64,000 nt of DNA from Rhodanobacter sp. ANJX3 (GTDB lineage Bacteria > Pseudomonadota > Gammaproteobacteria > Xanthomonadales > Rhodanobacteraceae): contig NZ_JACHCM010000003.1 of NCBI RefSeq assembly GCF_014200755.1, positions 62,001 to 126,000 on the forward strand. The letters are read 5' to 3'. The notes below the pieces were generated by a model. It was not told where the DNA came from, ran no database searches, and saw only the letters and a program-made list of their open reading frames with translations. Both the position numbers and the translations under genes were made by a program. Positions 1 to 64,000 of this stretch are shown piece by piece; the first letter of the stretch is position 1, and every line of letters starts with the position of its first letter.

Positions 1-2268
<2,268 letters not shown>

Positions 2269-2335
2269 TTAACGGATCAGACTAGCCCAGCGCGGCCCCG
2301 GCGCCAAGCCTTGACGCGCCAGGGGACCTGTACTT

Positions 2336-2986
2336 TCAAGTACTGGGACAGGCCGGCATCTGGCCGTTGACAAGCGATTGCGCAACCGCCGCGATCTGCG
2401 CGGCAAGCCGGCCGATCGCGCGCTGATGGCCCTGCACCAGCGCATCGTAGCCCGCACCCACCGTCTCGCTCACCCGGCTGTTACAGGACAGCGTGCCGCC
2501 CTGACCCTCGTTGGCTCCGTGCATCACTCGCACGCTCCAACTGGCATCGATCAGCGCATAGCTGCCGGGTAGCGAGTCGAAGCGGCGCACGTCCAGCTTG
2601 ATCCGCAGCCGCGGCTTGTCGTTGCCGGGCAAGGCGCTGACGTCCTGACTGTGCAGCTGGCGCGCCAGATCGGTCGACAGCGCACTGCGCAACTCGTCGC
2701 CCAGCGGCGCGATCCAGCGCTCGCCGTTGAGCAGCGCCACGCCCTGACTGCCATCGCGCACCACCAGCTGCGGCTGGTCGACCTGCGCCGGCACGGTGAC
2801 TGGCAGCAGTTCGAACGGCAGCGACGCCATGGCCGGGCTCGACGACGCGGTGTCGGAAGTCGGGTCGGTCGCCGGTGGAACCAGCGTGTAGTAGTGCAGC
2901 GGCGCCGAGGCGCAGCCGGCCAGCGTCAGTGCGATGCCCCAGCCAAGCAGGCGCTTGCTGTGATGAAAAAGGCCTGCACGAATCAT
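2336..2986 (-). CDS. pqiC: PqiC/YmbA-type outer-membrane lipoprotein
   Basis: 216-aa lipoprotein of the ABC-type transport auxiliary (DUF330/PqiC) family. The signal peptide ends in the lipobox LAGC at about residues 22-25, followed by the family-typical APLHYYTLVPP. PqiC anchors the PqiB tunnel at the outer membrane for intermembrane lipid transport. Its start codon overlaps the pqiB stop by 4 nt (2983-2986), so the two are translationally coupled. The length matches the family. The function is known from E. coli PqiABC and inferred here from order and motifs. Confidence 0.88.
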   Translation of the reverse strand: MIRAGLFHHSKRLLGWGIALTLAGCASAPLHYYTLVPPATDPTSDTASSSPAMASLPFELLPVTVPAQVDQPQLVVRDGSQGVALLNGERWIAPLGDELRSALSTDLARQLHSQDVSALPGNDKPRLRIKLDVRRFDSLPGSYALIDASWSVRVMHGANEGQGGTLSCNSRVSETVGAGYDALVQGHQRAIGRLAAQIAAVAQSLVNGQMPACPST

Positions 2987-4683
2987 GGCTTGCTCCCTTG
3001 CTGCGGTGAATGGGTTGGCGCGGGCGGTGCCGCCGCACGCTCCGGCTTGGCATCGGCGCCGCGGCCGCGGATAAGCGCTTCGGGGTGATCGCCCAGGTAA
3101 TCGATCAACACGCGGACCGAGCGCGCCGCGCGCTGCACTTCCTGCAAGGTCGTGCCCAGGTTCTGCTGCAGCGGCGAATCGCCGGACAGCGCGTCGCCCG
3201 CCGTGCTGACGGTTTTCTGCACACCCTTCATCGTGTTGTCGAGTTCGGGCAGGGTCTTGCCGTTAACCTGCTTCAGCGTCGCACTGAGGCCGGCCAGAGT
3301 CTGGTTGAGGTTGTTGCCGATCGCCTCGAACGGAATCTTGTCGATCTTGTCGACGATCTCCGCCGCCTGCTCCTGCAGCTTGTCGAAGCTGCCGGCCGCG
3401 GTCGGAATCACCAGCGGCCGGGCGTTCATGTCGAACGCCACCTTCGGCGCGTTCTTGACGAAGTCCATCGAGATATACAGCTGGCCGGTGAGCAGATTGC
3501 CGGTGCGCGCCTGCGCACGCAGGCCGTGGTCGACCAGCCGCCCCATCATCTGCGTCATGTCCGGATTTTCGCCGCGCGCCTTCACCAGCGCCTGCAGCTT
3601 GTCGTAGGCCGTGCCGAGCCGCTGCGGATAGACCACCGCACCGACGATCAGCGGGAACGTCTGCGTCTTGTCGTCATAGTCCAGGCGGACCGATACCACG
3701 TTGCCGATCTTCACACCGAGAAACTCCACCGGTGCATTGACGTCGAGGCCACGCATCGATTTCTCGAAGCGCATGCGGATGTAATGCGGCGTGCCGTCCG
3801 GCGGCGCCATCGCCGTGCCCTGATCGGCAAACAGCTGGAACTGCGCGTCCTGTGTTGCCGGCGTGCTGTCATGCGGCCCGGGTGGATCCTGAAATGCGAG
3901 ACCGCCGGCGACCACGGTCGCCAGCGATTCGGTATTGAGTTTCAGCCCATCTGCGCCGAGCGAGACATCCACGCCGCTGGCGTTCCAGAATCGCGTCGAG
4001 GTAGTCACGAACTTGTCGTTGGGACCATCGATAAAGATCTGCATCGACACGCCCTTGCCGTTTTCGTCCAGCCGGTACGACACCACGCGACCGACCTGGA
4101 TACGCCGGTAATACACCGGCGAGCCGATATCGAGCGAGCCCAGGTCATCACTGTGCAGCACGAAGCTTCGGCCGGGTGCCGAGTGATTGACGGCTGGCGG
4201 TGTCTCCAAACCCTTGAAGTCCTCCTGCGAGGTCTGCGAGTCGCCCACGTCGGCACCGATGAAGGCGCCGGACAGCAACGTGTCGATGCCAGACACGCCG
4301 CCGATGCCGATGCGCGGACGCACCACCCAGAACCGCGTGCCCTGCGTCGCGAAGCTCTTGGCACTCTTCTCCAGCGCCACGCTCACCTTGACGTGGGAGC
4401 GATCTTCGCTGAGCTCGATCTTGTCGACCTTGCCGATCACCACGTTCTTGTATTTCACCGGCGTCTTGCCGGCGTCCAGACCTTCGGCAGTCTGGAAGGT
4501 GATAACAATTTCCGGGCCGGCCTGCAGCACGCTGTTGACGATCAGCGATATGCCGATCACCGCCGCCAGCGCCGGCACCAGCCAGATCAGCGACGCGCTG
4601 AAACGTCGGCGGCGCTTGACCACCGGACGCGGCAGCTCGTCGCGCTCGGGCTTGTCCAGTTCGTTGCTGCTTTCGTCAGTCAT
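2983..4683 (-). CDS. pqiB: PqiB, MCE-domain intermembrane transport protein
   Basis: 566-aa protein with one N-terminal membrane helix (about residues 29-52) after a basic, proline-rich head. Three consecutive MCE (MlaD-like) domains follow, recognisable from repeats such as GKTPVKYKNVVIGKV, GSPVYYRRIQVGRV and NAPVEFLGVKIGNV, and then a C-terminal helical region (about 430-530). E. coli PqiB forms a hexameric syringe spanning the periplasm; 546 aa there, close to the length here. The start overlaps the upstream pqiA half by 8 nt and the end overlaps pqiC by 4 nt, so this is one operon. Confidence 0.93.
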   Translation of the reverse strand: MTDESSNELDKPERDELPRPVVKRRRRFSASLIWLVPALAAVIGISLIVNSVLQAGPEIVITFQTAEGLDAGKTPVKYKNVVIGKVDKIELSEDRSHVKVSVALEKSAKSFATQGTRFWVVRPRIGIGGVSGIDTLLSGAFIGADVGDSQTSQEDFKGLETPPAVNHSAPGRSFVLHSDDLGSLDIGSPVYYRRIQVGRVVSYRLDENGKGVSMQIFIDGPNDKFVTTSTRFWNASGVDVSLGADGLKLNTESLATVVAGGLAFQDPPGPHDSTPATQDAQFQLFADQGTAMAPPDGTPHYIRMRFEKSMRGLDVNAPVEFLGVKIGNVVSVRLDYDDKTQTFPLIVGAVVYPQRLGTAYDKLQALVKARGENPDMTQMMGRLVDHGLRAQARTGNLLTGQLYISMDFVKNAPKVAFDMNARPLVIPTAAGSFDKLQEQAAEIVDKIDKIPFEAIGNNLNQTLAGLSATLKQVNGKTLPELDNTMKGVQKTVSTAGDALSGDSPLQQNLGTTLQEVQRAARSVRVLIDYLGDHPEALIRGRGADAKPERAAAPPAPTHSPQQGSKP

Positions 4684-5305
4684 CGCTATCTCTGCTATCC
4701 CAAATAAGCCGTGGGTCGAAACTCATCGACGCCAGCATGGTCAATACCACGGTCAGGCCGAAAAAAATGACGCCGGGCAGCGGCTCTACCCGACTCAGCA
4801 CGTTGAAGCGCACCAGCGCCGACAGCAGCGCCACCACGAACACGTCCAGCATCGACCAGTAGCCGATGAACTCCACCAGCCGATACAGCCTGGCGCGCTG
4901 CACCTGAGCCCAGTCGGTGCGCATGTGACTGCTGATCAGCAAGGTGCCCAAGACCAGAAACTTCAACATCGGCACCAAGATGCTGGCGACAAAAACGATG
5001 ATCGCCAAATCCGCCGAGCCGTTGATCCACAGCTCCTTGACGCCGCTGAGGATGGTGTTGTCGTCCACGTCGTTGAGGCTGGCCGTACGCATGATCGGCA
5101 GAAAGTTGGCCGGCAGATACATCATGAAAGCCGCCAGCAGCAGCGCCCAGGTGCGCGCGTAAGTCGCCGGCTTGCGCCGATGCAGGGCCGAGCCGCAGCG
5201 CGGGCACGCCATATCGTCGGCGCCCTCCGGTGGCTGGCGGCAAACCAGCCGGCACACGTGGCAACCGATCAGCCCAAGGTCGGCCGCGCGTGGCAGCGCG
5301 CTCAT
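4676..5305 (-). CDS. pqiA: PqiA-like membrane protein, second (C-terminal) half
   Basis: 209-aa inner-membrane protein equivalent to one half of E. coli PqiA. It begins with a zinc-ribbon-like segment (CHVCRLVC and CPRCGSAL), followed by four predicted membrane helices (about residues 50-70, 95-120, 140-165, 175-195). The ATG at 5305 overlaps the stop of the upstream pqiA half in an ATGA (5302-5305). PqiA partners the MCE protein PqiB, which follows directly. E. coli PqiA is one chain of two such halves; here they are two genes. Confidence 0.88.
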   Translation of the reverse strand: MSALPRAADLGLIGCHVCRLVCRQPPEGADDMACPRCGSALHRRKPATYARTWALLLAAFMMYLPANFLPIMRTASLNDVDDNTILSGVKELWINGSADLAIIVFVASILVPMLKFLVLGTLLISSHMRTDWAQVQRARLYRLVEFIGYWSMLDVFVVALLSALVRFNVLSRVEPLPGVIFFGLTVVLTMLASMSFDPRLIWDSRDSDD

Positions 5306-5919
5306 CCCTCGTCCTTCATGCGCATGTTCCACAGCTCGCGCATGTCGACGCGGGCGAAAATGGTGATGAGCACGGTCAACACGGCGTACGCATAAATGCC
5401 CGGATCGGCCACCACGTCGAAATACACCTTGGCCTTGACGATCGCCACCAACGCACCGAGCACGAACACCTCGCTCATCGTCCACGGCCCGATGTAGTGC
5501 AGCGTCACCATGATCGGCACGAAGCCCGGCGCACAGCGCCGCTGCCGCGCAAACCAGAGCAACCAGCCGATCGACAGCATCTTGACCAGCGGAAAAAAGA
5601 ACAGCGTGGCAGCGGCCAGTACGGAGATGACCTGCGCATTGGACTGCCACATCGTGATAATGGCGCCCCACAATGTGGTGCTGCTGTGCCGACCGTTGAG
5701 GCCCAGCGTGACGATAGGCCAGAGGTTGGCCTGAACGAATACGATAAATGCCGTGAGCACCAGCGCCAGCATCGTATTGGGATTGAGGCTGTGGTAGTGC
5801 TCCAGCGTCGCCCCGCAACAGGCGCACTTGCCCACTTCGCCGCGCGTCATCGCGCGACGACGGTGAACCGTATCGCACTCTTCGCAGATCTGCAGCGCTT
5901 CCAGTGAGGTGGTGCTCAT
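5302..5919 (-). CDS. pqiA: PqiA-like membrane protein, first (N-terminal) half
   Basis: 205-aa inner-membrane protein, first gene of the pqi operon. The ATG at 5919 gives MSTTSLEALQICEECDTVH. Two Cys pairs (CEEC and CACC) form the rubredoxin-like metal site, followed by four membrane helices. The motif PIVTLGLNG and the closing ARVDMRELWNMR resemble the PqiA/YebS family. It is coupled by a 4-nt overlap to the second half. The longer open frame (to 6330) runs into the opposite-strand cnoX gene and lacks family similarity upstream of 5919, so the shorter start is used. Confidence 0.88.
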   Translation of the reverse strand: MSTTSLEALQICEECDTVHRRRAMTRGEVGKCACCGATLEHYHSLNPNTMLALVLTAFIVFVQANLWPIVTLGLNGRHSSTTLWGAIITMWQSNAQVISVLAAATLFFFPLVKMLSIGWLLWFARQRRCAPGFVPIMVTLHYIGPWTMSEVFVLGALVAIVKAKVYFDVVADPGIYAYAVLTVLITIFARVDMRELWNMRMKDEG

Positions 5920-6067
5920 GCGGTTACGGGCTTGCTCGGACAGGGCCAATGGTTGGATTCTCGCAAATCTGCGGCCCCGGCGCTGAACGTCAGGGAGCTT
6001 GTGCAGGCTTGATATGCTGGCACCTGCCCCGATCTGGCAAGCACCGGATCGCACTGTATCTATCCCG

Positions 6068-6946
6068 ATGGAAAATTCCGTGACTGAAAAAGCCGCCTCC
6101 CACGTCTTCGATGTAACCCAGCAAGGCTTCGAGGCCGAGGTCCTGCAGGCCTCGATGACCACACCCGTACTGGTGGATTTCTGGGCCGAATGGTGCGAGC
6201 CGTGCAAGACGCTGGGACCGATGCTGGAAAAGCTCGCCGCCGAATACAACGGCGCGTTCCGCCTCGGCAAGGTCGACGTGGAAGCGCAGCAGGAGCTGGC
6301 CGGCATGTTCGGCATCCGCAGCATTCCCACCGTGATGCTGGTGAAGGACGGCCAGGTGCTCGACGGCTTCGCCGGCGCGCTGCCGGAAAGCCAGCTGCGT
6401 GAATTCCTGTCGCGTCACGTGCAGCCGCTCGAAGCGCCGCCGGAAGCGGACGCCATCGACGAAGCTGCGCTGGAAACGCCCGAGCAGGCGATTGCCCGGC
6501 TGCAGCAGGCGATCGCCGCCGAGCCGGACAAAGCCGAACTGAAACTCGAGCTGGCGCTGGCGCTGATGCGCGGCGGCCAGGCCGACGCTGCCGAAGCCGA
6601 ACTCACCGCACTGCCGGCCAACCTCGCCATCGACGTACGCGCGCTGCGCCTGCGCAGCCAGCTCGATCTGGCCCACGCGCTCGAAGGCGCCCCTTCGCTG
6701 ACCGAACTGCGCCAGCGCGTCGCGGCCAATGCCAGCGACTGGGCGGCCCATGATCTGCTCGGCGTGCGCCTGCTGCTGGAGGATGACCCCGCCGCCGGGC
6801 TCGATGAATTTCTGCTCATCCTCAAGGGCGATCGCGAATGGAACGACAATCAGGCCAAGAAGCGCCTGCTCGCCGCATTCGCCACGCTCGACGATGCCGA
6901 ACTGGTCGGCCGCTACCGCCGCAAGATGGCCTCGCTGCTGTTTTGA
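6068..6946 (+). CDS. cnoX: CnoX/YbbN-type thioredoxin-like co-chaperone with TPR tail
   Basis: 292-aa cytoplasmic protein. The N-terminal thioredoxin fold carries the active-site motif WCEPCK (Cys43, Cys46), a CxxC variant with Glu replacing the usual Gly, and the cis-Pro loop SIPTVMLVKDG. The C-terminal 150 residues are alanine- and leucine-rich helical repeats (TPR-like) as in CnoX/YbbN, which protects substrates from oxidation and hands them to GroEL or DnaK. Two cysteines suggest redox activity as in Caulobacter CnoX, unlike the E. coli protein; that is inference. ATG 6068 is preferred over the upstream 5999 ATG; GTG 6080 is an alternative. Confidence 0.88.
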   Translation: MENSVTEKAASHVFDVTQQGFEAEVLQASMTTPVLVDFWAEWCEPCKTLGPMLEKLAAEYNGAFRLGKVDVEAQQELAGMFGIRSIPTVMLVKDGQVLDGFAGALPESQLREFLSRHVQPLEAPPEADAIDEAALETPEQAIARLQQAIAAEPDKAELKLELALALMRGGQADAAEAELTALPANLAIDVRALRLRSQLDLAHALEGAPSLTELRQRVAANASDWAAHDLLGVRLLLEDDPAAGLDEFLLILKGDREWNDNQAKKRLLAAFATLDDAELVGRYRRKMASLLF

Positions 6947-6980
6947 TGCGGCGCGCACGAAGGCATACGGAAACAGCCTG

Positions 6981-7433
6981 ATGAAATCGTCCACCTTCCG
7001 CCGCGCCATGAACCTCCGGCCGCCGTTTCTGTTCAACAGCATCCGAGTGCTGGGCATCAGCGACGATTACACCGAAGCGAAGGTCGTGCTGCGCCTGCGC
7101 CCGTGGAACCGCAACTACGTGCGCACTCAGTTCGGCGGCAACCTGTTTGCCATGACCGACCCGTTCTGGATGCTGCTGGTGATGCATCAGCTGGGCAACG
7201 ATTACATCGTCTGGGACAAGGCTGGCGCCATCGACTTTGTGGCACCCGGTCGCGAGGACGTCTACGCGCACTTCAAGCTCGAGCCGACCATAGTCGACCA
7301 GTTGCGCACCCGTGCCGCTGGCGGTGACAAAGTGCTGCACTGGTTCGAAACCCAGATCAAAACCGCTGCCGGCGAAGTCGTTGCCGTCGTACGCAAGCAG
7401 ATCTATGTTCGGTTAAAACCCAAGGCGCGCTGA
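6981..7433 (+). CDS. DUF4442 hotdog-fold (thioesterase-like) protein
   Basis: 150-aa protein of the DUF4442 family, which is related to hotdog-fold thioesterases; substrate unknown. Recognisable features are the N-terminal MNLRPPF, the central helix around TQFGGNLFAMTDPFWMLL and the C-terminal beta-rich KQIYVRLKPKAR. It begins 34 nt after cnoX in the same direction, so cotranscription is possible. A decayed second copy of this gene lies beyond the next gene, at about 9596-9714. Confidence 0.8.
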   Translation: MKSSTFRRAMNLRPPFLFNSIRVLGISDDYTEAKVVLRLRPWNRNYVRTQFGGNLFAMTDPFWMLLVMHQLGNDYIVWDKAGAIDFVAPGREDVYAHFKLEPTIVDQLRTRAAGGDKVLHWFETQIKTAAGEVVAVVRKQIYVRLKPKAR

Positions 7434-7500
7434 ATCGCCTCACTGCGCCGCACGACAGCGCAGGTCGTCAGCCCCCTCCTGTTCAGAGGGCTGGCGCCAC

Positions 7501-9414
7501 TCAGGCCAATTTAAAGCCGGAAATCACCTCCCGCAGCTGCGCCGCCTGTTCGTTCATCAGCTTGGCTGCCGCGGCGGCCTCCTCGACCAGGGCGGCATTT
7601 TGCTGCGTCGTGTTGTCGATCTGGGTCACTGCGCTGTTGATCTGATCGATTCCCTGGCTCTGCTCGCGACTGGCCTGCATGATCTCGGATATGAGCGTCG
7701 CCATGCCGCTGACGCCGCCATGAAGGGCGTCATTGGCGGTACGCGTCTCGTTGACCAGCCGGGTGCCGACGTCCACGTTTTCGACCGACTCGGTGGTCAG
7801 CCGCTTGATGTCCTTGGCCGCCAACGCCGAACTTTGCGCCAGTCGCCGAACTTCCTCCGCCACGACGGCGAAGCCCCTGCCCTGCTCGCCAGCCCTTGCC
7901 GCCTCGACCGCGGCGTTGAGCGCCAGCAGATTGGTCTGGAAGGCGATGCCGTCGATCACGCCCGTGATATCGGCAACCTTTCGCGACGATTCGTTGATGG
8001 CGGTCATGGTCTCCAGCATCCTCGCGCCGCTCTCGGCGCTGCTGACCGACATCTTCGATACCTCGCCGGCCATGATGTTGGCCTGGCTGGCGTTTTCCGC
8101 ATTGTGCTTGACCGTGGCCGCCAGTTCCTCCATGGAGGCAGCCGTCTCTTCGAGCGAACTGGCCTGCGTCTCGGTCCGCGCCGAAAGCTCCAGATTGCCA
8201 TCGGCTAGCTGCCGCGTGGTCGCAGCGATCGCCAACGCGCCACTTTGCACTTGCAGCAGCATGGCCTGCAGGCGCGCGATAAAATGATTGAAGCTTTCGA
8301 CCACGGCGTTGAATTCGCTGCCCTGCCCCAACGGCAGGCGTCGGGTAAGGTCGGCGTCGCCACTGGACAGCTCGTCGATATTTGCCTTGAGCAAGCTAAA
8401 GCGGCGTGTCAACAGATTGATTCCGAACACCAGCAGCGCCAGCAGCAGCGCGGCCATCGGCAGTTGTACCAGGCCAAGTTTGTACAGGATCCGGTCGCTG
8501 TTGACGGTCAGCAGCCGGTCGTCCATGCCAGTCACCAGCCACCATGGACTGCCCTCGATCGGACGCATCGTCAGCGTATAGTTTTGACCATCGACCTGAT
8601 AGGCCTGCTCCAGCGGCTGGTTCTGCGCGAGCCGGGGTAGCACGGACTGGATGGCCGCGAACATCGGCGCCTGTCCTGCCACGTCGGCCACATTCTTCAG
8701 CACGATGGGATCCTTGACCAGACTGCTGTTGCTGACGATTTTGCCGTCCGCCTCGACGATCAGCACCTGGCCATGGATGCGCTTCTCCATATCGGCAACC
8801 AGGGTATTGAAAAAGCCGAGGGTCAGATCGATGGTGGAAACACCGTAGATCTTGTCATCCTTGTAGATGACCATCGCGCAGTTGGTCCGCGGCTGGTCGC
8901 TGGCATCGTCCTTGTAGGCCTTGGCCCAGGGGCAGTGACCTCTGGGCGCATGCAGGCCGGCAAGGTACCAGGGCTGCTCGTAGTATTTGAGCGCTGCCGG
9001 CGTATTCCAGTGGGTATTGATCGCCAGCGCCTGGTCCGTGCCGCGTGCGTAGAACGTGCTGTCCCGCTCCAGTTTCGGATCGCGCTGGTAGGGCAGCGGC
9101 CATATGCCGCCGCCGAACACGTTCGTGTCGCCGTATTGATTGAGCAAACCGGGCAGCAGATGATCGATGCTGCCGCTGTCCATCAGCGGGACGGCCTCGG
9201 TGATGGCGCGCGACTGCGCCTCGATCTGGGTCATTTTGCCCTTGATCGTGTTGCTGATGGTTTCGACATGGCCGGCCACTACCTGAGCTTCTTCCTTGCG
9301 TAGTTCCGGCGTCACATAAATCTGTATGACCGCTACGGTCATCACCACCATCACAACAAAAAAGGCCGTAACGAAAAGCGAGTAGCGAGCTTTTATCGAT
9401 TTTGCGAAATGCAT
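7501..9414 (-). CDS. Methyl-accepting chemotaxis protein with periplasmic Cache-type sensor
   Basis: 637-aa transmembrane chemoreceptor starting [16 protein letters not shown]1 is at about residues 11-33. A large periplasmic domain (about 34-280) resembles a double-Cache sensor, TM2 is at about 290-310, then HAMP, then the coiled-coil signalling domain with the conserved tip [20 protein letters not shown]. It signals to CheA/CheW; the ligand cannot be told from sequence. An upstream in-frame start at 9498 exists, but 9414 gives the normal basic N-terminus directly before TM1. No C-terminal CheR-binding pentapeptide is visible. Confidence 0.93.
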
Positions 9415-9595
9415 GTCTATCGCTCTTCTAAAGAAAGCCAGGTATGGGGCTCGGCAAAAGCGATATCGGCACGAATGGGATTTCCTTAACTCGGACAACC
9501 ACGAAGCACCATGCTGGACTGCGACGTGGGCATGGCCTGGGGGCTTGGCGACCGCCGCTGTTTACCTGTCGGCAAAAGAAGGTTGATTTCCACGT

Positions 9596-9714
9596 CGCAC
9601 TCCGTTTGACGGCAACCTATTCGGCTCGACACCGAGGCGGTCACGGCGTCGGGCGAAGCGATCGCCTGGGTGCGCAGGCAGGTTTATGTGCGGCTGAAGC
9701 CCAAGGCGCGTTGA
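9596..9714 (+). pseudogene. Internally deleted remnant of a second DUF4442 gene
   Basis: The last 29 codons before TGA 9712-9714 read LDTEAVTASGEAIAWVRRQ followed by VYVRLKPKAR, matching the end of the DUF4442 protein at 6981-7433 (TAAGEVVAVVRKQIYVRLKP). Just upstream, bases 9598-9628 match the part of that gene encoding RTQFGGNLFA, out of frame, with everything between deleted. This is therefore a duplicate that lost its middle. The chemoreceptor gene now sits between the two copies. Confidence 0.7.
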
Positions 9715-9762
9715 GTCAACCGCCAAACCGTTACGTCATTATCTTGATCTTGCGGGGCGCAC

Positions 9763-10419
9763 TCACTCGCGCTCGAAGCGCGCAATGTCTTCTGCCGCAG
9801 CCTGCGCTCTGCGAATGCCGGCGCCGGTGGCGCTGTTGTCCAGGCGCAAACCCAGCGCGGTGCGCTGCGGACGGTGCGCCCAACGGTAAAACCATCCTGT
9901 GCCGAGCAATCCGAGCGCGCCGACGGCCAACTGGATCCAGATCACCTGCGGTGCGGTCTGCAGGATCGCGCCGTGCGACGCCACCACCAGCAGAGGCGCC
10001 GTCAAAAACCACCACGGAAGGCCAACTACGCAGGCGCCGCCAACCACATAGATTTTTCGCAGCGTCAGCAGCTGCCTCTGAATGGTGATGACGGGCGCGC
10101 CGAAGTCGATGCGCGCAATCTGCGCCTGCACCATCGCCCCGACGATGATCATGCCCAGAAAATAGGCGTGCAATAGAAGCCCGGCAATCGCTACGGCCGA
10201 TTGATCGCGATGCGCGACCCACATGGGAACGAACAACAGCAACCCGACGACGCCGATCGCCATTTGCAAACCCTGACCCCACACCAGCGGTCGCAATCCG
10301 CGACGTGCCTTGTCCGCCCGTGAATCACGGAATGTCTGCACATGCAACGCATAGTGCTGCTCGATCCGTCGGTCGAGGTTCTGCCAGGCCTGCTTCATCT
10401 CATCGAGTTCCATGGTCAT
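9763..10419 (-). CDS. Four-helix membrane protein paired with an ECF sigma factor
   Basis: 218-aa protein whose N-terminal 45 residues are soluble (MTMELDEMKQAWQNLDRRIE). Four hydrophobic segments follow, at about residues 50-70, 75-100, 125-150 and 160-180. The ATG overlaps the sigma-factor stop by 4 nt (10416-10419), indicating translational coupling. Genes in this position often encode anti-sigma factors, and the N-terminal helix could be the sigma-binding part, but no zinc-binding HxxxCxxC motif is present. I do not recognise a named family. A second in-frame ATG lies at 10413. Confidence 0.75.
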   Translation of the reverse strand: MTMELDEMKQAWQNLDRRIEQHYALHVQTFRDSRADKARRGLRPLVWGQGLQMAIGVVGLLLFVPMWVAHRDQSAVAIAGLLLHAYFLGMIIVGAMVQAQIARIDFGAPVITIQRQLLTLRKIYVVGGACVVGLPWWFLTAPLLVVASHGAILQTAPQVIWIQLAVGALGLLGTGWFYRWAHRPQRTALGLRLDNSATGAGIRRAQAAAEDIARFERE

Positions 10420-10943
10420 GCTCCAGTGACTGCTACGCCGGTCATCTGCGCGCGCAGCTTTTGTTTGATGCGACTGATCTTGGTCGCCACATTGGTTTCG
10501 CTGATGCCGAGTACGTCCGCCATTTCGGTGTAACTGCGATCTTCGAGATACAGCAGAATCAGCGCGCGATTGAGCTCATCGAGCTGGCCGATAAAGGCAT
10601 ACAACGCGGTCAGCCGCTCGTCGGGTTCCGCGATGGTTTCGCCACCGCCGACCGTTTCCAGATGGCGCGCCTCCAGCGGTTCGAAACGCTCGCCGTCGGA
10701 CCAGCGCGCGCGCCGCGCCTGCGAAATCGCCACGTTGAGCGCGATCCGATACGTCCAGGTGGAAAATTTCGCCCGCGCCTCGTCGTAGCTGCCGAACGAG
10801 CGCCACAGCTGCGCGCTGATTTCCTGCATCAGGTCGTCGCGATCGACCACGCTGCGGCTGTAAAGGGCCGCCACCTTGAACACGATGCCACGATGTTGCT
10901 GCAGCAGATGTTCGAAGCGTTGCTGATGCTGTCTGGCGGTCAT
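10416..10943 (-). CDS. ECF-family RNA polymerase sigma factor
   Basis: 175-aa sigma-70 family protein. Region 2 spans about residues 15-85 (DDLMQEISAQLWRSFGSYD, then FSTWTYRIALNVA). Region 4 spans about 115-165 with the helix-turn-helix YTEMADVLGISETNVATKI. The ATG at 10943 gives MTARQHQQRFEHLL, the usual ECF beginning; the longer frame to 11075 has no family-like sequence. It is followed by a membrane protein overlapping by 4 nt that probably controls it. Target promoters are unknown. Confidence 0.9.
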   Translation of the reverse strand: MTARQHQQRFEHLLQQHRGIVFKVAALYSRSVVDRDDLMQEISAQLWRSFGSYDEARAKFSTWTYRIALNVAISQARRARWSDGERFEPLEARHLETVGGGETIAEPDERLTALYAFIGQLDELNRALILLYLEDRSYTEMADVLGISETNVATKISRIKQKLRAQMTGVAVTGA

Positions 10944-11138
10944 AGACGCAGTGGTTTCCCCAAGGTTCCATCCATGATTCGCACGCGCGCAGAAAAAATC
11001 ACAGCACACGACAGGCCTATCGACCGGGCACAGGCTTGCCGCACAGTTCGAGCGATTGATCGCACAGCGAACCAACAGCGGTTACCGCGCGCGCAGCTCG
11101 CCTACAATGATGGCGTCCCCGCCCAACAGAATCCTTCG

Positions 11139-11816
11139 ATGCCCCCTCTGCGCGTCAAACGCTACCTGATCACCGGTCTGCTGACCTTTATTCCGCTCTG
11201 GGTGACCTGGCTGGTATTCAAATTCGTACTGAGTCTGCTGGCCGGCATCGGTGCACCGATGGTTACCGCCCTGCTCGGCGCGCTGGCACTGGTCGCGCCC
11301 AATGCCGCCGCGGCGCTGAATGCGGATTGGCTGGTTTTCATCATTGCACTGCTGATCACCCTGGCCGCGCTTTATCTGCTGGGTTTTGTCGCCAACCGGG
11401 TGATCGGCCAGCGCTTCATCAACGCCTTCGACGGCCTGCTGGCGCGCATTCCAGTAGTGCAGACCATTTATGGCGGCACTAAAAAATTGATGGCGGTGCT
11501 GCAGAACAAGCCCTCCGGCGTGCAGCGCGTGGTACTGGTGGAATTTCCCCGGCGCGGCATGAAGGTCGTGGGGTTCGTCACCCGGGTCATGCACGAGGAC
11601 GGCGGCCGCCGCGAAATGGCCTCGGTCTTCATCCCGACCACGCCCAACCCGACCGGTGGCTATCTGGTGGTGGTGCCGTTGGACGAGCTGACGCCGACCG
11701 ACTGGACGATGGATCAGGCGATGGCGTTCATCATTTCCGGCGGCGCGGTGGCGCCCGACACGCTGCCCGCTTCGCCGACAGCGCTCGCCGATCGCCTTGA
11801 CGGAGATCGCCCATGA
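11139..11816 (+). CDS. DUF502-family membrane protein
   Basis: 225-aa inner-membrane protein of the DUF502 family. It has two membrane helices, at about residues 10-35 and 65-90, and the family motifs RIPVVQTIYGGTKKL and VFIPTTPNPTGGYLVVVP. Plant members (LCV/COV) act in vascular patterning; the bacterial function is unknown. The ATG at 11139 fits the family start MPPLRVKRYLITG. Its end overlaps the following peptidase gene by 4 nt. The gene is commonly found near aspS in this group, but aspS is not seen here. Confidence 0.88.
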   Translation: MPPLRVKRYLITGLLTFIPLWVTWLVFKFVLSLLAGIGAPMVTALLGALALVAPNAAAALNADWLVFIIALLITLAALYLLGFVANRVIGQRFINAFDGLLARIPVVQTIYGGTKKLMAVLQNKPSGVQRVVLVEFPRRGMKVVGFVTRVMHEDGGRREMASVFIPTTPNPTGGYLVVVPLDELTPTDWTMDQAMAFIISGGAVAPDTLPASPTALADRLDGDRP

Positions 11817-13630
11817 GGCGACGCGCACGCCCGCTGATACTCTCCATTCTGCTGGCGGGCATTGGCCTGACCGCACAGGCGAACGCTTCCAGCGCCAACG
11901 ACTGGATCACGCCCGCCGAAGCCTCCCAGTTCCGCACCACGCCCAGCTACGCGGATACGCTCGCCTACCTGCGGCGGCTGCAGCAGGCAGCGCCTGGCAT
12001 GATTCATCTACAAACCTTCGGCACCACGCCCGAAGGCCGGCCGATGGTGGCGGTGATCGCCAGCGGCGACGGCAGTTTCGATCCCGCGACGGCGCGCAAG
12101 GCCGGCAAGCCGGTGGTGCTGGTGCAGGCGGGCATACATCCCGGCGAGATCGAAGGCAAGGATGCGGGCCTGATACTGCTGCGCGATATCGCCATCACGC
12201 ATAAATACCCGCATCTGCTCGATCGCCTGGTGCTGGTCTACATTCCGGTGTTCAGCGTCGACGGCCACGAAAACTCGACGCCGTACAACCGTATCAACCA
12301 GAACGGCCCAGCCAGCATGGGCTTTCGTGCACAGTCGCAGTACCTCAATCTCAACCGCGATTACATCAAGGCCGACGCGCCGGAAATGCTGGCATGGCTG
12401 AAGCTGTGGCAGACCTGGCTGCCGGATTTCCTGATCGACGTACACACCACCGATGGTGCCGATTACCAGTACGACCTGACTTGGTATACCGAAGATCCGC
12501 ACAAGCTCGATCCGGCCGTCAGCGCCTGGCAGCACGATGCCATTGTCGATCACGCGATACCGGCGTACGAAAAGCGTGGCCATCTCGCGTCGATCTATCT
12601 GGAATTCAAAGATGGCCGCGATCCGCGCAAGGGCATCGAGAATTTCGGCTCCGGCCCGCGCTTTTCCACCGGCTACGCGGCACTGCAAAACCGTCCCGCC
12701 CTGCTGATCGAAACCCACATGCTGAAGAGTTATCAGAAGCGTGTGCAGGCCACCGTCGATCTGGTCGAGCTGATGCTGCAACAGGTCAACCAGCACCCGA
12801 AGGGGCTGCTCGCCGCCACGGCCAAGGCGGATGCCAACGTCATCGCGCGTGCGCATGATGCGCAGGCTAGGGTCCCGCTGACTTTCAAGGCCGATTCGCA
12901 GTCCACGCCGTTCACGCTGAAAGGCTACGCTTTCACCCTCACGCACAGCGATATCTCCAACAGCAACTGGATCCAATACGACCCGAGCAAGCCAAAAACC
13001 TATGCCATCGAGAACTGGAACGGACTGCTGCCCGATCTATCCATCACCCCGCCGGCCGCCTATGCGATACCTGCGCAGTGGACGGCGATCATCGACAAGC
13101 TCGATGCCCACGGCATTCGCTATCGGCGACTCGATCATGCGGTGACGATCCACGCCGAGGGCTATCAGCTCGATCAGCCGAAGTGGGCGAATCAACCGTT
13201 CGAAGGCCATCTGATGCTGCGCGATTTCACGCTTCACGCCGTCGCACGCGCCGTCGGATTGCCGGCCGGCTCGGTGATCGTGCCGATGGATCAGCGCGCC
13301 GCCAATGTTGCGATCAATCTACTCGAACCGCAGGCGCCCGATTCGCTGCTGCAGTGGGGTTTTCTCAACGCGATATTCGAGCAGAAGGAATACGGCGAGC
13401 CGCGCGTGCTGGAAAAGCTGGCGCGCGACATGATGGCCAAGGATCCCGCCCTGAAAACGGCGTTCGATAAGAAGCTGCAGAGCGATCCTGCCTTCGCCGC
13501 AGATACCAACGCCCGTCTGGCGTTTTTCTACGAGCGTTCGCCCTGGTACACCGTGCAGCATATCGGTGCGTACCCGGTACTCCGGCTCGATACAGAGCAG
13601 GCAGCGGCACTGGAGGCTTCTGCGCATTGA
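11813..13630 (+). CDS. Secreted M14-family zinc carboxypeptidase
   Basis: 605-aa exported metallopeptidase. The signal peptide is about residues 1-25 (MRRRARPLILSILLAGIG, cleavage near ANAS). The M14 zinc motif HPGE is at residues 109-112, the third zinc ligand lies in LIDVHTTDG, and the catalytic Glu is probably that in LLIETHML. A C-terminal region of about 250 residues is beta-rich with no catalytic motif visible. It cleaves C-terminal residues from peptides in the periplasm or outside the cell. Translational coupling to the DUF502 gene (ATGA overlap) is notable, since the two have no obvious shared role. Confidence 0.88.
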   Translation: MRRRARPLILSILLAGIGLTAQANASSANDWITPAEASQFRTTPSYADTLAYLRRLQQAAPGMIHLQTFGTTPEGRPMVAVIASGDGSFDPATARKAGKPVVLVQAGIHPGEIEGKDAGLILLRDIAITHKYPHLLDRLVLVYIPVFSVDGHENSTPYNRINQNGPASMGFRAQSQYLNLNRDYIKADAPEMLAWLKLWQTWLPDFLIDVHTTDGADYQYDLTWYTEDPHKLDPAVSAWQHDAIVDHAIPAYEKRGHLASIYLEFKDGRDPRKGIENFGSGPRFSTGYAALQNRPALLIETHMLKSYQKRVQATVDLVELMLQQVNQHPKGLLAATAKADANVIARAHDAQARVPLTFKADSQSTPFTLKGYAFTLTHSDISNSNWIQYDPSKPKTYAIENWNGLLPDLSITPPAAYAIPAQWTAIIDKLDAHGIRYRRLDHAVTIHAEGYQLDQPKWANQPFEGHLMLRDFTLHAVARAVGLPAGSVIVPMDQRAANVAINLLEPQAPDSLLQWGFLNAIFEQKEYGEPRVLEKLARDMMAKDPALKTAFDKKLQSDPAFAADTNARLAFFYERSPWYTVQHIGAYPVLRLDTEQAAALEASAH

Positions 13631-13742
13631 TGCGCCGCTCGCTGAGGAAAAACGCCTGTCGACGGTTGAGTTCTCAGAGCCTGTTCATGGTCTCAAGGCA
13701 CCCTCCGTCGCGCACGCCCGAATCCTGTACGTCTTGCCGTTT

Positions 13743-13766
13743 CAGGGGTGGGTACAGCCACCCCTG
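13743..13766 (+). terminator. Hairpin between the two peptidase genes
   Basis: A perfect 9-bp stem, CAGGGGTGG at 13743-13751 and CCACCCCTG at 13758-13766, has a 6-nt loop and is followed by a weak T-containing tract. It lies 113 nt after the M14 peptidase gene and 144 nt before the M13 gene. It could terminate the upstream operon or sit in a leader; the short T tract makes this uncertain. Confidence 0.4.
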
Positions 13767-13909
13767 ACCTTTGACACTGTCTCACCCATGACGTATGACC
13801 TAGCGTCGCCAGGTGCGGCTGCGTTTTGCGGGGCATCCGGCAACCCGCCGCCAAGGCATTACCACGCTATTCGCCCGGACGGGCGACATCCATCTACAGA
13901 GGGAAATCC

Positions 13910-16051
13910 ATGACGAAGCAGTATTTGAAGCCCCTGGCACTGGCCGTGAGCCTGGCCCTGTCACTGACCGCCTGCGGCAAGAGCGACGAGCAAGCTGCCG
14001 CGCCGGCCCCTGCCCCGGCAGCCACCGCACCGGCGCCGAGCGCCAGCACCGCACCAGCGGCGGCAGCGACGACGGCTGCGACCAGCAGTTTCGACGTCAG
14101 CGAAATCGATCCGAGCCTCAAGGCCTGCGCGGACTTCAACGGCTTCGTCAACGCCAAGTGGATCGCCGCCAACCCGATTCCGGCCGATCAGAGCAGCTGG
14201 GGCGCGTTCAATATCCTCGCTGAGAAGAGCCTCAAGACCCAGCACGACATCGTCGACGACGCAGCCAAGAACGCCGACAGCGCCAAGGCCGGTTCGATCG
14301 AGCAGAAGATCGGCTGGCTCTATCACTCGGGCATGGACGAGGCGACCATCGAAAAGAACGGCTTCGACCCGATCAAGCCCAAGCTCGACGCGATCGCCGG
14401 CCTGAAGAACGGCACCGACGTGGCGAATTTCATCACCAAGAGCTACGCCGACGGCGATATGCAGGTGTTCCAGTTCGGCGCCAGCGGCGACTTCAAGCAT
14501 GCCGATACGCAGATCGGTTTCGCCAACGAGGCCGGCCTGGGTCTGCCGACCAAGGACTACTACACCAAGCCGGAATACAAGGATATCCGCGACGCCTACG
14601 TGGCCTATATCGCCAAGTCCCTGGAGCTGACCGGCGTGTCCGAAGACGATGCCAAGAAGCAGGCCGACGAGGTGCTGAAGTTCGAGACCGCGCTGGCCGC
14701 CGCCTCGCTGTCGCCGGTCGAAGAGCGCGACATCAAGAACGAGTACCACTTCGTCACAGTGAAGGAAGCCGACAAGGTCACACCGCATTTCAGCTGGGAG
14801 AAGTTCTTCGACGCCCAGGGCCTGAAGATCGACAAGGGCTTCTCGCTGTCGCAGCCGAAGTTCTTCGCCCAGTTCGACAAGATGCTGGCCAGCACGCCGG
14901 TCGAGCAGTGGCAGGCTTACCTGCGCTTCCACGCGATTGATGATGCGTCGCCATATCTGAGCAAGAATTTCCAGGACAACAAGTTCGCCTTCTATGGCAC
15001 CACCCTGGCCGGCCAGCCGCAGCAGAAGCCGCAGTGGAAGCGCGTGCTAGGCGCCGTCAACGCCAGCATGGGCGAAGCGCTGGGTCAGCTGTATGTCGCC
15101 AAGGAGTTCACTCCCGAAGCCAAGCAGCGCGCCGAAGAGCTGGTGACCAACATCCGCAACGCGCTGAAAGCGCGCATCGAGAACCTCGACTGGATGAGCG
15201 CCGACACCAAGGCCAAGGCGATCGACAAGTGGAACAAGTTCCTGCCGAAGATCGGCTACCCCGACAAATGGCGCGACTGGTCCGGCCTCGACATCAAGCC
15301 GGACAACTACTACGCCAATATTCTGGCCGCCGGCAAGTTCAACTACGACTACGACATCGCCAAGATCGGCAAGCCGACCGACCGCAAGGAATGGGGCATG
15401 ACTCCGCAGACGGTCAACGCGTACTACAACCCGAGCGACAACACGATCAACTTCCCGGCCGCAATCCTGCAGCCGCCCTTCTTCGACGCCAAGGCCGACG
15501 ACGCGATCAACTACGGCGGCATCGGTGCCGTGATCGGTCACGAATCCAGCCACGGTTTCGACGATCAAGGCAGCCAGTTCGATGGCGACGGCAATCAGAA
15601 GGACTGGTGGAGCAAGGACGACAAGGCCAAGTTCGACGCGCGCACCGACAAGCTGGTCAAGCAGTTTGACGAGTACGCACCGCTGAAGGACAAGCCGGAC
15701 CTGCACGTCAACGGCAAGCTGACCCTGGGCGAAAACATCGCCGACCTGGGCGGCCTCAACGTCGCCTATGACGCGCTGCAGACCGCGCTGAAGGCCAATC
15801 CGACCGAGGCAAGCCAGAAGATCGACGGCTACACCGAAGATCAGCGCTTCTTCCTCAACTGGGCGCGCGTCTGGCGCGGCAGCATGCGCGAGAAGACCTC
15901 GATCCTGCGCATCAATACCGACCCGCATGCCCCGATGGGTCTGCGTGCGATCGGTGCGCCGTCGAACATGCCAGCATTCGCCGCCGCGTTCGAGTGCAAG
16001 GCGGGCGACGCGATGGTGCGTCCGGCCGATACGCAGGTGAAAATCTGGTAA
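13910..16051 (+). CDS. M13-family (neprilysin/PepO-like) metallopeptidase lipoprotein
   Basis: 713-aa zinc endopeptidase exported as a lipoprotein: signal peptide with lipobox SLTACGKS (Cys21), then an Ala/Pro-rich linker to about residue 60. The M13 N-terminal helical domain begins at DPSLKACADFNGFVNAKW. The zinc motif is HESSH, within GAVIGHESSHGFDD, and the third ligand lies in ENIADLGGL. The end TQVKIW matches the canonical M13 C-terminus. It degrades small peptides in the periplasm or at the cell surface. ATG 13910 is chosen because it begins the lipoprotein signal (MTKQYLKPLALAV) and follows the purine-rich GAGGGAAA. Confidence 0.93.
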   Translation: MTKQYLKPLALAVSLALSLTACGKSDEQAAAPAPAPAATAPAPSASTAPAAAATTAATSSFDVSEIDPSLKACADFNGFVNAKWIAANPIPADQSSWGAFNILAEKSLKTQHDIVDDAAKNADSAKAGSIEQKIGWLYHSGMDEATIEKNGFDPIKPKLDAIAGLKNGTDVANFITKSYADGDMQVFQFGASGDFKHADTQIGFANEAGLGLPTKDYYTKPEYKDIRDAYVAYIAKSLELTGVSEDDAKKQADEVLKFETALAAASLSPVEERDIKNEYHFVTVKEADKVTPHFSWEKFFDAQGLKIDKGFSLSQPKFFAQFDKMLASTPVEQWQAYLRFHAIDDASPYLSKNFQDNKFAFYGTTLAGQPQQKPQWKRVLGAVNASMGEALGQLYVAKEFTPEAKQRAEELVTNIRNALKARIENLDWMSADTKAKAIDKWNKFLPKIGYPDKWRDWSGLDIKPDNYYANILAAGKFNYDYDIAKIGKPTDRKEWGMTPQTVNAYYNPSDNTINFPAAILQPPFFDAKADDAINYGGIGAVIGHESSHGFDDQGSQFDGDGNQKDWWSKDDKAKFDARTDKLVKQFDEYAPLKDKPDLHVNGKLTLGENIADLGGLNVAYDALQTALKANPTEASQKIDGYTEDQRFFLNWARVWRGSMREKTSILRINTDPHAPMGLRAIGAPSNMPAFAAAFECKAGDAMVRPADTQVKIW

Positions 16052-16088
16052 CACCAGCCCTCGAGTACCGCCGGTTCCAGCGGTACTG

Positions 16089-16130
16089 ACAAACAAAAGC
16101 CCCGCATACCCTTGCGGGGCTTTTGTTTGT
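16089..16130 (+). terminator. Strong intrinsic terminator, perfect 18-bp stem
   Basis: ACAAACAAAAGCCCCGCA (16089-16106) and TGCGGGGCTTTTGTTTGT (16113-16130) are perfect reverse complements around a 6-nt loop. The GC core is flanked by A and T tracts on both sides, so it can act in both directions. It lies 38 nt after the M13 peptidase gene and separates it from the iron-uptake locus. Confidence 0.93.
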
Positions 16131-16188
16131 ATGGAGGCGCTCGACCCTCAAATGCTAGCGATTTACCCAGCCTACAAATGCGATAAGT

Positions 16189-16204
16189 ATTGCAAATCAT
16201 TCTC
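16189..16204 (+). promoter_or_regulatory. Probable Fur box upstream of the TonB receptor
   Basis: ATTGCAAATCATTCTC matches 12 of 16 positions of the Fur-box core AATGATAATCATTATC. It lies in an AT-rich stretch about 170 nt before the receptor ATG, where no other gene is present. Repression by Fur with iron is expected for this type of receptor. The assignment is inference from sequence and context. Confidence 0.6.
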
Positions 16205-16373
16205 ATTAAAAATATCGTATGCAAATACTTGCGTCAGCGAACACGTCGCGCCAGGCCTTGCCGTGACGATTTCCGTTGGCCGACGCCCTGTATCCGGCTA
16301 CTGCGCACTCTCTGCATTCGCAAGACGCGTCAGGTTTTTTTCGACACGCAACGCTTCAACAAACGGAATTTCT

Positions 16374-18719
16374 ATGGCCTTCATCAAGAGCCGCAAGCAC
16401 CCGATCGTCGCGAGCGATGACGCCTCAAACCCGTCCAGACCGTCCTGCGGCATGGTCACCGCTGCCGCTCTGCTGACCGGTTTCGTACTGGCACTGCCGG
16501 CCGCCGCCACGGATGTTTCGACCGACGCTCAGGCGACCAACGCGAAGAACCTCCAGGGCGTCAAGGTCACCGCCAACGGCGTCAGCGATTATCGTGTCGA
16601 CAAGGTGGCCTCTCCGAAATTTACCCAGCCGCTGCTCGACACCACCCAGACCGTCAGCATCATCGGCAAGGACCTGATCCAGCAGCAGGGCGCTACCACG
16701 CTGACCGAGGCGCTGAAAAACAGCCCGGGCGTCGGCACGTTCTACGCTGGCGAAAACGGTACCACCTCGACCGGCGACGCCATCTACATGCGCGGGTTCG
16801 ACACCTCCAACAGCATCTTCGTCGACGGCGTGCGCGATCTCGGTTCGATCTCGCGCGACACGTTCAATATCGAGCAAATCGAGGTGTTCAAGGGTCCAGC
16901 CGGCACCGACAACGGCCGCACCGCGCCGACCGGCGCGATCGATCTGGTAAGCAAGCAGCCGATGATCGGCAACGCCGTTTCCGCCGGTGTCTCGTACGGC
17001 GGTGGCGGCAACCGACGCCGTACGACCGCCGACTGGAATCAGACGCTGAGCGACACCTCGGCCTTCCGCCTCAACGTCATGGGCCAGGACGCGGGCGTTC
17101 CCGGTCGCGACAAGGTCGAAAACAATCGCTGGGGCATAGCGCCGACGCTGGCCTTCGGCCTCGGCACGCCGACGCGGGTGTATCTGGATTACCTGCATAT
17201 CAAGCAGAACAACGTGCCCGACGGCGGCGTACCGACCATAGGCCTGCCCGGCTACAGCAGCCCGGATCCGACCCGCCCGCAGCTGACCCATGCGGCAATG
17301 GTCGATTCGAGCAATTTCTACGGCACCGACAACGACTTCGATCACGTCAAGGCCGACATGTTCACCGCGAAAATCGAGCACGATTTTTCGCCCGACGTGA
17401 CATTGCACAACACGCTGCGCTGGGGCCGCACCAGCGAAGACTATCTGCTCACCTCGTTTCTCGGCAGCGCGGCCAACCTGCTGACGCCGAATATCAACAA
17501 TCCGTCGACCTGGACGATCGCGCGCAGCAACCCGACGTTCAAACAGCAGGTCAACAAGATCCTCACCGACCAGGCCAACGTCACGGCGAATTTCGAAACC
17601 GGCGGCATTGTTCACAACCTCAGCGCCGGCATCGAGCTGACCCAGGAAAAACTCGCCACCGGCGGCCTGGGCGTGCTCAACGGCAGCAAGTGGCCCGCAG
17701 CGAATCTGTACGACCCGTATGCGGACGTGCAGGGCCTGGTCTACGGCAATACCGGGGCGCACTCCAACGGCAAGACCGATACGGAAGCAGCCTACGTTTT
17801 CGACACGCTGAAGTTCGGCGAACAGTGGCAGGTGAACGCCGGCGTGCGGCTGGACCACTATTCCACCGACTTCAGCAGCGCCGTGGTGTGCGGTGCGAAA
17901 AATGGACCTGCCTGCGGAACCTCGCCCGCCGGCACCGTGCTGCCGGGCGTCAACGCCAGCAAATCGGGCAACCTGCCGAACTACAAACTCGGCGTACTGT
18001 ACAAACCGGCGGCCAACGGCAGCATCTACGCCAACTTTGCCGTTTCAGAGGAACCACCGGGCGGCAGCAGTCTGTCGCTGAGTTCATCCGCCAACAGCGC
18101 CGACAATCCGATCTTCGATCCGGAAAAAGCGCGCACCATCGAGTTCGGCACCAAGTGGGATCTGCTCGACCAGAAGCTCTTTGTGACGGCAGCGCTCTAT
18201 CGCACTACGGTGAGCAACGACGTGGTGCAGGATCCGGTCGATCTGCAGTATTACCAAATCGGCAAAAAGCGTGTGCAAGGCATCGAACTCACCGCGGTGG
18301 GCAAGATCACCGAGAACTGGGCGGTCAGCACCGGCTTCACCACGATGAACGCCACGGTCGACAGCGGACCCAATGTATCCGCCGACGGCTCCAGCGATCT
18401 GGCCTACACGCCGAAGAAAGCCTTCACGGCGTGGACCACCTACCACCTGCCGTTCGACCTCACCATCGGCGGCGGCGCGCGTTACTCGGGAGAGCTCAAG
18501 CGCGGCACGGACAGCGCCATCGGTACGCCGGCTTACACCGACGCCTACTGGGTGTTCGACGCCATGGCGAGCTACCCGGTGAACAAGCATCTCAGCCTGC
18601 AGCTCAACGTCTACAACCTGTTCGACAAGAGCTACGTCGCCTCGATCAACAAGAGCGGCTATCGTTACATTCCGGGAACCCCGCGCTCGGCCATGATCAC
18701 GGCCAACCTGCAGTTCTGA
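16374..18719 (+). CDS. TonB-dependent catecholate siderophore receptor (Fiu/PiuA type)
   Basis: 781-aa outer-membrane receptor. A long signal region (about residues 1-47, hydrophobic part TAAALLTGFVLALPAAA) is followed by a plug domain (about 70-210, with TQTVSIIGKDLIQQQGATT and IYMRGFDTSNSIFVDGVRD). A 22-strand barrel closes with YVASINKSGYRYIPGTPRS and terminal Phe (LQF), the usual BAM signal. The Fiu/PiuA assignment is supported by the piuC-type hydroxylase gene directly downstream. It imports ferric catechol siderophores or monomers using TonB energy. ATG 16374 gives a sensible signal peptide; upstream in-frame codons run through the Fur box and are excluded. Confidence 0.9.
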   Translation: MAFIKSRKHPIVASDDASNPSRPSCGMVTAAALLTGFVLALPAAATDVSTDAQATNAKNLQGVKVTANGVSDYRVDKVASPKFTQPLLDTTQTVSIIGKDLIQQQGATTLTEALKNSPGVGTFYAGENGTTSTGDAIYMRGFDTSNSIFVDGVRDLGSISRDTFNIEQIEVFKGPAGTDNGRTAPTGAIDLVSKQPMIGNAVSAGVSYGGGGNRRRTTADWNQTLSDTSAFRLNVMGQDAGVPGRDKVENNRWGIAPTLAFGLGTPTRVYLDYLHIKQNNVPDGGVPTIGLPGYSSPDPTRPQLTHAAMVDSSNFYGTDNDFDHVKADMFTAKIEHDFSPDVTLHNTLRWGRTSEDYLLTSFLGSAANLLTPNINNPSTWTIARSNPTFKQQVNKILTDQANVTANFETGGIVHNLSAGIELTQEKLATGGLGVLNGSKWPAANLYDPYADVQGLVYGNTGAHSNGKTDTEAAYVFDTLKFGEQWQVNAGVRLDHYSTDFSSAVVCGAKNGPACGTSPAGTVLPGVNASKSGNLPNYKLGVLYKPAANGSIYANFAVSEEPPGGSSLSLSSSANSADNPIFDPEKARTIEFGTKWDLLDQKLFVTAALYRTTVSNDVVQDPVDLQYYQIGKKRVQGIELTAVGKITENWAVSTGFTTMNATVDSGPNVSADGSSDLAYTPKKAFTAWTTYHLPFDLTIGGGARYSGELKRGTDSAIGTPAYTDAYWVFDAMASYPVNKHLSLQLNVYNLFDKSYVASINKSGYRYIPGTPRSAMITANLQF

Positions 18720-18772
18720 TCCGGACGTGCGGCAGCCGGGCCTCTTGATCGACAAGTGTTGAAAAGCCGTCT

Positions 18773-18802
18773 CGGCCCGCTGGCGCATCGCTTGGCGGGC
18801 CG
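18773..18802 (+). terminator. GC-rich hairpin between receptor and piuC
   Basis: CGGCCCGC (18773-18780) pairs with GCGGGCCG (18795-18802) around a 14-nt loop in the 112-nt gap between the two genes. No T run follows on the + strand. It could be a partial terminator or an mRNA-stabilising structure that lowers piuC expression relative to the receptor. Confidence 0.4.
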
Positions 18803-18831
18803 AAAACGATAGGCACGCGCCGGAGTTCTTT

Positions 18832-19509
18832 ATGCTGCTGCACATTCCCGCTGTTCTAAGCCGCGCTCAGGTCACGCAGATGCGCGAGGCGCTGAACGGT
18901 GCGGACTGGACCGACGGCCGCGAAACCGTCGGCCACCAAGGCGCGCAAGTGAAGCAGAATCAGCAGCTGCCGAATGCATCGCCGCTGCGCGCCGAGCTGG
19001 GCGAAATCGTTCTGTCGGCGCTCGCCCATCAGCCGCTGTATCACGCCGCCACCTTGCCGCTGCGCACCCTGCAGCCGCGCTTCAATCGCTACGAGGGCGG
19101 CGGCCAGTACGGTTTCCACGTCGATGGCGCGATGATGGAACTGCCCGCCGGCGGCCATCTGCGCAGCGATATCTCCTGTACGCTTTTTCTCAGCGAACCC
19201 GACGATTACGACGGCGGCGAGCTGATCGTCAGCGACACTTACGGCGAGCACGACGTCAAACTGCCGGCCGGCGATCTCATCGTCTATCCCTCAAGCAGCC
19301 TGCACCGCGTGCAGCCGGTAACCCGCGGCACCCGGCTTGCCGCGTTTTTCTGGGTACAAAGCATGATCCGCGACGACGCACGGCGACGCATGCTGTTCGA
19401 ACTGGATACCTCGGTACAAACGCTCACCCGCTCCGGCGCCGATGCCAGCGTGCTGCTCACGCTCACCGGCGTTTATCACAATCTTCTACGGCAATGGGCC
19501 GAGACCTGA
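18832..19509 (+). CDS. piuC: PKHD-type Fe(II)/2-oxoglutarate hydroxylase, PiuC
   Basis: 225-aa cytoplasmic dioxygenase of the PiuC/YbiX family. The 2-His-1-Asp iron site is visible as HVD (His96, Asp98) and His158 in [10 protein letters not shown], with Arg168 in TRGTR for 2-oxoglutarate. YbiX/PiuC sits beside Fiu/PiuA receptors in E. coli and Pseudomonas, the same arrangement as here. The exact substrate is not settled; a role in handling iron-loaded catechol compounds is assumed. Length equals the family norm. Confidence 0.92.
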
Positions 19510-19631
19510 ACTCAGCGCTCGCCATTACCGGCATCGACAGCACACACAAAGCGGTCCATACGACATCGACGGTTCCCAGCGAGCGCGCGTGGGCGGATAA
19601 TTCCCGGCCCACGATGCAATACGGCAGTTCA

Positions 19632-22487
19632 ATGTTTGTTCCTGGTCAACGCTGGATCTCTTCCGCCGAACCTGAGTTGGGTCTCGGCACCGTTCTTCGC
19701 GTCGAAGGACGCGGTGTGCAGGTGCTGTTTGCCAAGGCCGGCATTCTCCGGCCTTATGCGATCGACTCGGCGCCGCTGCTGCGCGCTGAATTTCGCGCGG
19801 GCCAACGCGTCTCCGGCAAGGGCATCGCGTTTCTGGTGGAACGCGTCGAGATTCGCGACGAGTTGCTGATCTACCGCGGCGAAGGTCGCGAGCTGGAAGA
19901 AGGCCAGCTCGACGACGAACAGAGCGTGAGCCAGGCCGACGACCGCCTGATCGGCGGACGCACCGATTCGGTCGCACAGTTCGAGCTGCGGCTGGAAGGC
20001 CTGCGCCGTCGTGCCGAAGCGCGCCGCTCGCCCGCGTGGGGCCTCGGCGCGGCGCGCATCGGCCTGGTGCCGCATCAGCTGCGCGTGGCGGGCATCGCTT
20101 CCGCGCGCCGACCGCCGCGCGTGCTGCTGGCCGACGAGGTGGGCCTGGGCAAAACGATCGAAGCGGGCATGATCATCGCGCGCCAGCTCGCCACCGGCCG
20201 CGCCTCGCGCGTGCTGCTGCTGTTGCCCGATACGCTGGTCTACCAGTGGTTCGTCGAGCTGCTGCGCCGCTTCAATCTCAGCTTTGCGATCTACGACGAG
20301 GAGCGCTGCGAGGCGCTGCAGTCGTCCGGCGAGGACGACGCCGAAGATGCCGGCAATCCGTTCGAAGACGAACAACTGGTCATCGCCGACTTCGGCTTTC
20401 TGGAAAACTCGCCGAAATACGCCGCGCAGCTGCTGGCCGCGCCGTGGGATCTGCTGGTGGTGGACGAGGCGCATCATCTGGCGTGGTCGCCGGAGGCGAC
20501 CAGCCCGCGCTATGCGATGGTCGAGAAACTCGCCGCCGCGATTCCCGGCGTGATCCTGCTCACCGCGACACCCGAGCAGCTTGGCCGCAGCGGCCACTTT
20601 GCCCGACTGCGCCTGCTCGATCCGCAGCGGTATCACGATCTGGACGGCTATCTGGCGGAGGCCGACGACTATCAGGCGCTGTCGGCCATCGCCGATCGAC
20701 TGCTCGACGGTGTGGCGCTGGACGATGCTCAGCGCCGTACCCTGGCCGATGCTTTTAATGGCGACGAGACGCTGACCGCCTATCTGGACGACGCTACCAA
20801 GCCCGCCCACGCGCGCGAGCTGCTGGCGGCGCTGATCGACCGCCACGGCACCGGCCGCGCGATGTTCCGCAATCGCCGCGCGGGCATCGGCGGCTTCCCC
20901 AATCGCGTGCCCGAGTGGCATGTGCTGGATGCCGACACGGTCGAGGACAGCACGCGCCAGGCGCTGCTGGCCGAGTTCCATGCGGATATCCAGCAGCCGC
21001 CGGTGTTGATGGAGGTGAATTACGCCAATGATCCGCGTATCGATGCACTTATCTCGCTGCTGGAAAAATTTCCGCAGGACAAGTTTCTGCTGATCTGCCG
21101 CAGCCAGGCCAAGGTGCTGGCACTCGAAGAGGCGCTGCGCACGCGCAGCGGCGTCGGCGTGGCCCGTTTCCACGAAGGCCTGGGCATCATCCAGCGCGAC
21201 CGCAACGCGGCATATTTCGCCCAGCCCGACGGCGCGCGGCTGCTGCTGTGTTCGGAGATCGGCTCGGAAGGCCGCAATTTCCAGTTCGCCCATCATTTGA
21301 TCCTGTGGGATCTGCCGCTCGACCCCGACCTGCTCGAACAGCGCATCGGCCGACTCGACCGCATCGGCCAGCAGCACGACATCCAGATCCATATTCTCGT
21401 GGTTGCCGACAGTGCCCAGCACGTGCTGGCGCGCTGGTACGACGAGGGCGTGGACGCGTTCCGGGTCAGCCCCGCCGACGGGCGCGAGCTGCTGCGCCGC
21501 TACGGCGAACCGCTGGCCAAGCTGGCCGACGAGCACGCCCGCGGCGACGACAACCGCGACCAGGAGCTCGACGTGCTCCTGGCCGAAACGCGCAGCAGCC
21601 ATGAGCAGATGGCCGAATTGATCAGCGCCGGCCGCGACCACCTGCTGGAGCTGGCCGCCAGCCGCGACCTGCACGCCGACGAGCTGCAGCAGGCGTTCGC
21701 ACGCGAGGACCGCGACCCGGGCCGCGACGGCTTTATCCAGCGCCTGCTGGAGGCCTTCGGCATCCACGCCGAGGAGCTGAGCAGCCAGGTACTGCTGCTC
21801 GATCCGCAATACCTCTCCACCGACGCCCTGCCCGGCTTCGCCGAAGGCCCGCAGTCGGTCACCTTTTCACGCGAGGTGGCGCTGGCGCGCGAGGACTTGC
21901 CGCTGCTGCGGCTCGATCACCCGCTGATCGCCGGCGCGATGGATCTGGCGCTGTCCGGCGAACAGGGCAACGCGGCCTTTATGGTCGACGACGAATTGCC
22001 GGCGCGCTCCGCCCTGCTGCAGGCCGTCTACGTGCTCGAGTGCGTGGCCGATCGCAAGCTCGACGCGGAGCGCTTTTTGCCGACGCTGCCGATCGTGGTC
22101 ACCGTGGACACCAAGCTGGCCGAGCGGGTCGATTTCCAGCCCAGCGAAACGGCCCTGCGCCGCGCTGCGCAGCGCACGATCGAAGTGGTCCGCTACCGCA
22201 AGTTTCTCAACAAGCTGGTGCCGCCGATGCTGGGGCGCGCTGAAAAGCTGGCCGAGGCCTACGGACAAACCAGCATCGACGATGCGCTGGCGCTGGCGAC
22301 GAGCACGCTGGACGCGGAGCTATCGCGTCTGGTCGCCCTGCACGCGGTAAACCCCTCGATCAGCGAAACCGAGATCACCGCCGTCGCCGACGAACGCACG
22401 GCTCTGCTGGCGGCACTGCCGCAGTCGCGGCTGCGGTTGGATGCGGTGCGCTTCGTGGTCAGCGCCGACTTTCTCGTGCTGCGCTGA
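19632..22487 (+). CDS. rapA: RNA polymerase-associated ATPase RapA (HepA)
   Basis: 951-aa SWI2/SNF2-type ATPase that binds RNA polymerase and helps recycle it after transcription. The N-terminal Tudor-like domain begins FVPGQRWISSAEPELGLGTV, as in E. coli RapA (968 aa). Walker A is in LADEVGLGKTIEAG, the Walker B box is DEAH (VVDEAHHLAW), and helicase motif VI is in EQRIGRLDRIGQ. ATG 19632 places the conserved FxxGQRW at the correct distance; ATG 19614 is a possible alternative. It has its own transcription direction and ends 2 nt from the convergent rhomboid gene. Confidence 0.95.
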   Translation: MFVPGQRWISSAEPELGLGTVLRVEGRGVQVLFAKAGILRPYAIDSAPLLRAEFRAGQRVSGKGIAFLVERVEIRDELLIYRGEGRELEEGQLDDEQSVSQADDRLIGGRTDSVAQFELRLEGLRRRAEARRSPAWGLGAARIGLVPHQLRVAGIASARRPPRVLLADEVGLGKTIEAGMIIARQLATGRASRVLLLLPDTLVYQWFVELLRRFNLSFAIYDEERCEALQSSGEDDAEDAGNPFEDEQLVIADFGFLENSPKYAAQLLAAPWDLLVVDEAHHLAWSPEATSPRYAMVEKLAAAIPGVILLTATPEQLGRSGHFARLRLLDPQRYHDLDGYLAEADDYQALSAIADRLLDGVALDDAQRRTLADAFNGDETLTAYLDDATKPAHARELLAALIDRHGTGRAMFRNRRAGIGGFPNRVPEWHVLDADTVEDSTRQALLAEFHADIQQPPVLMEVNYANDPRIDALISLLEKFPQDKFLLICRSQAKVLALEEALRTRSGVGVARFHEGLGIIQRDRNAAYFAQPDGARLLLCSEIGSEGRNFQFAHHLILWDLPLDPDLLEQRIGRLDRIGQQHDIQIHILVVADSAQHVLARWYDEGVDAFRVSPADGRELLRRYGEPLAKLADEHARGDDNRDQELDVLLAETRSSHEQMAELISAGRDHLLELAASRDLHADELQQAFAREDRDPGRDGFIQRLLEAFGIHAEELSSQVLLLDPQYLSTDALPGFAEGPQSVTFSREVALAREDLPLLRLDHPLIAGAMDLALSGEQGNAAFMVDDELPARSALLQAVYVLECVADRKLDAERFLPTLPIVVTVDTKLAERVDFQPSETALRRAAQRTIEVVRYRKFLNKLVPPMLGRAEKLAEAYGQTSIDDALALATSTLDAELSRLVALHAVNPSISETEITAVADERTALLAALPQSRLRLDAVRFVVSADFLVLR

Positions 22488-22489
22488 TC

Positions 22490-23155
22490 TCAGCGCAGCA
22501 AAAGCCGCTTCGGCTTGATCGGCAGCTTGCCCCGCCAGTACTGGATCATCGCGTAGCCGCCGACCATGCCGCCCAGGTGCGCAAAATGGGCCACACCGGC
22601 CTGCGTACCGGTCACGCCGAGAAATAGCTCGATCACCGCATAGCCGGTGACGAACAACCACGCCGGCATCGGCACGGGGAAAAACATCAGCATCATTTTT
22701 TCGTGCGGATACAGCATGCCGAACGCCAGCAGCAGCCCGAAAATCGCCCCGGAGGCGCCGATCGTGGGATAGAAACCGTGGGTGAACCACTGCACAACAA
22801 TAAGCTGCGCCACCGCCGCGACGATCGCACAAACGAAGTAGTAGATAACGAAGTTGCGCGTGCCGAACGTTCGCTCGATCGTGCCGCCGAACATGTACAG
22901 CGCAATCATGTTGAACAGGATGTGGGTAAAACTCCCATGCATGAAGGCGTACGTCACCAGCTGCCACGGCTGGAAACCGACCGTCACCACCTGACCGTCG
23001 TCCAACGCACCGCTGACGTCCGACCCCCACGGCCAAAGGGCAAAGTGTTGGGTGAGCGCAAACGTGCTCGAGTCGTGCAACAGATACTGCAGCGCAAACA
23101 CCACTACGTTGGCGATCAGCAGGTTGCGGGTGGCGACGGGTAAATCAGTGGGCAT
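22490..23155 (-). CDS. Rhomboid-family intramembrane serine protease
   Basis: 221-aa, six-helix membrane protease. The catalytic dyad is Ser135 in GASGAIFG and His193 in FAHLGG; the L1 loop WR-equivalent and HILFNMIALYMFG (helix 2, with the conserved H and N) are also visible. It cleaves membrane-protein substrates within the bilayer. The start at 23155 (MPTDLPVATRNLLIAN) matches the family; an in-frame ATG at 23179 would add eight residues. It converges tail-to-tail with rapA. Confidence 0.9.
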   Translation of the reverse strand: MPTDLPVATRNLLIANVVVFALQYLLHDSSTFALTQHFALWPWGSDVSGALDDGQVVTVGFQPWQLVTYAFMHGSFTHILFNMIALYMFGGTIERTFGTRNFVIYYFVCAIVAAVAQLIVVQWFTHGFYPTIGASGAIFGLLLAFGMLYPHEKMMLMFFPVPMPAWLFVTGYAVIELFLGVTGTQAGVAHFAHLGGMVGGYAMIQYWRGKLPIKPKRLLLR

Positions 23156-23310
23156 GGATGGTATTCCAAGTGGCGGCACGGGCGGATCGCCGCGCGCTGG
23201 CCTCAGTAGTGGTGAGCCCGATCGGCCAATGCAAGGTGCCCACTCAGGCCGATGCCATTACGATGACGCTTCATTCATATGCCGCCTGGATCGACGCAGA
23301 ACATTCAAGC

Positions 23311-23332
23311 AAAAGCCGCCTTGCGGCGGCCT
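23311..23332 (-). terminator. Intrinsic terminator of the NlpC/P60 gene
   Basis: Read on the minus strand, GCCGCC (23330-23325), a GCAA tetraloop and GGCGGC (23320-23315) are followed by TTTTGCTT. It lies about 28 nt past the stop of the peptidoglycan hydrolase gene. GNRA-type loop and T tract make this a good terminator. Confidence 0.75.
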
Positions 23333-23359
23333 TGGGTGCGACGGCATGAGGGCAATGCC

Positions 23360-24079
23360 TCAACCGTGATGATCCACCATCGCAATCGCTTCCGGACGCT
23401 TGGCGCCGGCAAAGTGCTTGGCCCAGTAAGCCTCGTCCAGGCTGGAAACCTGCACGCTCTGACCGGTGGTCGGCGAGTGGATGAACTGACCGTTGGAGAT
23501 GTAGATACCGACGTGCGAAATGTTGCGCTTGCCGTGCGTGCGGAAAAATACCAGATCGCCCGGCTTCATGTCGGCGCGCGCGACTTTCAGGCCCGACAGG
23601 AACTGCGAGGCGGAATTGGTCGGCAGCTGCATGCCGATGGCATGGGCGAACACGTAACGCACGAAACCGCTGCAGTCGAACCCGGTGGACGGGTCACGGC
23701 CGCCGCGAACGTAGCGGATGTCACGAAGATTCATCGCCAGACCGATCAGCGCCTTGCGCACGTCGGAAATATTCTGGAGGTTGGCGGTTGCCGAGTTCTG
23801 GTCGTCCGAGCCGTCCTGGTCCGCGGCACTGCTGCTTTTGGCGCTGTTCTTTGCGACGGTGGATTTTTCTTTCACGCCGGCAATCTCGGCGTAGGCAGGA
23901 GCAGCGGACTGGGCGAGCATGGCGGCGGGGCTGAACGCCGACGCTTGAGTGAGGAGCTGGGGACCGACAGATGCAGTGGCCGGGGCAACGTTGGTGACGC
24001 TGGGGCTGGCTAGTACGGGACCGGACGCGAAAAGTACGGAAACGAGCGCAGCAGCAAGGGTCAGTCGTTTTGTCGGCAT
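23360..24079 (-). CDS. NlpC/P60 (C40) peptidoglycan endopeptidase
   Basis: 239-aa exported hydrolase. The signal peptide is about residues 1-25 (MPTKRLTLAAALVSVLFASG, cleavage after VLA). A low-complexity Ala/Ser linker follows, then the NlpC/P60 domain from about 105. Catalytic residues are Cys136 in DCSGFV, His189 in ISHVGIYI and His201. It cleaves D-Glu-diaminopimelate stem-peptide bonds. The ATG at 24079 is preceded by AGGGGG-type purines on the minus strand; the longer frame to 24244 lacks a signal sequence. Confidence 0.9.
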   Translation of the reverse strand: MPTKRLTLAAALVSVLFASGPVLASPSVTNVAPATASVGPQLLTQASAFSPAAMLAQSAAPAYAEIAGVKEKSTVAKNSAKSSSAADQDGSDDQNSATANLQNISDVRKALIGLAMNLRDIRYVRGGRDPSTGFDCSGFVRYVFAHAIGMQLPTNSASQFLSGLKVARADMKPGDLVFFRTHGKRNISHVGIYISNGQFIHSPTTGQSVQVSSLDEAYWAKHFAGAKRPEAIAMVDHHG

Positions 24080-24321
24080 GCGGGATATCCCCCTTTGTAT
24101 TGCAGAAATCCGTCGCTTTCGTGGTCGGCGACGTGATCGATAAGTGAAGTTAACAAGAACCGACCCTGAATATGTTCGATTGAAGTTAACTAAACTCTGT
24201 CGTTCCAGAAATGGGCAATAACGGCAAAAATATCGCCAAGCCACTGATCTTGATCAGAATTCGTTCGGCAATACGATCCTCGACGAAGGTATCCAGTCAA
24301 AGTATTTACGGATTGATTACG

Positions 24322-25032
24322 TTAAACGGCCGAGTGCGGCGACCGGGCGCCGAAGATGGCCGAGCCGATTCTCACCTCGGTGGCGCCCTCGGCGATGGCC
24401 TGCGCGAAATCGCCGCTCATGCCCATCGACAGCCTCGGCAGGTCGTGGCCCCAACTGAAGGCCTGATCGCGCAGCTGACGCAGCGTGCGGAAGCAGCGGC
24501 GCACCTCGTCGGTCTGATCGGATTGCACCGCCAGGGTCATCAAACCGCGTACGGTCAAGGTATCGAAATCGTGCAAGGCATCGAGAAACGCCCCCAGCTG
24601 ATCGGGCGGCAGGCCGTATTTGCTGGGTTCGGGCGACGTCTTGACCTGCACCAGCACATCGATGGCCCTGCCTTCATGCTGAAGACGCCGATGCAGCGCC
24701 TCGGCCAGCTCAAGCCGGTCCAACGACTGTACTTCGCTGGCCAGCCGGGCCACATCCTTGGCCTTGTTGGTCTGCAGGTGACCGATCATCACCCAATCGA
24801 TGCCGCAGTCGGCCAGCGCGGGAGATTTTTCACGCACCTCCTGCGCCTTGTTCTCACCGAAGCGGTGCAGACCCAGTGCCACTGCCGCACGTATCGGCTC
24901 GGGTCCGAAGGTCTTGCTGACCGGCAGAATGGTGACCTCGGCCGGATCGCGCCCCGCGTCGAGACAGGCCTGCGCGACGCGTCCACGTACCTGCGCCCAG
25001 TTGGCAGCCAGATAATCGGTATCGGTACTCAT
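24322..25032 (-). CDS. yggS: YggS-family pyridoxal 5'-phosphate homeostasis protein
   Basis: 236-aa PLP-binding barrel protein without enzyme activity, which buffers cellular PLP and keeps amino-acid metabolism balanced. The PLP Lys40 lies in LPVSKTFG, and HRFGENKAQEV, IGHLQTNKAKDV and LSMGMSGDFAQAI are family signatures. It is followed on the same strand side by a 240-nt AT-rich gap before the peptidoglycan hydrolase, and preceded by the M20 gene (16-nt gap), with which it may be cotranscribed. Confidence 0.94.
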   Translation of the reverse strand: MSTDTDYLAANWAQVRGRVAQACLDAGRDPAEVTILPVSKTFGPEPIRAAVALGLHRFGENKAQEVREKSPALADCGIDWVMIGHLQTNKAKDVARLASEVQSLDRLELAEALHRRLQHEGRAIDVLVQVKTSPEPSKYGLPPDQLGAFLDALHDFDTLTVRGLMTLAVQSDQTDEVRRCFRTLRQLRDQAFSWGHDLPRLSMGMSGDFAQAIAEGATEVRIGSAIFGARSPHSAV

Positions 25033-25048
25033 GCGTGCGCTGAAAAGC

Positions 25049-26497
<1,449 letters not shown>

Positions 26498-26660
26498 CTT
26501 CCGGCAAAAAAACGATGGACCATTCTACCGCGCCGACCCGGGACGCCGCTGCAGGCGCCGACAGGCGATCAGGCACTGCCCACGCGCGTTGGAGAGCCTT
26601 GCCCACGCGGCCACTGCGGCCGAGCCGACTGCGTGGCCGATTGCCGCATGCCAGAGTTTT

Positions 26661-26684
26661 ATGGCGGCGCGCGGACGCCGCCAT
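26661..26684 (+). other. Hairpin in the leader of the ComEA-like gene
   Basis: ATGGCGGC (26661-26668) and GCCGCCAT (26677-26684) form an 8-bp stem with an 8-nt loop, just before the ribosome site GGAGGA (26695-26700). Its position would let it influence translation start, but a simple upstream terminator is also possible. Confidence 0.35.
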
Positions 26685-26708
26685 CCCATCTCACGGAGGA
26701 AACCCATC

Positions 26709-26909
26709 ATGCACAAACTCCTTGCACGAATCGCTCTCGCTCTGGCCGTAGCGCTGCCGGCCCTGGCCCTTGCCGGCACGCCGGTCAACATCAACAAGGC
26801 GGATGCCGCCACCATCGCCAAGTCGCTCGACGGCATCGGTCAGTCCAAGGCGGACGCCATCGTGGCCTGGCGCGACACCAATGGTTTTCATATGCCATAC
26901 ATTTCGTAA
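26709..26909 (+). pseudogene. ComEA-like helix-hairpin-helix protein, 3' end cut off by the island
   Basis: The gene encodes a signal peptide (MHKLLARIALALAVALPALALAG) followed by PVNINKADAATIAKSLDGIG, the start of a ComEA-type helix-hairpin-helix DNA-binding domain. After IVAWRDTNGF the family sequence stops and a foreign tail of six codons (HMPYIS) ends at TAA 26909. Family members normally continue with a second helix-hairpin-helix of about 25-30 residues. The break coincides with a sharp drop in G+C and the start of the recombinase operon, so the island is inserted here. The 3' part is not in the window. Confidence 0.85.
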
Positions 26910-26959
26910 TGTGACATAGTCGCGCCGTTTGCTAAAAGTCTTTCCCTCAAATTGCTGAG

Positions 26960-28309
26960 GTGGAAATGCACTATTACGTCCTGCAACGCGATGCTCAATC
27001 TTTGCTATACGACGGACACGAGTCAGTCGTACACATCCCGTTTGTTCTTCGAGGCGATGGCTACTACCCAGCCGAACTAAATCGATATTTAAGAACGCGA
27101 TCTTTGGCCGAATGGCGACCGCACTTAGGGCACGGCGCGCTTGATACACATGGCAGAATAAGGCTCCTGACACGCGAATCTTCCAGGGCACTTGCCAACC
27201 GATTGGCAACCTTCTTCCGTTGGTGCGAACGCACTGGCAGAGACTGGCGAACCGTCACCTATCGAGAAGATCTACTCTCTTGGCAAAGGGGCTTGCTAGA
27301 CGGCACCGCCTCGGAAAGCGGCTGTGGACTAGGCTCGTCTCGAGTTAACAACCTTGTCAACGAGGCTTGCTTCTTTCTCACTTGGGCTTCTGAGACCCCG
27401 ACCCTCCTTGGTCCAGCTATTCGCGAATCGCTCCGCGTTCCAACGAACATTAAGAGGAAAAAAATCGCTCTCGGTCGCGGTGGAGGAGACGAGGCATTGG
27501 TGCAACAACGGGTCGGAGAACTACCAGTTAGGCGGAGCCAATTTCACTTGCCTAGTGAAAAAGAAATAGGCCACTGGATGAAATATCTACGCGCTAGGTT
27601 CACCGTAAAAAGTCTCATGTGCGAACTAATTTTAGAGACGGGAATTCGCATTCATGAGTGCAACGAATGGCGATTAGACACCTTGCCTCCGAGAGAAAAA
27701 TGGAAAGTCCGCGCAGGAAAAATACCGGTCTGGATTGAACATGGAATAAAGGGTCCTAAAATATTTCCCAATAGCACTCGATCAACCAAGCCTAGAAATA
27801 TTCTCGTTCCACTCAATCTCGCCGACGAAATCGATCATTATCGAAATGTCACTAGACGCAATCAGTTAAGACGCTGGATACTCGCGGGGCACAGCCCAGA
27901 GGAACGACAACGAAGGGCTTTTGCTCCCAAAACCGACAGACTTTGGCTCTCAGAGGCGAGCAACCAGCCTTTCGCTGACCAGCAACTCTACCAAGCATGG
28001 GTCTCGACGCCTTATTGCCCAAAAGATTGGCATCCTCATAAGGGACGTCACTATTTTGCCGTTAATCAGATTGTCGAGTGGATACGAAACGACCTAGCAG
28101 CTCGGCATAACAAATCAGTCCCCGAACTCACTTGGCTCCAAGGCACGATGCGAGATGCGGTGAAGCTAATACTCAGCCCACTTCTTGGACACTGTAGCGA
28201 CGAGACCACCATGTTGTATCTAAAAGCAGCGCACATTCGAATCTTAGAGGAATTCGAACATCCGGCTCTGCGCTGGCAAAAGTTCTGTGACCAAGGAGAC
28301 GAGTCGTGA
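26960..28309 (+). CDS. Tyrosine recombinase 1 of the island module
   Basis: 449-aa integrase-like protein, first of four coupled genes. Catalytic-region motifs are ILETGIRIHECNEWRL (Arg of box I), HPHKGRHYF (His and Arg) and LLGHCSDETTMLYLKA (second His and the tyrosine nucleophile). The N-terminal half is the DNA-arm-binding region. Overlap of 4 nt with the next gene implies coupled translation, and multi-recombinase modules such as Tn554 or Gamma-Mobile-Trio elements use a set of proteins together. I do not assign a symbol because I cannot match the family from sequence alone. ATG 26985 is an alternative start. Confidence 0.85.
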   Translation: MEMHYYVLQRDAQSLLYDGHESVVHIPFVLRGDGYYPAELNRYLRTRSLAEWRPHLGHGALDTHGRIRLLTRESSRALANRLATFFRWCERTGRDWRTVTYREDLLSWQRGLLDGTASESGCGLGSSRVNNLVNEACFFLTWASETPTLLGPAIRESLRVPTNIKRKKIALGRGGGDEALVQQRVGELPVRRSQFHLPSEKEIGHWMKYLRARFTVKSLMCELILETGIRIHECNEWRLDTLPPREKWKVRAGKIPVWIEHGIKGPKIFPNSTRSTKPRNILVPLNLADEIDHYRNVTRRNQLRRWILAGHSPEERQRRAFAPKTDRLWLSEASNQPFADQQLYQAWVSTPYCPKDWHPHKGRHYFAVNQIVEWIRNDLAARHNKSVPELTWLQGTMRDAVKLILSPLLGHCSDETTMLYLKAAHIRILEEFEHPALRWQKFCDQGDES

Positions 28310-30294
28310 CAGTGGAATTCTCGGCGTTCGAAGGTCTGCTCCGCTGTAAGCATCAAAACCATTTGGACTATTCCATAGATCTCTCTGAGCTATGGCGAGG
28401 CGCGCCCCCAACTAAATTTGGTACGGGCTCCAAAACTTGGAAAGGCGGCTTCCGCGGACGTCCAGAACTTGCGAAAGCACTTTGGGGATCTATCGTAGAT
28501 TCGGTCGAGGGTAGAGCGCCGAAATCATTACGTTTCGTCGCACGTTACCTACGAAGTTTCTATCGATTTTTGGATCAATACGAAAATGCAGGTTTCACAC
28601 GAGTCGATAACCTTTCTGACATCAGTTCCGAGCTTTCTATCATTTGGCAAAGGCCAATCGCGAAAGAATGGTCGTGTGACATCCATCAATCAACTTACTC
28701 TTATATCGGAAAGATTATCCGATCTGCAAGATTAGAGTATTTTGGTCTTGGCGACATTTTTGAGTGGCACTCTTTCCAAAGAATTCGCCCATATCCAGGC
28801 GATTTACCTAATGAAAAAGAAGTACGTAAAGCGCTGACTCTTCTTAAACATACGGCATACAAAATATTTGACCGCTGGAAACGTGCCGACAGACTGGCGC
28901 TCGAAGGGCGCAACATATTGGACTTCCAGCACGGCAAAGGCCATAGCTTAGATTACGCAACAACAGAAGCTGATGCCCACACTTCTTATCGCGTTTTAAT
29001 CGAACGAACAGGTAGCCCCTTGCCTGGGAAAGTCGCTCTCAATCGGGCTCTAGGCTTGAGCGAAAAAGGTCATGTTCCGAAATGGTGGCCGCGCCATGAC
29101 TCGGATCATCCGAGAGCAGGAAAACACGTGACCCCATCGTCACTAGAGGCAGGTTTATATCCGACGCTTGACGATATCGACTGTCTAAGTCAGCTCTTCA
29201 TGGCGCGAACCGGATGGAATCCATCCACCGTGTACAACCTTGATATTGGAAACCCAGAGTGGGCACGCCCACATGGAGATGAAAAATCAAACCTCTGGAT
29301 CATTGAGTCATTCAAAGTTAGAAGTGCTGATTGGCAGTGGACAATTGCCTCAGGCCGGGTTACGTCTGGACCTTACGCAATAGTGTGTGCGTTGTTAGAG
29401 CGCACGCGGGCACTCAGGGATTGGATCGCTGAAAATCCGAAAGCTTCATCTCTTCCAAGGGTTGCCCTCCGCTCGCCTTGGATAGCGCGAGGGGATGGTA
29501 TGAGAGCGGGACGAATTGTCGTTCGCCATAGTGATGAAACCGGCTTCGCCAGCACTTATTGGAAACGACTTGTCTCAAACAACAACAGTGCATCTACCCC
29601 AGAGCAACAAGTTCCCACCACTCTTACGCCGAGTGACTGGCGCGACATTTTTGCCAGCCGAGTATTTGTCGACTCTCGATACAGCTGGGTCATGGTGCAG
29701 TGGGCTCTGGGGCATAAGCATGTCGCAACGACTCGGCTGTACCTAAGAAAAATTTTGTGGCGACGTTACTCCGAGAAGAAACTCTCAGACCTGCAAGTCG
29801 TAATGATTGACGGCATCGAAGCGCATGCTCGTATCGACGCGACAATCATACGTGCCAAGCTAGAGTACGACTTCGAGCCGAGCAGCAAAGATCTTGATCG
29901 GCTGAACGCCTATAGAGAAACCATAAGGGAGGAAGAGCTTACTTACAGCGGCTACAGGTGCGGCGACCCCAACAATCCCCCTTTAGAAATTGACCCCTCC
30001 AATCCCGGCGATGGGTCTGTCCAATGTGTTCGCGGAGATCGCTGTCCAGGATGTCCAATTGCACAGGCTGTTGATAGTTGGCACATGGCAAAGCGACTGG
30101 CTGAACTGCGGTGGCTTCGATCCAATGTCAGCGCAACAATTTGGGCCGAAGCGCAATACGCGAGCGACCTAACCAGTCTTGAGGCGGATCTGAAGCAATG
30201 GCCTATCGAAGAGGTCGCTAGCCAGACGTCTCATTGGGAAACGCTGATTGCGTCGGGCAGTCACAAAGTCTTGCGCTTCGGGGCGAGGCTATGA
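28306..30294 (+). CDS. Tyrosine recombinase 2 of the island module
   Basis: 662-aa protein, second gene. The box II tail is WALGHKHVATTRLYLRK (His and Tyr), and an upstream Arg box is likely in MARTGWNPSTVYNLDIG, where Arg and downstream conservation fit. The C-terminal 100 residues contain a Cys cluster (CGDPNN, CVRGDRCPGCPIA) that looks like a zinc-binding tail, a feature shared with the third protein and known in some Tn554 TnpB-like recombinases. Both ends overlap neighbours by 4 nt. Confidence 0.82.
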   Translation: MTVEFSAFEGLLRCKHQNHLDYSIDLSELWRGAPPTKFGTGSKTWKGGFRGRPELAKALWGSIVDSVEGRAPKSLRFVARYLRSFYRFLDQYENAGFTRVDNLSDISSELSIIWQRPIAKEWSCDIHQSTYSYIGKIIRSARLEYFGLGDIFEWHSFQRIRPYPGDLPNEKEVRKALTLLKHTAYKIFDRWKRADRLALEGRNILDFQHGKGHSLDYATTEADAHTSYRVLIERTGSPLPGKVALNRALGLSEKGHVPKWWPRHDSDHPRAGKHVTPSSLEAGLYPTLDDIDCLSQLFMARTGWNPSTVYNLDIGNPEWARPHGDEKSNLWIIESFKVRSADWQWTIASGRVTSGPYAIVCALLERTRALRDWIAENPKASSLPRVALRSPWIARGDGMRAGRIVVRHSDETGFASTYWKRLVSNNNSASTPEQQVPTTLTPSDWRDIFASRVFVDSRYSWVMVQWALGHKHVATTRLYLRKILWRRYSEKKLSDLQVVMIDGIEAHARIDATIIRAKLEYDFEPSSKDLDRLNAYRETIREEELTYSGYRCGDPNNPPLEIDPSNPGDGSVQCVRGDRCPGCPIAQAVDSWHMAKRLAELRWLRSNVSATIWAEAQYASDLTSLEADLKQWPIEEVASQTSHWETLIASGSHKVLRFGARL

Positions 30295-32360
30295 GCAAAA
30301 TTGATTCTTTCCTCGTCCAAGACTTAGAACGTTTGAGAGCGGATGCTCGGTCGGCATTCTCCGTCAGCGAAATTCAAAATTTTAAGAGAGTAGACCTTCT
30401 GGCACTTCAATCCAGACTTGGGCATGGATCTACTTGGGGGAAATGGAGAACGCCAGAGGAATGGCTTCCCAAATCCCTATCTGCTGGTGCGTATTTGATC
30501 GAATGGGAGTTGGACACGGCATTCGCCGATCGTGCGTGGACTGAAGTACTCCGCTATGCACTTTTACGGTCGTTGGTCAAAAAGGGGCGCGCAATCGCAA
30601 AACCTATAACTGTCATGAGCGAGGTGCGGTTGCTTAGACGACTAGCTCCAGCGCTGACAATAGCTTCTCATGGCACCAACCGCTGGTGGAGCTCCCTAAC
30701 CGTTGACGAAATGTTAGAACACATGGGTAACAGGGGCGCGGCACAGGTGCTGTGCGCTTTTCTCGGCTTTCTTTACCGTCGCAAACTTATCGCTGAGGAG
30801 CCCCGACAAGCACTTCGTGACGATGGCGCAATCGAACGTGTAAGAAAAGGCGAGCAGCTCAAACAATCGCATATATCGACCCGGATGGGGTACCAGCCTT
30901 TCCCTGACGAATTTACGGGTCAGTGTGGCCAAAGGGTGCTTTGGCTAATCAAGACGCTCGGACCCACCCTTCTCGATTGTCTAGAGGCATGCCTCGATGC
31001 GCGCCCTCCACCTCCTTCTAGAAATCACTACGCAGCACTCGTAAAGGGAAGCAGAACGGCGCAAAACGAAGCGATGGAAACAAATCGAGTTAGACGCACA
31101 ATAGTCAAAGAATGGGAGTGGAGAGATCCGACCGGCCGACGTATCGAGCGTATACCTTTTGGTGTTTTTTCCGCTAGATCAATCTATTCAAGACGTCAGC
31201 TGAACTTAAAATTGAGAGACAACGAAGACCCCAACTCACTCCCGGAAACGTGGCAAGCAATGCGCAGCTTTTTGACGTTGCTCGAAGCCGCTCATGCTTG
31301 GCTGCTATTACTAGCATCAGGCCCACGCGCTTCGACCGCCTTGAGCCAAAAAGAAGATTGTCTAGAAGCGGTAGGTGATGGCTACCGCCTGAAAGGCATA
31401 GTTACAAAGAACGATCGCAGCGTTGCTGGATATTCCCGCGACTGGCCCGCGCCACCCATCATTGAGTTCACCGCCAGACAGCAGATCCGACTGGCGCGCT
31501 TGCTCAAGCGGATGGAACCTCTCAGCGCGAGCGAGAACACCGGCGATCACCTTTGGGTTACCACGTTAAAGTCGCCTGTTGGTGGGCGCCTACATGACAT
31601 GAACGCTCTACTCAATAAGCTCGTCAAGAATCTAGGGCTTAAACACCTATTAGCGGAGGAGCACCAAAGCGCTCATGTCCATCGGTTCCGTAAGACCTTG
31701 GCTAGAGTCATCGCGCTAACCCTCACAAACGCGCAGATGGTCGCAATGGACTGCTTTGGTCACGACGATCCAGATGTAACACTCAAGCATTACATAATGA
31801 GCGATAGGGCAATCATCGCTGACGTCCAACAGGTGCAACGAGAGCTCGTCATCCTAATGGCCGTCGACGCAATTAATCAGAGCGAGACGCTTGGTGGGAG
31901 AGTTAGTACGAAAATTCGCGAGGCCAAAGCTCAGTTTCAGAGGCTACATCGCAAAAGCAAACTCGACCCCGAAGACGTCTACGAGCTTGCTGAGGTATTG
32001 ACGTTAGAGGGGCGCGAGTGGGCCATCGTAATGCCCGGGGTAATATGTGCTTTGCCCAATCTTGCAACCGGGCCATGTGGGACCAGACAAGGCCGACGCA
32101 ATCCAGGTAATTGTCAGTCGGGCTGCGCCCATCAGCTGCTTACGGCATACAATAAATCCGAGTGCGATGACACAGTTAGCTATATTCTGGAGCAGATCCA
32201 GAAGTCTGAAGATCTACATTCAGTCAGCCTAAACATGTGGGCAGGGCAACTTAGGAATTGGCTGTATAGATGGCACGACGTCTATCTAAAATGGTCTGAC
32301 CATCCTTTGGTACAGCGGTATGGCAACCCCGATTTAGAAGCCGACGGTATTTTCTCGTGA
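30291..32360 (+). CDS. Tyrosine recombinase 3 of the island module
   Basis: 689-aa protein, third gene. Catalytic motifs are LASGPRASTALSQKED (Arg), HVHRFRKTLARV (His-x-x-Arg) and DCFGHDDPDVTLKHYIM (His and the Tyr nucleophile). The C-terminus again has a Cys-rich segment (CALPNLATGPCGTRQG and CQSGCAHQL). The start at 30291 overlaps the stop of the second recombinase (ATGA); an upstream in-frame start at 30234 lies inside that gene. A Cys tail on two of three recombinases suggests a common ancestor. Confidence 0.85.
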   Translation: MSKIDSFLVQDLERLRADARSAFSVSEIQNFKRVDLLALQSRLGHGSTWGKWRTPEEWLPKSLSAGAYLIEWELDTAFADRAWTEVLRYALLRSLVKKGRAIAKPITVMSEVRLLRRLAPALTIASHGTNRWWSSLTVDEMLEHMGNRGAAQVLCAFLGFLYRRKLIAEEPRQALRDDGAIERVRKGEQLKQSHISTRMGYQPFPDEFTGQCGQRVLWLIKTLGPTLLDCLEACLDARPPPPSRNHYAALVKGSRTAQNEAMETNRVRRTIVKEWEWRDPTGRRIERIPFGVFSARSIYSRRQLNLKLRDNEDPNSLPETWQAMRSFLTLLEAAHAWLLLLASGPRASTALSQKEDCLEAVGDGYRLKGIVTKNDRSVAGYSRDWPAPPIIEFTARQQIRLARLLKRMEPLSASENTGDHLWVTTLKSPVGGRLHDMNALLNKLVKNLGLKHLLAEEHQSAHVHRFRKTLARVIALTLTNAQMVAMDCFGHDDPDVTLKHYIMSDRAIIADVQQVQRELVILMAVDAINQSETLGGRVSTKIREAKAQFQRLHRKSKLDPEDVYELAEVLTLEGREWAIVMPGVICALPNLATGPCGTRQGRRNPGNCQSGCAHQLLTAYNKSECDDTVSYILEQIQKSEDLHSVSLNMWAGQLRNWLYRWHDVYLKWSDHPLVQRYGNPDLEADGIFS

Positions 32361-32857
32361 CCCAGAACAAGCCAGCCTCTGCGGGAATTATCAAACATGC
32401 CAAGCTCCGCAGCGAGACGATACAGAGCCGCATAACAACGGCTCTACGAGCTATTGAAATCGATGTCGAAAATAACGACGGTATCTACCCATACAACGGT
32501 GGGCGACTGAGTCAATCCGAGGTGTGCCGTCGAGCGGGCGTCCATAAGGTAACGCTGCAGGGAAAATCACATAAGAACTCAACTAGGGCTGAGGTTGAAA
32601 AGTGGCTAGCCCAAATAAAGCGATCACTACTTTCTGGCCAAAAAGTGGTTCGCCATTCCGTCACACAGCGCGTAGATTATTGGAAACATCGCTACTTGCA
32701 GATTGCTCAATGGGTTGATCATTACCATTTAGAACAGGCGAGCTATTTGACGACTATTGCCCAACTTGAGAAGCAGAACACGGATCTTCAATTTGAAGTC
32801 GCCAAACTTCAGAAGGCTCTAAGCAACGGAACGGTTGTCAGCATTAAAAAGCGCTGA
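32357..32857 (+). CDS. Small coiled-coil protein of the recombinase module (TnpC-like)
   Basis: 166-aa basic protein ending the operon, overlapping the third recombinase by 4 nt. Residues 45-75 (GRLSQSEVCRRAGVHKVTL) look like a helix-turn-helix, and about 110-155 are a predicted coiled coil (LEKQNTDLQFEVAKLQKAL). Its place and build resemble the accessory proteins of Tn554 (TnpC) and of trio-type islands, which assist or orient recombination. That role is inference. Confidence 0.75.
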   Translation: MTQNKPASAGIIKHAKLRSETIQSRITTALRAIEIDVENNDGIYPYNGGRLSQSEVCRRAGVHKVTLQGKSHKNSTRAEVEKWLAQIKRSLLSGQKVVRHSVTQRVDYWKHRYLQIAQWVDHYHLEQASYLTTIAQLEKQNTDLQFEVAKLQKALSNGTVVSIKKR

Positions 32858-33181
32858 GCGTTGAAATTTTTAAAGAAGTTCCATTTGACAGTACCGACCA
32901 ATACCTTTGCTTTCAGCAGCAGGTAAAAGATGATAGAGAGAAGCGCTGGCTAGGCACAGATCTCGGGCCGGGATTGACGAATGATGCGTTGCATTTTTCA
33001 GTCGATCTGTTCGGTACCAAAGCGGACGTATGTATATATTCGCGTCCTGAACGTTAAACTTAATCACGCCTAGACATATCGGGAAATGTTTTGTTCTGGA
33101 TCGCCCGGCCTGACCCTCGCGCATAGATGTTTTAAATTCTGAGAGATCAATACCGCAAATAGAATTGAACTTAGCTACCTG
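32858..33181. other. Non-coding gap after the recombinase operon
   Basis: 324 bases with moderate A+T content. Open frames here (for example 32870-33124 minus) show no family features and no clear ribosome site. I see no tRNA, terminator stem or repeat. Confidence 0.5.
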
Positions 33182-33700
33182 TCACGACGCATCTTGATGC
33201 TGCCCAAAGCGACTCTTGAGACATTTGAACAATGCCTGCTGTGTTCGCTCATTTCCGAGCGCACTTTCTGGATCGCAAAACACCACATGATCCATCTCGT
33301 TCTCGGGCCAACCATCTAAATCGTCATCGATTGCAAGCCAAGATGTCGGCATGCGGCGCTGCACGTCCCGCTTGATCTGGCGGTGACGCGACGCGTCCCG
33401 CCACCAAAGCGTTTCATCGTAATCGCGTTTGAACCGACTATGCCAGGTCGCACCAACTACCCGTTCACGCAAGCCGTTAGGTAGGTGGCGGCACACCCAC
33501 GAATAACTTTTAATCCGTATCCAGCTTGTCGACAGTACGATCCCAAGATCTGGATAGGGAGCAAGCTGCTCGACAAGTACGGAAGCATGCTCAAAAAGTT
33601 TTCCAGTATCACGCAGGAAAACCCTCCCCTTAGCGTTTTGATATGCCTCGTCCGGGTGTAAGACACCGTCGAAGTCAAGATAGATTACCTTTTCATGCAT
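33182..33700 (-). CDS. HAD-like hydrolase domain protein
   Basis: 172-aa protein beginning MHEKVIYLDFDGVLHPDE. The DFDGVL motif supplies the Asp nucleophile and second Asp of the HAD phosphatase superfamily. STSW provides motif II and LAIDDDLDGW the motif IV acidic pair. The size and layout resemble the HAD domain seen in nucleic-acid end-processing proteins (HAD_2-type), but the substrate is unknown. It is reported as island cargo. Its start abuts the TetR remnant on the other strand, so its promoter must lie inside that remnant. Confidence 0.75.
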   Translation of the reverse strand: MHEKVIYLDFDGVLHPDEAYQNAKGRVFLRDTGKLFEHASVLVEQLAPYPDLGIVLSTSWIRIKSYSWVCRHLPNGLRERVVGATWHSRFKRDYDETLWWRDASRHRQIKRDVQRRMPTSWLAIDDDLDGWPENEMDHVVFCDPESALGNERTQQALFKCLKSRFGQHQDAS

Positions 33701-33799
33701 CAAACAGCCTCGATCTATGCGGCCTTCGCGTTGCGCGACATATTGATAATGATCCCTTTGCGGCATTTCGGCTACCAGGCCGTGCATCAAATGCTAATG

Positions 33800-34126
33800 T
33801 CCGCGGCTGACCTTTTCACGAATAGCAGCACGCCGCGAGGATGCTTGCTGGCAAGTGCGGCGGCAAGCGGCTCAGTGGAGGCGAAGGATGTCCAGAAAGC
33901 CGTTGCTCAAGTTCGACGCCAGATGATCAGCCGAGTGCGTTTGCGTATTGAGCAAGATATCGCCGCGGGTTTGCTCCCTGAAGATACGAAAGCAAAGTCT
34001 CTAGCGAGTCTGGCGATCGCGTTGGTTCAGGGTATGTCGGTACTGGCGCGAGACGGTGGACGACGCGAAGACTTGCGGGCAATTGTCACGGTTGCAATGA
34101 ACGCTTGGCCTAGTCACTTGGCTTGA
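33800..34126 (+). pseudogene. C-terminal remnant of a TetR/AcrR-family regulator
   Basis: From about 33800 the frame reads DLFTNSSTPRGCLLASAAAS and continues to LASLAIALVQGMSVLARDGG, which is the ligand-binding C-terminal part typical of TetR_C domains. The N-terminal helix-turn-helix is absent, and the frame upstream of about 33790 has no family similarity. It is therefore a 5'-truncated gene; it may still be translated from ATG 33695 or 33791. Confidence 0.65.
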
Positions 34127-34176
34127 GACCCACGCTTGGCAAGACAGACACTCAAGAAGTCATCTGAATTGTATAA

Positions 34177-34383
34177 ATGGGTCTGGTCGACGACTACCTC
34201 GATTGCTTTAAGTCGGATGCGTCGAAGGCAGAAGTAATGGGCGAGTTAGAGTTTCATTACGAAGAAATGGATCCCAAGGAGCGGAAGGAACGACACGAAA
34301 TAATGCGTTTTATTGGCTCGCCGCGCGTCTACTTCGACGATGCAGAAGAAGGCGGCGAGCCCATCCAAAGCGAGGTCGATTAA
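34177..34383 (+). CDS. Small acidic hypothetical protein
   Basis: 68 residues, rich in Glu and Asp (LEFHYEEMDPKERKERHEIM, DDAEEGGE). It has no recognisable domain and no membrane segment. It starts 51 nt after the TetR remnant. Codon choice looks coding, but I find no strong ribosome site, so it is a tentative gene. Confidence 0.4.
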   Translation: MGLVDDYLDCFKSDASKAEVMGELEFHYEEMDPKERKERHEIMRFIGSPRVYFDDAEEGGEPIQSEVD

Positions 34384-34506
34384 TTGCCGCCCTGTACGGT
34401 ATTTTGTTTGTACGGCCTGATAGCTTGATGGACTGCTAAGGGCCGGAAAGCGACGATTGGGCAAGAGCCGCCAACCGAACAGCCGTCCAACTAAAGGTCA
34501 CTAACC

Positions 34507-34692
34507 GGCCGATAGTGTTGAAAAACTCGCTTCAAAAACTTGAGATGGTTCAAAGCGAGAAAATTCGGCCGCGACAATCGCTTTCTGTCGGCTTGAATGT
34601 GTAAATTTATACAGAATCGAATTGTCGTTGCCGTCTCGATTAAAAATTTGGACGTCTATTTGTTAAGTCGGATTTTTTCAACAGAATCGGCC
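34507..34692. mobile_element. MITE-like element with 22-bp terminal inverted repeats
   Basis: GGCCGATAGTGTTGAAAAACTC (34507-34528) and the reverse complement of 34671-34692 (GGCCGATTCTGTTGAAAAAATC) match at 19 of 22 positions. The 186-bp interior has no open reading frame of note. This is the size and form of a miniature inverted-repeat element derived from an insertion sequence. I see no clear target-site duplication. Confidence 0.65.
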
Positions 34693-34770
34693 AAAAGCAG
34701 ACGTTTAACGCATGCGTTAAGTGGCGGTAGCGACACGACGCACGGTCCCTACCTCTGCTCCTGAATAGTC

Positions 34771-34783
34771 GACAGACTGTCTG
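34771..34783. promoter_or_regulatory. Short palindromic operator-like site
   Basis: GACAGACTGTCTG contains two overlapping odd palindromes (GACAG-A-CTGTC and CAGAC-T-GTCTG). Such sites are typical of TetR-family operators. It lies 137 nt upstream of the TetR-like fragment at 34920, so it may be left from that regulator's autoregulated promoter. Short enough to occur by chance. Confidence 0.25.
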
Positions 34784-34919
34784 AACTTATCTGCTCCAAA
34801 GACTTGCGAAAACGGAAAAGCAACGACAGGAATACGACACCACAGTATTCCGCAAGACCGCCTCGCCCGCACAACGCTCGAGTTAAGCGGCGGCGAAGCC
34901 ACCATCTCCGGAGTGTCTG

Positions 34920-35258
34920 ATGGCGAGCACGGTGACGCATGAGGCGATGATCGATCCCGATTTGCGCAAGTATGTTCAGCGGCAGGGACGGTTGCTCAAC
35001 GATAGGCTGCCCGAACGATTGAAACAGGACAAGCAAGCCAGACTTTTACGGGCTGATCTCGAGCCAGAGCTTGTCGTGCCAATCATCGTTGCAAAATTTC
35101 GTGCAATACGCCCGCAAGACTGGTTTTACGCGATATTGCGCATTTACACCGTAGAAGCTGAGCTTTACGCGCCGCGCTTGATGCGCGGAAATACACGTGC
35201 GGTTCCGATTGCACAACGGGCCCCGCGCTTTTGTCTTAAGGACGGTCTGTTCCCATGA
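34920..35258 (+). pseudogene. Probable TetR C-terminal fragment
   Basis: A 112-codon frame. Residues about 8-57 (EAMIDPDLRKYVQRQGRLLN, then LRADLEPELVVPIIV) resemble the effector-binding part of TetR regulators, where this kind of sequence follows the DNA-binding domain. No helix-turn-helix is present, and the sequence after IIVAKF loses similarity, so I read it as a fragment. It could instead be an unknown small gene. Confidence 0.35.
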
Positions 35259-35261
35259 GCT

Positions 35262-36173
35262 TTATTTCATAAGGCGTTGTCGGAGATCGTCCAAGAGCCA
35301 GCTCCCTCCACGACCCAAAGGCCGCCCGCGGACATGCGCTGCGTAGACCGGCAGCGTTCCCGTGGGCGATATGCCCTCGTCAGAGATGTCGAGCTTCACC
35401 AATCGGCCGTCCGCCAGATACGGTTCAACGACAAAGGGCGGCATCTTGCACCAGCCAAAACCCGCAAGCAGGAAATCGAGTCTGCGCCCTAGATCGACAA
35501 AGCGCCAAATTCGACTGCCAATGACGCCGTAGCTCGGACCCTCGGTGCCGTGGGCATCAGACAGCACCAGTTGCACGTGGGCTTCGAGATCGGCACGGTC
35601 CAACTGACGGCCGAGGCGCACGAGCGGATGGTCTGCTGCGACGACGGGCATAAGGTCGAGATTCATCAAAGGGTAAGCCATCAAGTCGTCCGGTACGGAC
35701 GGCAGCAACAGACAGAATGCCAGTGACGCGGAGTGATCTCGCAGACGTCTTTCGGCTCCGCCCACCCCTTCCGTGGAGAAGGAGACGGACAGATCGGGAA
35801 ACGTATCGCGAAGGGCGCGAAGGCTGTCTATTAGCGGTTCCGTCGGAACAAGGGGATCAATTGCTAGCGTCAGGGCCGGCTCCAGCCCCATCCGCGTTCC
35901 GGCAGCGATGGCGCGGAACCGATCCGCGCTTGCAAGGATCACGCGGGCCTGGTCGACGAGTACGCGCCCGACCGGCGTCAACGTGGGTTTTTGGCGAGTG
36001 CGATCGAACAACTCAATCCCTTGCGTCTCCTCCAGTGTCTTTATGGCCAAGCTGATGGCGGACTGAACTCGGCCGAGCGAGCGTCCTGCCGCCGAAAAGC
36101 TTCCGGCGTCACTGATGGTCACCAAGACGCGCAACTGATCCAGCGTGAGATTGCCTATCAAATTCATCTCCAA
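35262..36173 (-). CDS. LysR-family transcriptional regulator
   Basis: 303-aa regulator. The N-terminal helix-turn-helix is at about residues 12-65 (TLDQLRVLVTISDAGSFSAA, then RVQSAISLAIKTLE), followed by the LysR effector domain from about 95. It is divergent from the dioxygenase gene 65 nt away, the classic arrangement for a LysR activator of the neighbouring catabolic genes. ATG 36173 or 36167 could start it. The inducer is unknown, probably aromatic or quinone-like. Confidence 0.9.
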   Translation of the reverse strand: MEMNLIGNLTLDQLRVLVTISDAGSFSAAGRSLGRVQSAISLAIKTLEETQGIELFDRTRQKPTLTPVGRVLVDQARVILASADRFRAIAAGTRMGLEPALTLAIDPLVPTEPLIDSLRALRDTFPDLSVSFSTEGVGGAERRLRDHSASLAFCLLLPSVPDDLMAYPLMNLDLMPVVAADHPLVRLGRQLDRADLEAHVQLVLSDAHGTEGPSYGVIGSRIWRFVDLGRRLDFLLAGFGWCKMPPFVVEPYLADGRLVKLDISDEGISPTGTLPVYAAHVRGRPLGRGGSWLLDDLRQRLMK

Positions 36174-36211
36174 AAGTGATAGAAGACATCACAATTTAGT
36201 CGCTTCCGCTG

Positions 36212-36231
36212 ATATAAGTCACCTCTTATAT
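36212..36231. promoter_or_regulatory. Inverted repeat in the LysR/dioxygenase divergent promoter
   Basis: ATATAAG (36212-36218) and CTTATAT (36225-36231) are perfect inverted arms around 6 nt. It is an AT-rich site in the 65-nt gap between divergent starts and ends only 7 nt before the dioxygenase ATG. It may be the operator or contain the -10 element; overlap with the ribosome site would allow repression. Confidence 0.5.
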
Positions 36232-36238
36232 TGCGAGG

Positions 36239-37027
36239 ATGCAACCAACATTCTTTATCAATCACGGCGGTGGCCCATGTTTTTTCTTGCCACGCGGCCC
36301 TACGCGGGCGACGTGGAAACCGCTTGAGGACCATCTCGATGGTTTTGCGTCGGCACTCAGCGAACCGCCGCTCGCCCTCCTCGTGATCTCGGCGCACTGG
36401 CAAGAGGCGGTGCCAACCGTCAACGTCGCTGCGGCACCGCCACTGCTGTTCGATTACTACGGCTTTCCCGACGAAACCTACCAGATCACTTGGCCGGCGC
36501 CCGGGTCACCGGACATCGCCACGCGCGTGCGCCGTGTGCTCCATGACTTAGGACTTAAGAGCGCCGCGAATGATCGTCGAGGCTACGACCATGGGGTCTT
36601 TATTCCGCTCAAGGTCGCCTTCCCCGATGCTGAAATTCCTGTCGTACAGCTCTCGCTGCAACGCGGGCTTGATCCAGCGACTCACCTGGAAATCGGTCGT
36701 GCTCTCAAGCCATTGCGCGAACAAGGCGTGCTGATCATCGGAAGCGGCCAGACGTACCACAACATGCGCGGCTTCGGAGGCGCGGGTCCAGATCTGAAAG
36801 CTGAAGCATTTGACGCCTGGCTACGGGAGGCCATCACTGCCACGGACTCGCGCGATCAATCGCTCATCGACTGGGAACGAGCCCCCGGTGCACGCGACGC
36901 GCAGCCTCATGAGGATCACCTATTGCCCCTGATGGTTGCCGCCGGTGCCGCCTCAGGAGAGACGGCCATCGTGGACTTTCATGGTTATGCACTAGGTAAA
37001 CCCATTTCGGGCTTTCGCTTCGGCTAA
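36239..37027 (+). CDS. DODA-type (LigB-family) extradiol ring-cleavage dioxygenase
   Basis: 262-aa protein of the class III extradiol dioxygenase fold. Metal-binding and catalytic histidines are visible in INHGGGPCF, ISAHWQ, YDHGVFIPL and HEDHLLPLM. Relatives are E. coli YgiD and plant DODA, which open catechol-type rings such as L-DOPA. The substrate is not determinable. It is followed by an azoreductase and is divergent from a LysR regulator, suggesting a module for detoxifying catechols or quinones. Confidence 0.9.
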   Translation: MQPTFFINHGGGPCFFLPRGPTRATWKPLEDHLDGFASALSEPPLALLVISAHWQEAVPTVNVAAAPPLLFDYYGFPDETYQITWPAPGSPDIATRVRRVLHDLGLKSAANDRRGYDHGVFIPLKVAFPDAEIPVVQLSLQRGLDPATHLEIGRALKPLREQGVLIIGSGQTYHNMRGFGGAGPDLKAEAFDAWLREAITATDSRDQSLIDWERAPGARDAQPHEDHLLPLMVAAGAASGETAIVDFHGYALGKPISGFRFG

Positions 37028-37100
37028 GCCGCTTCAAACCCTTGGCGAACCGACCGCTGGCCGGGCGGTTCGAAAACTCACGTAAATAAGGAACGTCTTC

Positions 37101-37721
37101 ATGCCCACCCTGCTCGTGGTTGAATCCAGCCCTCGCGGCGAATACTCCATGTCACGCGGACTCACCCAGCTGTTCGTCGACCAGTGGATGAAAAATCATC
37201 CGGATGGCCGCGTGGTCGAGCGCGACCTCATGAAGAGCAATCTTCCATTCGTCACCATGCCGTGGCTCGGGGCATATTTCGCCCCACCCGACCAGCATAC
37301 GGATGAAATGAAGGATATCCTTCACCTGTCCAATGAACTCGTCGAAGAGATTTTGGCTGCCGACCATATTGCCATCGGCACGCCGGTCTACAACTACAAC
37401 ATCCCAGCCGTGCTGAAAGCCTATATCGACCACATCGTTCGCAAGGGCATGACCCTCGGGTTCTCCGGTGAGGGCTTGGTCCACGGCAAGGCGTGCACCC
37501 TCCTTATGGCATCGGGCGGCGTCTATACGAAGGGTTCTCCCATCCGCGACCGCGATATTGCAACCAGTTATTTGCGGCTGATTCTCAAGGTGATCGGCAT
37601 CGAGGATGTCACCGTGGTCGCCGGCGGAAACGCAAAGTCAGTCGACATGGGGCAGATATCTCGCGAAGATTTTTTGCAGACGTTTGCCTCGCAGGTGGAG
37701 GCCGCTGCGTCTAGGGCCTGA
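37101..37721 (+). CDS. azoR: FMN-dependent NADH azoreductase (AzoR-like)
   Basis: 206-aa flavodoxin-fold oxidoreductase. The N-terminal [18 protein letters not shown] is the phosphate-binding loop for FMN, followed by [18 protein letters not shown], the AzoR/NQO family signature. It reduces quinones and azo dyes by two electrons, avoiding semiquinones. It starts 73 nt after the dioxygenase and is probably cotranscribed under LysR control. It is preceded by a purine-rich AAGGAA ribosome site. Confidence 0.9.
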
Positions 37722-38009
37722 TGCCGTTCCCTTCGCATTCTTTGCGATCTCCTTGCCTACTTGCATACAGCCACTTCTTACCATTCTGGCGTGACTGAAC
37801 ATTTTTTGCAGCGAGCGCTGAAAAATGCTTGTCCTGATCAGCGGCGGCGGCCTGCTGGTATAAAGCTTTAGGGCTATATTGCCAACAGGTCCGCTTTCGA
37901 CGGCGGAAATGGTTGGTCGGTGAAACGGTCTGATCAAATCGTCCAGCTGATGCTTCTGGGTTGATGGTTTTTCGCGACCGCTCGTTTAACTCGTCAAGGG
38001 ATGCTGATC
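37722..38009. other. Gap before the short-chain dehydrogenase
   Basis: 288 bases. No supported gene is seen. The sequence TCAAGGG just before 38001 provides the ribosome site for the next gene. Confidence 0.4.
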
Positions 38010-38936
38010 ATGATCGAAGCCCATCGCCCGATGGCTGGAAAGGTCTGCATGGTGACCGGTGCAACAGGTGGTATCGGTGAAGTCACAGCGCGCGAGTTAG
38101 CTAGGCAAGGCGCCACGGTGGTCGTCGTTGGCCGCGACATCCAGCGGTGTCAGCAAACGGTGGAATCCATTCGGCGAGCGACTCCCAACGCGTCAGTAGA
38201 ATTTCTCTGCGCGGACTTGTCGTCGCAAGCGCAAATTCGCCTTCTAGCGCAGCAGTTTCTTGAGCGACACAAGGCGCTGAACGTACTCGTCAACAACGTG
38301 GGTGCTTTATTCACCCTGCGCCAGGAAAGCGAGGACGGCATCGAGATGACGCTTGCACTCAATTATCTTGGCGTGTTCTTGCTTACTCAACAGTTGCTTG
38401 ATGCGCTCAAAGCAGCCGCTCCCGCTCGCATCGTCAATGTCGCCTCAGAGGCATACGAAGATGTATCGCAATTCAATTTCGATGACCCGCAATGTGCAAA
38501 ACGTGGATTTGGGGGTTATCCAAGCCACGAAATTGGCAATATTTTTTACGCGCTAGCGATGCCTTGGGCGCATCCCGCGTTTCGCCAATATGCGCACACG
38601 AAACTCGCCATTCTTATGTTCACGCATGAACTATCTAGGAGACTGGCCGGTTCCGGCGTGACGGCCAATGCCCTGCACCCAGGCTTGGTCGCAACCCAGT
38701 TTTCAAAGGGAAATGGCGTCTACGGCTGGCTCATGCGACGCTACATGAGTTTGCGCGGCATAAGCGTCGATGAGGGCTCGGCGACGTCAATCTATCTTGC
38801 GACGGCGCCGGACGTGGAACAGATTTCAGGCGCCTATTTTGTGAAACAGCAAATGGCGACGACCTCCGCCTCTGCAAGGGATGAAGCAGCGACGACCCGC
38901 CTGTGGCAGCTAAGCGAGGCTTTGGTGAATACTTAG
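38010..38936 (+). CDS. Short-chain dehydrogenase/reductase (retinol dehydrogenase-like)
   Basis: 308-aa NAD(P)-binding oxidoreductase. The cofactor motif TGATGGIG is near residue 17, NNVG is the structural motif, and the catalytic Ser (VNVASEAYED) is present. The expected YxxxK appears in YAHTKLAILM, so Tyr and Lys are intact. The ATG at 38010 lies 9 nt after AAGGG, better spaced than ATG 38001. The substrate is unknown. It stands alone on the plus strand. Confidence 0.88.
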   Translation: MIEAHRPMAGKVCMVTGATGGIGEVTARELARQGATVVVVGRDIQRCQQTVESIRRATPNASVEFLCADLSSQAQIRLLAQQFLERHKALNVLVNNVGALFTLRQESEDGIEMTLALNYLGVFLLTQQLLDALKAAAPARIVNVASEAYEDVSQFNFDDPQCAKRGFGGYPSHEIGNIFYALAMPWAHPAFRQYAHTKLAILMFTHELSRRLAGSGVTANALHPGLVATQFSKGNGVYGWLMRRYMSLRGISVDEGSATSIYLATAPDVEQISGAYFVKQQMATTSASARDEAATTRLWQLSEALVNT

Positions 38937-39029
38937 CGCGACCCTAGATATTGGGAGCTCTCGAGCCTGCGATATGACAGCAGCCTGACGTCAGCATTAA
39001 GCCCTTCACCATCGGTTAGCCGATAAAAT

Positions 39030-40136
39030 TATGAGCACAGCCGCGGGCAACGTGATCTGCTGCCGATATCGCACGACAGTGACAAGAAAGAGCACGATGC
39101 CCGCTGGGCGAAAATCACCAGTATGCTGGATCGTCCTGATGCCGCTGTTCTGGCCTCAGAACCTCATGATGACTTTCGCAATGGCGAGCCCGTCTCGGAT
39201 AGATACACCATCGCCATTGAACTATCCGATCACAGTTGGGTGCAATTCGATACCGCGCAGCGTAGCTGGGGTTTAGATCACAGCTCACGGTTGCTAATAA
39301 CCGTTCTGTTTGTTTTGCTCTCCAGCGGCTTAATCGCTAGCGTGGCCAGTAGGTATCTGGCTCGTCCGGTGCAGCGCTTCGCCGATGCCGCGGAAACCTT
39401 TGGCGCCGGCGCGCCTGCCGTGCCTTTGCAGCTAAGCGGCCCGCTAGAAATCCGCGAGGCCGCAGCAGCTTTCAACGCCATGCAGGAGCGTATCCAGCAT
39501 CTGATGGATGCCCGCACGGAAATGGTCACGGCGATTTCGCATGATTTACGCGCGCCGCTGACTCGCATGCGCATGCGCGGGGAGTTCATCGACGACGGGG
39601 AACAACAGCGCAAACTTTTCCGTGATGTCGACGAAATGCAGGCAATGGTCGAGGCGAGTCTGGCATTTTTTCGTTTGGATGGTCAGCAAGAAGAGATGAC
39701 CCGCTTTGAACTGAGCGAGCTGATTCTCACAGTGGTGGACGATTTCCGCGATATCGGTCAATTGGTAGAGTCCCCTGACCTTATGCCAATGGTCTATCAG
39801 GGCCGCCCGCTCGCGTTAAAGCGAGTGCTAACCAACTTGATCGAGAACGCGGTGAAATACGGCAGCAGAGCGCGCGTTGCGCTTAAGGCGCAGAACAGCC
39901 AAGTCATTATCACCATCGACGATGACGGACCCGGCGTTCCTCCTACCCTGTTAGCCAAGCTTTTCCTGCCCTTTTTCCGCATCGAAGTTTCGCGCAATCG
40001 CGCTACCGGCGGTTTCGGGTTAGGCCTGCCGTCAGCTCGCTCCATCATTCGCAACCATGGTGGAGAACTCACCCTGGAAAACCGGCAGCCCCATGGGTTA
40101 CGTGCCATTGTCTTGTTGCCCATGTCTCCTAAATAA
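39030..40136 (+). pseudogene. EnvZ-like sensor histidine kinase lacking its N-terminus
   Basis: The frame is open from about 39027 (after a stop near 39024) but has no suitable start before ATG 39123. It contains part of a periplasmic domain, one membrane helix (LLITVLFVLLSSGLIASVA), HAMP, the H-box VTAISHDLRAPLTRMRMRGE, and HATPase motifs (NLIENAVKYG, DDGPGVP, GGFGLGLPSARSI). The first membrane helix and the signal part of the sensor are missing. It is therefore a 5'-truncated kinase and probably not a functional sensor, though its catalytic core is intact. Confidence 0.75.
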
Positions 40137-40306
40137 GGGCAAACGCAACATTCGGGTTGCGGGCGGCAACACCAAAAAAAACGACAAACCACTATATTGT
40201 TCGTCGATCAAGGCGACGGCTATTCAGTGATTTTGGTAGTGCGGGTCAGCATGCTGATTCTGATCATTGCGAACTTGCTGCAGACATGCGCCCGAGCAAG
40301 GAGTCG

Positions 40307-40460
40307 CTAAAGGTGTAGCCGTCTATGACGGTAAGGCTGGTTTCTCTCTGGCGGGATGTTGGGGGAGGTCCCCTGGCCTTGGATCAGCTCCCGGATGCGA
40401 TCCGTATCGTAAGGCCTTGTCTGCCAGCACGAAGGGGCATGGGCTAAGCAATGTGAGCGC
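40307..40460 (-). pseudogene. IS5-family transposase fragment
   Basis: The minus-strand frame contains DTDRIRELIQGQGTSPNIPP, characteristic of IS5/IS427-type DDE transposases (after the LADKAYD motif, which lies in another frame, so a frameshift has occurred). No flanking transposase sequence or terminal repeats are recognisable. It lies between the truncated kinase and the disrupted response regulator. Confidence 0.6.
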
Positions 40461-40931
40461 TTTTTCGTCAGTGATACAGCGGCCGCCTCCCCCATGGCAA
40501 AAAGCTGGTGACTTGGAACGACGCGATTGCGTTAAATCCCGGCATGTTGATCACGTAAACCACGAGCCTATCTAAATCGACGAAAAAAAACCGCGCGTAT
40601 CGTCGAAGCCACGCCGATTGAGAGGGCCCCGTTGCGGCAGACTGGTTTGGATATACGGAATAAGATAGCCCGCGCCAAGACGCGTTTCGATCACATTCGT
40701 CAGACCAGATTTGGCTAGCTTTTGCCGTAGACCGAACACGATGATCTCGACGCTCTTGTCGGACTGGTCGCACTCCGTACCCGGTAACCGATCCAGAATT
40801 TCGAGACGCGTGAATACTTGTCCGCGGTAGCGCATGAGCAATTCCAATAGAGAAAACTGACGCGGCGAGAGCTTCAACGATACCCCCGACGTCCCCCCGC
40901 CTTGAGTAGCGGGTCCGTTTGGAGTCCGGTG

Positions 40932-41726
40932 TTACTTTAACTGCTTGGCGTAGGCGGCGGGTGTCAGTCCGCCCAGCGCCTTCTTCGGTCGCTCCTCGTT
41001 GTATTCGCGTCGCCAACGTTCGATCTCGGTGCGGGCGTGCAGCAGGCTGGGAAACCAGTGTTCGTTGAGGCACTCATCGCGCAGGCGTCCGTTGAACGAT
41101 TCGATGTAAGCGTTCTGGTTCGGCTTGCCCGGTTCGATCAGGCGTAACTGCACGCCACGCGCGTGCGCCCAGGCGACCATCGCCTTGCCGCAGAACTCTT
41201 TGCCGTTATCCGTGCGAATCGTCCTGGGAAGGCCGCGACTGTGGGCCAGGCGATGCAGCACGCGCGTTACGCCCATACCGGAGATCGCCCGCTCCACTTC
41301 GATGCCGACCGATTCATGCGTAGCGTCATCAACGATGGTCAGGCACTTCAACACGCGGGCATCGGCCGTGCGATCGAAGACGAAATCCATCGACCACACC
41401 TCGTTGGCCGCCGACGGGCGCAGCAGCGGTTGCCGCTCGCCGATCGGCACCTTTTTGCGCTTGCGCCGACGCACCTGAAGCCGTTCTTGCTGATACAGCC
41501 GCTCCACACGCTTGTAGTTCACCAGCGCGCCTTCCTGTCGAAGCTTCAGATGGATCATGCCCACGCCGTAACGCTTGTGCCGCTGCGCCAGCGCCACGAT
41601 GCGCTGGCGAATGTCCACGTTGTGATCCGGGCGCGGTGCGTAGCGGTAGGCACTCGCGCTCATGCCCACGACGCGCAACGCGCGTCGCTCGCTCAATCCC
41701 TTGTCGATCATCTGGCGCACCAACAC
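40932..41726 (-). CDS. IS3-family transposase OrfB (DDE catalytic domain)
   Basis: 264 aa as an independent frame, probably expressed as the C-terminal part of an OrfAB fusion. The catalytic triad is visible in [10 protein letters not shown] (D), [10 protein letters not shown] (D) and [14 protein letters not shown] (E). The IS3-type HTH_21 region precedes it. It is fused to OrfA by a -1 frameshift on the A7 run at 41756-41750. Confidence 0.93.
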
Positions 41727-41743
41727 GCGTCGGGCCGGTGCGC

Positions 41744-42013
41744 CTACGGTTTTTTTCGCAGGACGTCCTTGATCACCTCGTTCTCAAGCATCTGCTCGGC
41801 GAGCAATTTCTTCAGTCGGATGTTCTCGGTCTCCAACTCCTTCAGACGCTTGGCCTCCGGCACGCTCATGCCGCTGAACTTGCTGCGCCAAAGGTAGTAG
41901 GAGGCTTCGCTGAAGCCGTGCTGGCGGCACAGTTCCTTGATCGGCAGGCCCGCGTCCGTTTCACGCAGGAAGCCGATGATCTGTTCGTCGGTAAATCGCT
42001 TCTTCACGTCCAA
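41744..42013 (-). CDS. IS3-family transposase OrfA (helix-turn-helix and leucine zipper)
   Basis: 89-aa protein [20 protein letters not shown] with a helix-turn-helix ([16 protein letters not shown]) and a C-terminal leucine zipper ([19 protein letters not shown]). It binds the IS ends. Its end at 41744 overlaps the A7 slippery run (41750-41756) used to make OrfAB. Confidence 0.93.
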
Positions 42014-42370
42014 TCTCCTTCGATGGTGGGATTGGACTCCAAATCATCGTGCTACTCAAAACCGGGGGGGCGTCGCCCCCGCAACATCAACTAAGCGCGT
42101 TAGCGGGTAGATACTCATTGCCCCCATTGAAAGAAAGAGCAGTTTGGCTGCTTTAGGTCGTCTGGACAAAGCACGAAGCCGTGCCAGCAGTTCGTCGAAA
42201 CTAAACGGTTTCGCCAAGTAATCGTCCGCTCCCATGTTCAGTACGCTTATTCTGTCCGACACCTGGTTGCGGGCTGACAGCACAAGGATCCGCGGACGAT
42301 TCGCGCGATGGCGTAAATGATCCAGCACAGCCAAACCGTCCTTGCGTGGTAGAACCACAGAACAGACACA

Positions 42371-42580
42371 GTGACAATGCAGGCAGTGGAAGGTCTTTAC
42401 GTTTTGGAGGATGGCAGCTCGACCGTCGAAAGACGCAAACTTCGATCACTAGATAAAACCTTGATTCCTCTTTCGGGCGGCGAATTCGACCTTCTGATGG
42501 CGTTCGCGGAACATCCTCAACACGTCTTGTCACGTGAACAACTTATCGATCTCGCACGCGGCCCGCACCACAGCGCATTC
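42371..42580 (+). pseudogene. C-terminal fragment of a second response regulator
   Basis: The frame MTMQAVEGLYVLEDGSSTVE continues to LSGGEFDLLMAFAEHPQHVL and [11 protein letters not shown], the winged-helix (Trans_reg_C) domain of OmpR-type regulators. No receiver domain precedes it, and at about 42580 it joins a fumC fragment in a different frame. It lies head to head with the other regulator's broken end. Confidence 0.75.
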
Positions 42581-42835
42581 TGTTCCGCACCTTTTCTGTC
42601 GAGAGCACAGAGCTGAACAGGGACAAGATCGATAGTTATATAAGCCAGTCGCCAATGCTCGTTACCGAACTCTTCCCGGTGATTGGCTAACAAAATGCCG
42701 CGCACATTGCCGAGGACGCGGCCGCCGGCGGCGCGACGCTGAAAGAAGCGGCGATCAAGTCTGGGAAGGCGACTCAGGAGCAGTTTGAGAAGATCGTCAA
42801 TCCTTCAACGATGATCGGAAAGGATTTAGCTGCGC
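42580..42835 (+). pseudogene. fumC: C-terminal fragment of fumarase C with an internal stop
   Basis: From about 42583 the frame reads [34 protein letters not shown], a TAA stop (42688-42690), then QNAAHIAEDAAAGGATLKEA and KSGKATQEQFEKIV, closing near MIGKDLAA. This matches the C-terminal end of class II fumarase, where GYDNAA would be expected at the stop. The gene has lost its N-terminus and cannot be functional. Confidence 0.8.
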
Positions 42836-43091
42836 GTAAAGCTGAGTGCAAATTCCGCTCTGGAGCGGGCTCTCTGAGACTAAAGCTTCTCCATACCTGC
42901 GATAACAGCGGCTAATCGCCCTCCCCAAGATCCAAAAACGGCCAATAACAGCCGGTCGGTGAATCAGTCGCGTCGCCCGATAGCGGTCGTTCGGCGCTCG
43001 GAATGTTCAACGCCAAGCAATAGCACGCGAGCAAGCGCCGGCCCCGGTAATGACCGGCGCATGTATACCCACTACAGACGATCAAGCGGAC
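42836..43091. other. Short unassigned stretch between remnants
   Basis: 256 bases after the fumC fragment. No gene or clear repeat seen; probably residual island debris. Confidence 0.4.
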
Positions 43092-43330
43092 TCATCGTAC
43101 GCTGACGTCTTGGTGAACGTGCGTGTAGATCATCTTTGTCTGTAGGCTGCGTTGCCCAAAGAACATTTGGATGGTTTGAGTGTCCGTTGGGCAAACAGGT
43201 CCGTGGCGAACGAATGTCGCAACGTATGGCCGCTGGCATGCTCGTGGACGCCAGCTTGCTCCAGCGCCAGCTTGAATCGTCTCTGGATCGTGGCTTCTGA
43301 TGCGTGCCAGCGAAGTAGCCCCCGTATCAA
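43092..43330 (-). pseudogene. Tyrosine-recombinase (integrase) C-terminal remnant with frameshift
   Basis: One minus frame contains HASGHTLRHSFATDLFA, the HxxR region of a phage/integron-type integrase. A second frame continues QTIQMFFGQRSLQTKMIYTH, the box II His and Tyr region (GQRSLQTKMIYTHV). The expected GH becomes GQ, and the two parts are in different frames, broken near 43190. The protein is therefore inactive. Confidence 0.75.
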
Positions 43331-43540
43331 GGCAGGGACGAACTACTTTGGACGGAAATACTAATGCCAGGCAGGGCTGCGAGCGGTATTGGCATACTTC
43401 CGGAGCAGCGCTCCGGGCAACGGAACATATCCGCGGCCTCGATCGACATCGCGCTTGTATAAGCGATGACCTGAAACAGGTGCCGTTGAAGCGCCTGCGT
43501 CGGCGTCGCTGGCAGGACAGTCGTGCGGTCCTTCGCTCCC

Positions 43541-43756
43541 TTATCCGCGGGCGGCGTTCGCTAGCAAGATGGCGTCGATCTGTTCGAGCGCGCACAAATA
43601 ATCTTTCGCTGACGCACCATCGGTAATGTCATTGGCTTAGTCCGCGAAAGCAGGCCAGAAATCCCTTCCGTTCGGGTTCTCGGACTTCCTGGCCTCTTAT
43701 TTTCGGTCCAACGCATCCAGTTGTTCCTGGACTTGCTCGCGCGTCAGCGTCTTTCT
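43541..43756 (-). pseudogene. Decayed member of the small scattered protein family
   Basis: One minus frame reads TLTREQVQEQLDALDRK, stop, EARKSENPNGRDFWPAFAD, stop, then ANDITDGASAKDYLCALEQI and DAILLANAARG, ending at TAA 43541-43543. Two internal TAA codons interrupt an otherwise continuous sequence. The pattern NPxxxxFxxAFxxxAxxI matches the intact small proteins at 54785-54988, 54560-54763 and 48303-48563. It lies just upstream of the DUF3606/ligD genes on the other strand. Confidence 0.65.
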
Positions 43757-43893
43757 GCCTTGGCACGCTCCCGTCGGTAGGGCGGACTATGTGCACGCTC
43801 AGGTCGAAGCTGCGTGCTCGAACCAAAGTGACTTGACGGGTGCTTCACCGTGGCGCTGATACGTGTGGCGCACCCAGCCACCAGAAGCCCCCC

Positions 43894-44069
43894 ATGAGCG
43901 ATGACAAATCCAAAACCGGCACTGCAGATCGCAAGCGTGTCAATGTCCACGAAGCTTATGAATTACGGGATTGGGCTAAAAGTGGGGCGTGTCCGAGCAG
44001 CAGGTTCGCGATGCTGTCGCGAAAGTCGGCGTGATGTCTGACGACGTCAAACGCGAGCTGAAAAAGTAA
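43894..44069 (+). pseudogene. DUF3606 protein with a single-base frameshift
   Basis: The start MSDDKSKTGTADRKRVNVHE is the DUF3606 family beginning. After ELRDWAK the frame breaks in an A-run at 43978-43981, where one extra A restores WGVSEQQVRDAVAKVGVMSD and a stop at 44067-44069. The correct protein would be about 58 residues. The frameshift may be a true mutation or a sequencing error. The restored stop is 3 nt before the ligD start, so the two genes would be cotranscribed. Confidence 0.75.
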
Positions 44070-44072
44070 GTC

Positions 44073-46658
44073 GTGTCGCTCGCCGTCTACAAACGCAAGC
44101 GGCAGTTCGATAAGACGCCCGAGCCGAAGGCGGAGGATTCTGCCAAAAAGGGCCGGCGCCCCATCTTTGTGGTACAGCTCCATCATGCGAGCCGCCGGCA
44201 CTACGATTTCCGTTTGCAGGTGGGAGACACGCTTAAAAGCTGGGCGTGCCCGAAAGGTCCGAGTTTCGACCCTGCGGTGAAGCGGTTGGCCGTTGAAGTC
44301 GAAGACCACCCGATTTCCTATGCAACGTTCACCGGCGACATCCCACAAGGGCACTATGGCGGTGGCCATGTGGACACCTTCGACACTGGAGTCTGGTCAA
44401 CCGACGGGGACGCAGAGGCGCAACTACAAAAAGGGCATCTTCGATTTGAGCTTTTTGGCAAGCGCTTGAAGGGCGGCTGGCATCTCATCCGCAGTGGGAG
44501 CAAAGAGAAAAAGCCCGTTTGGTTTCTGATGAAAGAAAAAGACGGGTTTGTGAGCGCCGTTGAGGCGGACGATTTGCTCGATGCAACCATGAGGTCGAGC
44601 ACGAAAAAGGCGGCCGGGAAAAGCGGCGGCGCTGAAGAAGTCGCTGCCAAGCTGAAGAAGACCAAGCCGAAAAAAGTGCCTGTAAGCAAGCGCTCGAAGG
44701 TCGCCGCGGAGAAGTTGGCCAAGGCCGCCACGGGCGCCAAAAAAGCGCCGCCGAGCGCCGCCCCCTTCAAGCCGGAGTTGGCGCGCCTTCATGAGAGCCC
44801 GCCGAAGGGCGACAGCTGGCTACACGAAGTGAAGTGGGATGGCTACCGCATCCTCACCACGATCGTTGATGCAGAGGTCAACCTCTGGTCGCGCAACGCC
44901 CTACTATGGACAGACAAGATCCCCGACATCCGTCAGGCGATCGAGGCGCTGGGATTGCACTCGGCCCACCTCGACGGCGAGCTCATTGCGGTCACCGATG
45001 GTAGGCCTGATTTCAACGCACTGCAGCAGACGCTCTCCGGTGAGAAATCGGCGCCCCTGATCTATATGCTTTTTGATGTGCCGTATCTCGAAGGGTATGA
45101 CCTCACTCGCACGCCGCTTGTCGAGCGCAAAGGCATTGTCGAAGCTTTGCTGAAACAACCTTCCCGACACCTCGCTTACAGCAGCCACACGGTGGGCAAC
45201 GGCGACCAGATGTTTGCGATGGCTTCTGAGCACAAACTCGAAGGCATTATGTGCAAGCGCGCCAACTCCGTCTACCACGGTGGTCGAGGTGATGACTGGT
45301 TGAAAGTAAAACGTCTGGACGCGGACGAGTTTGCAGTGGTGGGCTACACCGCGGCCAAAGGTTCGCGCAGTGGATTCGGGTCGTTGCTTCTGGCGAAGCC
45401 GGCGCCGAACGGTGAATGGGAATACGTCGGCCGTGTGGGTTCCGGGTTCTCCGATGAAATGCTGCACGAGCTGACCAAGAGCCTCGCCAAGGGCGGCACA
45501 TCGAAGCCTTCGATCAAGCACGCGAGCGAGGCGCCAAAGGGGGGGCGGTGGATTAAACCCACGGTGGTCGCCGAAGTGTATTTTCGCGGCATCGGAAACC
45601 AAGGTTTGTTGCGCCAACCGTCATTGAAAACCATGCGCCTCGATAAGTCGCCAGGTGATTTGCTCTACAGCGACCGAGCAAAAGCGCCCGAAGGTAAAGC
45701 GCCAAGCAAAGCGTTGAAAGCAACCAAAGCAACTAAGAAAAAGTCAGGCCGCACGCTTGCTCCAGTTGACGACGACAGCGAGATCAAAATCACGCATCCT
45801 GACAGAGTGGTTTTCCCAGACGATCGCTACACCAAACAAGACGTGGCGAATTACTATCACGCTGTCATGCAATGGTTTTTGCCGGGTGTCATCAAGCGCC
45901 CGACGAGCGTCATACGTTTTCCAGCGGGCATCGAAAAGGCGAGCTTCTTCCAAAAGCACATCCCCACGGGGGGCCTAAAGCATGTGGGCGATGCACGACT
46001 GAAAGAAGAGACGGGCGCATCGGCCGTTTATATCTACCCCACCTCCCCTGCATCTATCATCGAGCTCGTCCAATACAACGCCATAGAGTTTCATCCGTGG
46101 GGATCGCACGTCGACGAGCCGAACCTGGCTGATCGCGTCGTGTTCGATCTCGACCCTGGGCCGGGCGTGTCTTGGGCACGCGTGCAAGCTGCAGCCAAGC
46201 TTGTGCGGAAATTGCTCGCGGACATGAAGCTGCAGTCGTTTCTTCGCACCACGGGCGGCAAGGGCCTGCACATCGTGGTGCCTTTGAACCCGCCATCCAA
46301 ATGGGAAAGCGTCAAGCAGTTTGCCCAAGGGTTCGCTGCCGCCATGGCTGGCGCACATCCGATGGATTTCGTCGCGACTTCGAGCAAGGCGGTTCGGAAC
46401 GAAAAAATCTACGTGGACTATTTGCGCAACGGTCGGGGGGCCACGGCGGTTGCCTCCTATTCTCTGCGGGGACGGCCCGGCGCTCCTGTGGCGATGCCCA
46501 TTCGCTGGGAAGAACTAGCTAAATTGAAAAGCGGGAGCCAATTCAACATCAAGACAGCAGTTGCTCGCTTGAAGCGCCAGAAAAAGGATCCATGGGATGG
46601 CATCGACGACGTGAAGCAAAACCTCGCTTCGGTGATCAAACTACTTTCAGGTCGTTGA
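44073..46658 (+). CDS. ligD: Multidomain DNA ligase D
   Basis: 861-aa NHEJ enzyme with the order phosphoesterase, ligase, polymerase. The phosphoesterase (about residues 25-160) shows LHHASRRHYDFRL with His37, His43 and Asp45. The linker (about 165-240) is Lys/Ala-rich. The ATP-dependent ligase (about 240-520) has the adenylated Lys254 in EVKWDGYR. The primase-type polymerase (about 560-855) has metal Asp pair DLD at 692-694. GTG start at 44073, 3 nt after the DUF3606 stop. Normally LigD works with Ku; no ku gene is visible in this window. Confidence 0.94.
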   Translation: MSLAVYKRKRQFDKTPEPKAEDSAKKGRRPIFVVQLHHASRRHYDFRLQVGDTLKSWACPKGPSFDPAVKRLAVEVEDHPISYATFTGDIPQGHYGGGHVDTFDTGVWSTDGDAEAQLQKGHLRFELFGKRLKGGWHLIRSGSKEKKPVWFLMKEKDGFVSAVEADDLLDATMRSSTKKAAGKSGGAEEVAAKLKKTKPKKVPVSKRSKVAAEKLAKAATGAKKAPPSAAPFKPELARLHESPPKGDSWLHEVKWDGYRILTTIVDAEVNLWSRNALLWTDKIPDIRQAIEALGLHSAHLDGELIAVTDGRPDFNALQQTLSGEKSAPLIYMLFDVPYLEGYDLTRTPLVERKGIVEALLKQPSRHLAYSSHTVGNGDQMFAMASEHKLEGIMCKRANSVYHGGRGDDWLKVKRLDADEFAVVGYTAAKGSRSGFGSLLLAKPAPNGEWEYVGRVGSGFSDEMLHELTKSLAKGGTSKPSIKHASEAPKGGRWIKPTVVAEVYFRGIGNQGLLRQPSLKTMRLDKSPGDLLYSDRAKAPEGKAPSKALKATKATKKKSGRTLAPVDDDSEIKITHPDRVVFPDDRYTKQDVANYYHAVMQWFLPGVIKRPTSVIRFPAGIEKASFFQKHIPTGGLKHVGDARLKEETGASAVYIYPTSPASIIELVQYNAIEFHPWGSHVDEPNLADRVVFDLDPGPGVSWARVQAAAKLVRKLLADMKLQSFLRTTGGKGLHIVVPLNPPSKWESVKQFAQGFAAAMAGAHPMDFVATSSKAVRNEKIYVDYLRNGRGATAVASYSLRGRPGAPVAMPIRWEELAKLKSGSQFNIKTAVARLKRQKKDPWDGIDDVKQNLASVIKLLSGR

Positions 46659-46664
46659 TGCCGG

Positions 46665-46850
46665 TCATCGTTCGTCGCGACTGAGTCCACAACGCCCGAC
46701 TTTCTCGACATTCCCATCTTTGCTTTTTGGTTTCGTACCTGGCCTGTTCGCACCGGCTGGCTTAATGGGTTTCACCACTCCATCCGGAATGCCATCGCCC
46801 TTCGGCGGGTGATCTTTTCCGTTTTCACCGGGCAGGATTTTCTTGCTCAT
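46665..46850 (-). CDS. Small basic hypothetical protein
   Basis: 61 residues beginning MSKKILPGENGKDHPPKGDG; strongly basic, rich in Lys, Pro and Gly, no membrane segment. It lies between ligD and the Nramp-like gene and ends only a few nt from the end of ligD (convergent). No family recognised, and it could be a chance frame. Confidence 0.4.
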   Translation of the reverse strand: MSKKILPGENGKDHPPKGDGIPDGVVKPIKPAGANRPGTKPKSKDGNVEKVGRCGLSRDER

Positions 46851-46975
46851 GGCGCGCTCCACGTGGACGGTAGCCCAAGTATTTCGCCGAACGCGTCCTT
46901 GCCGCGTGAGCTCATTCGACATGATGGCCATGCCCGTCCACGACCGCAGAGACAAATACGGGCTGGAAAGGTTGA

Positions 46976-48265
46976 TCAGCTGCTCCCCAAGGTGCAGAAC
47001 ATGACTACAGCTGCGGCAGCCATGACGGCCGTGGCCAACCAGGCAATCCATTTGACCCACCCGTTGATGGCGAACTTTTTCATCAATGCCGTTTTCTGTG
47101 CCAACAGCATGACCGCCACCATGATCGGCACCGCCGCCACCCCGTTGATCACTGCGCTCCAATACAACGCTTTGAACGGGTCGATGGGCGTGAGGTTAAG
47201 ACCGGCACCCATGGCCATGGCGCCGATCAGGATGATGTAAAAGAATTTAGCCTTTTGGGGCTTGTGTTCCAGTCCGTAAACGTTCCCCGTTGCTCCCGCC
47301 CAGGCGTAGGCGGTCGCACCGGCGAGCACCGGAACGGCCAGCATGCCCGTGCCGATGATGCCGCCTGCAAAAAGCCAAAAAGCAAATGGTCCGGCAATCG
47401 GTTTGAGGGCGGAGGCGGCTTCGGCCGATGAATGTATGTCGGTGTTACCGTGCGCATGCAAGACCGCCGCAGCCGTGAGAATGATAAAGAACGCCACCAC
47501 ATTTGAAAAAACCATCCCAATCACGGTATCGACGTTGATGCGTTCGATTGCGTCTTTTCCCTGAGAAGGTTTTTCCGCCAGCGCCCTTCTCGGCCCATCG
47601 CTTTTAAGCTCTTCCACTTCGCTGGCGGCTTGCCAAAAAAACAGAAAGGGACTGATCGTCGTGCCCAAGATGGCGACGATGGCGGTGGCATAATCGGCCG
47701 TCCATTGGAACGAGGGAACGAATGTTCCATGAATCGCTTGGCTCCAAGGCACTTTGACAACAAAGATCGTTGCTACATATGCAAAAAGACTGATCGTCAG
47801 AATTTTTAGAATTGGTGAGTATTTTGAAAAAGGGATGAAGACTTGAAGCAGCGTGGACAGCAACCCGAAACCCAGGGCATAGGCCACGGCCGGTCCACCA
47901 ATGAGAAGTTGCAGAGCGGACCCCATCGCACCCACGTCGGCACCAAGATTGATCACGTTTGCGACGACCAGCGCACCCACCAATGACGTGACAATCCAGC
48001 CCGGAAACTGGGTGCGCATGTTGTCGGCCAATGATTTGCCGGTCACTCGCCCGATACGCGCGCTGACAATTTGAATGGCAATCATCAGCGGCAGCGCAAG
48101 AAACATGGTCCAAAGTGTGGCGTAGCCAAACTTTGCGCCGACCTGCGAATAAGTGGCCACGCCACTCGGGTCATCGTCGGCCGCGCCTGTAATCAAGCCA
48201 CTGCTTAAAGCTCTCAGCCAACGAAATGAGCCGGATTTAGTCCGGTCGGTGTGCTCTTCAGCCAT
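46976..48265 (-). CDS. Nramp-family divalent-metal transporter-like protein
   Basis: 429-aa protein starting MAEEHTDRTKSGSFRWL with about 11 membrane helices. Helix 1 carries DDDPSGVATYSQVG, where the Nramp DPGN motif is DPSG, so the metal-binding Asn is replaced. Helix 6 has GTGMLAVPVLAG in the place of the Nramp methionine region. This pattern is that of the NrmT/Nramp-related group that may carry other ions such as Mg2+. The function is inference. ATG 48289 would add eight residues. Confidence 0.75.
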   Translation of the reverse strand: MAEEHTDRTKSGSFRWLRALSSGLITGAADDDPSGVATYSQVGAKFGYATLWTMFLALPLMIAIQIVSARIGRVTGKSLADNMRTQFPGWIVTSLVGALVVANVINLGADVGAMGSALQLLIGGPAVAYALGFGLLSTLLQVFIPFSKYSPILKILTISLFAYVATIFVVKVPWSQAIHGTFVPSFQWTADYATAIVAILGTTISPFLFFWQAASEVEELKSDGPRRALAEKPSQGKDAIERINVDTVIGMVFSNVVAFFIILTAAAVLHAHGNTDIHSSAEAASALKPIAGPFAFWLFAGGIIGTGMLAVPVLAGATAYAWAGATGNVYGLEHKPQKAKFFYIILIGAMAMGAGLNLTPIDPFKALYWSAVINGVAAVPIMVAVMLLAQKTALMKKFAINGWVKWIAWLATAVMAAAAVVMFCTLGSS

Positions 48266-48302
48266 CTGGTTGCTCCCCGTGATGCGCAACGATGCTGTGG
48301 AG

Positions 48303-48563
48303 TCAGTGAGGATCAGGTGAGGTGATCGGACGCTTCAAAACCTCCTCGTCGAGAGGCAGCAGCCGATACGAACAGAGCGCCGCATTGATTTGCTCAATAG
48401 CCCAGCTTCGATCAGTGGTGTCAGCGTCGAACAATAAAATCGTGACACTTCGATGAAGTGCCTCGCGGAAATGATCCGGCGATTGGTTGTTCACCAGTAA
48501 ATATGCCAGTTTCCCTTCAAGTTGAGCGATGCGGTGCCCTAGAGCTGAACGCGAAATGGCCAT
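48303..48563 (-). CDS. Small protein, candidate member of the scattered family
   Basis: 86 residues beginning MAISRSALGHRIAQLEGKLA. It carries NQSPDHFREALHRSVTILL, then SWAIEQINAALCSYRLLP, which aligns with the small proteins at 54560, 54785 and the pseudogene at 43541: hydrophobic helix, short turn, F-x-x-A pattern, then an INxxL helix. It is alpha-helical in prediction, soluble and of unknown function. The spacing to the Nramp gene (38 nt) suggests cotranscription. Confidence 0.6.
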   Translation of the reverse strand: MAISRSALGHRIAQLEGKLAYLLVNNQSPDHFREALHRSVTILLFDADTTDRSWAIEQINAALCSYRLLPLDEEVLKRPITSPDPH

Positions 48564-48851
48564 GGCGTTTTCTCACATTTGACGGCTTTGGTTTCTGGCG
48601 ATGATGGGCGTCGGAAGAAGTTCACCTCAAACTTCCTGCAAGTTTTCATTCATTTTTCGAGTTGCGGCGTCACGATGGCCGCCGGCCGATCAACCGCTGT
48701 GATGCATGTGTCTCTTCTCGTATCACGGCCTCTTGCACAAGGGGCAAAGGGAGCGATCGTCCCACCACGACGTCAATCGACCCTATGCAAATGCTTCTCC
48801 ACACATTCACGTATTACGCGACATGGTGCGCAAAAAATCGGGAGAACGCCA

Positions 48852-49127
48852 ATGATTCAGCTTAATCCGCCGCTGCCATTAAACACGCCCAAGGGCGAAG
48901 GTTTTGCGCATTTGATGTTGGATTATGGCCCAGAGTCAGATCTCTATTGGGTCGTTCTTATTACAGAAACGGGTGAAATATGGACCTACGCCAACCGGTA
49001 CGTCCGTGCAAGCAAGAACATCACGCTCGGTCGCACCAATCCGACGTTGCCCCTGGCGCCGGCAGCCGTCCCACCTAATGAACGTGTCCCAATGCGTCCC
49101 CGCGCCGTGGAATTCGAGCCGAGTTGA
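48852..49127 (+). CDS. Conserved-looking hypothetical protein
   Basis: 91 residues: MIQLNPPLPLNTPKGEGFAH, LDYGPESDLYWVVLITETGE, NRYVRASKNITLGR, then a proline-rich tail. It resembles widespread small proteins found in phages and islands that carry the same NTPKG...YGPESDLYWV core, but their function is not known to me. A ribosome site (GGAGAA, 48840-48845) precedes the ATG. No signal peptide. Confidence 0.65.
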   Translation: MIQLNPPLPLNTPKGEGFAHLMLDYGPESDLYWVVLITETGEIWTYANRYVRASKNITLGRTNPTLPLAPAAVPPNERVPMRPRAVEFEPS

Positions 49128-49268
49128 CGGTACGCACAGAATCAAACATTTAACTCATCCCCGTGGCCTTTCGTCCACATGGGACGACGTTGGGGATAGC
49201 CCACTGCGCCTATGCTTGGGTGTTTAGGGATATTCTTTCGCCACGCGATCAAGAAGTGGCGAATAAGA

Positions 49269-49649
49269 GTGAATGACAGACTTGTGGCTCTTATCGTTGA
49301 AGATGACCCAGGCGTGCGCGGTACGTTGGTGCTTTTTGTTGAGTCTTTTCCCGACGTCGACATATTGACCGCCGCTGGCTTCCAGCAGGCGTCCGCAATG
49401 ATTGCCACGGTTGCTCGAATCGACCTGCTGCTCTGCGACGTGATGCTACCGGGAAGCCTGAGCGGCATTGACATCGCAGAGGCTGTCGCTCAAACACATC
49501 CGGCGGCTGCCATAGTCATCATGTCTGCGGACCCGCAAGAGGAAATCGCAGGTCTCACAGACCGATTTATTTTCATGCAAAAGCCGTTTGGCATCGCCGA
49601 ACTTACCGACGTCATCGACAACGCATTTCTTCGGCTTCGCTCTGACTGA
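49269..49649 (+). CDS. Single-domain response regulator (CheY-like)
   Basis: 126-aa receiver domain without output domain. Conserved positions: EDD pair at the N-terminus (ALIVEDDPG), phospho-acceptor Asp in LLLCDVMLPG, Ser/Thr in VIMSADPQ, and Lys in FMQKPFGIAEL. GTG 49269 gives VNDRLVALIVEDD and fits better than the upstream ATG 49212, which adds an unlikely extension. A likely partner is one of the nearby kinases. A decayed relative lies at about 55090-55445. Confidence 0.85.
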   Translation: MNDRLVALIVEDDPGVRGTLVLFVESFPDVDILTAAGFQQASAMIATVARIDLLLCDVMLPGSLSGIDIAEAVAQTHPAAAIVIMSADPQEEIAGLTDRFIFMQKPFGIAELTDVIDNAFLRLRSD

Positions 49650-49773
49650 GTTTCCGGTTATATGGCCGACCGTCCCGAGCTGCCACCGGGCCGCCGCTAG
49701 TGAAAGTCTCTGGCGGTTTGCGCCTTGGGCCGAGCGTTAATTGCAGAACCCGCTCGTTCCCTCACTGAACCCA

Positions 49774-50708
49774 TCAAGTCAGCGCGAATGAGTTCGAACC
49801 AGAGGCTTCGCCTTTGAATTCGCGCTTGAGGGTGGCGGCGTTGCGCTGCCCCTGATCTTCAAAGTTGTTGTTGAAGATTGCCTGGACCAGGGCGGCGTGC
49901 GTCGCGAGCCGTCGCATCTTCTCAACGAACTGTTCAAGCTCTTCGTTTGAGTAGTCGTAATTGAAACGGTCGGACGCTGCGGTCTGACCTTTAGCGTACC
50001 ACGTCTCGGCGTTACGACCGTGTAGGCGAAGGATCGCCAAGTTCGGGCTCGTCGCCTCCCAGATTTGCGGCAGGCTATTGGAAAACCCCTGGGGCATGTC
50101 CAGGACGACGTGTGCGAAGTTATGTTGGCGTTCGAACTCCAACGTCGCTTCACTATGCTCGTCGTCAAACCACTTTTTCTGGCGAAATTCCGTAGCAAGT
50201 TGGAACCCCTTCATACGCTCCGCGCGGTCTTCAATATGCGCATGCCACTCTCTTGATGGCACCACCCATGGCGGGAACTGAAAGTGGACGGCGCCCAATT
50301 TACCGGCGCTGCGCAGCGGATCAATGGCGATCTTAAAACGCTCCCACATCGCATCCAAAATTTCGCCTGGCATGTCCTTGTAGTAAACGTTGTTGCGCCC
50401 TGCGAAAAACCACGTCAGTTCGTGCTGGATGTCCGCCGGTAGAGATTTTGGCGGTGTCTGATGTCCCGTGAAAAGCCGAAACGCCTTGATGTTGAAAGTG
50501 AAGCCGGCGGCGTGCGCTCGACCCACTTTTCAGAATTGGTAAGCGACGGCATGGCGTAGTAGCTGCTGTCGACTTCGACCATGGGATAATGTTCTGCGTA
50601 GTAACGCAGTCGCGCCTCCGCACTGCTGCACCCACGCGGATAGAAACGCTTGGAAGTGATCAGGCTTTTGTCTGTCCAGCTGGCGGTGCCGACTTGGATT
50701 TCGCCCAT
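49774..50708 (-). pseudogene. DUF72-family protein disrupted by one frameshift
   Basis: The N-terminal part (50708-50415) reads MGEIQVGTASWTDKSLITSK, the DUF72 beginning, up to KWVERTPPA. A different frame continues AGFTFNIKAFRLFTGHQTPP and on to the stop at 49774, with family signatures FQFPPWVVPS and ILRLHGRNAETWYAKG. The break lies near 50505-50515, one base missing. It is a TIM-barrel protein of unknown function found next to stress genes. It may be a true pseudogene or a sequencing error. Confidence 0.8.
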
Positions 50709-50790
50709 TGTGGCGTTTCCTTGGGGTCTAACCCGGACTTAGTTCGACCGGTCCTCCGATTGTGCACATCTGTAGAGTCGATCCTGGCAT

Positions 50791-50982
50791 TCAACGTCCG
50801 CCCGATGCCAGAAACTTTTCCGAAGCCGTCAGCGCCCAGGAACCGTGGACGACTTTCGTGAGAAGCCCCCCTGCTTCGAGCCGCCGGCACGCGCTCTGGT
50901 CTTCAGCTGTCAACTTGGCTAAGGCGTTCCGGCTGAGGTGACTGAGGATATAGCGCTCTTCTGACGACAAATCTTTGGTCAC
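50791..50982 (-). CDS. Small hypothetical protein, winged-helix-like
   Basis: 63 residues from GTG 50982, VTKDLSSEERYILSHLSRNA then RLEAGGLLTKVVHGSWALT. The pattern resembles a small winged-helix or transcription-regulator fragment, but no family is secure. It follows the DUF72 gene region on the same strand and lacks a clear ribosome site. Confidence 0.4.
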   Translation of the reverse strand: MTKDLSSEERYILSHLSRNALAKLTAEDQSACRRLEAGGLLTKVVHGSWALTASEKFLASGGR

Positions 50983-51142
50983 ACTGTTACCCGTTCGTTT
51001 TGTTATATGACACGGCGCGAACAACCTCCCTTCTCTTCTTATTGCTCTCTGGAAACGAAGTTCGTAGCGACTAATCGAGATGCGCAGCCGGTGGACTAAA
51101 ACACCTACCGAGCGCGTCACGAGGCAACCTGCAAACAGAGCC

Positions 51143-51364
51143 TCAAATACCGGCGTAGCCACCCAGCGCGTAGTCGTCGTTGACTGTTGGCGCACCCTCG
51201 CCGGTTGCTTTAGGCTTCGCCTTGATCGCGTCAACGATATGCCCAGTTGCATCGGGGACGGAAACGGAAAAATCGACCGACGGCTGGCCCACCTGTTCCA
51301 CGCTCACCTCAATATTCGAGTGCGTTTCGTCGGGAAGAGAAACGGAAAAGCGAAAAGTAGACAT
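51143..51364 (-). CDS. Small hypothetical protein
   Basis: 73 residues: MSTFRFSVSLPDETHSNIEV, followed by SVEQVGQPSVDFSVSVPDAT, a repeat of a beta-strand motif (FSVSLPD, FSVSVPD), then a disordered tail. It is soluble and acidic. I do not recognise the family. The two-fold beta motif suggests a small beta domain. Confidence 0.5.
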   Translation of the reverse strand: MSTFRFSVSLPDETHSNIEVSVEQVGQPSVDFSVSVPDATGHIVDAIKAKPKATGEGAPTVNDDYALGGYAGI

Positions 51365-51484
51365 AACGGCTTCCTGATCTGCCTTGTTGGCAGGCGAAGC
51401 GTGCCCCCAACGATGTTCAAGACGCGTCAAGTTTGGCGCAGCGTTCAGCCGCCCGCTGGAAAAGGTGGCCGGTCGCGGCGGCAG

Positions 51485-52561
51485 TCATTTTTGATTGGGG
51501 TCAGGGCCGAGGTGTTCGAAATTGGGCTCATAGGCTTTCACGAAAGCGTTGTGAAGCACAGCAATGATGGCCTCTGAAACGCTTAGGTTTTTTTGGTCCG
51601 TACGCCCACTGATGGGCACTCGGGTGGCAAACTGATCTTTGTCGTGGTTTTTGAATATGGATGTCACTCCCTGCAACGTTGCGGACCAAGCCACCTGGAT
51701 GGGATTTTTGTGTTCTTGTTCGACATCCTTTTTCCAGCTGAATATCTTCAAGTTTTGGAACAAGGGTTTGGCGTAACCGGACAATTCCTGGTTTTTCGCC
51801 GCCAGCTGCATGACAAAGTCTCCCTTTCCGCTGGCGAAGTCGAAGCCGCCATACGCTCGCGCCAAGTCGTTTGCCTTGGTGAGGTCAATGGATAGCACTC
51901 GAAGTTCGAACGAGAAATTACCCTTAGTAGACAGCGGGTCGAAGCTGCCTTTGAAGGTCAGCGGCGCTTGGCCCAGAACATCGGCACGCACATCCGCCGT
52001 CGCTACAACGTCACCCTGATTGCGGGAGGCATTGGATAGATTGGTCAGCGTGCCATTAACGTTCGTCGCTTTCAGATCGACGCGAGGGCTCGACACGAAG
52101 TTCTGGAACGTTACCGCGCTGTTGTGGACATTCAACTCGTCGATCCGGATGGGCGTGAGCTTTTCTAGCTGCGCGCGCCAATCGGTGCCCTTGCCACTTT
52201 GAGAAGTCCCTTTTCCACCCCCGTCGACGAAGTTAAGGGAGGCATCAAAGAAATCAATTTTAGAACGAACAACTCCATGGGTCAGTGCCCTCCAGCTGAC
52301 AGCGATGTCGATCCGGGGCGCTTTGAGAAAGGGAACGGGCACTTTGCCCTCCACGTTTTGAATGACAACTCCGTCCATGGAGTAGGCACCGCGCCAAAGG
52401 TGGATCTCGATGTCCGCGACATGCCCTTTATAGGACCCCATATTTGCAAGACGCCCGTTCACATAGTTGAGGACGAAGTGCGGAAGCGCCAGCCGCAGGG
52501 CAACCAGCACAACGATCAACGCGGCCAGCACCCAAAGGACGACTCGATAACGGGTTCTCAT
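51485..52561 (-). CDS. DUF748/AsmA-like membrane-anchored protein
   Basis: 358 residues from ATG 52561, with an N-terminal membrane helix (about 6-25, VVLWVLAALIVVLVALRLAL). A long periplasmic beta-rich region follows, with AsmA-type repeats such as YSMDGVVIQNVEGKVPVPFL and FASGKGDFVMQLAAKNQ. AsmA-like proteins are thought to help lipid transfer between membranes or assembly of outer-membrane components. The longer open frame to 52777 lacks family similarity at its start. Function is inferred from the family. Confidence 0.8.
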   Translation of the reverse strand: MRTRYRVVLWVLAALIVVLVALRLALPHFVLNYVNGRLANMGSYKGHVADIEIHLWRGAYSMDGVVIQNVEGKVPVPFLKAPRIDIAVSWRALTHGVVRSKIDFFDASLNFVDGGGKGTSQSGKGTDWRAQLEKLTPIRIDELNVHNSAVTFQNFVSSPRVDLKATNVNGTLTNLSNASRNQGDVVATADVRADVLGQAPLTFKGSFDPLSTKGNFSFELRVLSIDLTKANDLARAYGGFDFASGKGDFVMQLAAKNQELSGYAKPLFQNLKIFSWKKDVEQEHKNPIQVAWSATLQGVTSIFKNHDKDQFATRVPISGRTDQKNLSVSEAIIAVLHNAFVKAYEPNFEHLGPDPNQK

Positions 52562-52882
52562 GACGGCACGCCTGTGGACGGTGTATTTGAAGCTTCCCAA
52601 AGAAATCGTCATGTCCGCGTCAAGCGGAACGGGAATACGAACGACCTCCCGGGCCAATACGCCATTCTGGATCGACGCGTGCGGCCGTTCTGCGGACATC
52701 AGCTGGCCAAGCAGGAAAGCGATAACTATTGATCGCGACCCTCTGAAACGCATGCTAAATAGCCTGGAGCCACCCACCTCGATTGGAGAACTTCGTGTTC
52801 AGCCTATGTCATCCCTTGGCATCCGAGCCATCGCTGCGACCCGGTTGCCAAACTGACTCTCGCAGGCAAAGCGGGTGAGCTT

Positions 52883-53212
52883 TTAACCGGACGGCTTATT
52901 AGCGCGTTCGTGCCAGTGATAGTAAGGAGTGTTTTTAACGAGGTAGCGATTGAAATCCTTGGCGCCATCCGTCCACCAGACCGGGCCGCGTTCACCGAGC
53001 GATACCTTCACCGCGTTAACCGAGCTGCGGGCAGCTTTTAAAGCATCTTCATCATCCATCGCCAATGCAGCTTTGACGGCTCGCCGGCCGTCCATCAGGG
53101 CACGAACAAGTGCTTGCCGAACTGATGGCAAGAGATCGGGATTAGCTACTCGCCAAAGGCGTCCACGAACCACCACGTAGCGACCATCGGGTGTTAATAA
53201 TTGCTTCATCAC
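52883..53212 (-). CDS. Conserved hypothetical protein of about 109 residues
   Basis: MMKQLLTPDGRYVVVRGRLW, then QALVRALMDGRRAVKAALAM, GPVWWTDGAKDFNRYLVKNT. I recall similar proteins of unknown function near NHEJ or stress genes in alphaproteobacteria, but cannot verify this. It is mostly helical and has a conserved GERGPVWWxDGA segment. It could share regulation with the kinase 91 nt upstream of it on the same strand. Confidence 0.65.
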   Translation of the reverse strand: MMKQLLTPDGRYVVVRGRLWRVANPDLLPSVRQALVRALMDGRRAVKAALAMDDEDALKAARSSVNAVKVSLGERGPVWWTDGAKDFNRYLVKNTPYYHWHERANKPSG

Positions 53213-53302
53213 ACGCTTGAGATGTCAGGTCCGTCCGTGTTTTTTTTGCAAAAGTAAAATCATCGCCTTACGAAACGGCAACGGGTCAGTCAGCCATCGT
53301 CG

Positions 53303-54442
53303 CTACTGCAAAGGGAGTGACACGCTAAACATGGTCCCGCTCTCCTCTGAAGAGGCAACATCAATTGTGCCGCCATGGGCGGTGACGATTTCCTGCGCAA
53401 CAAACAGACCGAGTCCTAAACCGGCGCGCGGTCCTCGCTCGGCCTTGGCGAACTGAGAGTGCCGGACCATCGGATTGAAAATCCTGGCTAGATCCTCTGC
53501 TGCGATGGGATCGCCTTGATTATGTATCGAAAAAACGGCCAGCTCTCCTTCCCGCCGCTGCGTGACGACGACGGGCGAGCCCGGTGAACCGTGTTTAATC
53601 GCATTTTCGATGAGGTTGGAAAACACCTGACCGAGGCGCGCATTATCGAATTTCCCGACGATGGAGCCATCAGGCTCGAACACAACCGCGCGATCGGGAT
53701 GCGCCAGACTCGCCTCGTGAACGATACTCTCGCAAAGAGCGTTGAGGTCGCCATCGACGCGATCAACTGGGATACCGTTCCCCACGCGTGCACGCACGAA
53801 GTCCAGGAGATCTTCAACGATCCTTTCGGCCCGACGCACGCTTGTGGAAATCCCTTCGGCCACTCTTGCTTGCCGACTGCCTTGCTCACTGGCATTTAGA
53901 AAGAATTCGGCAGAAAGAAGAATTGCGCCCAGCGGCGTGCGCAAGTCGTGTCCAAGCACGCCGAGAAAAACGTCCTGCGATTCGTTGACTGCTTGCGAAT
54001 AACGAGCCACTGATTCTGCCAGCCCCTGGTCGATCGCTTCGTTGAAGCGCAAAGTGTCCTCGGCGAGAAACTCGTCGTCGTTGCCGCGTGACTGCGACCA
54101 CAACAAGAGCACGCTGGCTCGCAGCGCACGATACTCTGCCACCAATTGCACAACGCTCAGACCTGAGCGCAGGCGCGCACCGGCGTGGACTTCCGACGCC
54201 GTATCGCTCCCACACTTTGGTCCATAACCTCGCGATTTATCAGCGCTCTCCTGCGCCGACTGTGAGGTGCCCATGTCGACGGCGATTTCAAGCAACATCT
54301 CTTCGGCGTGATCCCTTAATTCCTTGGGCCCCATCTCCCTATTCCCAGGCATCAAGCTGCTAGCAAAGGTGTCCCAAGCGTCGAGAATGGTGATTCGATG
54401 GGTAAGAATAAACTGTGCCAAGCGCATAGGCATGAGCTCCAA
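53303..54442 (-). CDS. Sensor histidine kinase with RsbRD-type N-terminal domain
   Basis: 379-aa cytoplasmic kinase. The N-terminal 150 residues (MELMPMRLAQFILTHRITIL, HAGARLRSGLSVVQLVAEYR) resemble the RsbRD_N/helical sensor domain of stress-response kinases. The H-box is VLGHDLRTPLGAI (His165), followed by HATPase_c with NLIENAIKHG, the GxGLGLF motif (GLGLGLFVAQEIV) and a final GT-F segment. There is no membrane helix. It is adjacent to the small paralogous proteins, which may be partners or regulators; that is inference. Confidence 0.88.
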   Translation of the reverse strand: MELMPMRLAQFILTHRITILDAWDTFASSLMPGNREMGPKELRDHAEEMLLEIAVDMGTSQSAQESADKSRGYGPKCGSDTASEVHAGARLRSGLSVVQLVAEYRALRASVLLLWSQSRGNDDEFLAEDTLRFNEAIDQGLAESVARYSQAVNESQDVFLGVLGHDLRTPLGAILLSAEFFLNASEQGSRQARVAEGISTSVRRAERIVEDLLDFVRARVGNGIPVDRVDGDLNALCESIVHEASLAHPDRAVVFEPDGSIVGKFDNARLGQVFSNLIENAIKHGSPGSPVVVTQRREGELAVFSIHNQGDPIAAEDLARIFNPMVRHSQFAKAERGPRAGLGLGLFVAQEIVTAHGGTIDVASSEESGTMFSVSLPLQ

Positions 54443-54559
54443 ATAAGCGGCTCAGTTTAACCAGTTGGGCGGTTTAGATGCGCTTCTGCGGCGCCTTAAG
54501 GCGTGGCGCGCGTGAGGTATTTATCGTCTTCAGACCAATGGTCGATGCCTCAAAAGAAA

Positions 54560-54763
54560 TCAGTGCAGCGTGAATCCGTTGAAACCATCACGGACACCCG
54601 ACTTGCGCAGCATGATGAATAAGCAATCGAGCACATACTCCTGTTCTGAACCTTCGGCCAAACCCAAGATCAGTTCCGACCGGTCCTCGAATGCACGTAA
54701 AAAACCGTTCACGCCTTCGGTCTGGACGATCGACGGAATGTCGATTTCCAATTGACGCAGCAT
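54560..54763 (-). CDS. Small protein, candidate family member
   Basis: 67 residues MLRQLEIDIPSIVQTEGVNG, FLRAFEDRSELILGLAEGSE, then YVLDCLFIMLRKSG. It shares the F-x-x-AF-x-x-x-x-x-x-I and terminal L-x-x-x-x-ML pattern with the next gene (54785-54988) and with 43541 and 48303. Predicted all-alpha and soluble. It lies between the kinase and its own paralogue, both on the same strand. No ribosome site was examined in detail. Confidence 0.6.
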   Translation of the reverse strand: MLRQLEIDIPSIVQTEGVNGFLRAFEDRSELILGLAEGSEQEYVLDCLFIMLRKSGVRDGFNGFTLH

Positions 54764-54784
54764 CGAGGTCAGAGCGCAACGCCA

Positions 54785-54988
54785 TCAATGTGCCCGACCC
54801 AGGATACGGTTTATCTCTGCGGACACCCACGCGTCGTTCTCAGCGTCCACAATGTCGGTGATGAGTCCGGCTTGCTCCGCAAAGGCGTCGATGAAGTCGC
54901 TCCGGTCTGGATAAGCCTTTTGTAGCCAAGGCGTGTCGGCTTCCAGGCCCGTCAACAATTTTCGCAATTTTTCGTGTGTTGCAGCCAT
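54785..54988 (-). CDS. Small protein, candidate family member
   Basis: 67 residues: MAATHEKLRKLLTGLEADTP, WLQKAYPDRSDFIDAFAEQA, GLITDIVDAENDAWVSAEIN, RILGRAH. YPDRSDFIDAFAEQAGLITD corresponds position by position to NPNGRDFWPAFAD(stop)ANDITD of the pseudogene at 43541. It is acidic and all-helical. Start 54988 is preferred over the 55096 ATG, which adds a low-complexity segment. It sits 21 nt upstream of the 54560 paralogue. Confidence 0.65.
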   Translation of the reverse strand: MAATHEKLRKLLTGLEADTPWLQKAYPDRSDFIDAFAEQAGLITDIVDAENDAWVSAEINRILGRAH

Positions 54989-55089
54989 GACACGCGTGCT
55001 CCATGGGCAGGGGCGCGCAGCATAGTCACCCAAGGGATCAAGGCTCGATGAAGAGTTACTTCGGGACGTGCGGCCCCTTATTGTGCAGT

Positions 55090-55445
55090 TGCACAAACGC
55101 CAGACGGCTGCATCAGCTCATAAACCCCAAAAGGTCTCTGGGTAAACGCTCGCACAGGGGGGCAGGCCTTTGACGTCCATGCGCGCTTTCAAAAACATTA
55201 TCACGACGGCACGCGGGGGTGAGCGACCTTGGCAAGTTCGGCGCCATGCAATCCCTGAGATCGCCTCGCAGCCAGACGTTAGGCAGCAAGAAATCTATTC
55301 TCTTCTCCGCTTCGATCCAGATCGTCGCCCACCCGAAATCACGGTTGCATAAGACTCTGACATCGGGCATTCGTTCGATGAACGAACGTAGGGTGGCAAG
55401 TAAGACGCTGCAATCATCCACCAGCAACGCGATAAAATTTGGCAT
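55090..55445 (-). pseudogene. Decayed response regulator receiver domain
   Basis: The first frame, MPNFIALLVDDCSVLLATLR, resembles the intact receiver at 49269-49649 (ALIVEDDPGVRGTLVLFVES), and FLLPNVWLRG corresponds to LLLCDVMLPG, where the phospho-acceptor Asp is replaced (CDV to PNV). After about 55255 similarity moves to other frames (LHGAELAKVAHPRVPS, then VIMFLKARMDVKGLP), showing at least two frameshifts. A paralogue that has lost function. Confidence 0.7.
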
Positions 55446-55553
55446 TAGCTCTCTTGTCGACTTGTTGCTTGCCCAAGCGGCACGGCGTCGCGAAGCGAAG
55501 GCGCCGTGCCAAGGCCGGTCGCCACATTGCGCGCGGTTGAGAACTTTGAAACA

Positions 55554-57752
55554 TCACGCCTGTCGCCCCCCTTTTATCATCATGTCGGCGACCTTTGCCG
55601 CGAGGTCCTCCATCGAGAATGGCTTCGTCAACAGTTCCATCCCCGGTTCGAGGTGGCCGTTTCCGACAGCCGCGTTTTCCGCATATCCGGTGATGAACAA
55701 GACTTTCAGACCGGGGCGCAACGTTCGCGCTGCATCAGCCAGCTGTCTGCCGTTCATCCCGTTTGGGAGACCCACATCGGTAATGAGCAACTCGATCGGC
55801 GTTCCAGATTCGACAACCCGGAGTCCGGAGGCGCCGTCCACGGCGTTCGTGACGGTGTATCCCGCCTCTCCCAGCACCTCGTCGATTAGATGCCGTATCG
55901 TTGGCTCGTCTTCGACGACAAGAATAGGCTGTCCCCCCGCTCCGTCGATGATGCGCAGGGGTTCCGCCGTCACTATTTCTTCCGATTCGCCAAAGTGTCG
56001 AGGCAGATACACGCAAACCGTCGTGCCATGTCCGAGCTCCGAATAAATGCGGACCTGACCGCCCGATTGCTTGGCGAACCCATAAATCATCGACAACCCC
56101 AGACCGGTCCCCTGCCCGGTTGGCTTGGTTGTAAAAAAAGGTTCGAACGCTCTGGCGATCGTCTCAGCCGACATGCCGCAACCGTTGTCGGTAACGCAGA
56201 TCGAAATATATTGTCCAGGTGTCACGTCGCGCTGCTTGCCGGTTCTTTCATCAAGCCACTTGTTCGCGGTCTCAATCGTGATGCGTCCGCCATGCGGCAT
56301 GGCGTCACGAGCGTTGATGCAAAGGTTTAGCAGCGCGCTTTCCAGCTGCCCAGCGTCGATATTCGCAGCCCACAGCCCTGCTGTCCCCACCACTTCGATC
56401 TGCGCCGTTGCGCCGACAGTCCGACGCAGCATATCCTCGATGCCGGCAATCAACCGATTGACATCCGTAGGTTTGGGATCAAGAGTCTGGCGACGAGAAA
56501 ACGCCAGCAACCGCTGGGTCAGCGAAGCGGCTCGCCTACCCGCTCCCTGCGCGGCATTGACGAAACGGTCGATGTCATCGAGCCGGCCGCGCGCAATGCG
56601 CATTTGAAGCAGTTCCAGATTGCCCATCATGCCGGTAAGCAAATTGTTGAAATCGTGTGCGAGCCCGCCAGTCAGCTGACCAACGGCTTCCATTTTTTGT
56701 GATTGACGCAGGGCTTCCTCGGTTCGCATCAACTCGTTGCTGCGCTCTTCGACGCGCTGCTCTAGCGTTTCGTTGAGAGCGACCAGCGCCGCTATCGCTC
56801 GGTCACGCTCTTCTTCCACCGCACGTCGTCCTTCAATGTCGATCAACACACCGGGAAAACTGAGCGGCGTTCCATCCGGTTCGTGGTCGACCCGTCCGTT
56901 CGCTTCGATCCAGTGGTATCGCCCATCGGCTCGGCGAACTCGGTAATGGTGAGAATAGGCACCACCCCTAATTGTCGCCGCATCGATTGCCTGCGCCAGT
57001 CCATCTTGGTCATCCGGATGCACAGTCGCCAAGATGTCGGCGAGTGGTATTCCTTCTTTGGCGAGCATGGGATCCAGTCCGAAAGCGCGTGCAAACGGTT
57101 CGTCTGCGGTGAAGCGATCGGCGGGTATGTCCCAGAACCAGGTCCCGATAATGGCGCCGGCGGCGAGGGCAAGCTGCACACGCTGCGCGTCAACTTTCGC
57201 GGCGGCCTCGCTCGCTGCAAGTGCAGCTTGTTCTTCTGCAAGACGGCGTTGAAGCAATACGCGGTCAGTCGTTTCAGGCGTAATGTTGAGCACAGCGACA
57301 ACGCGTGCGTCCTCATCCCGCAGCGGGGACAGCGAGTAGTTAAACCAGGCGGTCTCGGTGCCACCGCCTTCTAGCCGGGCCATGACGAAGGGGGCATCTT
57401 CAAAGTGAACGGGATTGCCTCCTGCCCGCACGCTGTCGAACTGGGGTTGAAGTTCTTCCCATATCTCGGCCCACACGATCGACCCAGGCTGCCCAAGCGC
57501 CGCCGGGTGTTTTGCAGAAAGAATGCGACGATAAGCGTCGTTGTAAATCAGGGCGTATTGGGGACCAGACCACAGGCAGATAGGAAACGGAGATTCGAAT
57601 ATGCATCTCACCATGGTGCGAAGGGCCGGAGACCATTGAGCAGTAGCGCCAAGGGGCGTCTTCGACCAGTCCAGCTGCCTGGCATGTGAACGAACCTCAC
57701 CCGGCCCTGCAAACAGCTCGGCAGCATTTTCACGGCTACTGTCAGAATTCAC
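55554..57752 (-). CDS. Hybrid sensor kinase with PAS-type sensors, HisKA, HATPase and receiver
   Basis: 732-aa cytoplasmic protein. Two N-terminal PAS-like sensor domains (about residues 35-160 and 185-310) are followed by a coiled coil, a HisKA domain with His366 (GGLAHDFNNLLTG), a HATPase_c domain (about 460-590) with DNGCGM and GLGLSMIYGFAKQSGG, and a receiver with phospho-acceptor Asp659 (LLITDVGLPNG). PAS and the FNNLL H-box are typical of blue-light or redox-linked kinases, but the ligand is unknown. It may phosphorylate the single-domain receiver nearby. Confidence 0.92.
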   Translation of the reverse strand: MNSDSSRENAAELFAGPGEVRSHARQLDWSKTPLGATAQWSPALRTMVRCIFESPFPICLWSGPQYALIYNDAYRRILSAKHPAALGQPGSIVWAEIWEELQPQFDSVRAGGNPVHFEDAPFVMARLEGGGTETAWFNYSLSPLRDEDARVVAVLNITPETTDRVLLQRRLAEEQAALAASEAAAKVDAQRVQLALAAGAIIGTWFWDIPADRFTADEPFARAFGLDPMLAKEGIPLADILATVHPDDQDGLAQAIDAATIRGGAYSHHYRVRRADGRYHWIEANGRVDHEPDGTPLSFPGVLIDIEGRRAVEEERDRAIAALVALNETLEQRVEERSNELMRTEEALRQSQKMEAVGQLTGGLAHDFNNLLTGMMGNLELLQMRIARGRLDDIDRFVNAAQGAGRRAASLTQRLLAFSRRQTLDPKPTDVNRLIAGIEDMLRRTVGATAQIEVVGTAGLWAANIDAGQLESALLNLCINARDAMPHGGRITIETANKWLDERTGKQRDVTPGQYISICVTDNGCGMSAETIARAFEPFFTTKPTGQGTGLGLSMIYGFAKQSGGQVRIYSELGHGTTVCVYLPRHFGESEEIVTAEPLRIIDGAGGQPILVVEDEPTIRHLIDEVLGEAGYTVTNAVDGASGLRVVESGTPIELLITDVGLPNGMNGRQLADAARTLRPGLKVLFITGYAENAAVGNGHLEPGMELLTKPFSMEDLAAKVADMMIKGGRQA

Positions 57753-58194
57753 GGCGTTCTCGTTTCGTCAAGTCGGCTGATGACTCCGGCTACGCGCTCG
57801 GTAGGGACTCATCCATTAGCGTAAAAAAACCGACGTGAGGATAGCAGCAACTCAGTGGATCACTATACGTGTGCGCTAACCAGCTCCCTGCCGTTAAGCT
57901 AGGTCCTCTCTTACCTCATTTTTTGTCATTTTCTAAGTGAATTCTTATAGATCGAAACAACGCAGTGGATCGAACGCCACGTACCGATAAGTTCCTTGTC
58001 GCCAGCCGTCCGAAAACGAAACGAAGTAATAAATCGTATGGTTAGCGGCAGGAGTCCAGCGCAGCCCTGTATTGTAAGGCTTTCAGGGAACAGCGCCCAC
58101 GCTGGATAGTACACATGTTGGTTCAAGCGCAGCCCAGAGGTCAGAGTGAATGGCAAGCTGTCAATGCGTTTGTGCAGCGAGTGAGCACGTTACA
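57753..58194. other. Gap before the next remnant
   Basis: 442 bases, moderately AT-rich near 57840-57950. Small open frames (57926-58156 minus) have no family features. Promoter signals for the hybrid kinase are expected near 57753-57800 but no clear -35/-10 pair is obvious to me. Confidence 0.4.
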
Positions 58195-58404
58195 CGCCGA
58201 TCATCGTTCCAGGCATTTGAATGTCGCTGAATACCAAAACGATGTCATTGGCAGACGACAGCAAATCCACGGCTTGATCGGCGCTCGACCCTGCGAAAAC
58301 ACGATACCGGCCGTTTCCGACACCATGGCGGCCGGCTCCCTAATCGTTGCGTCATCCTCAGCCACGAGGTTCAGGGGAGCGGGCGGCGACATGGAAAAAT
58401 TCAC
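58195..58404 (-). pseudogene. Truncated receiver domain with frameshift
   Basis: The first frame reads LVAEDDATIREPAAMVSETA, a receiver N-terminus with the EDD acidic pocket. After a +/-1 frameshift the other frame continues YRVFAGSSADQAVDLLSSAN and LVFSDIQMPGTMIG, a phospho-acceptor Asp in SDIQMPG, then stops. The rest of the receiver is missing. It probably once belonged to a response regulator paired with one of the adjacent kinases. Confidence 0.75.
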
Positions 58405-58532
58405 CTGAGGAAGTGATCGCCACTGTGTTTAGGCAATGAATGAGCAGTGACGCATGGGTGAGCCAATTGCGTTCGCAAATCGCTGATCGCGGTCACGACT
58501 TTAAGAGTAGCCGACTGAGGACTGGACTACCG

Positions 58533-60053
58533 CTATGCGACCTCGTCTGGGAAAAGGATGGTGAATGATGTGCCGTGCTCGACAGTCGAACGGACCATCA
58601 CTTCGGCGCGATGAGCTTTGACAATTTCCTTGACGATGAACAGTCCCAATCCGATGCTTCGATTTTCTGAATGCGTGTCGGCACCGCGGGTGAGCGGCTC
58701 AAATAATGTCGGAATAAGCTCTGGCGGTATCGGACGGCCCTGGTTGTGGACCGTCAACGCCACGCCACGAGGCGCGAGCGCCAACGAGACGATGACCGGT
58801 GCATCTTTGGCGCCGTAAGTCATCGCGTTGCTGATTAAGTTGCCCGCCATCTGATGCACTCGGTCGGCATCCGCGAAGCACGTGGTGGCGGGATCAATTT
58901 TAGATTGATAAAGCAGCTCACGGCCAGGAAATGCCAGAGTCAATTCGGCAACACACTCGCTCAAAACGCCATGGAGTTGGATAGGCTTTCTTGAGACCGT
59001 TAGACCTCGCCCGATCCGCGCCTGCGTGAAATCGAGCAGGTCGCTCACCAGTCGGGTGGCACGATTGGCCGCGTTGCGCATGCCCCCAACGACCCGAGCA
59101 AGTTTCTCTAGTGTCACTGCTTTTGAGAGAATGTCCGTTGCCAGAGAGATGCCTTGCAGCGGATTACGAAGATCATGACTGACAATGCCAACCATTTGTT
59201 CGGCAAATATGGCCCTGCTCTCTGCTTGTGCCCGTTGCTCGTGTAGCTCGGTGATGTCCTGTAACACACCGGTGAAATATTCAGGTCGCCCATCATCGGA
59301 AAACTGCACACGGCCCGAGGAGAGAACGGTGCGTTGAACGCCATCAACCCCGTTAACTCGAAACGTGCAACGGTAAACGCCATTTGATGGATCCGTGGCT
59401 TCTTCGGCTGCCTTCAGCAGCTCATTGCGATCGGCGAGCTCGACACAACGGAGAAACTCATCATTGGACACCCGCTGAGGTGAGACATGCCCAAGCAAAA
59501 GGGCACATCGGTTATCAAATGATAATTCGCCCGTTGAAACATCTATGTGCCAAACATGGAGATTGGCTGCCTCCATGGCAATTTTCAAACGGACATCGGC
59601 ACGGCCAAGTTCCGACTGAAGCATCACTTGCGCTTTAAGACTTTCTTCGGCGCGCTGGCGAGCGTGCAACAGCTCGGTTTCATATTTGTGCCGGTCTTCG
59701 GCCAAAAAGAACGCCAGTTCGTGAGCCGGCGACCCCTCATGTTCCCGGCTCAATGCATTGAGCATCATGGGCACGGCGCGCCCCGACGCATTGATCAGGT
59801 CAATTTTCACTTCTGCCACCGAACCCTGAAGCCGGATCAAAGGCGCCCAGTGGGTCTGATGGAAGATGCGCCCCCCGACGGTCAGCAGGTCCTGAATGCG
59901 CCGCTTTCCTTCAAGCTCAGCTTTCGCGAAACCGGTCCATCGGCAGAAAGTCGTGTTGACACGTTCTATCAGCCCCGTGGGTGACGTGAGCATGAGGCCA
60001 CAAGCGGCGCTTTCGTAGAGCGCAGCCTTCAGGCCCGAATCATCCGTAGGCAT
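58533..60053 (-). CDS. PAS-domain sensor histidine kinase
   Basis: 506-aa cytoplasmic kinase from ATG 60053 (60065 adds four residues). Two PAS-type domains: about residues 7-125 (ESAACGLMLTSPTGLIERVN) and about 155-275 (AANLHVWHIDVSTGEL, with a PAC-like YFTGVLQDITEL). The H-box is IVSHDLRNPLQGISLATDI (His293). HATPase motifs are NLISNAMTYG, NQGRPIP, and IGLGLFIVKEIVKAH. It overlaps the RsbQ-like hydrolase gene by 14 nt (60040-60053), indicating coupled expression and suggesting joint function. Confidence 0.9.
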   Translation of the reverse strand: MPTDDSGLKAALYESAACGLMLTSPTGLIERVNTTFCRWTGFAKAELEGKRRIQDLLTVGGRIFHQTHWAPLIRLQGSVAEVKIDLINASGRAVPMMLNALSREHEGSPAHELAFFLAEDRHKYETELLHARQRAEESLKAQVMLQSELGRADVRLKIAMEAANLHVWHIDVSTGELSFDNRCALLLGHVSPQRVSNDEFLRCVELADRNELLKAAEEATDPSNGVYRCTFRVNGVDGVQRTVLSSGRVQFSDDGRPEYFTGVLQDITELHEQRAQAESRAIFAEQMVGIVSHDLRNPLQGISLATDILSKAVTLEKLARVVGGMRNAANRATRLVSDLLDFTQARIGRGLTVSRKPIQLHGVLSECVAELTLAFPGRELLYQSKIDPATTCFADADRVHQMAGNLISNAMTYGAKDAPVIVSLALAPRGVALTVHNQGRPIPPELIPTLFEPLTRGADTHSENRSIGLGLFIVKEIVKAHRAEVMVRSTVEHGTSFTILFPDEVA

Positions 60054-60864
60054 GAACGCCGTCATCCAGCGAAGTCAAAAACTCGATCATCGCTTGCGAA
60101 CAGGCATCAGTTGCGCTCAGGTGCGGGCAATGACCCACATTTTCGATCACGCGCAGCGTGGCGGATTGCATGACGCGCGCCATGTATGCGCCAACCTCAA
60201 CGGGCGCAATCAAATCGTCGTCGCATTGCACGATCAAGGCGGGAGACCGGACCGAGGGCAAGTTTTTCCTGTGGTCTGACAAAAACGTGGCCCGCGCAAA
60301 CTGTTTGGCGATCTCTGGATCTGTGCGACAAAAGCTGTTCGTCAGCTCAACCCCGAGCTCGGGTCGTTCAGGCACGCCCATGATGGCCGGCGCCATGGTG
60401 CTGGACCAACCGAGGTAATTGCTGTCCAAGGTATTCAACAATTCTTCGATGTCGGCGCGGCTGAACCCGCCTCGATAGACGCCATCGTCGATGTAGCACG
60501 GCGACGGTGCAATCATCAGGTGGGCGCGGAACAATTCGGGCGAACGTATGTCGGCCAAAACACCGATCATAGCGCTCACAGAATGCCCGACAAAATTAAC
60601 CGGGATGCCGGGTGAAAACTCGTTGATCACCTCTAAGAGGTCAGACGCGTAACCATCCAGAGAAGCATATTTTTCTCGGTCATAGGCGGTCAAATCCGAG
60701 CCGCCGCTGCCGACGAGATCGAACAAGATCACGCGATAGTTTTGCGCGAAGACGGGGGCCAGAAGGCGCCACATGGCCTGATCGCAGCCAAAGCCGTGGG
60801 CAAATACCACCGTTTGAGGTCCGTTCCCGACGATCTGAACGTTATTGCGGCGCGCGACAGACAA
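60040..60864 (-). CDS. RsbQ-like alpha/beta hydrolase
   Basis: 274-aa hydrolase with the RsbQ signature. The catalytic triad is Ser95 in GHSVSAM, Asp217 in the CDDDLIAP segment, and His245 in NVGHCPHLS. The oxyanion region is HGFGCDQAMW. In Bacillus, RsbQ makes a small ligand for the PAS domain of RsbP; bacterial relatives beside PAS kinases (as here, 14-nt overlap) are thought to do the same. The hydrolase probably supplies a signal molecule for the neighbouring PAS kinase; that is inference. Confidence 0.9.
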   Translation of the reverse strand: MSVARRNNVQIVGNGPQTVVFAHGFGCDQAMWRLLAPVFAQNYRVILFDLVGSGGSDLTAYDREKYASLDGYASDLLEVINEFSPGIPVNFVGHSVSAMIGVLADIRSPELFRAHLMIAPSPCYIDDGVYRGGFSRADIEELLNTLDSNYLGWSSTMAPAIMGVPERPELGVELTNSFCRTDPEIAKQFARATFLSDHRKNLPSVRSPALIVQCDDDLIAPVEVGAYMARVMQSATLRVIENVGHCPHLSATDACSQAMIEFLTSLDDGVHAYG

Positions 60865-61104
60865 AAGGACCTCCTTACAAAGAGGGTTGATCGGGCTTTT
60901 AATCTTAAATGACTCAAAACCTTATGACCATGGAAAGTTTACGCAATTGCTCAGTCGGAACCATCGTGGCAATGCATTTGACGTATGGAATGGCGTTGAG
61001 GTGTGGTGGCACAACAGCCATGACGGCAACCCATTACGATGACTATCGCGCGCGGTATGGCGGCACAATAGAGAGTCTGAGCCATCCTCTGGATGGGCCA
61101 AGAT

Positions 61105-61305
61105 CATGAAGCTTAGCCCCCTTGCCGCCATGCTGACCGGCGAACCGGCGCCCACCGCCATGTGGTCGAGGAATCTCACGCCGATCAGCTGTAAAGCATA
61201 TTTGGGCTCACGGGTGATGGCTCGGTCAGCTGCACTGGGTTCGGTGACGCCGCTTGGATGATTGTGAGAGAAGATCACTGCTGCTGAGTTGATGGTCAGC
61301 GCTGC
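61105..61305 (-). pseudogene. radC: RadC-family C-terminal fragment
   Basis: The minus frame reads [20 protein letters not shown], the JAB/MPN metal-binding core (HNHPSG), then [20 protein letters not shown] and AARGLSFM, the RadC C-terminus. The N-terminal half is missing upstream of about 61305. RadC-like genes are common targets or passengers of genomic islands. Confidence 0.8.
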
Positions 61306-61309
61306 TCAT

Positions 61310-61536
61310 CTCAAACGTCGAAGACGGATCCACCTAAAAGCGGACGCTCGCCAACGACTGGAATGGGTCGGTTTCTGCCTGTCGACGTCGGCGTTCGCCT
61401 GACCATACTAGTCAGAAGCCTGGACAGCGCCGTTCGGTCGCGCGTTGCATGCGTTGCGGTGCACGCAGCTTTCGCAGGCAACGTCGTGATCGGCAAACCC
61501 ATCCTCATGTTAGCGGCGCTTTTCAGACCGTCTCGG
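61310..61536. other. Unassigned stretch before repeats
   Basis: 227 bases. Open frames here (61363-61593 plus, 61311-61508 minus) are low-information and out of register with each other; I assign no gene. Confidence 0.4.
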
Positions 61537-61620
61537 GGTGGCCCGATTTACATTGTCACGGGTAGCCGGTTTAGGAGCATTACAGGTGGCTGATTTCGAT
61601 CATCAGGGGTGGCCGGTTTC
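61537..61620 (+). repeat. Four direct repeats of about 13 bp, period 24 (IS21-type end)
   Basis: GGTGGCCCGATTT (61537), GGTAGCCGGTTTA (61561), GGTGGCTGATTTC (61585) and GGTGGCCGGTTTC (61608) are spaced 24, 24 and 23 bases. Repeats with a TGGCCGGTTT core at regular spacing mark the ends of IS21-family elements, where they are transposase-binding sites. No istA or istB gene is present, so this is probably a decayed IS end. Confidence 0.6.
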
Positions 61621-61825
61621 GACTGGAATATGCGCCATCGAACAATTGAGAATGTTGTAGGATATTTTCAGGCAGCAACAGTCCAAGACTATACTGGAGC
61701 GCTGCTTCTAAAATAAAACAAGCCAGATAATAGATCGCAGCGACTCTGACCTTATCCCTGCCATTTGTAGCGTTTGGAAGTAGAGTTTTCGGCAAAACCA
61801 ACCCTCACCAGAAGGCTGTTTTGCC

Positions 61826-62092
61826 ATGAAAAAGACCAAGTACACCGAAGAGCAGATCGCGTTTGCGCTGCGCCAGTCAGAAAGCGGCACGACCGTCGCG
61901 GAAGTTTGTCGAAAGATGGGCATCTGCGAAGCCACGTTTTTCAACTGGAAAAAGAAATACGGCGGACTGGGCGTGTCGGAGCTCCGCCGTCTGCGCCAGT
62001 TGGACGAGGAGAATCGCAAGCTCAAGCAGCTCGTTGCGGACCTGAGCCTGGACAAGGCGATGTTGCAGGATGTGCTTCAAAAAAAGCTCTAA
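61826..62092 (+). CDS. IS3-family transposase OrfA
   Basis: 88 residues: MKKTKYTEEQIAFALRQSES, VAEVCRKMGICEATFFNWKK, then a leucine zipper ENRKLKQLVADLSLDKAML. Helix-turn-helix binding domain. The gene ends in CTTCAAAAAAAGCTC, where the A7-G slippery run (62079-62085) allows a -1 shift into OrfB. Confidence 0.93.
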   Translation: MKKTKYTEEQIAFALRQSESGTTVAEVCRKMGICEATFFNWKKKYGGLGVSELRRLRQLDEENRKLKQLVADLSLDKAMLQDVLQKKL

Positions 62093-62943
62093 GGCCGGCC
62101 CAGCGCAAGGCGCTGGCCGGCAAGCTTCAGCACACTTACGGTGTAAGCATTGGTCGTTCATGTTCGCTCATGCGGCTGTCGTTGACGGGTTGGTACTACC
62201 GGCAAACTCTTCCGCTTCTCGACGCCCCGCTGCTCACGCGGATGCGCGAGATTGCTGAGGTTCGCGTTCGCTATGGAGCGCGCCGCATACACATCTTGCT
62301 TCGTCGCGAAGGATGGGCTGTGAATCACAAACGGGTACATCGCATATACGTGCAGGCGGGGCTCAACCTGCGTTCCAAGAGACCGCGCCGGCGTAAGGCG
62401 GCAGCGACACGTCTTGATCGGCCCGTGCTGACAGGACCGAACCAGTTATGGAGCATGGACTTTGTTTCTGATGCACTGTTCGATGGTCGCCGCTTTCGTG
62501 CACTGACGATCGTCGACAACTTCACCCGCGAATGCCTGGCTATCGATGTCGCTTCCAGTCTGCGCGGCGAGAACGCGGTGAGCGCGCTGGAAGGCCTACG
62601 GCAATGTCGCGACCAGCCATGCCGTATACAGGTCGACAACGGTCCTGAATTTATCTCGATGGCATTGGACCGCTACGCATACGAGCACAGCATCACGCTC
62701 GACTACTCTCGCCCTGGCAAGCCAACGGACAACCCTTTCATCGAATCTTTCAATGGTTCGTTTCGCGACGAATGTTTGAACACGCACTGGTTTCTGACAC
62801 TTGCAGATGCCACGGAAAAGATTGAATCTTGGAGGGCTGACTATAATGATTTTCGCCCGCACTCATCTCTAGCAGATATCCCGCCAGCGCAGTTCGCGAA
62901 GACCTTTTGCAAGACTCACCAACCGCCGACAACTCTACTTTAA
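62086..62943 (+). CDS. IS3-family transposase OrfB, produced as OrfAB by -1 frameshift
   Basis: About 285 residues after the slippery site, beginning near GQRKALAGKLQHTYGVS if read in the -1 frame. HTH_21 and integrase core with WSMDFVSDALF (D), VDNGPEFISM (D) and DNPFIESFNGSFRDE (E). The frame moves from that of OrfA to the -1 frame, consistent with programmed frameshifting at AAAAAAG. No internal stop is visible, so the element may be active. Confidence 0.9.
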   Translation, partial: ALRPAQRKALAGKLQHTYGVSIGRSCSLMRLSLTGWYYRQTLPLLDAPLLTRMREIAEVRVRYGARRIHILLRREGWAVNHKRVHRIYVQAGLNLRSKRPRRRKAAATRLDRPVLTGPNQLWSMDFVSDALFDGRRFRALTIVDNFTRECLAIDVASSLRGENAVSALEGLRQCRDQPCRIQVDNGPEFISMALDRYAYEHSITLDYSRPGKPTDNPFIESFNGSFRDECLNTHWFLTLADATEKIESWRADYNDFRPHSSLADIPPAQFAKTFCKTHQPPTTLL

Positions 62944-62971
62944 GGTGCTACGAATTTGGGGATGGGGTCAA

Positions 62972-63020
62972 GTGACACTGGACTCTAAACCGGCCTGCTA
63001 CTCGAAGCGGGGGGACGTCG
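62972..63020 (+). mobile_element. Solo right end of the IS407-type element
   Basis: The stretch 62972-63020 contains GTGACACTGGACTCTAAACC and CTACTCGAAGCGGGGGGACG before TCG, nearly the same as the right end of the element at 40887-42075 read on its own strand (GTAACACCGGACTCCAAACG, CTACTCAAGGCGGGGGGACG). No transposase gene accompanies it. It marks a second, almost fully deleted copy next to the IS3 element. Confidence 0.75.
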
Positions 63021-63210
63021 CAGACACACTTTGATCAAAACGCGCTTGAAATGACGAAGTTGATCACTTGGACAAAAAGGTTCCGCACCATCCGACCGTC
63101 AAGTTGATAGTCAGATAACGTCTGCAGTCCAAAAGCGAATATTGAACTTCTGAGTCGAGTGGCAATAAAGCAGACCGCCCTGAAAAAATAATTAGTATTC
63201 ACGCATAGAA

Positions 63211-64000
63211 ATGGAATCTCACATGCAGAAAGCTATAAAGCTAATTGAATCTATCGGCACGACGAGCGAAGGACTCTCCCGGACGTTTAAGTTATTGCTT
63301 ACGGTTGGAGCATTGTTGGGCGGTTACTATCTCGCCTGTTATGTCGTCGCCAACAATCTCTCGTTCCCGGTAAACATAGCCTCCTTGGTAACACTGATCA
63401 TGGTTTTCGGTCTGACGGCTGCAATCGTTGTTGCTATCGTCGCTTTCTATGTGCTCATGGGATCGGTTACGACATTGAACTTATTTGGTGAGAGCTTCGC
63501 TGACGTGTTGAACACCAATTGGCAGGGACTGATTGTGCCAAGCGCTGCTAGGCAAATACGTAAGCTCCTAATTATCTTTGTACTACCGCAAGTCGTACTT
63601 TTCTCGCTCCTCGCCGACTTCCAAAACTGGAAGCATTGGAACCCTGCCGGCATGGTGGTGATATTCGCAGCGATGCCTTTAGCGTTCGGCATTTTATCCA
63701 TCCATAGAAGTTCGAGAATGCGAGATGAATCGAACGGAAAGTGGCGCGTTTTTGCGAGATCCTGTGGAATAGGCTTCTATATTTATATTGCAAATTTCGT
63801 CGCTGCGCTATCGGGCTTCTTTTTTCTCTACATATTGAATCTTCGCGGCCTTCTCTCGTCTCCCAATGTCTGGATAGGTGCTTGTCTGTTTGTCATAACC
63901 GTAAATACACTCGCGCTCACCAACCGATTGCGCACCACTCTGACGAATTCGACGCCCCTGATTAAGGGCGCTACCGTCAACATTCCAGATGGTGTTTACC
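63211..64000 (+). CDS. Multi-pass membrane protein, 3' end outside the window
   Basis: Open from ATG 63211 (MESHMQKAIKLIES; ATG 63223 also possible) to the right edge. About six hydrophobic segments, including LLLTVGALLGGYYLACYVV, LVTLIMVFGLTAAIVVAIVA, LLIIFVLPQVVLFSLLA and FYIYIANFVAALSGFFFLYI. G+C is lower than the core (island DNA). No motif recognised, so no function assigned. Weak ribosome site before the ATG. Confidence 0.7.
   Translation, partial: MESHMQKAIKLIESIGTTSEGLSRTFKLLLTVGALLGGYYLACYVVANNLSFPVNIASLVTLIMVFGLTAAIVVAIVAFYVLMGSVTTLNLFGESFADVLNTNWQGLIVPSAARQIRKLLIIFVLPQVVLFSLLADFQNWKHWNPAGMVVIFAAMPLAFGILSIHRSSRMRDESNGKWRVFARSCGIGFYIYIANFVAALSGFFFLYILNLRGLLSSPNVWIGACLFVITVNTLALTNRLRTTLTNSTPLIKGATVNIPDGVY

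Follow-up and report, generated by a model that had tools for sequence, protein, structure and literature searches.

Four small genes at positions 43541-43756, 48303-48563, 54560-54763 and 54785-54988 of the 64,000-nucleotide Rhodanobacter stretch analyzed here (hereafter the window) are, judged by their sequences, members of one family. This family consists of mostly acidic proteins of ca. 67-86 residues, predicted to form three-helix bundles, in the order Lysobacterales. Its recurrence beside stress genes, most often those for SRAP proteins or lone receivers, suggests a role as small partners that may bind and modulate the products of adjacent genes, which is the reading we tentatively prefer.

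An earlier note on this DNA had placed related genes at these four positions, and all four are present there, on the minus strand. A first profile of 14 rows, built from 54785-54988 and 13 homologues with the other three window copies excluded, was run in six frames over the full 64 kb and matched exactly these four places, with domain E-values of 9e-28 (54785-54988), 1.4e-13 (43541), 4.7e-5 (54560) and 1.2e-4 (48303); next came a chunk that overlaps 48303-48563 (0.23) and then a match at 1.9. The same four places were recovered in the window by a second six-frame search using 70 rows from other genera only (2.3e-16 for 43541, 9.7e-14 for 54785, 2.9e-7 for 48303 and 5.1e-6 for 54560), the next match, at 0.45, being again a chunk that overlaps 48303-48563. 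The proposed relatedness is thereby borne out, and chance resemblance is a poor explanation for it, as the top whole-sequence score in 20 residue-shuffled windows was 14.9 bits, whereas the lowest-scoring of the four places reaches 24.0 bits.

The only clearly intact copy in the window is P3 (54785-54988, 67 residues), homologues of which are 72% identical in genome G026 and 51% identical in genome G030. The adjacent P2 (54560-54763) belongs to the family as supposed but is 5'-truncated rather than intact: its open frame is retained, and approximately 10 N-terminal residues (MALRSDLDA...) lie in another frame because 5 nt are missing relative to the same gene in G030, which itself carries a different lesion. 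By our own count, the original P2 start ATG (54785-54783) overlaps the P3 stop codon. The divergent P1 (48303-48563, 86 residues) lies just upstream of an Nramp-like transporter gene on the same strand (46976-48289, minus), and Nramp-like genes are also found near family members at loci L051 and L067. The fourth copy, 43541-43756, is a pseudogene, as the earlier note had it, with two in-frame stops, no start and a domain spanning ca. 43556-43747.

Two of the four copies were folded, using the same alignment rows for both, and their predicted helix spacing agrees: P3 is predicted with confidence to form a compact three-helix bundle (helices 5-25, 29-44 and 49-65; pLDDT 94.7), and P1 is predicted to have helices at 5-24, 29-46 and 49-65 (pLDDT 79.4). 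A Foldseek search with this fold returned no PDB match at E 0.001 or better and nothing significant in BFVD, and the best Z in a VIA structural comparison (7.5) is within the range of common generic bundles. The helical-bundle match to YlaN (2odm and 9a4a; VIA Z 6.7, with 65 and 67 residues aligned at rmsd 3.6 and 3.4, respectively) scores on a par with designed bundles (Z 6 to 7.5), has a Foldseek E of 5.8 and gives no evidence of kinship. The family is mostly acidic, with a median pI of 4.58 and a pI below 6 in 115 of 130 domain rows.

The family occurs in 125 of the 398 genomes searched of its order, mainly in Rhodanobacteraceae and Xanthomonadaceae, at 1-8 copies per family-bearing genome; the genome to which the window belongs has four further copies outside it. 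That it lacks a name in Pfam and NCBIfam, as previously supposed, still holds: the window copies P0001-P0003 gave no Pfam-A or NCBIfam match near a cut-off, and searches with 36 members gave single-member matches only (best E 0.0062 in Pfam and 0.014 in NCBIfam). Likewise, no description of the family was found in the accessible portions of the literature searched on SRAP, HMCES/YedK partners, phrog_38324 and Rhodanobacter. Apparent fusions to other domains were rejected, the long open frames fetched being out-of-phase frames or overlapping neighbors; within this subset, the only real fusions were two family domains in tandem, at L070 and L142.

SRAP proteins, which are of the YedK/HMCES type and found from bacteria to humans, crosslink covalently to abasic sites in single-stranded DNA, and SRAP is the strongest neighbor of the family across the order. 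Our neighbor tally, which relied on our own gene calls and missed some small receivers, dropped 10 of 91 sources whose context had been counted before and reduced 176 neighbors to 149 (removing 11 under 55 aa, 8 glucan synthases and 8 other short ones) and 145 control genes to 141 (removing those under 55 aa). SRAP was the commonest Pfam family among the immediate neighbors (14/149 versus 0/141 controls; Fisher p 9e-5). Of the 130 family rows, 34 have a SRAP gene no more than 1.6 kb away, in 24 cases downstream on the same strand, and where SRAP was called as the next gene downstream (13 cases) the gap is -11 to +10 nt in 12 and 308 nt in one. The pair also occurs on Xanthomonas and Dyella plasmids, and both SRAP subfamilies are found beside the family. 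An alignment of the neighboring SRAP proteins has the active-site Asn, Glu and His positions present and Cys2 in 15 of 16, residues whose roles are described in the accessible text of PMC9436759.

The SRAP-neighbor label requires 22 changes on the family tree (a raw count, with no shuffled baseline) and is therefore scattered, a point on the side of the small-partner reading. Against it, a family member lies within 1.5 kb at only 6 of the 30 best-scoring loci of the longer, partner-type SRAP, and none of the top 30 loci for canonical SRAP has one, most of these last coming from families in which no small protein of this kind was found; the R. denitrificans and X. campestris plasmid copies have no SRAP alongside. 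Since no SRAP match was obtained in the window's own genome, a SRAP-related role cannot be that of the four window copies. Small proteins associated with SOS operons (YolD, ImuB-C; PMC3765255) have likewise been connected, by gene neighborhood, with SRAP and with operons for mutagenic repair, but the accessible portion of that paper names no small helical partner of the present kind and contains the words Xanthomonas and Dyella zero times.

In Rhodanobacter, the recurrent neighbor is instead a stand-alone receiver of one subfamily. In the window, a receiver of this subfamily (49278-49649, plus strand) is located ca. 0.7 kb from P1 on the opposite strand, within an ORF (49212-49649) that matches Pfam Response_reg at 7.1e-12. 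A remnant of the same type lies directly upstream of P3 (55113-55445, minus strand; matched part 55257-55445, E 4.7e-10), the full ORF giving no receiver match in Pfam, and in G026 the P3 homologue likewise has a receiver remnant in front of it (L067 7366-7491, E 3.9e-8). No excess of receivers is seen in the gene-call tally (3/149 versus 2/141 controls), from which small receivers were missing; when receiver domains were located by scanning all six frames, 13 of the 36 lay no more than 1 kb from a family member, followed by 3, 5, 8, 3, 3 and 1 per further kb. The window's genome has three close copies of this receiver subfamily (50-100% identity), each with a family member no farther than 1 kb away, and across 12 Rhodanobacter genomes a member lies within 1.5 kb of 5/6 close receivers versus 1/16 more distant ones (Fisher p 0.001), two of the five sharing one partial family copy in G026. 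Receivers thus recur beside the family better than kinases do. The anti-adaptors IraP and IraM, small helical proteins that act on the lone receiver protein RssB under stress, offer an analogy, and no more than that, for the proposed role.

The earlier note had suggested a partner or signaling role, perhaps as regulators of the neighboring histidine kinases. We infer from the gene neighborhoods that the partner part of this suggestion may well stand; the kinases as partners do not, and we regard this version as very improbable, even though P2 (54560-54763) adjoins a kinase gene and stand-alone receivers recur close by. That kinase (53303-54442, minus strand, downstream of P2; HisKA, HATPase_c and a weak RsbRD_N match below the Pfam cut-off, 21.1 versus 24.3 bits) is not a conserved neighbor, nor are kinases in general, and HATPase_c is no commoner in immediately flanking genes (2/149) than in controls (3/141). 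A profile made from three window kinases, which finds the window's own kinases as a positive control, detected none in six frames around the P3 homologues in G030 (L064, a 9.3-kb contig) and G026 (L067, 16 kb), and no kinase was found in the receiver-bearing loci L068, L075 and L076. Kinship with the HWE_HK and HisKA_2 dimerization domains was considered and rejected, the hhalign probabilities being only 5.9% and 1.6%, respectively; for this reason, one stray profile match inside a kinase in G980 (E 6.6e-6) is taken as chance. Single sequences scored weakly against 30 kinases (best 0.00026), and, in a comparison with the phospho-accepting histidine of the fetched kinases (motif ELxHRVKN), the family consensus contains no histidine.

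The remaining neighbors are numerous, and one mechanism for all of them is not obvious. They include an NdvB-type glucan synthase (10 Xanthomonadaceae loci), universal stress proteins (7 Dyella-type loci; like the synthase, named by eye), CsbD (4/149 immediate neighbors) and DUF72 (2/149); in the window, a minus-strand DUF72 gene (49774-50708) is broken into two reading frames (49774-50526 and 50415-50708) and falls into one cluster with genes from L068 and L069. Such company, together with the small size, acidity and multiple copies of the family, would also fit independent stress protectants of the CsbD kind, acting alone without binding and placed beside stress genes through co-regulation, a possibility to which we give appreciable weight while considering it unlikely. 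Although CsbD-like proteins (PF05532) are likewise small stress proteins, 0 of 36 family members match that family at E 0.1 or better. Moreover, family genes overlap start-to-stop with the DUF72, SRAP and glucan synthase genes, which suggests paired products, and signs of co-regulation are wanting: the enriched upstream dyads seem, by eye, to derive from one orthologous Dyella group, so that a shared promoter motif was rejected, as was SOS control, none of 138 copies having an upstream match to four LexA-type patterns and the loosest, CTG-N10-CAG, occurring at 9/138 copies versus 35/540 control stretches, with no excess.

Another explanation would assign these genes to the accessory set of plasmids and prophages, where they would aid the survival of incoming DNA together with SRAP, the chromosomal copies being remnants. 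Copies are indeed present on Rhodanobacter, Dyella and Xanthomonas plasmids, in three viral contigs and, at L056 and L075, next to genes that look prophage-like by eye; some are broken; and phrog_38324, an unnamed PHROGs family of unknown function, matches 6 of 36 members (best E 7.9e-12). The same search gives no match to P3, and the phrog_38324 name was not found in the accessible portions of the literature searched. Against this explanation, one typical member found no match among 50,697 phage records, and orthologous chromosomal sets keep their context in Dyella-type and Xanthomonadaceae genomes. We consider this explanation improbable.

Under the small-partner reading, each copy would be a soluble protein that binds and modulates the protein encoded beside it, most commonly SRAP and, in Rhodanobacter, a stand-alone CheY-like receiver. 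In the SRAP case, the acidic bundle might cover the DNA-binding face until displaced by damaged single-stranded DNA, though the charge argument is weak, 8 of 12 SRAP inserts being basic (pI 9 or more); in the receiver case, the bundle may bind one phosphorylation state. It is conceivable, if rather speculative, that one acidic three-helix fold serves as a plug-in regulator of different Lysobacterales stress effectors (an abasic-site crosslinker, an orphan receiver, a glucan synthase and a DUF72 protein), with each paralogue dedicated to its adjacent gene. If true, one of these would be a protein regulator dedicated to a SRAP crosslinker; we know of no such regulator, and none was found in the accessible portions of the literature searched. 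As far as we are aware, little is established about how the SRAP reaction is controlled in bacteria, and a small protein dedicated to SRAP and translated from the adjoining gene would give direct access to this control. The co-location with one orphan-receiver subfamily in Rhodanobacter would offer a second testable link, from a small protein to stress signaling, in a family present in almost a third of the genomes searched yet nameless in Pfam and NCBIfam.

The four minus-strand genes that the earlier note had grouped as one unnamed helical family do belong together. A first profile, built from P3 (54785-54988) and 13 homologues from elsewhere, with P1 (48303-48563), P2 (54560-54763) and a pseudogene (43541-43756) excluded, recovered exactly these four places in a six-frame scan of the 64-kb window (14 rows; domain E-values 9e-28, 1.4e-13, 4.7e-5 and 1.2e-4). 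A second profile of 70 sequences from other genera recovered the same four (pseudogene 2.3e-16, P3 9.7e-14, P1 2.9e-7, P2 5.1e-6), with the next match in the window (0.45) being a chunk that overlaps P1, and the top score against 20 residue-shuffled windows was 14.9 bits. The positions noted as common to the four genes are those of the consensus in the family alignment, in which a leucine-rich first helix ending P-x-L/I is followed by DFW..AF...AD.I and D..WV....I..IL. P3 is predicted to form a three-helix bundle (pLDDT 94.7, pTM 0.79; helices 5-25, 29-44 and 49-65; folded with 18 other rows), and the P1 prediction has the same helix spacing (pLDDT 79.4), the two being not fully independent as they have alignment rows in common. 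The domain has a median pI of 4.58 (below 6 in 115 of 130 rows).

No significant match to this fold was found among solved or viral structures, and no Pfam or NCBIfam family fits the members; phrog_38324, an unnamed phage family, matches 6 of 36. Of 45 genomes of the genus, 12 carry the family, often in several copies. At the order level it is present in 125 of 398 genomes (36-row profile), all within two families save one weak match (E 4e-4), at the class level in 3 of 274, and at the phylum level 4 of 398 genomes match, one being a stray kinase match in genome G980. Named records with members come from Rhodanobacter, Dyella, Frateuria, Lysobacter, Pseudoxanthomonas and Xanthomonas, together with one Massilia metagenome bin. 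The protein family is real, unnamed and nearly confined to one order.

The window copies differ in condition. P3 is intact and P1 retains an open but divergent frame, while P2 is truncated, with 5 nt missing near its 5' end relative to the same pair in genome G030, so that its first residues (MALRSDLDA) fall in another frame; the G030 copy carries a different lesion. By our own count from the P2 alignment, the original P2 start codon overlaps the P3 stop codon. The pseudogene has two stops and no start, and the whole source genome holds eight family copies, P2 included. Two decayed receiver genes, 55113-55445 and 58130-58318, lie in the same block and on the same minus strand as P3 and, with P2 and the pseudogene, show a region in decay. 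IS3-type transposase genes, identified by eye, flank the block (40932-42007, minus; 61774-62943, plus), a regulator-like gene lies in pieces at about 42056-42616, and a minus-strand DUF72 gene (49774-50708) comes in two pieces that lie in different frames, 49774-50526 and 50415-50708, reflecting either a frameshift or an assembly error.

For the neighbour analysis, 109 family copies were collected over 91 sources (90 loci, chosen for holding the family, plus the window). Genes were called in all of them, 10 sources were dropped as repeats of an already counted context, and Pfam was scanned over 149 of 176 immediate neighbours and over 141 of 145 controls lying four or more genes away. HATPase_c was found in 2/149 neighbours versus 3/141 controls, and Response_reg in 3/149 versus 2/141, the underlying gene calls having missed small receivers. 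A kinase profile that recovered the window kinases found none around the P3 homologues of genomes G026 and G030 or in loci L068, L075 and L076. The kinase adjoining P2 is not a conserved neighbour, and the earlier proposal that the family regulates kinases is not supported.

The earlier note had also placed receivers near the family, and for Rhodanobacter this is correct. Scanned in six frames with a receiver profile, the 91 sources yielded 36 receiver domains. Thirteen (10 without the window's own three) lie no more than 1 kb from a family member, followed by 3, 5, 8, 3, 3 and 1 per further kb, and the closest receivers form one stand-alone subfamily. In the source genome, three close copies of this subfamily (50-100% identity to the query, itself one of them) lie less than 1 kb from a family member, and a fourth receiver, of 30% identity, does not. 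In 12 genomes of Rhodanobacter there are 6 close receivers (identity at least 46%; one is a fragment, and two adjoin the same partial family copy), and 5 of them are near a family member, versus 1 of 16 more distant receivers (Fisher p 0.001). The window holds one intact receiver of this subfamily (49278-49649), 0.7 kb from P1; the remnant at 55113-55445 is directly upstream of P3, and a receiver remnant likewise precedes the P3 homologue of G026.

The second recurrent partner is SRAP, a YedK/HMCES-type protein that crosslinks to abasic sites in single-stranded DNA. SRAP is the top Pfam family among immediate neighbours (14/149); it is absent among the 25 Pfam families listed for controls, and our own SRAP profile matched 0/141 of them (Fisher p 9e-5). 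Of the 130 family rows, 34 have SRAP at a distance of up to 1.6 kb: in 24 it is downstream and in the same orientation, in 4 upstream and in 6 on the opposite strand. The count of 34 includes near-copies (for example two domains each of L142 and L161, the L154/L185 records of one plasmid, and the pairs L232/L233, L229/L236 and L234/L237) and a weak SRAP match at L176/L226 (E 1.2e-6). Gaps to the next-downstream SRAP gene are -11 to +10 nt in 12 of 13 cases and 308 nt in one. The SRAP neighbours fall into two subfamilies: the canonical one, of MCGRY type, and a longer one, of MCYSA type, that carries about 100 inserted residues. Asn is invariant over 16 aligned partners, Cys2 is kept in 15 of them, and Glu and His are almost invariant; in E. 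coli YedK these residues perform the chemistry (PMC9436759). Viewed in reverse, a family member is present at 6 of the best 30 MCYSA-type loci and, order-wide, at 0 of the best 30 canonical loci, and the small protein is therefore optional for SRAP. On the weakly resolved family tree the SRAP label requires 22 changes, and no SRAP was found in the source genome.

Annotated plasmids from X. campestris, X. citri and Dyella carry the small gene paired with SRAP, and the small gene occurs on an R. denitrificans plasmid and another X. campestris plasmid with no adjoining SRAP; a rival explanation is that these are accessory genes of mobile elements. Natural tandem fusions of two family domains lie directly upstream of SRAP at L142 (6833-7261) and L070 (7940-8365), the latter followed only by a short SRAP-like frame. 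In genome G047 (L079 and L080) the family member, beside a divergent SRAP gene, is followed by another small protein, some 73 residues long (MTTRAADYE...), which has relatives near family members of L169 and L171. The profile of the anti-CRISPR protein AcrIC5 (PF22147) matches a 56-residue frame at L051 (15490-15657) with E 1.7e-10. Near the P3 homologue of G026, L067 (964-5967) holds an Lhr-type helicase, an ATP-dependent DNA ligase and an exonuclease-like gene (by eye), a set that looks like a repair operon.

Other contexts are also seen. At 10 loci in Xanthomonadaceae a family member comes after a glucan synthase of NdvB type (by eye), and at six of these the two genes, by our own gene calls, overlap by 4 nt; universal stress protein genes (by eye) face one at seven Dyella-type loci; CsbD accounts for 4/149 immediate neighbours (Pfam); and on an R. 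thiooxydans plasmid a DUF72 gene overlaps a member by 4 nt. Such neighbours bear on a further rival, that the family members are co-regulated stress protectants. A role as small dedicated partners fits better than one as kinase regulators, since one small acidic fold occurs in many paralogues whose genes abut or overlap those of different stress effectors. The family has two recurrent partner modules, SRAP and lone receivers. For SRAP, the simplest mechanism we can propose is that the acidic bundle would mask the DNA-binding face. The response regulator RssB has anti-adaptors, and by analogy with these a family protein may bind one phosphorylation state of its receiver.
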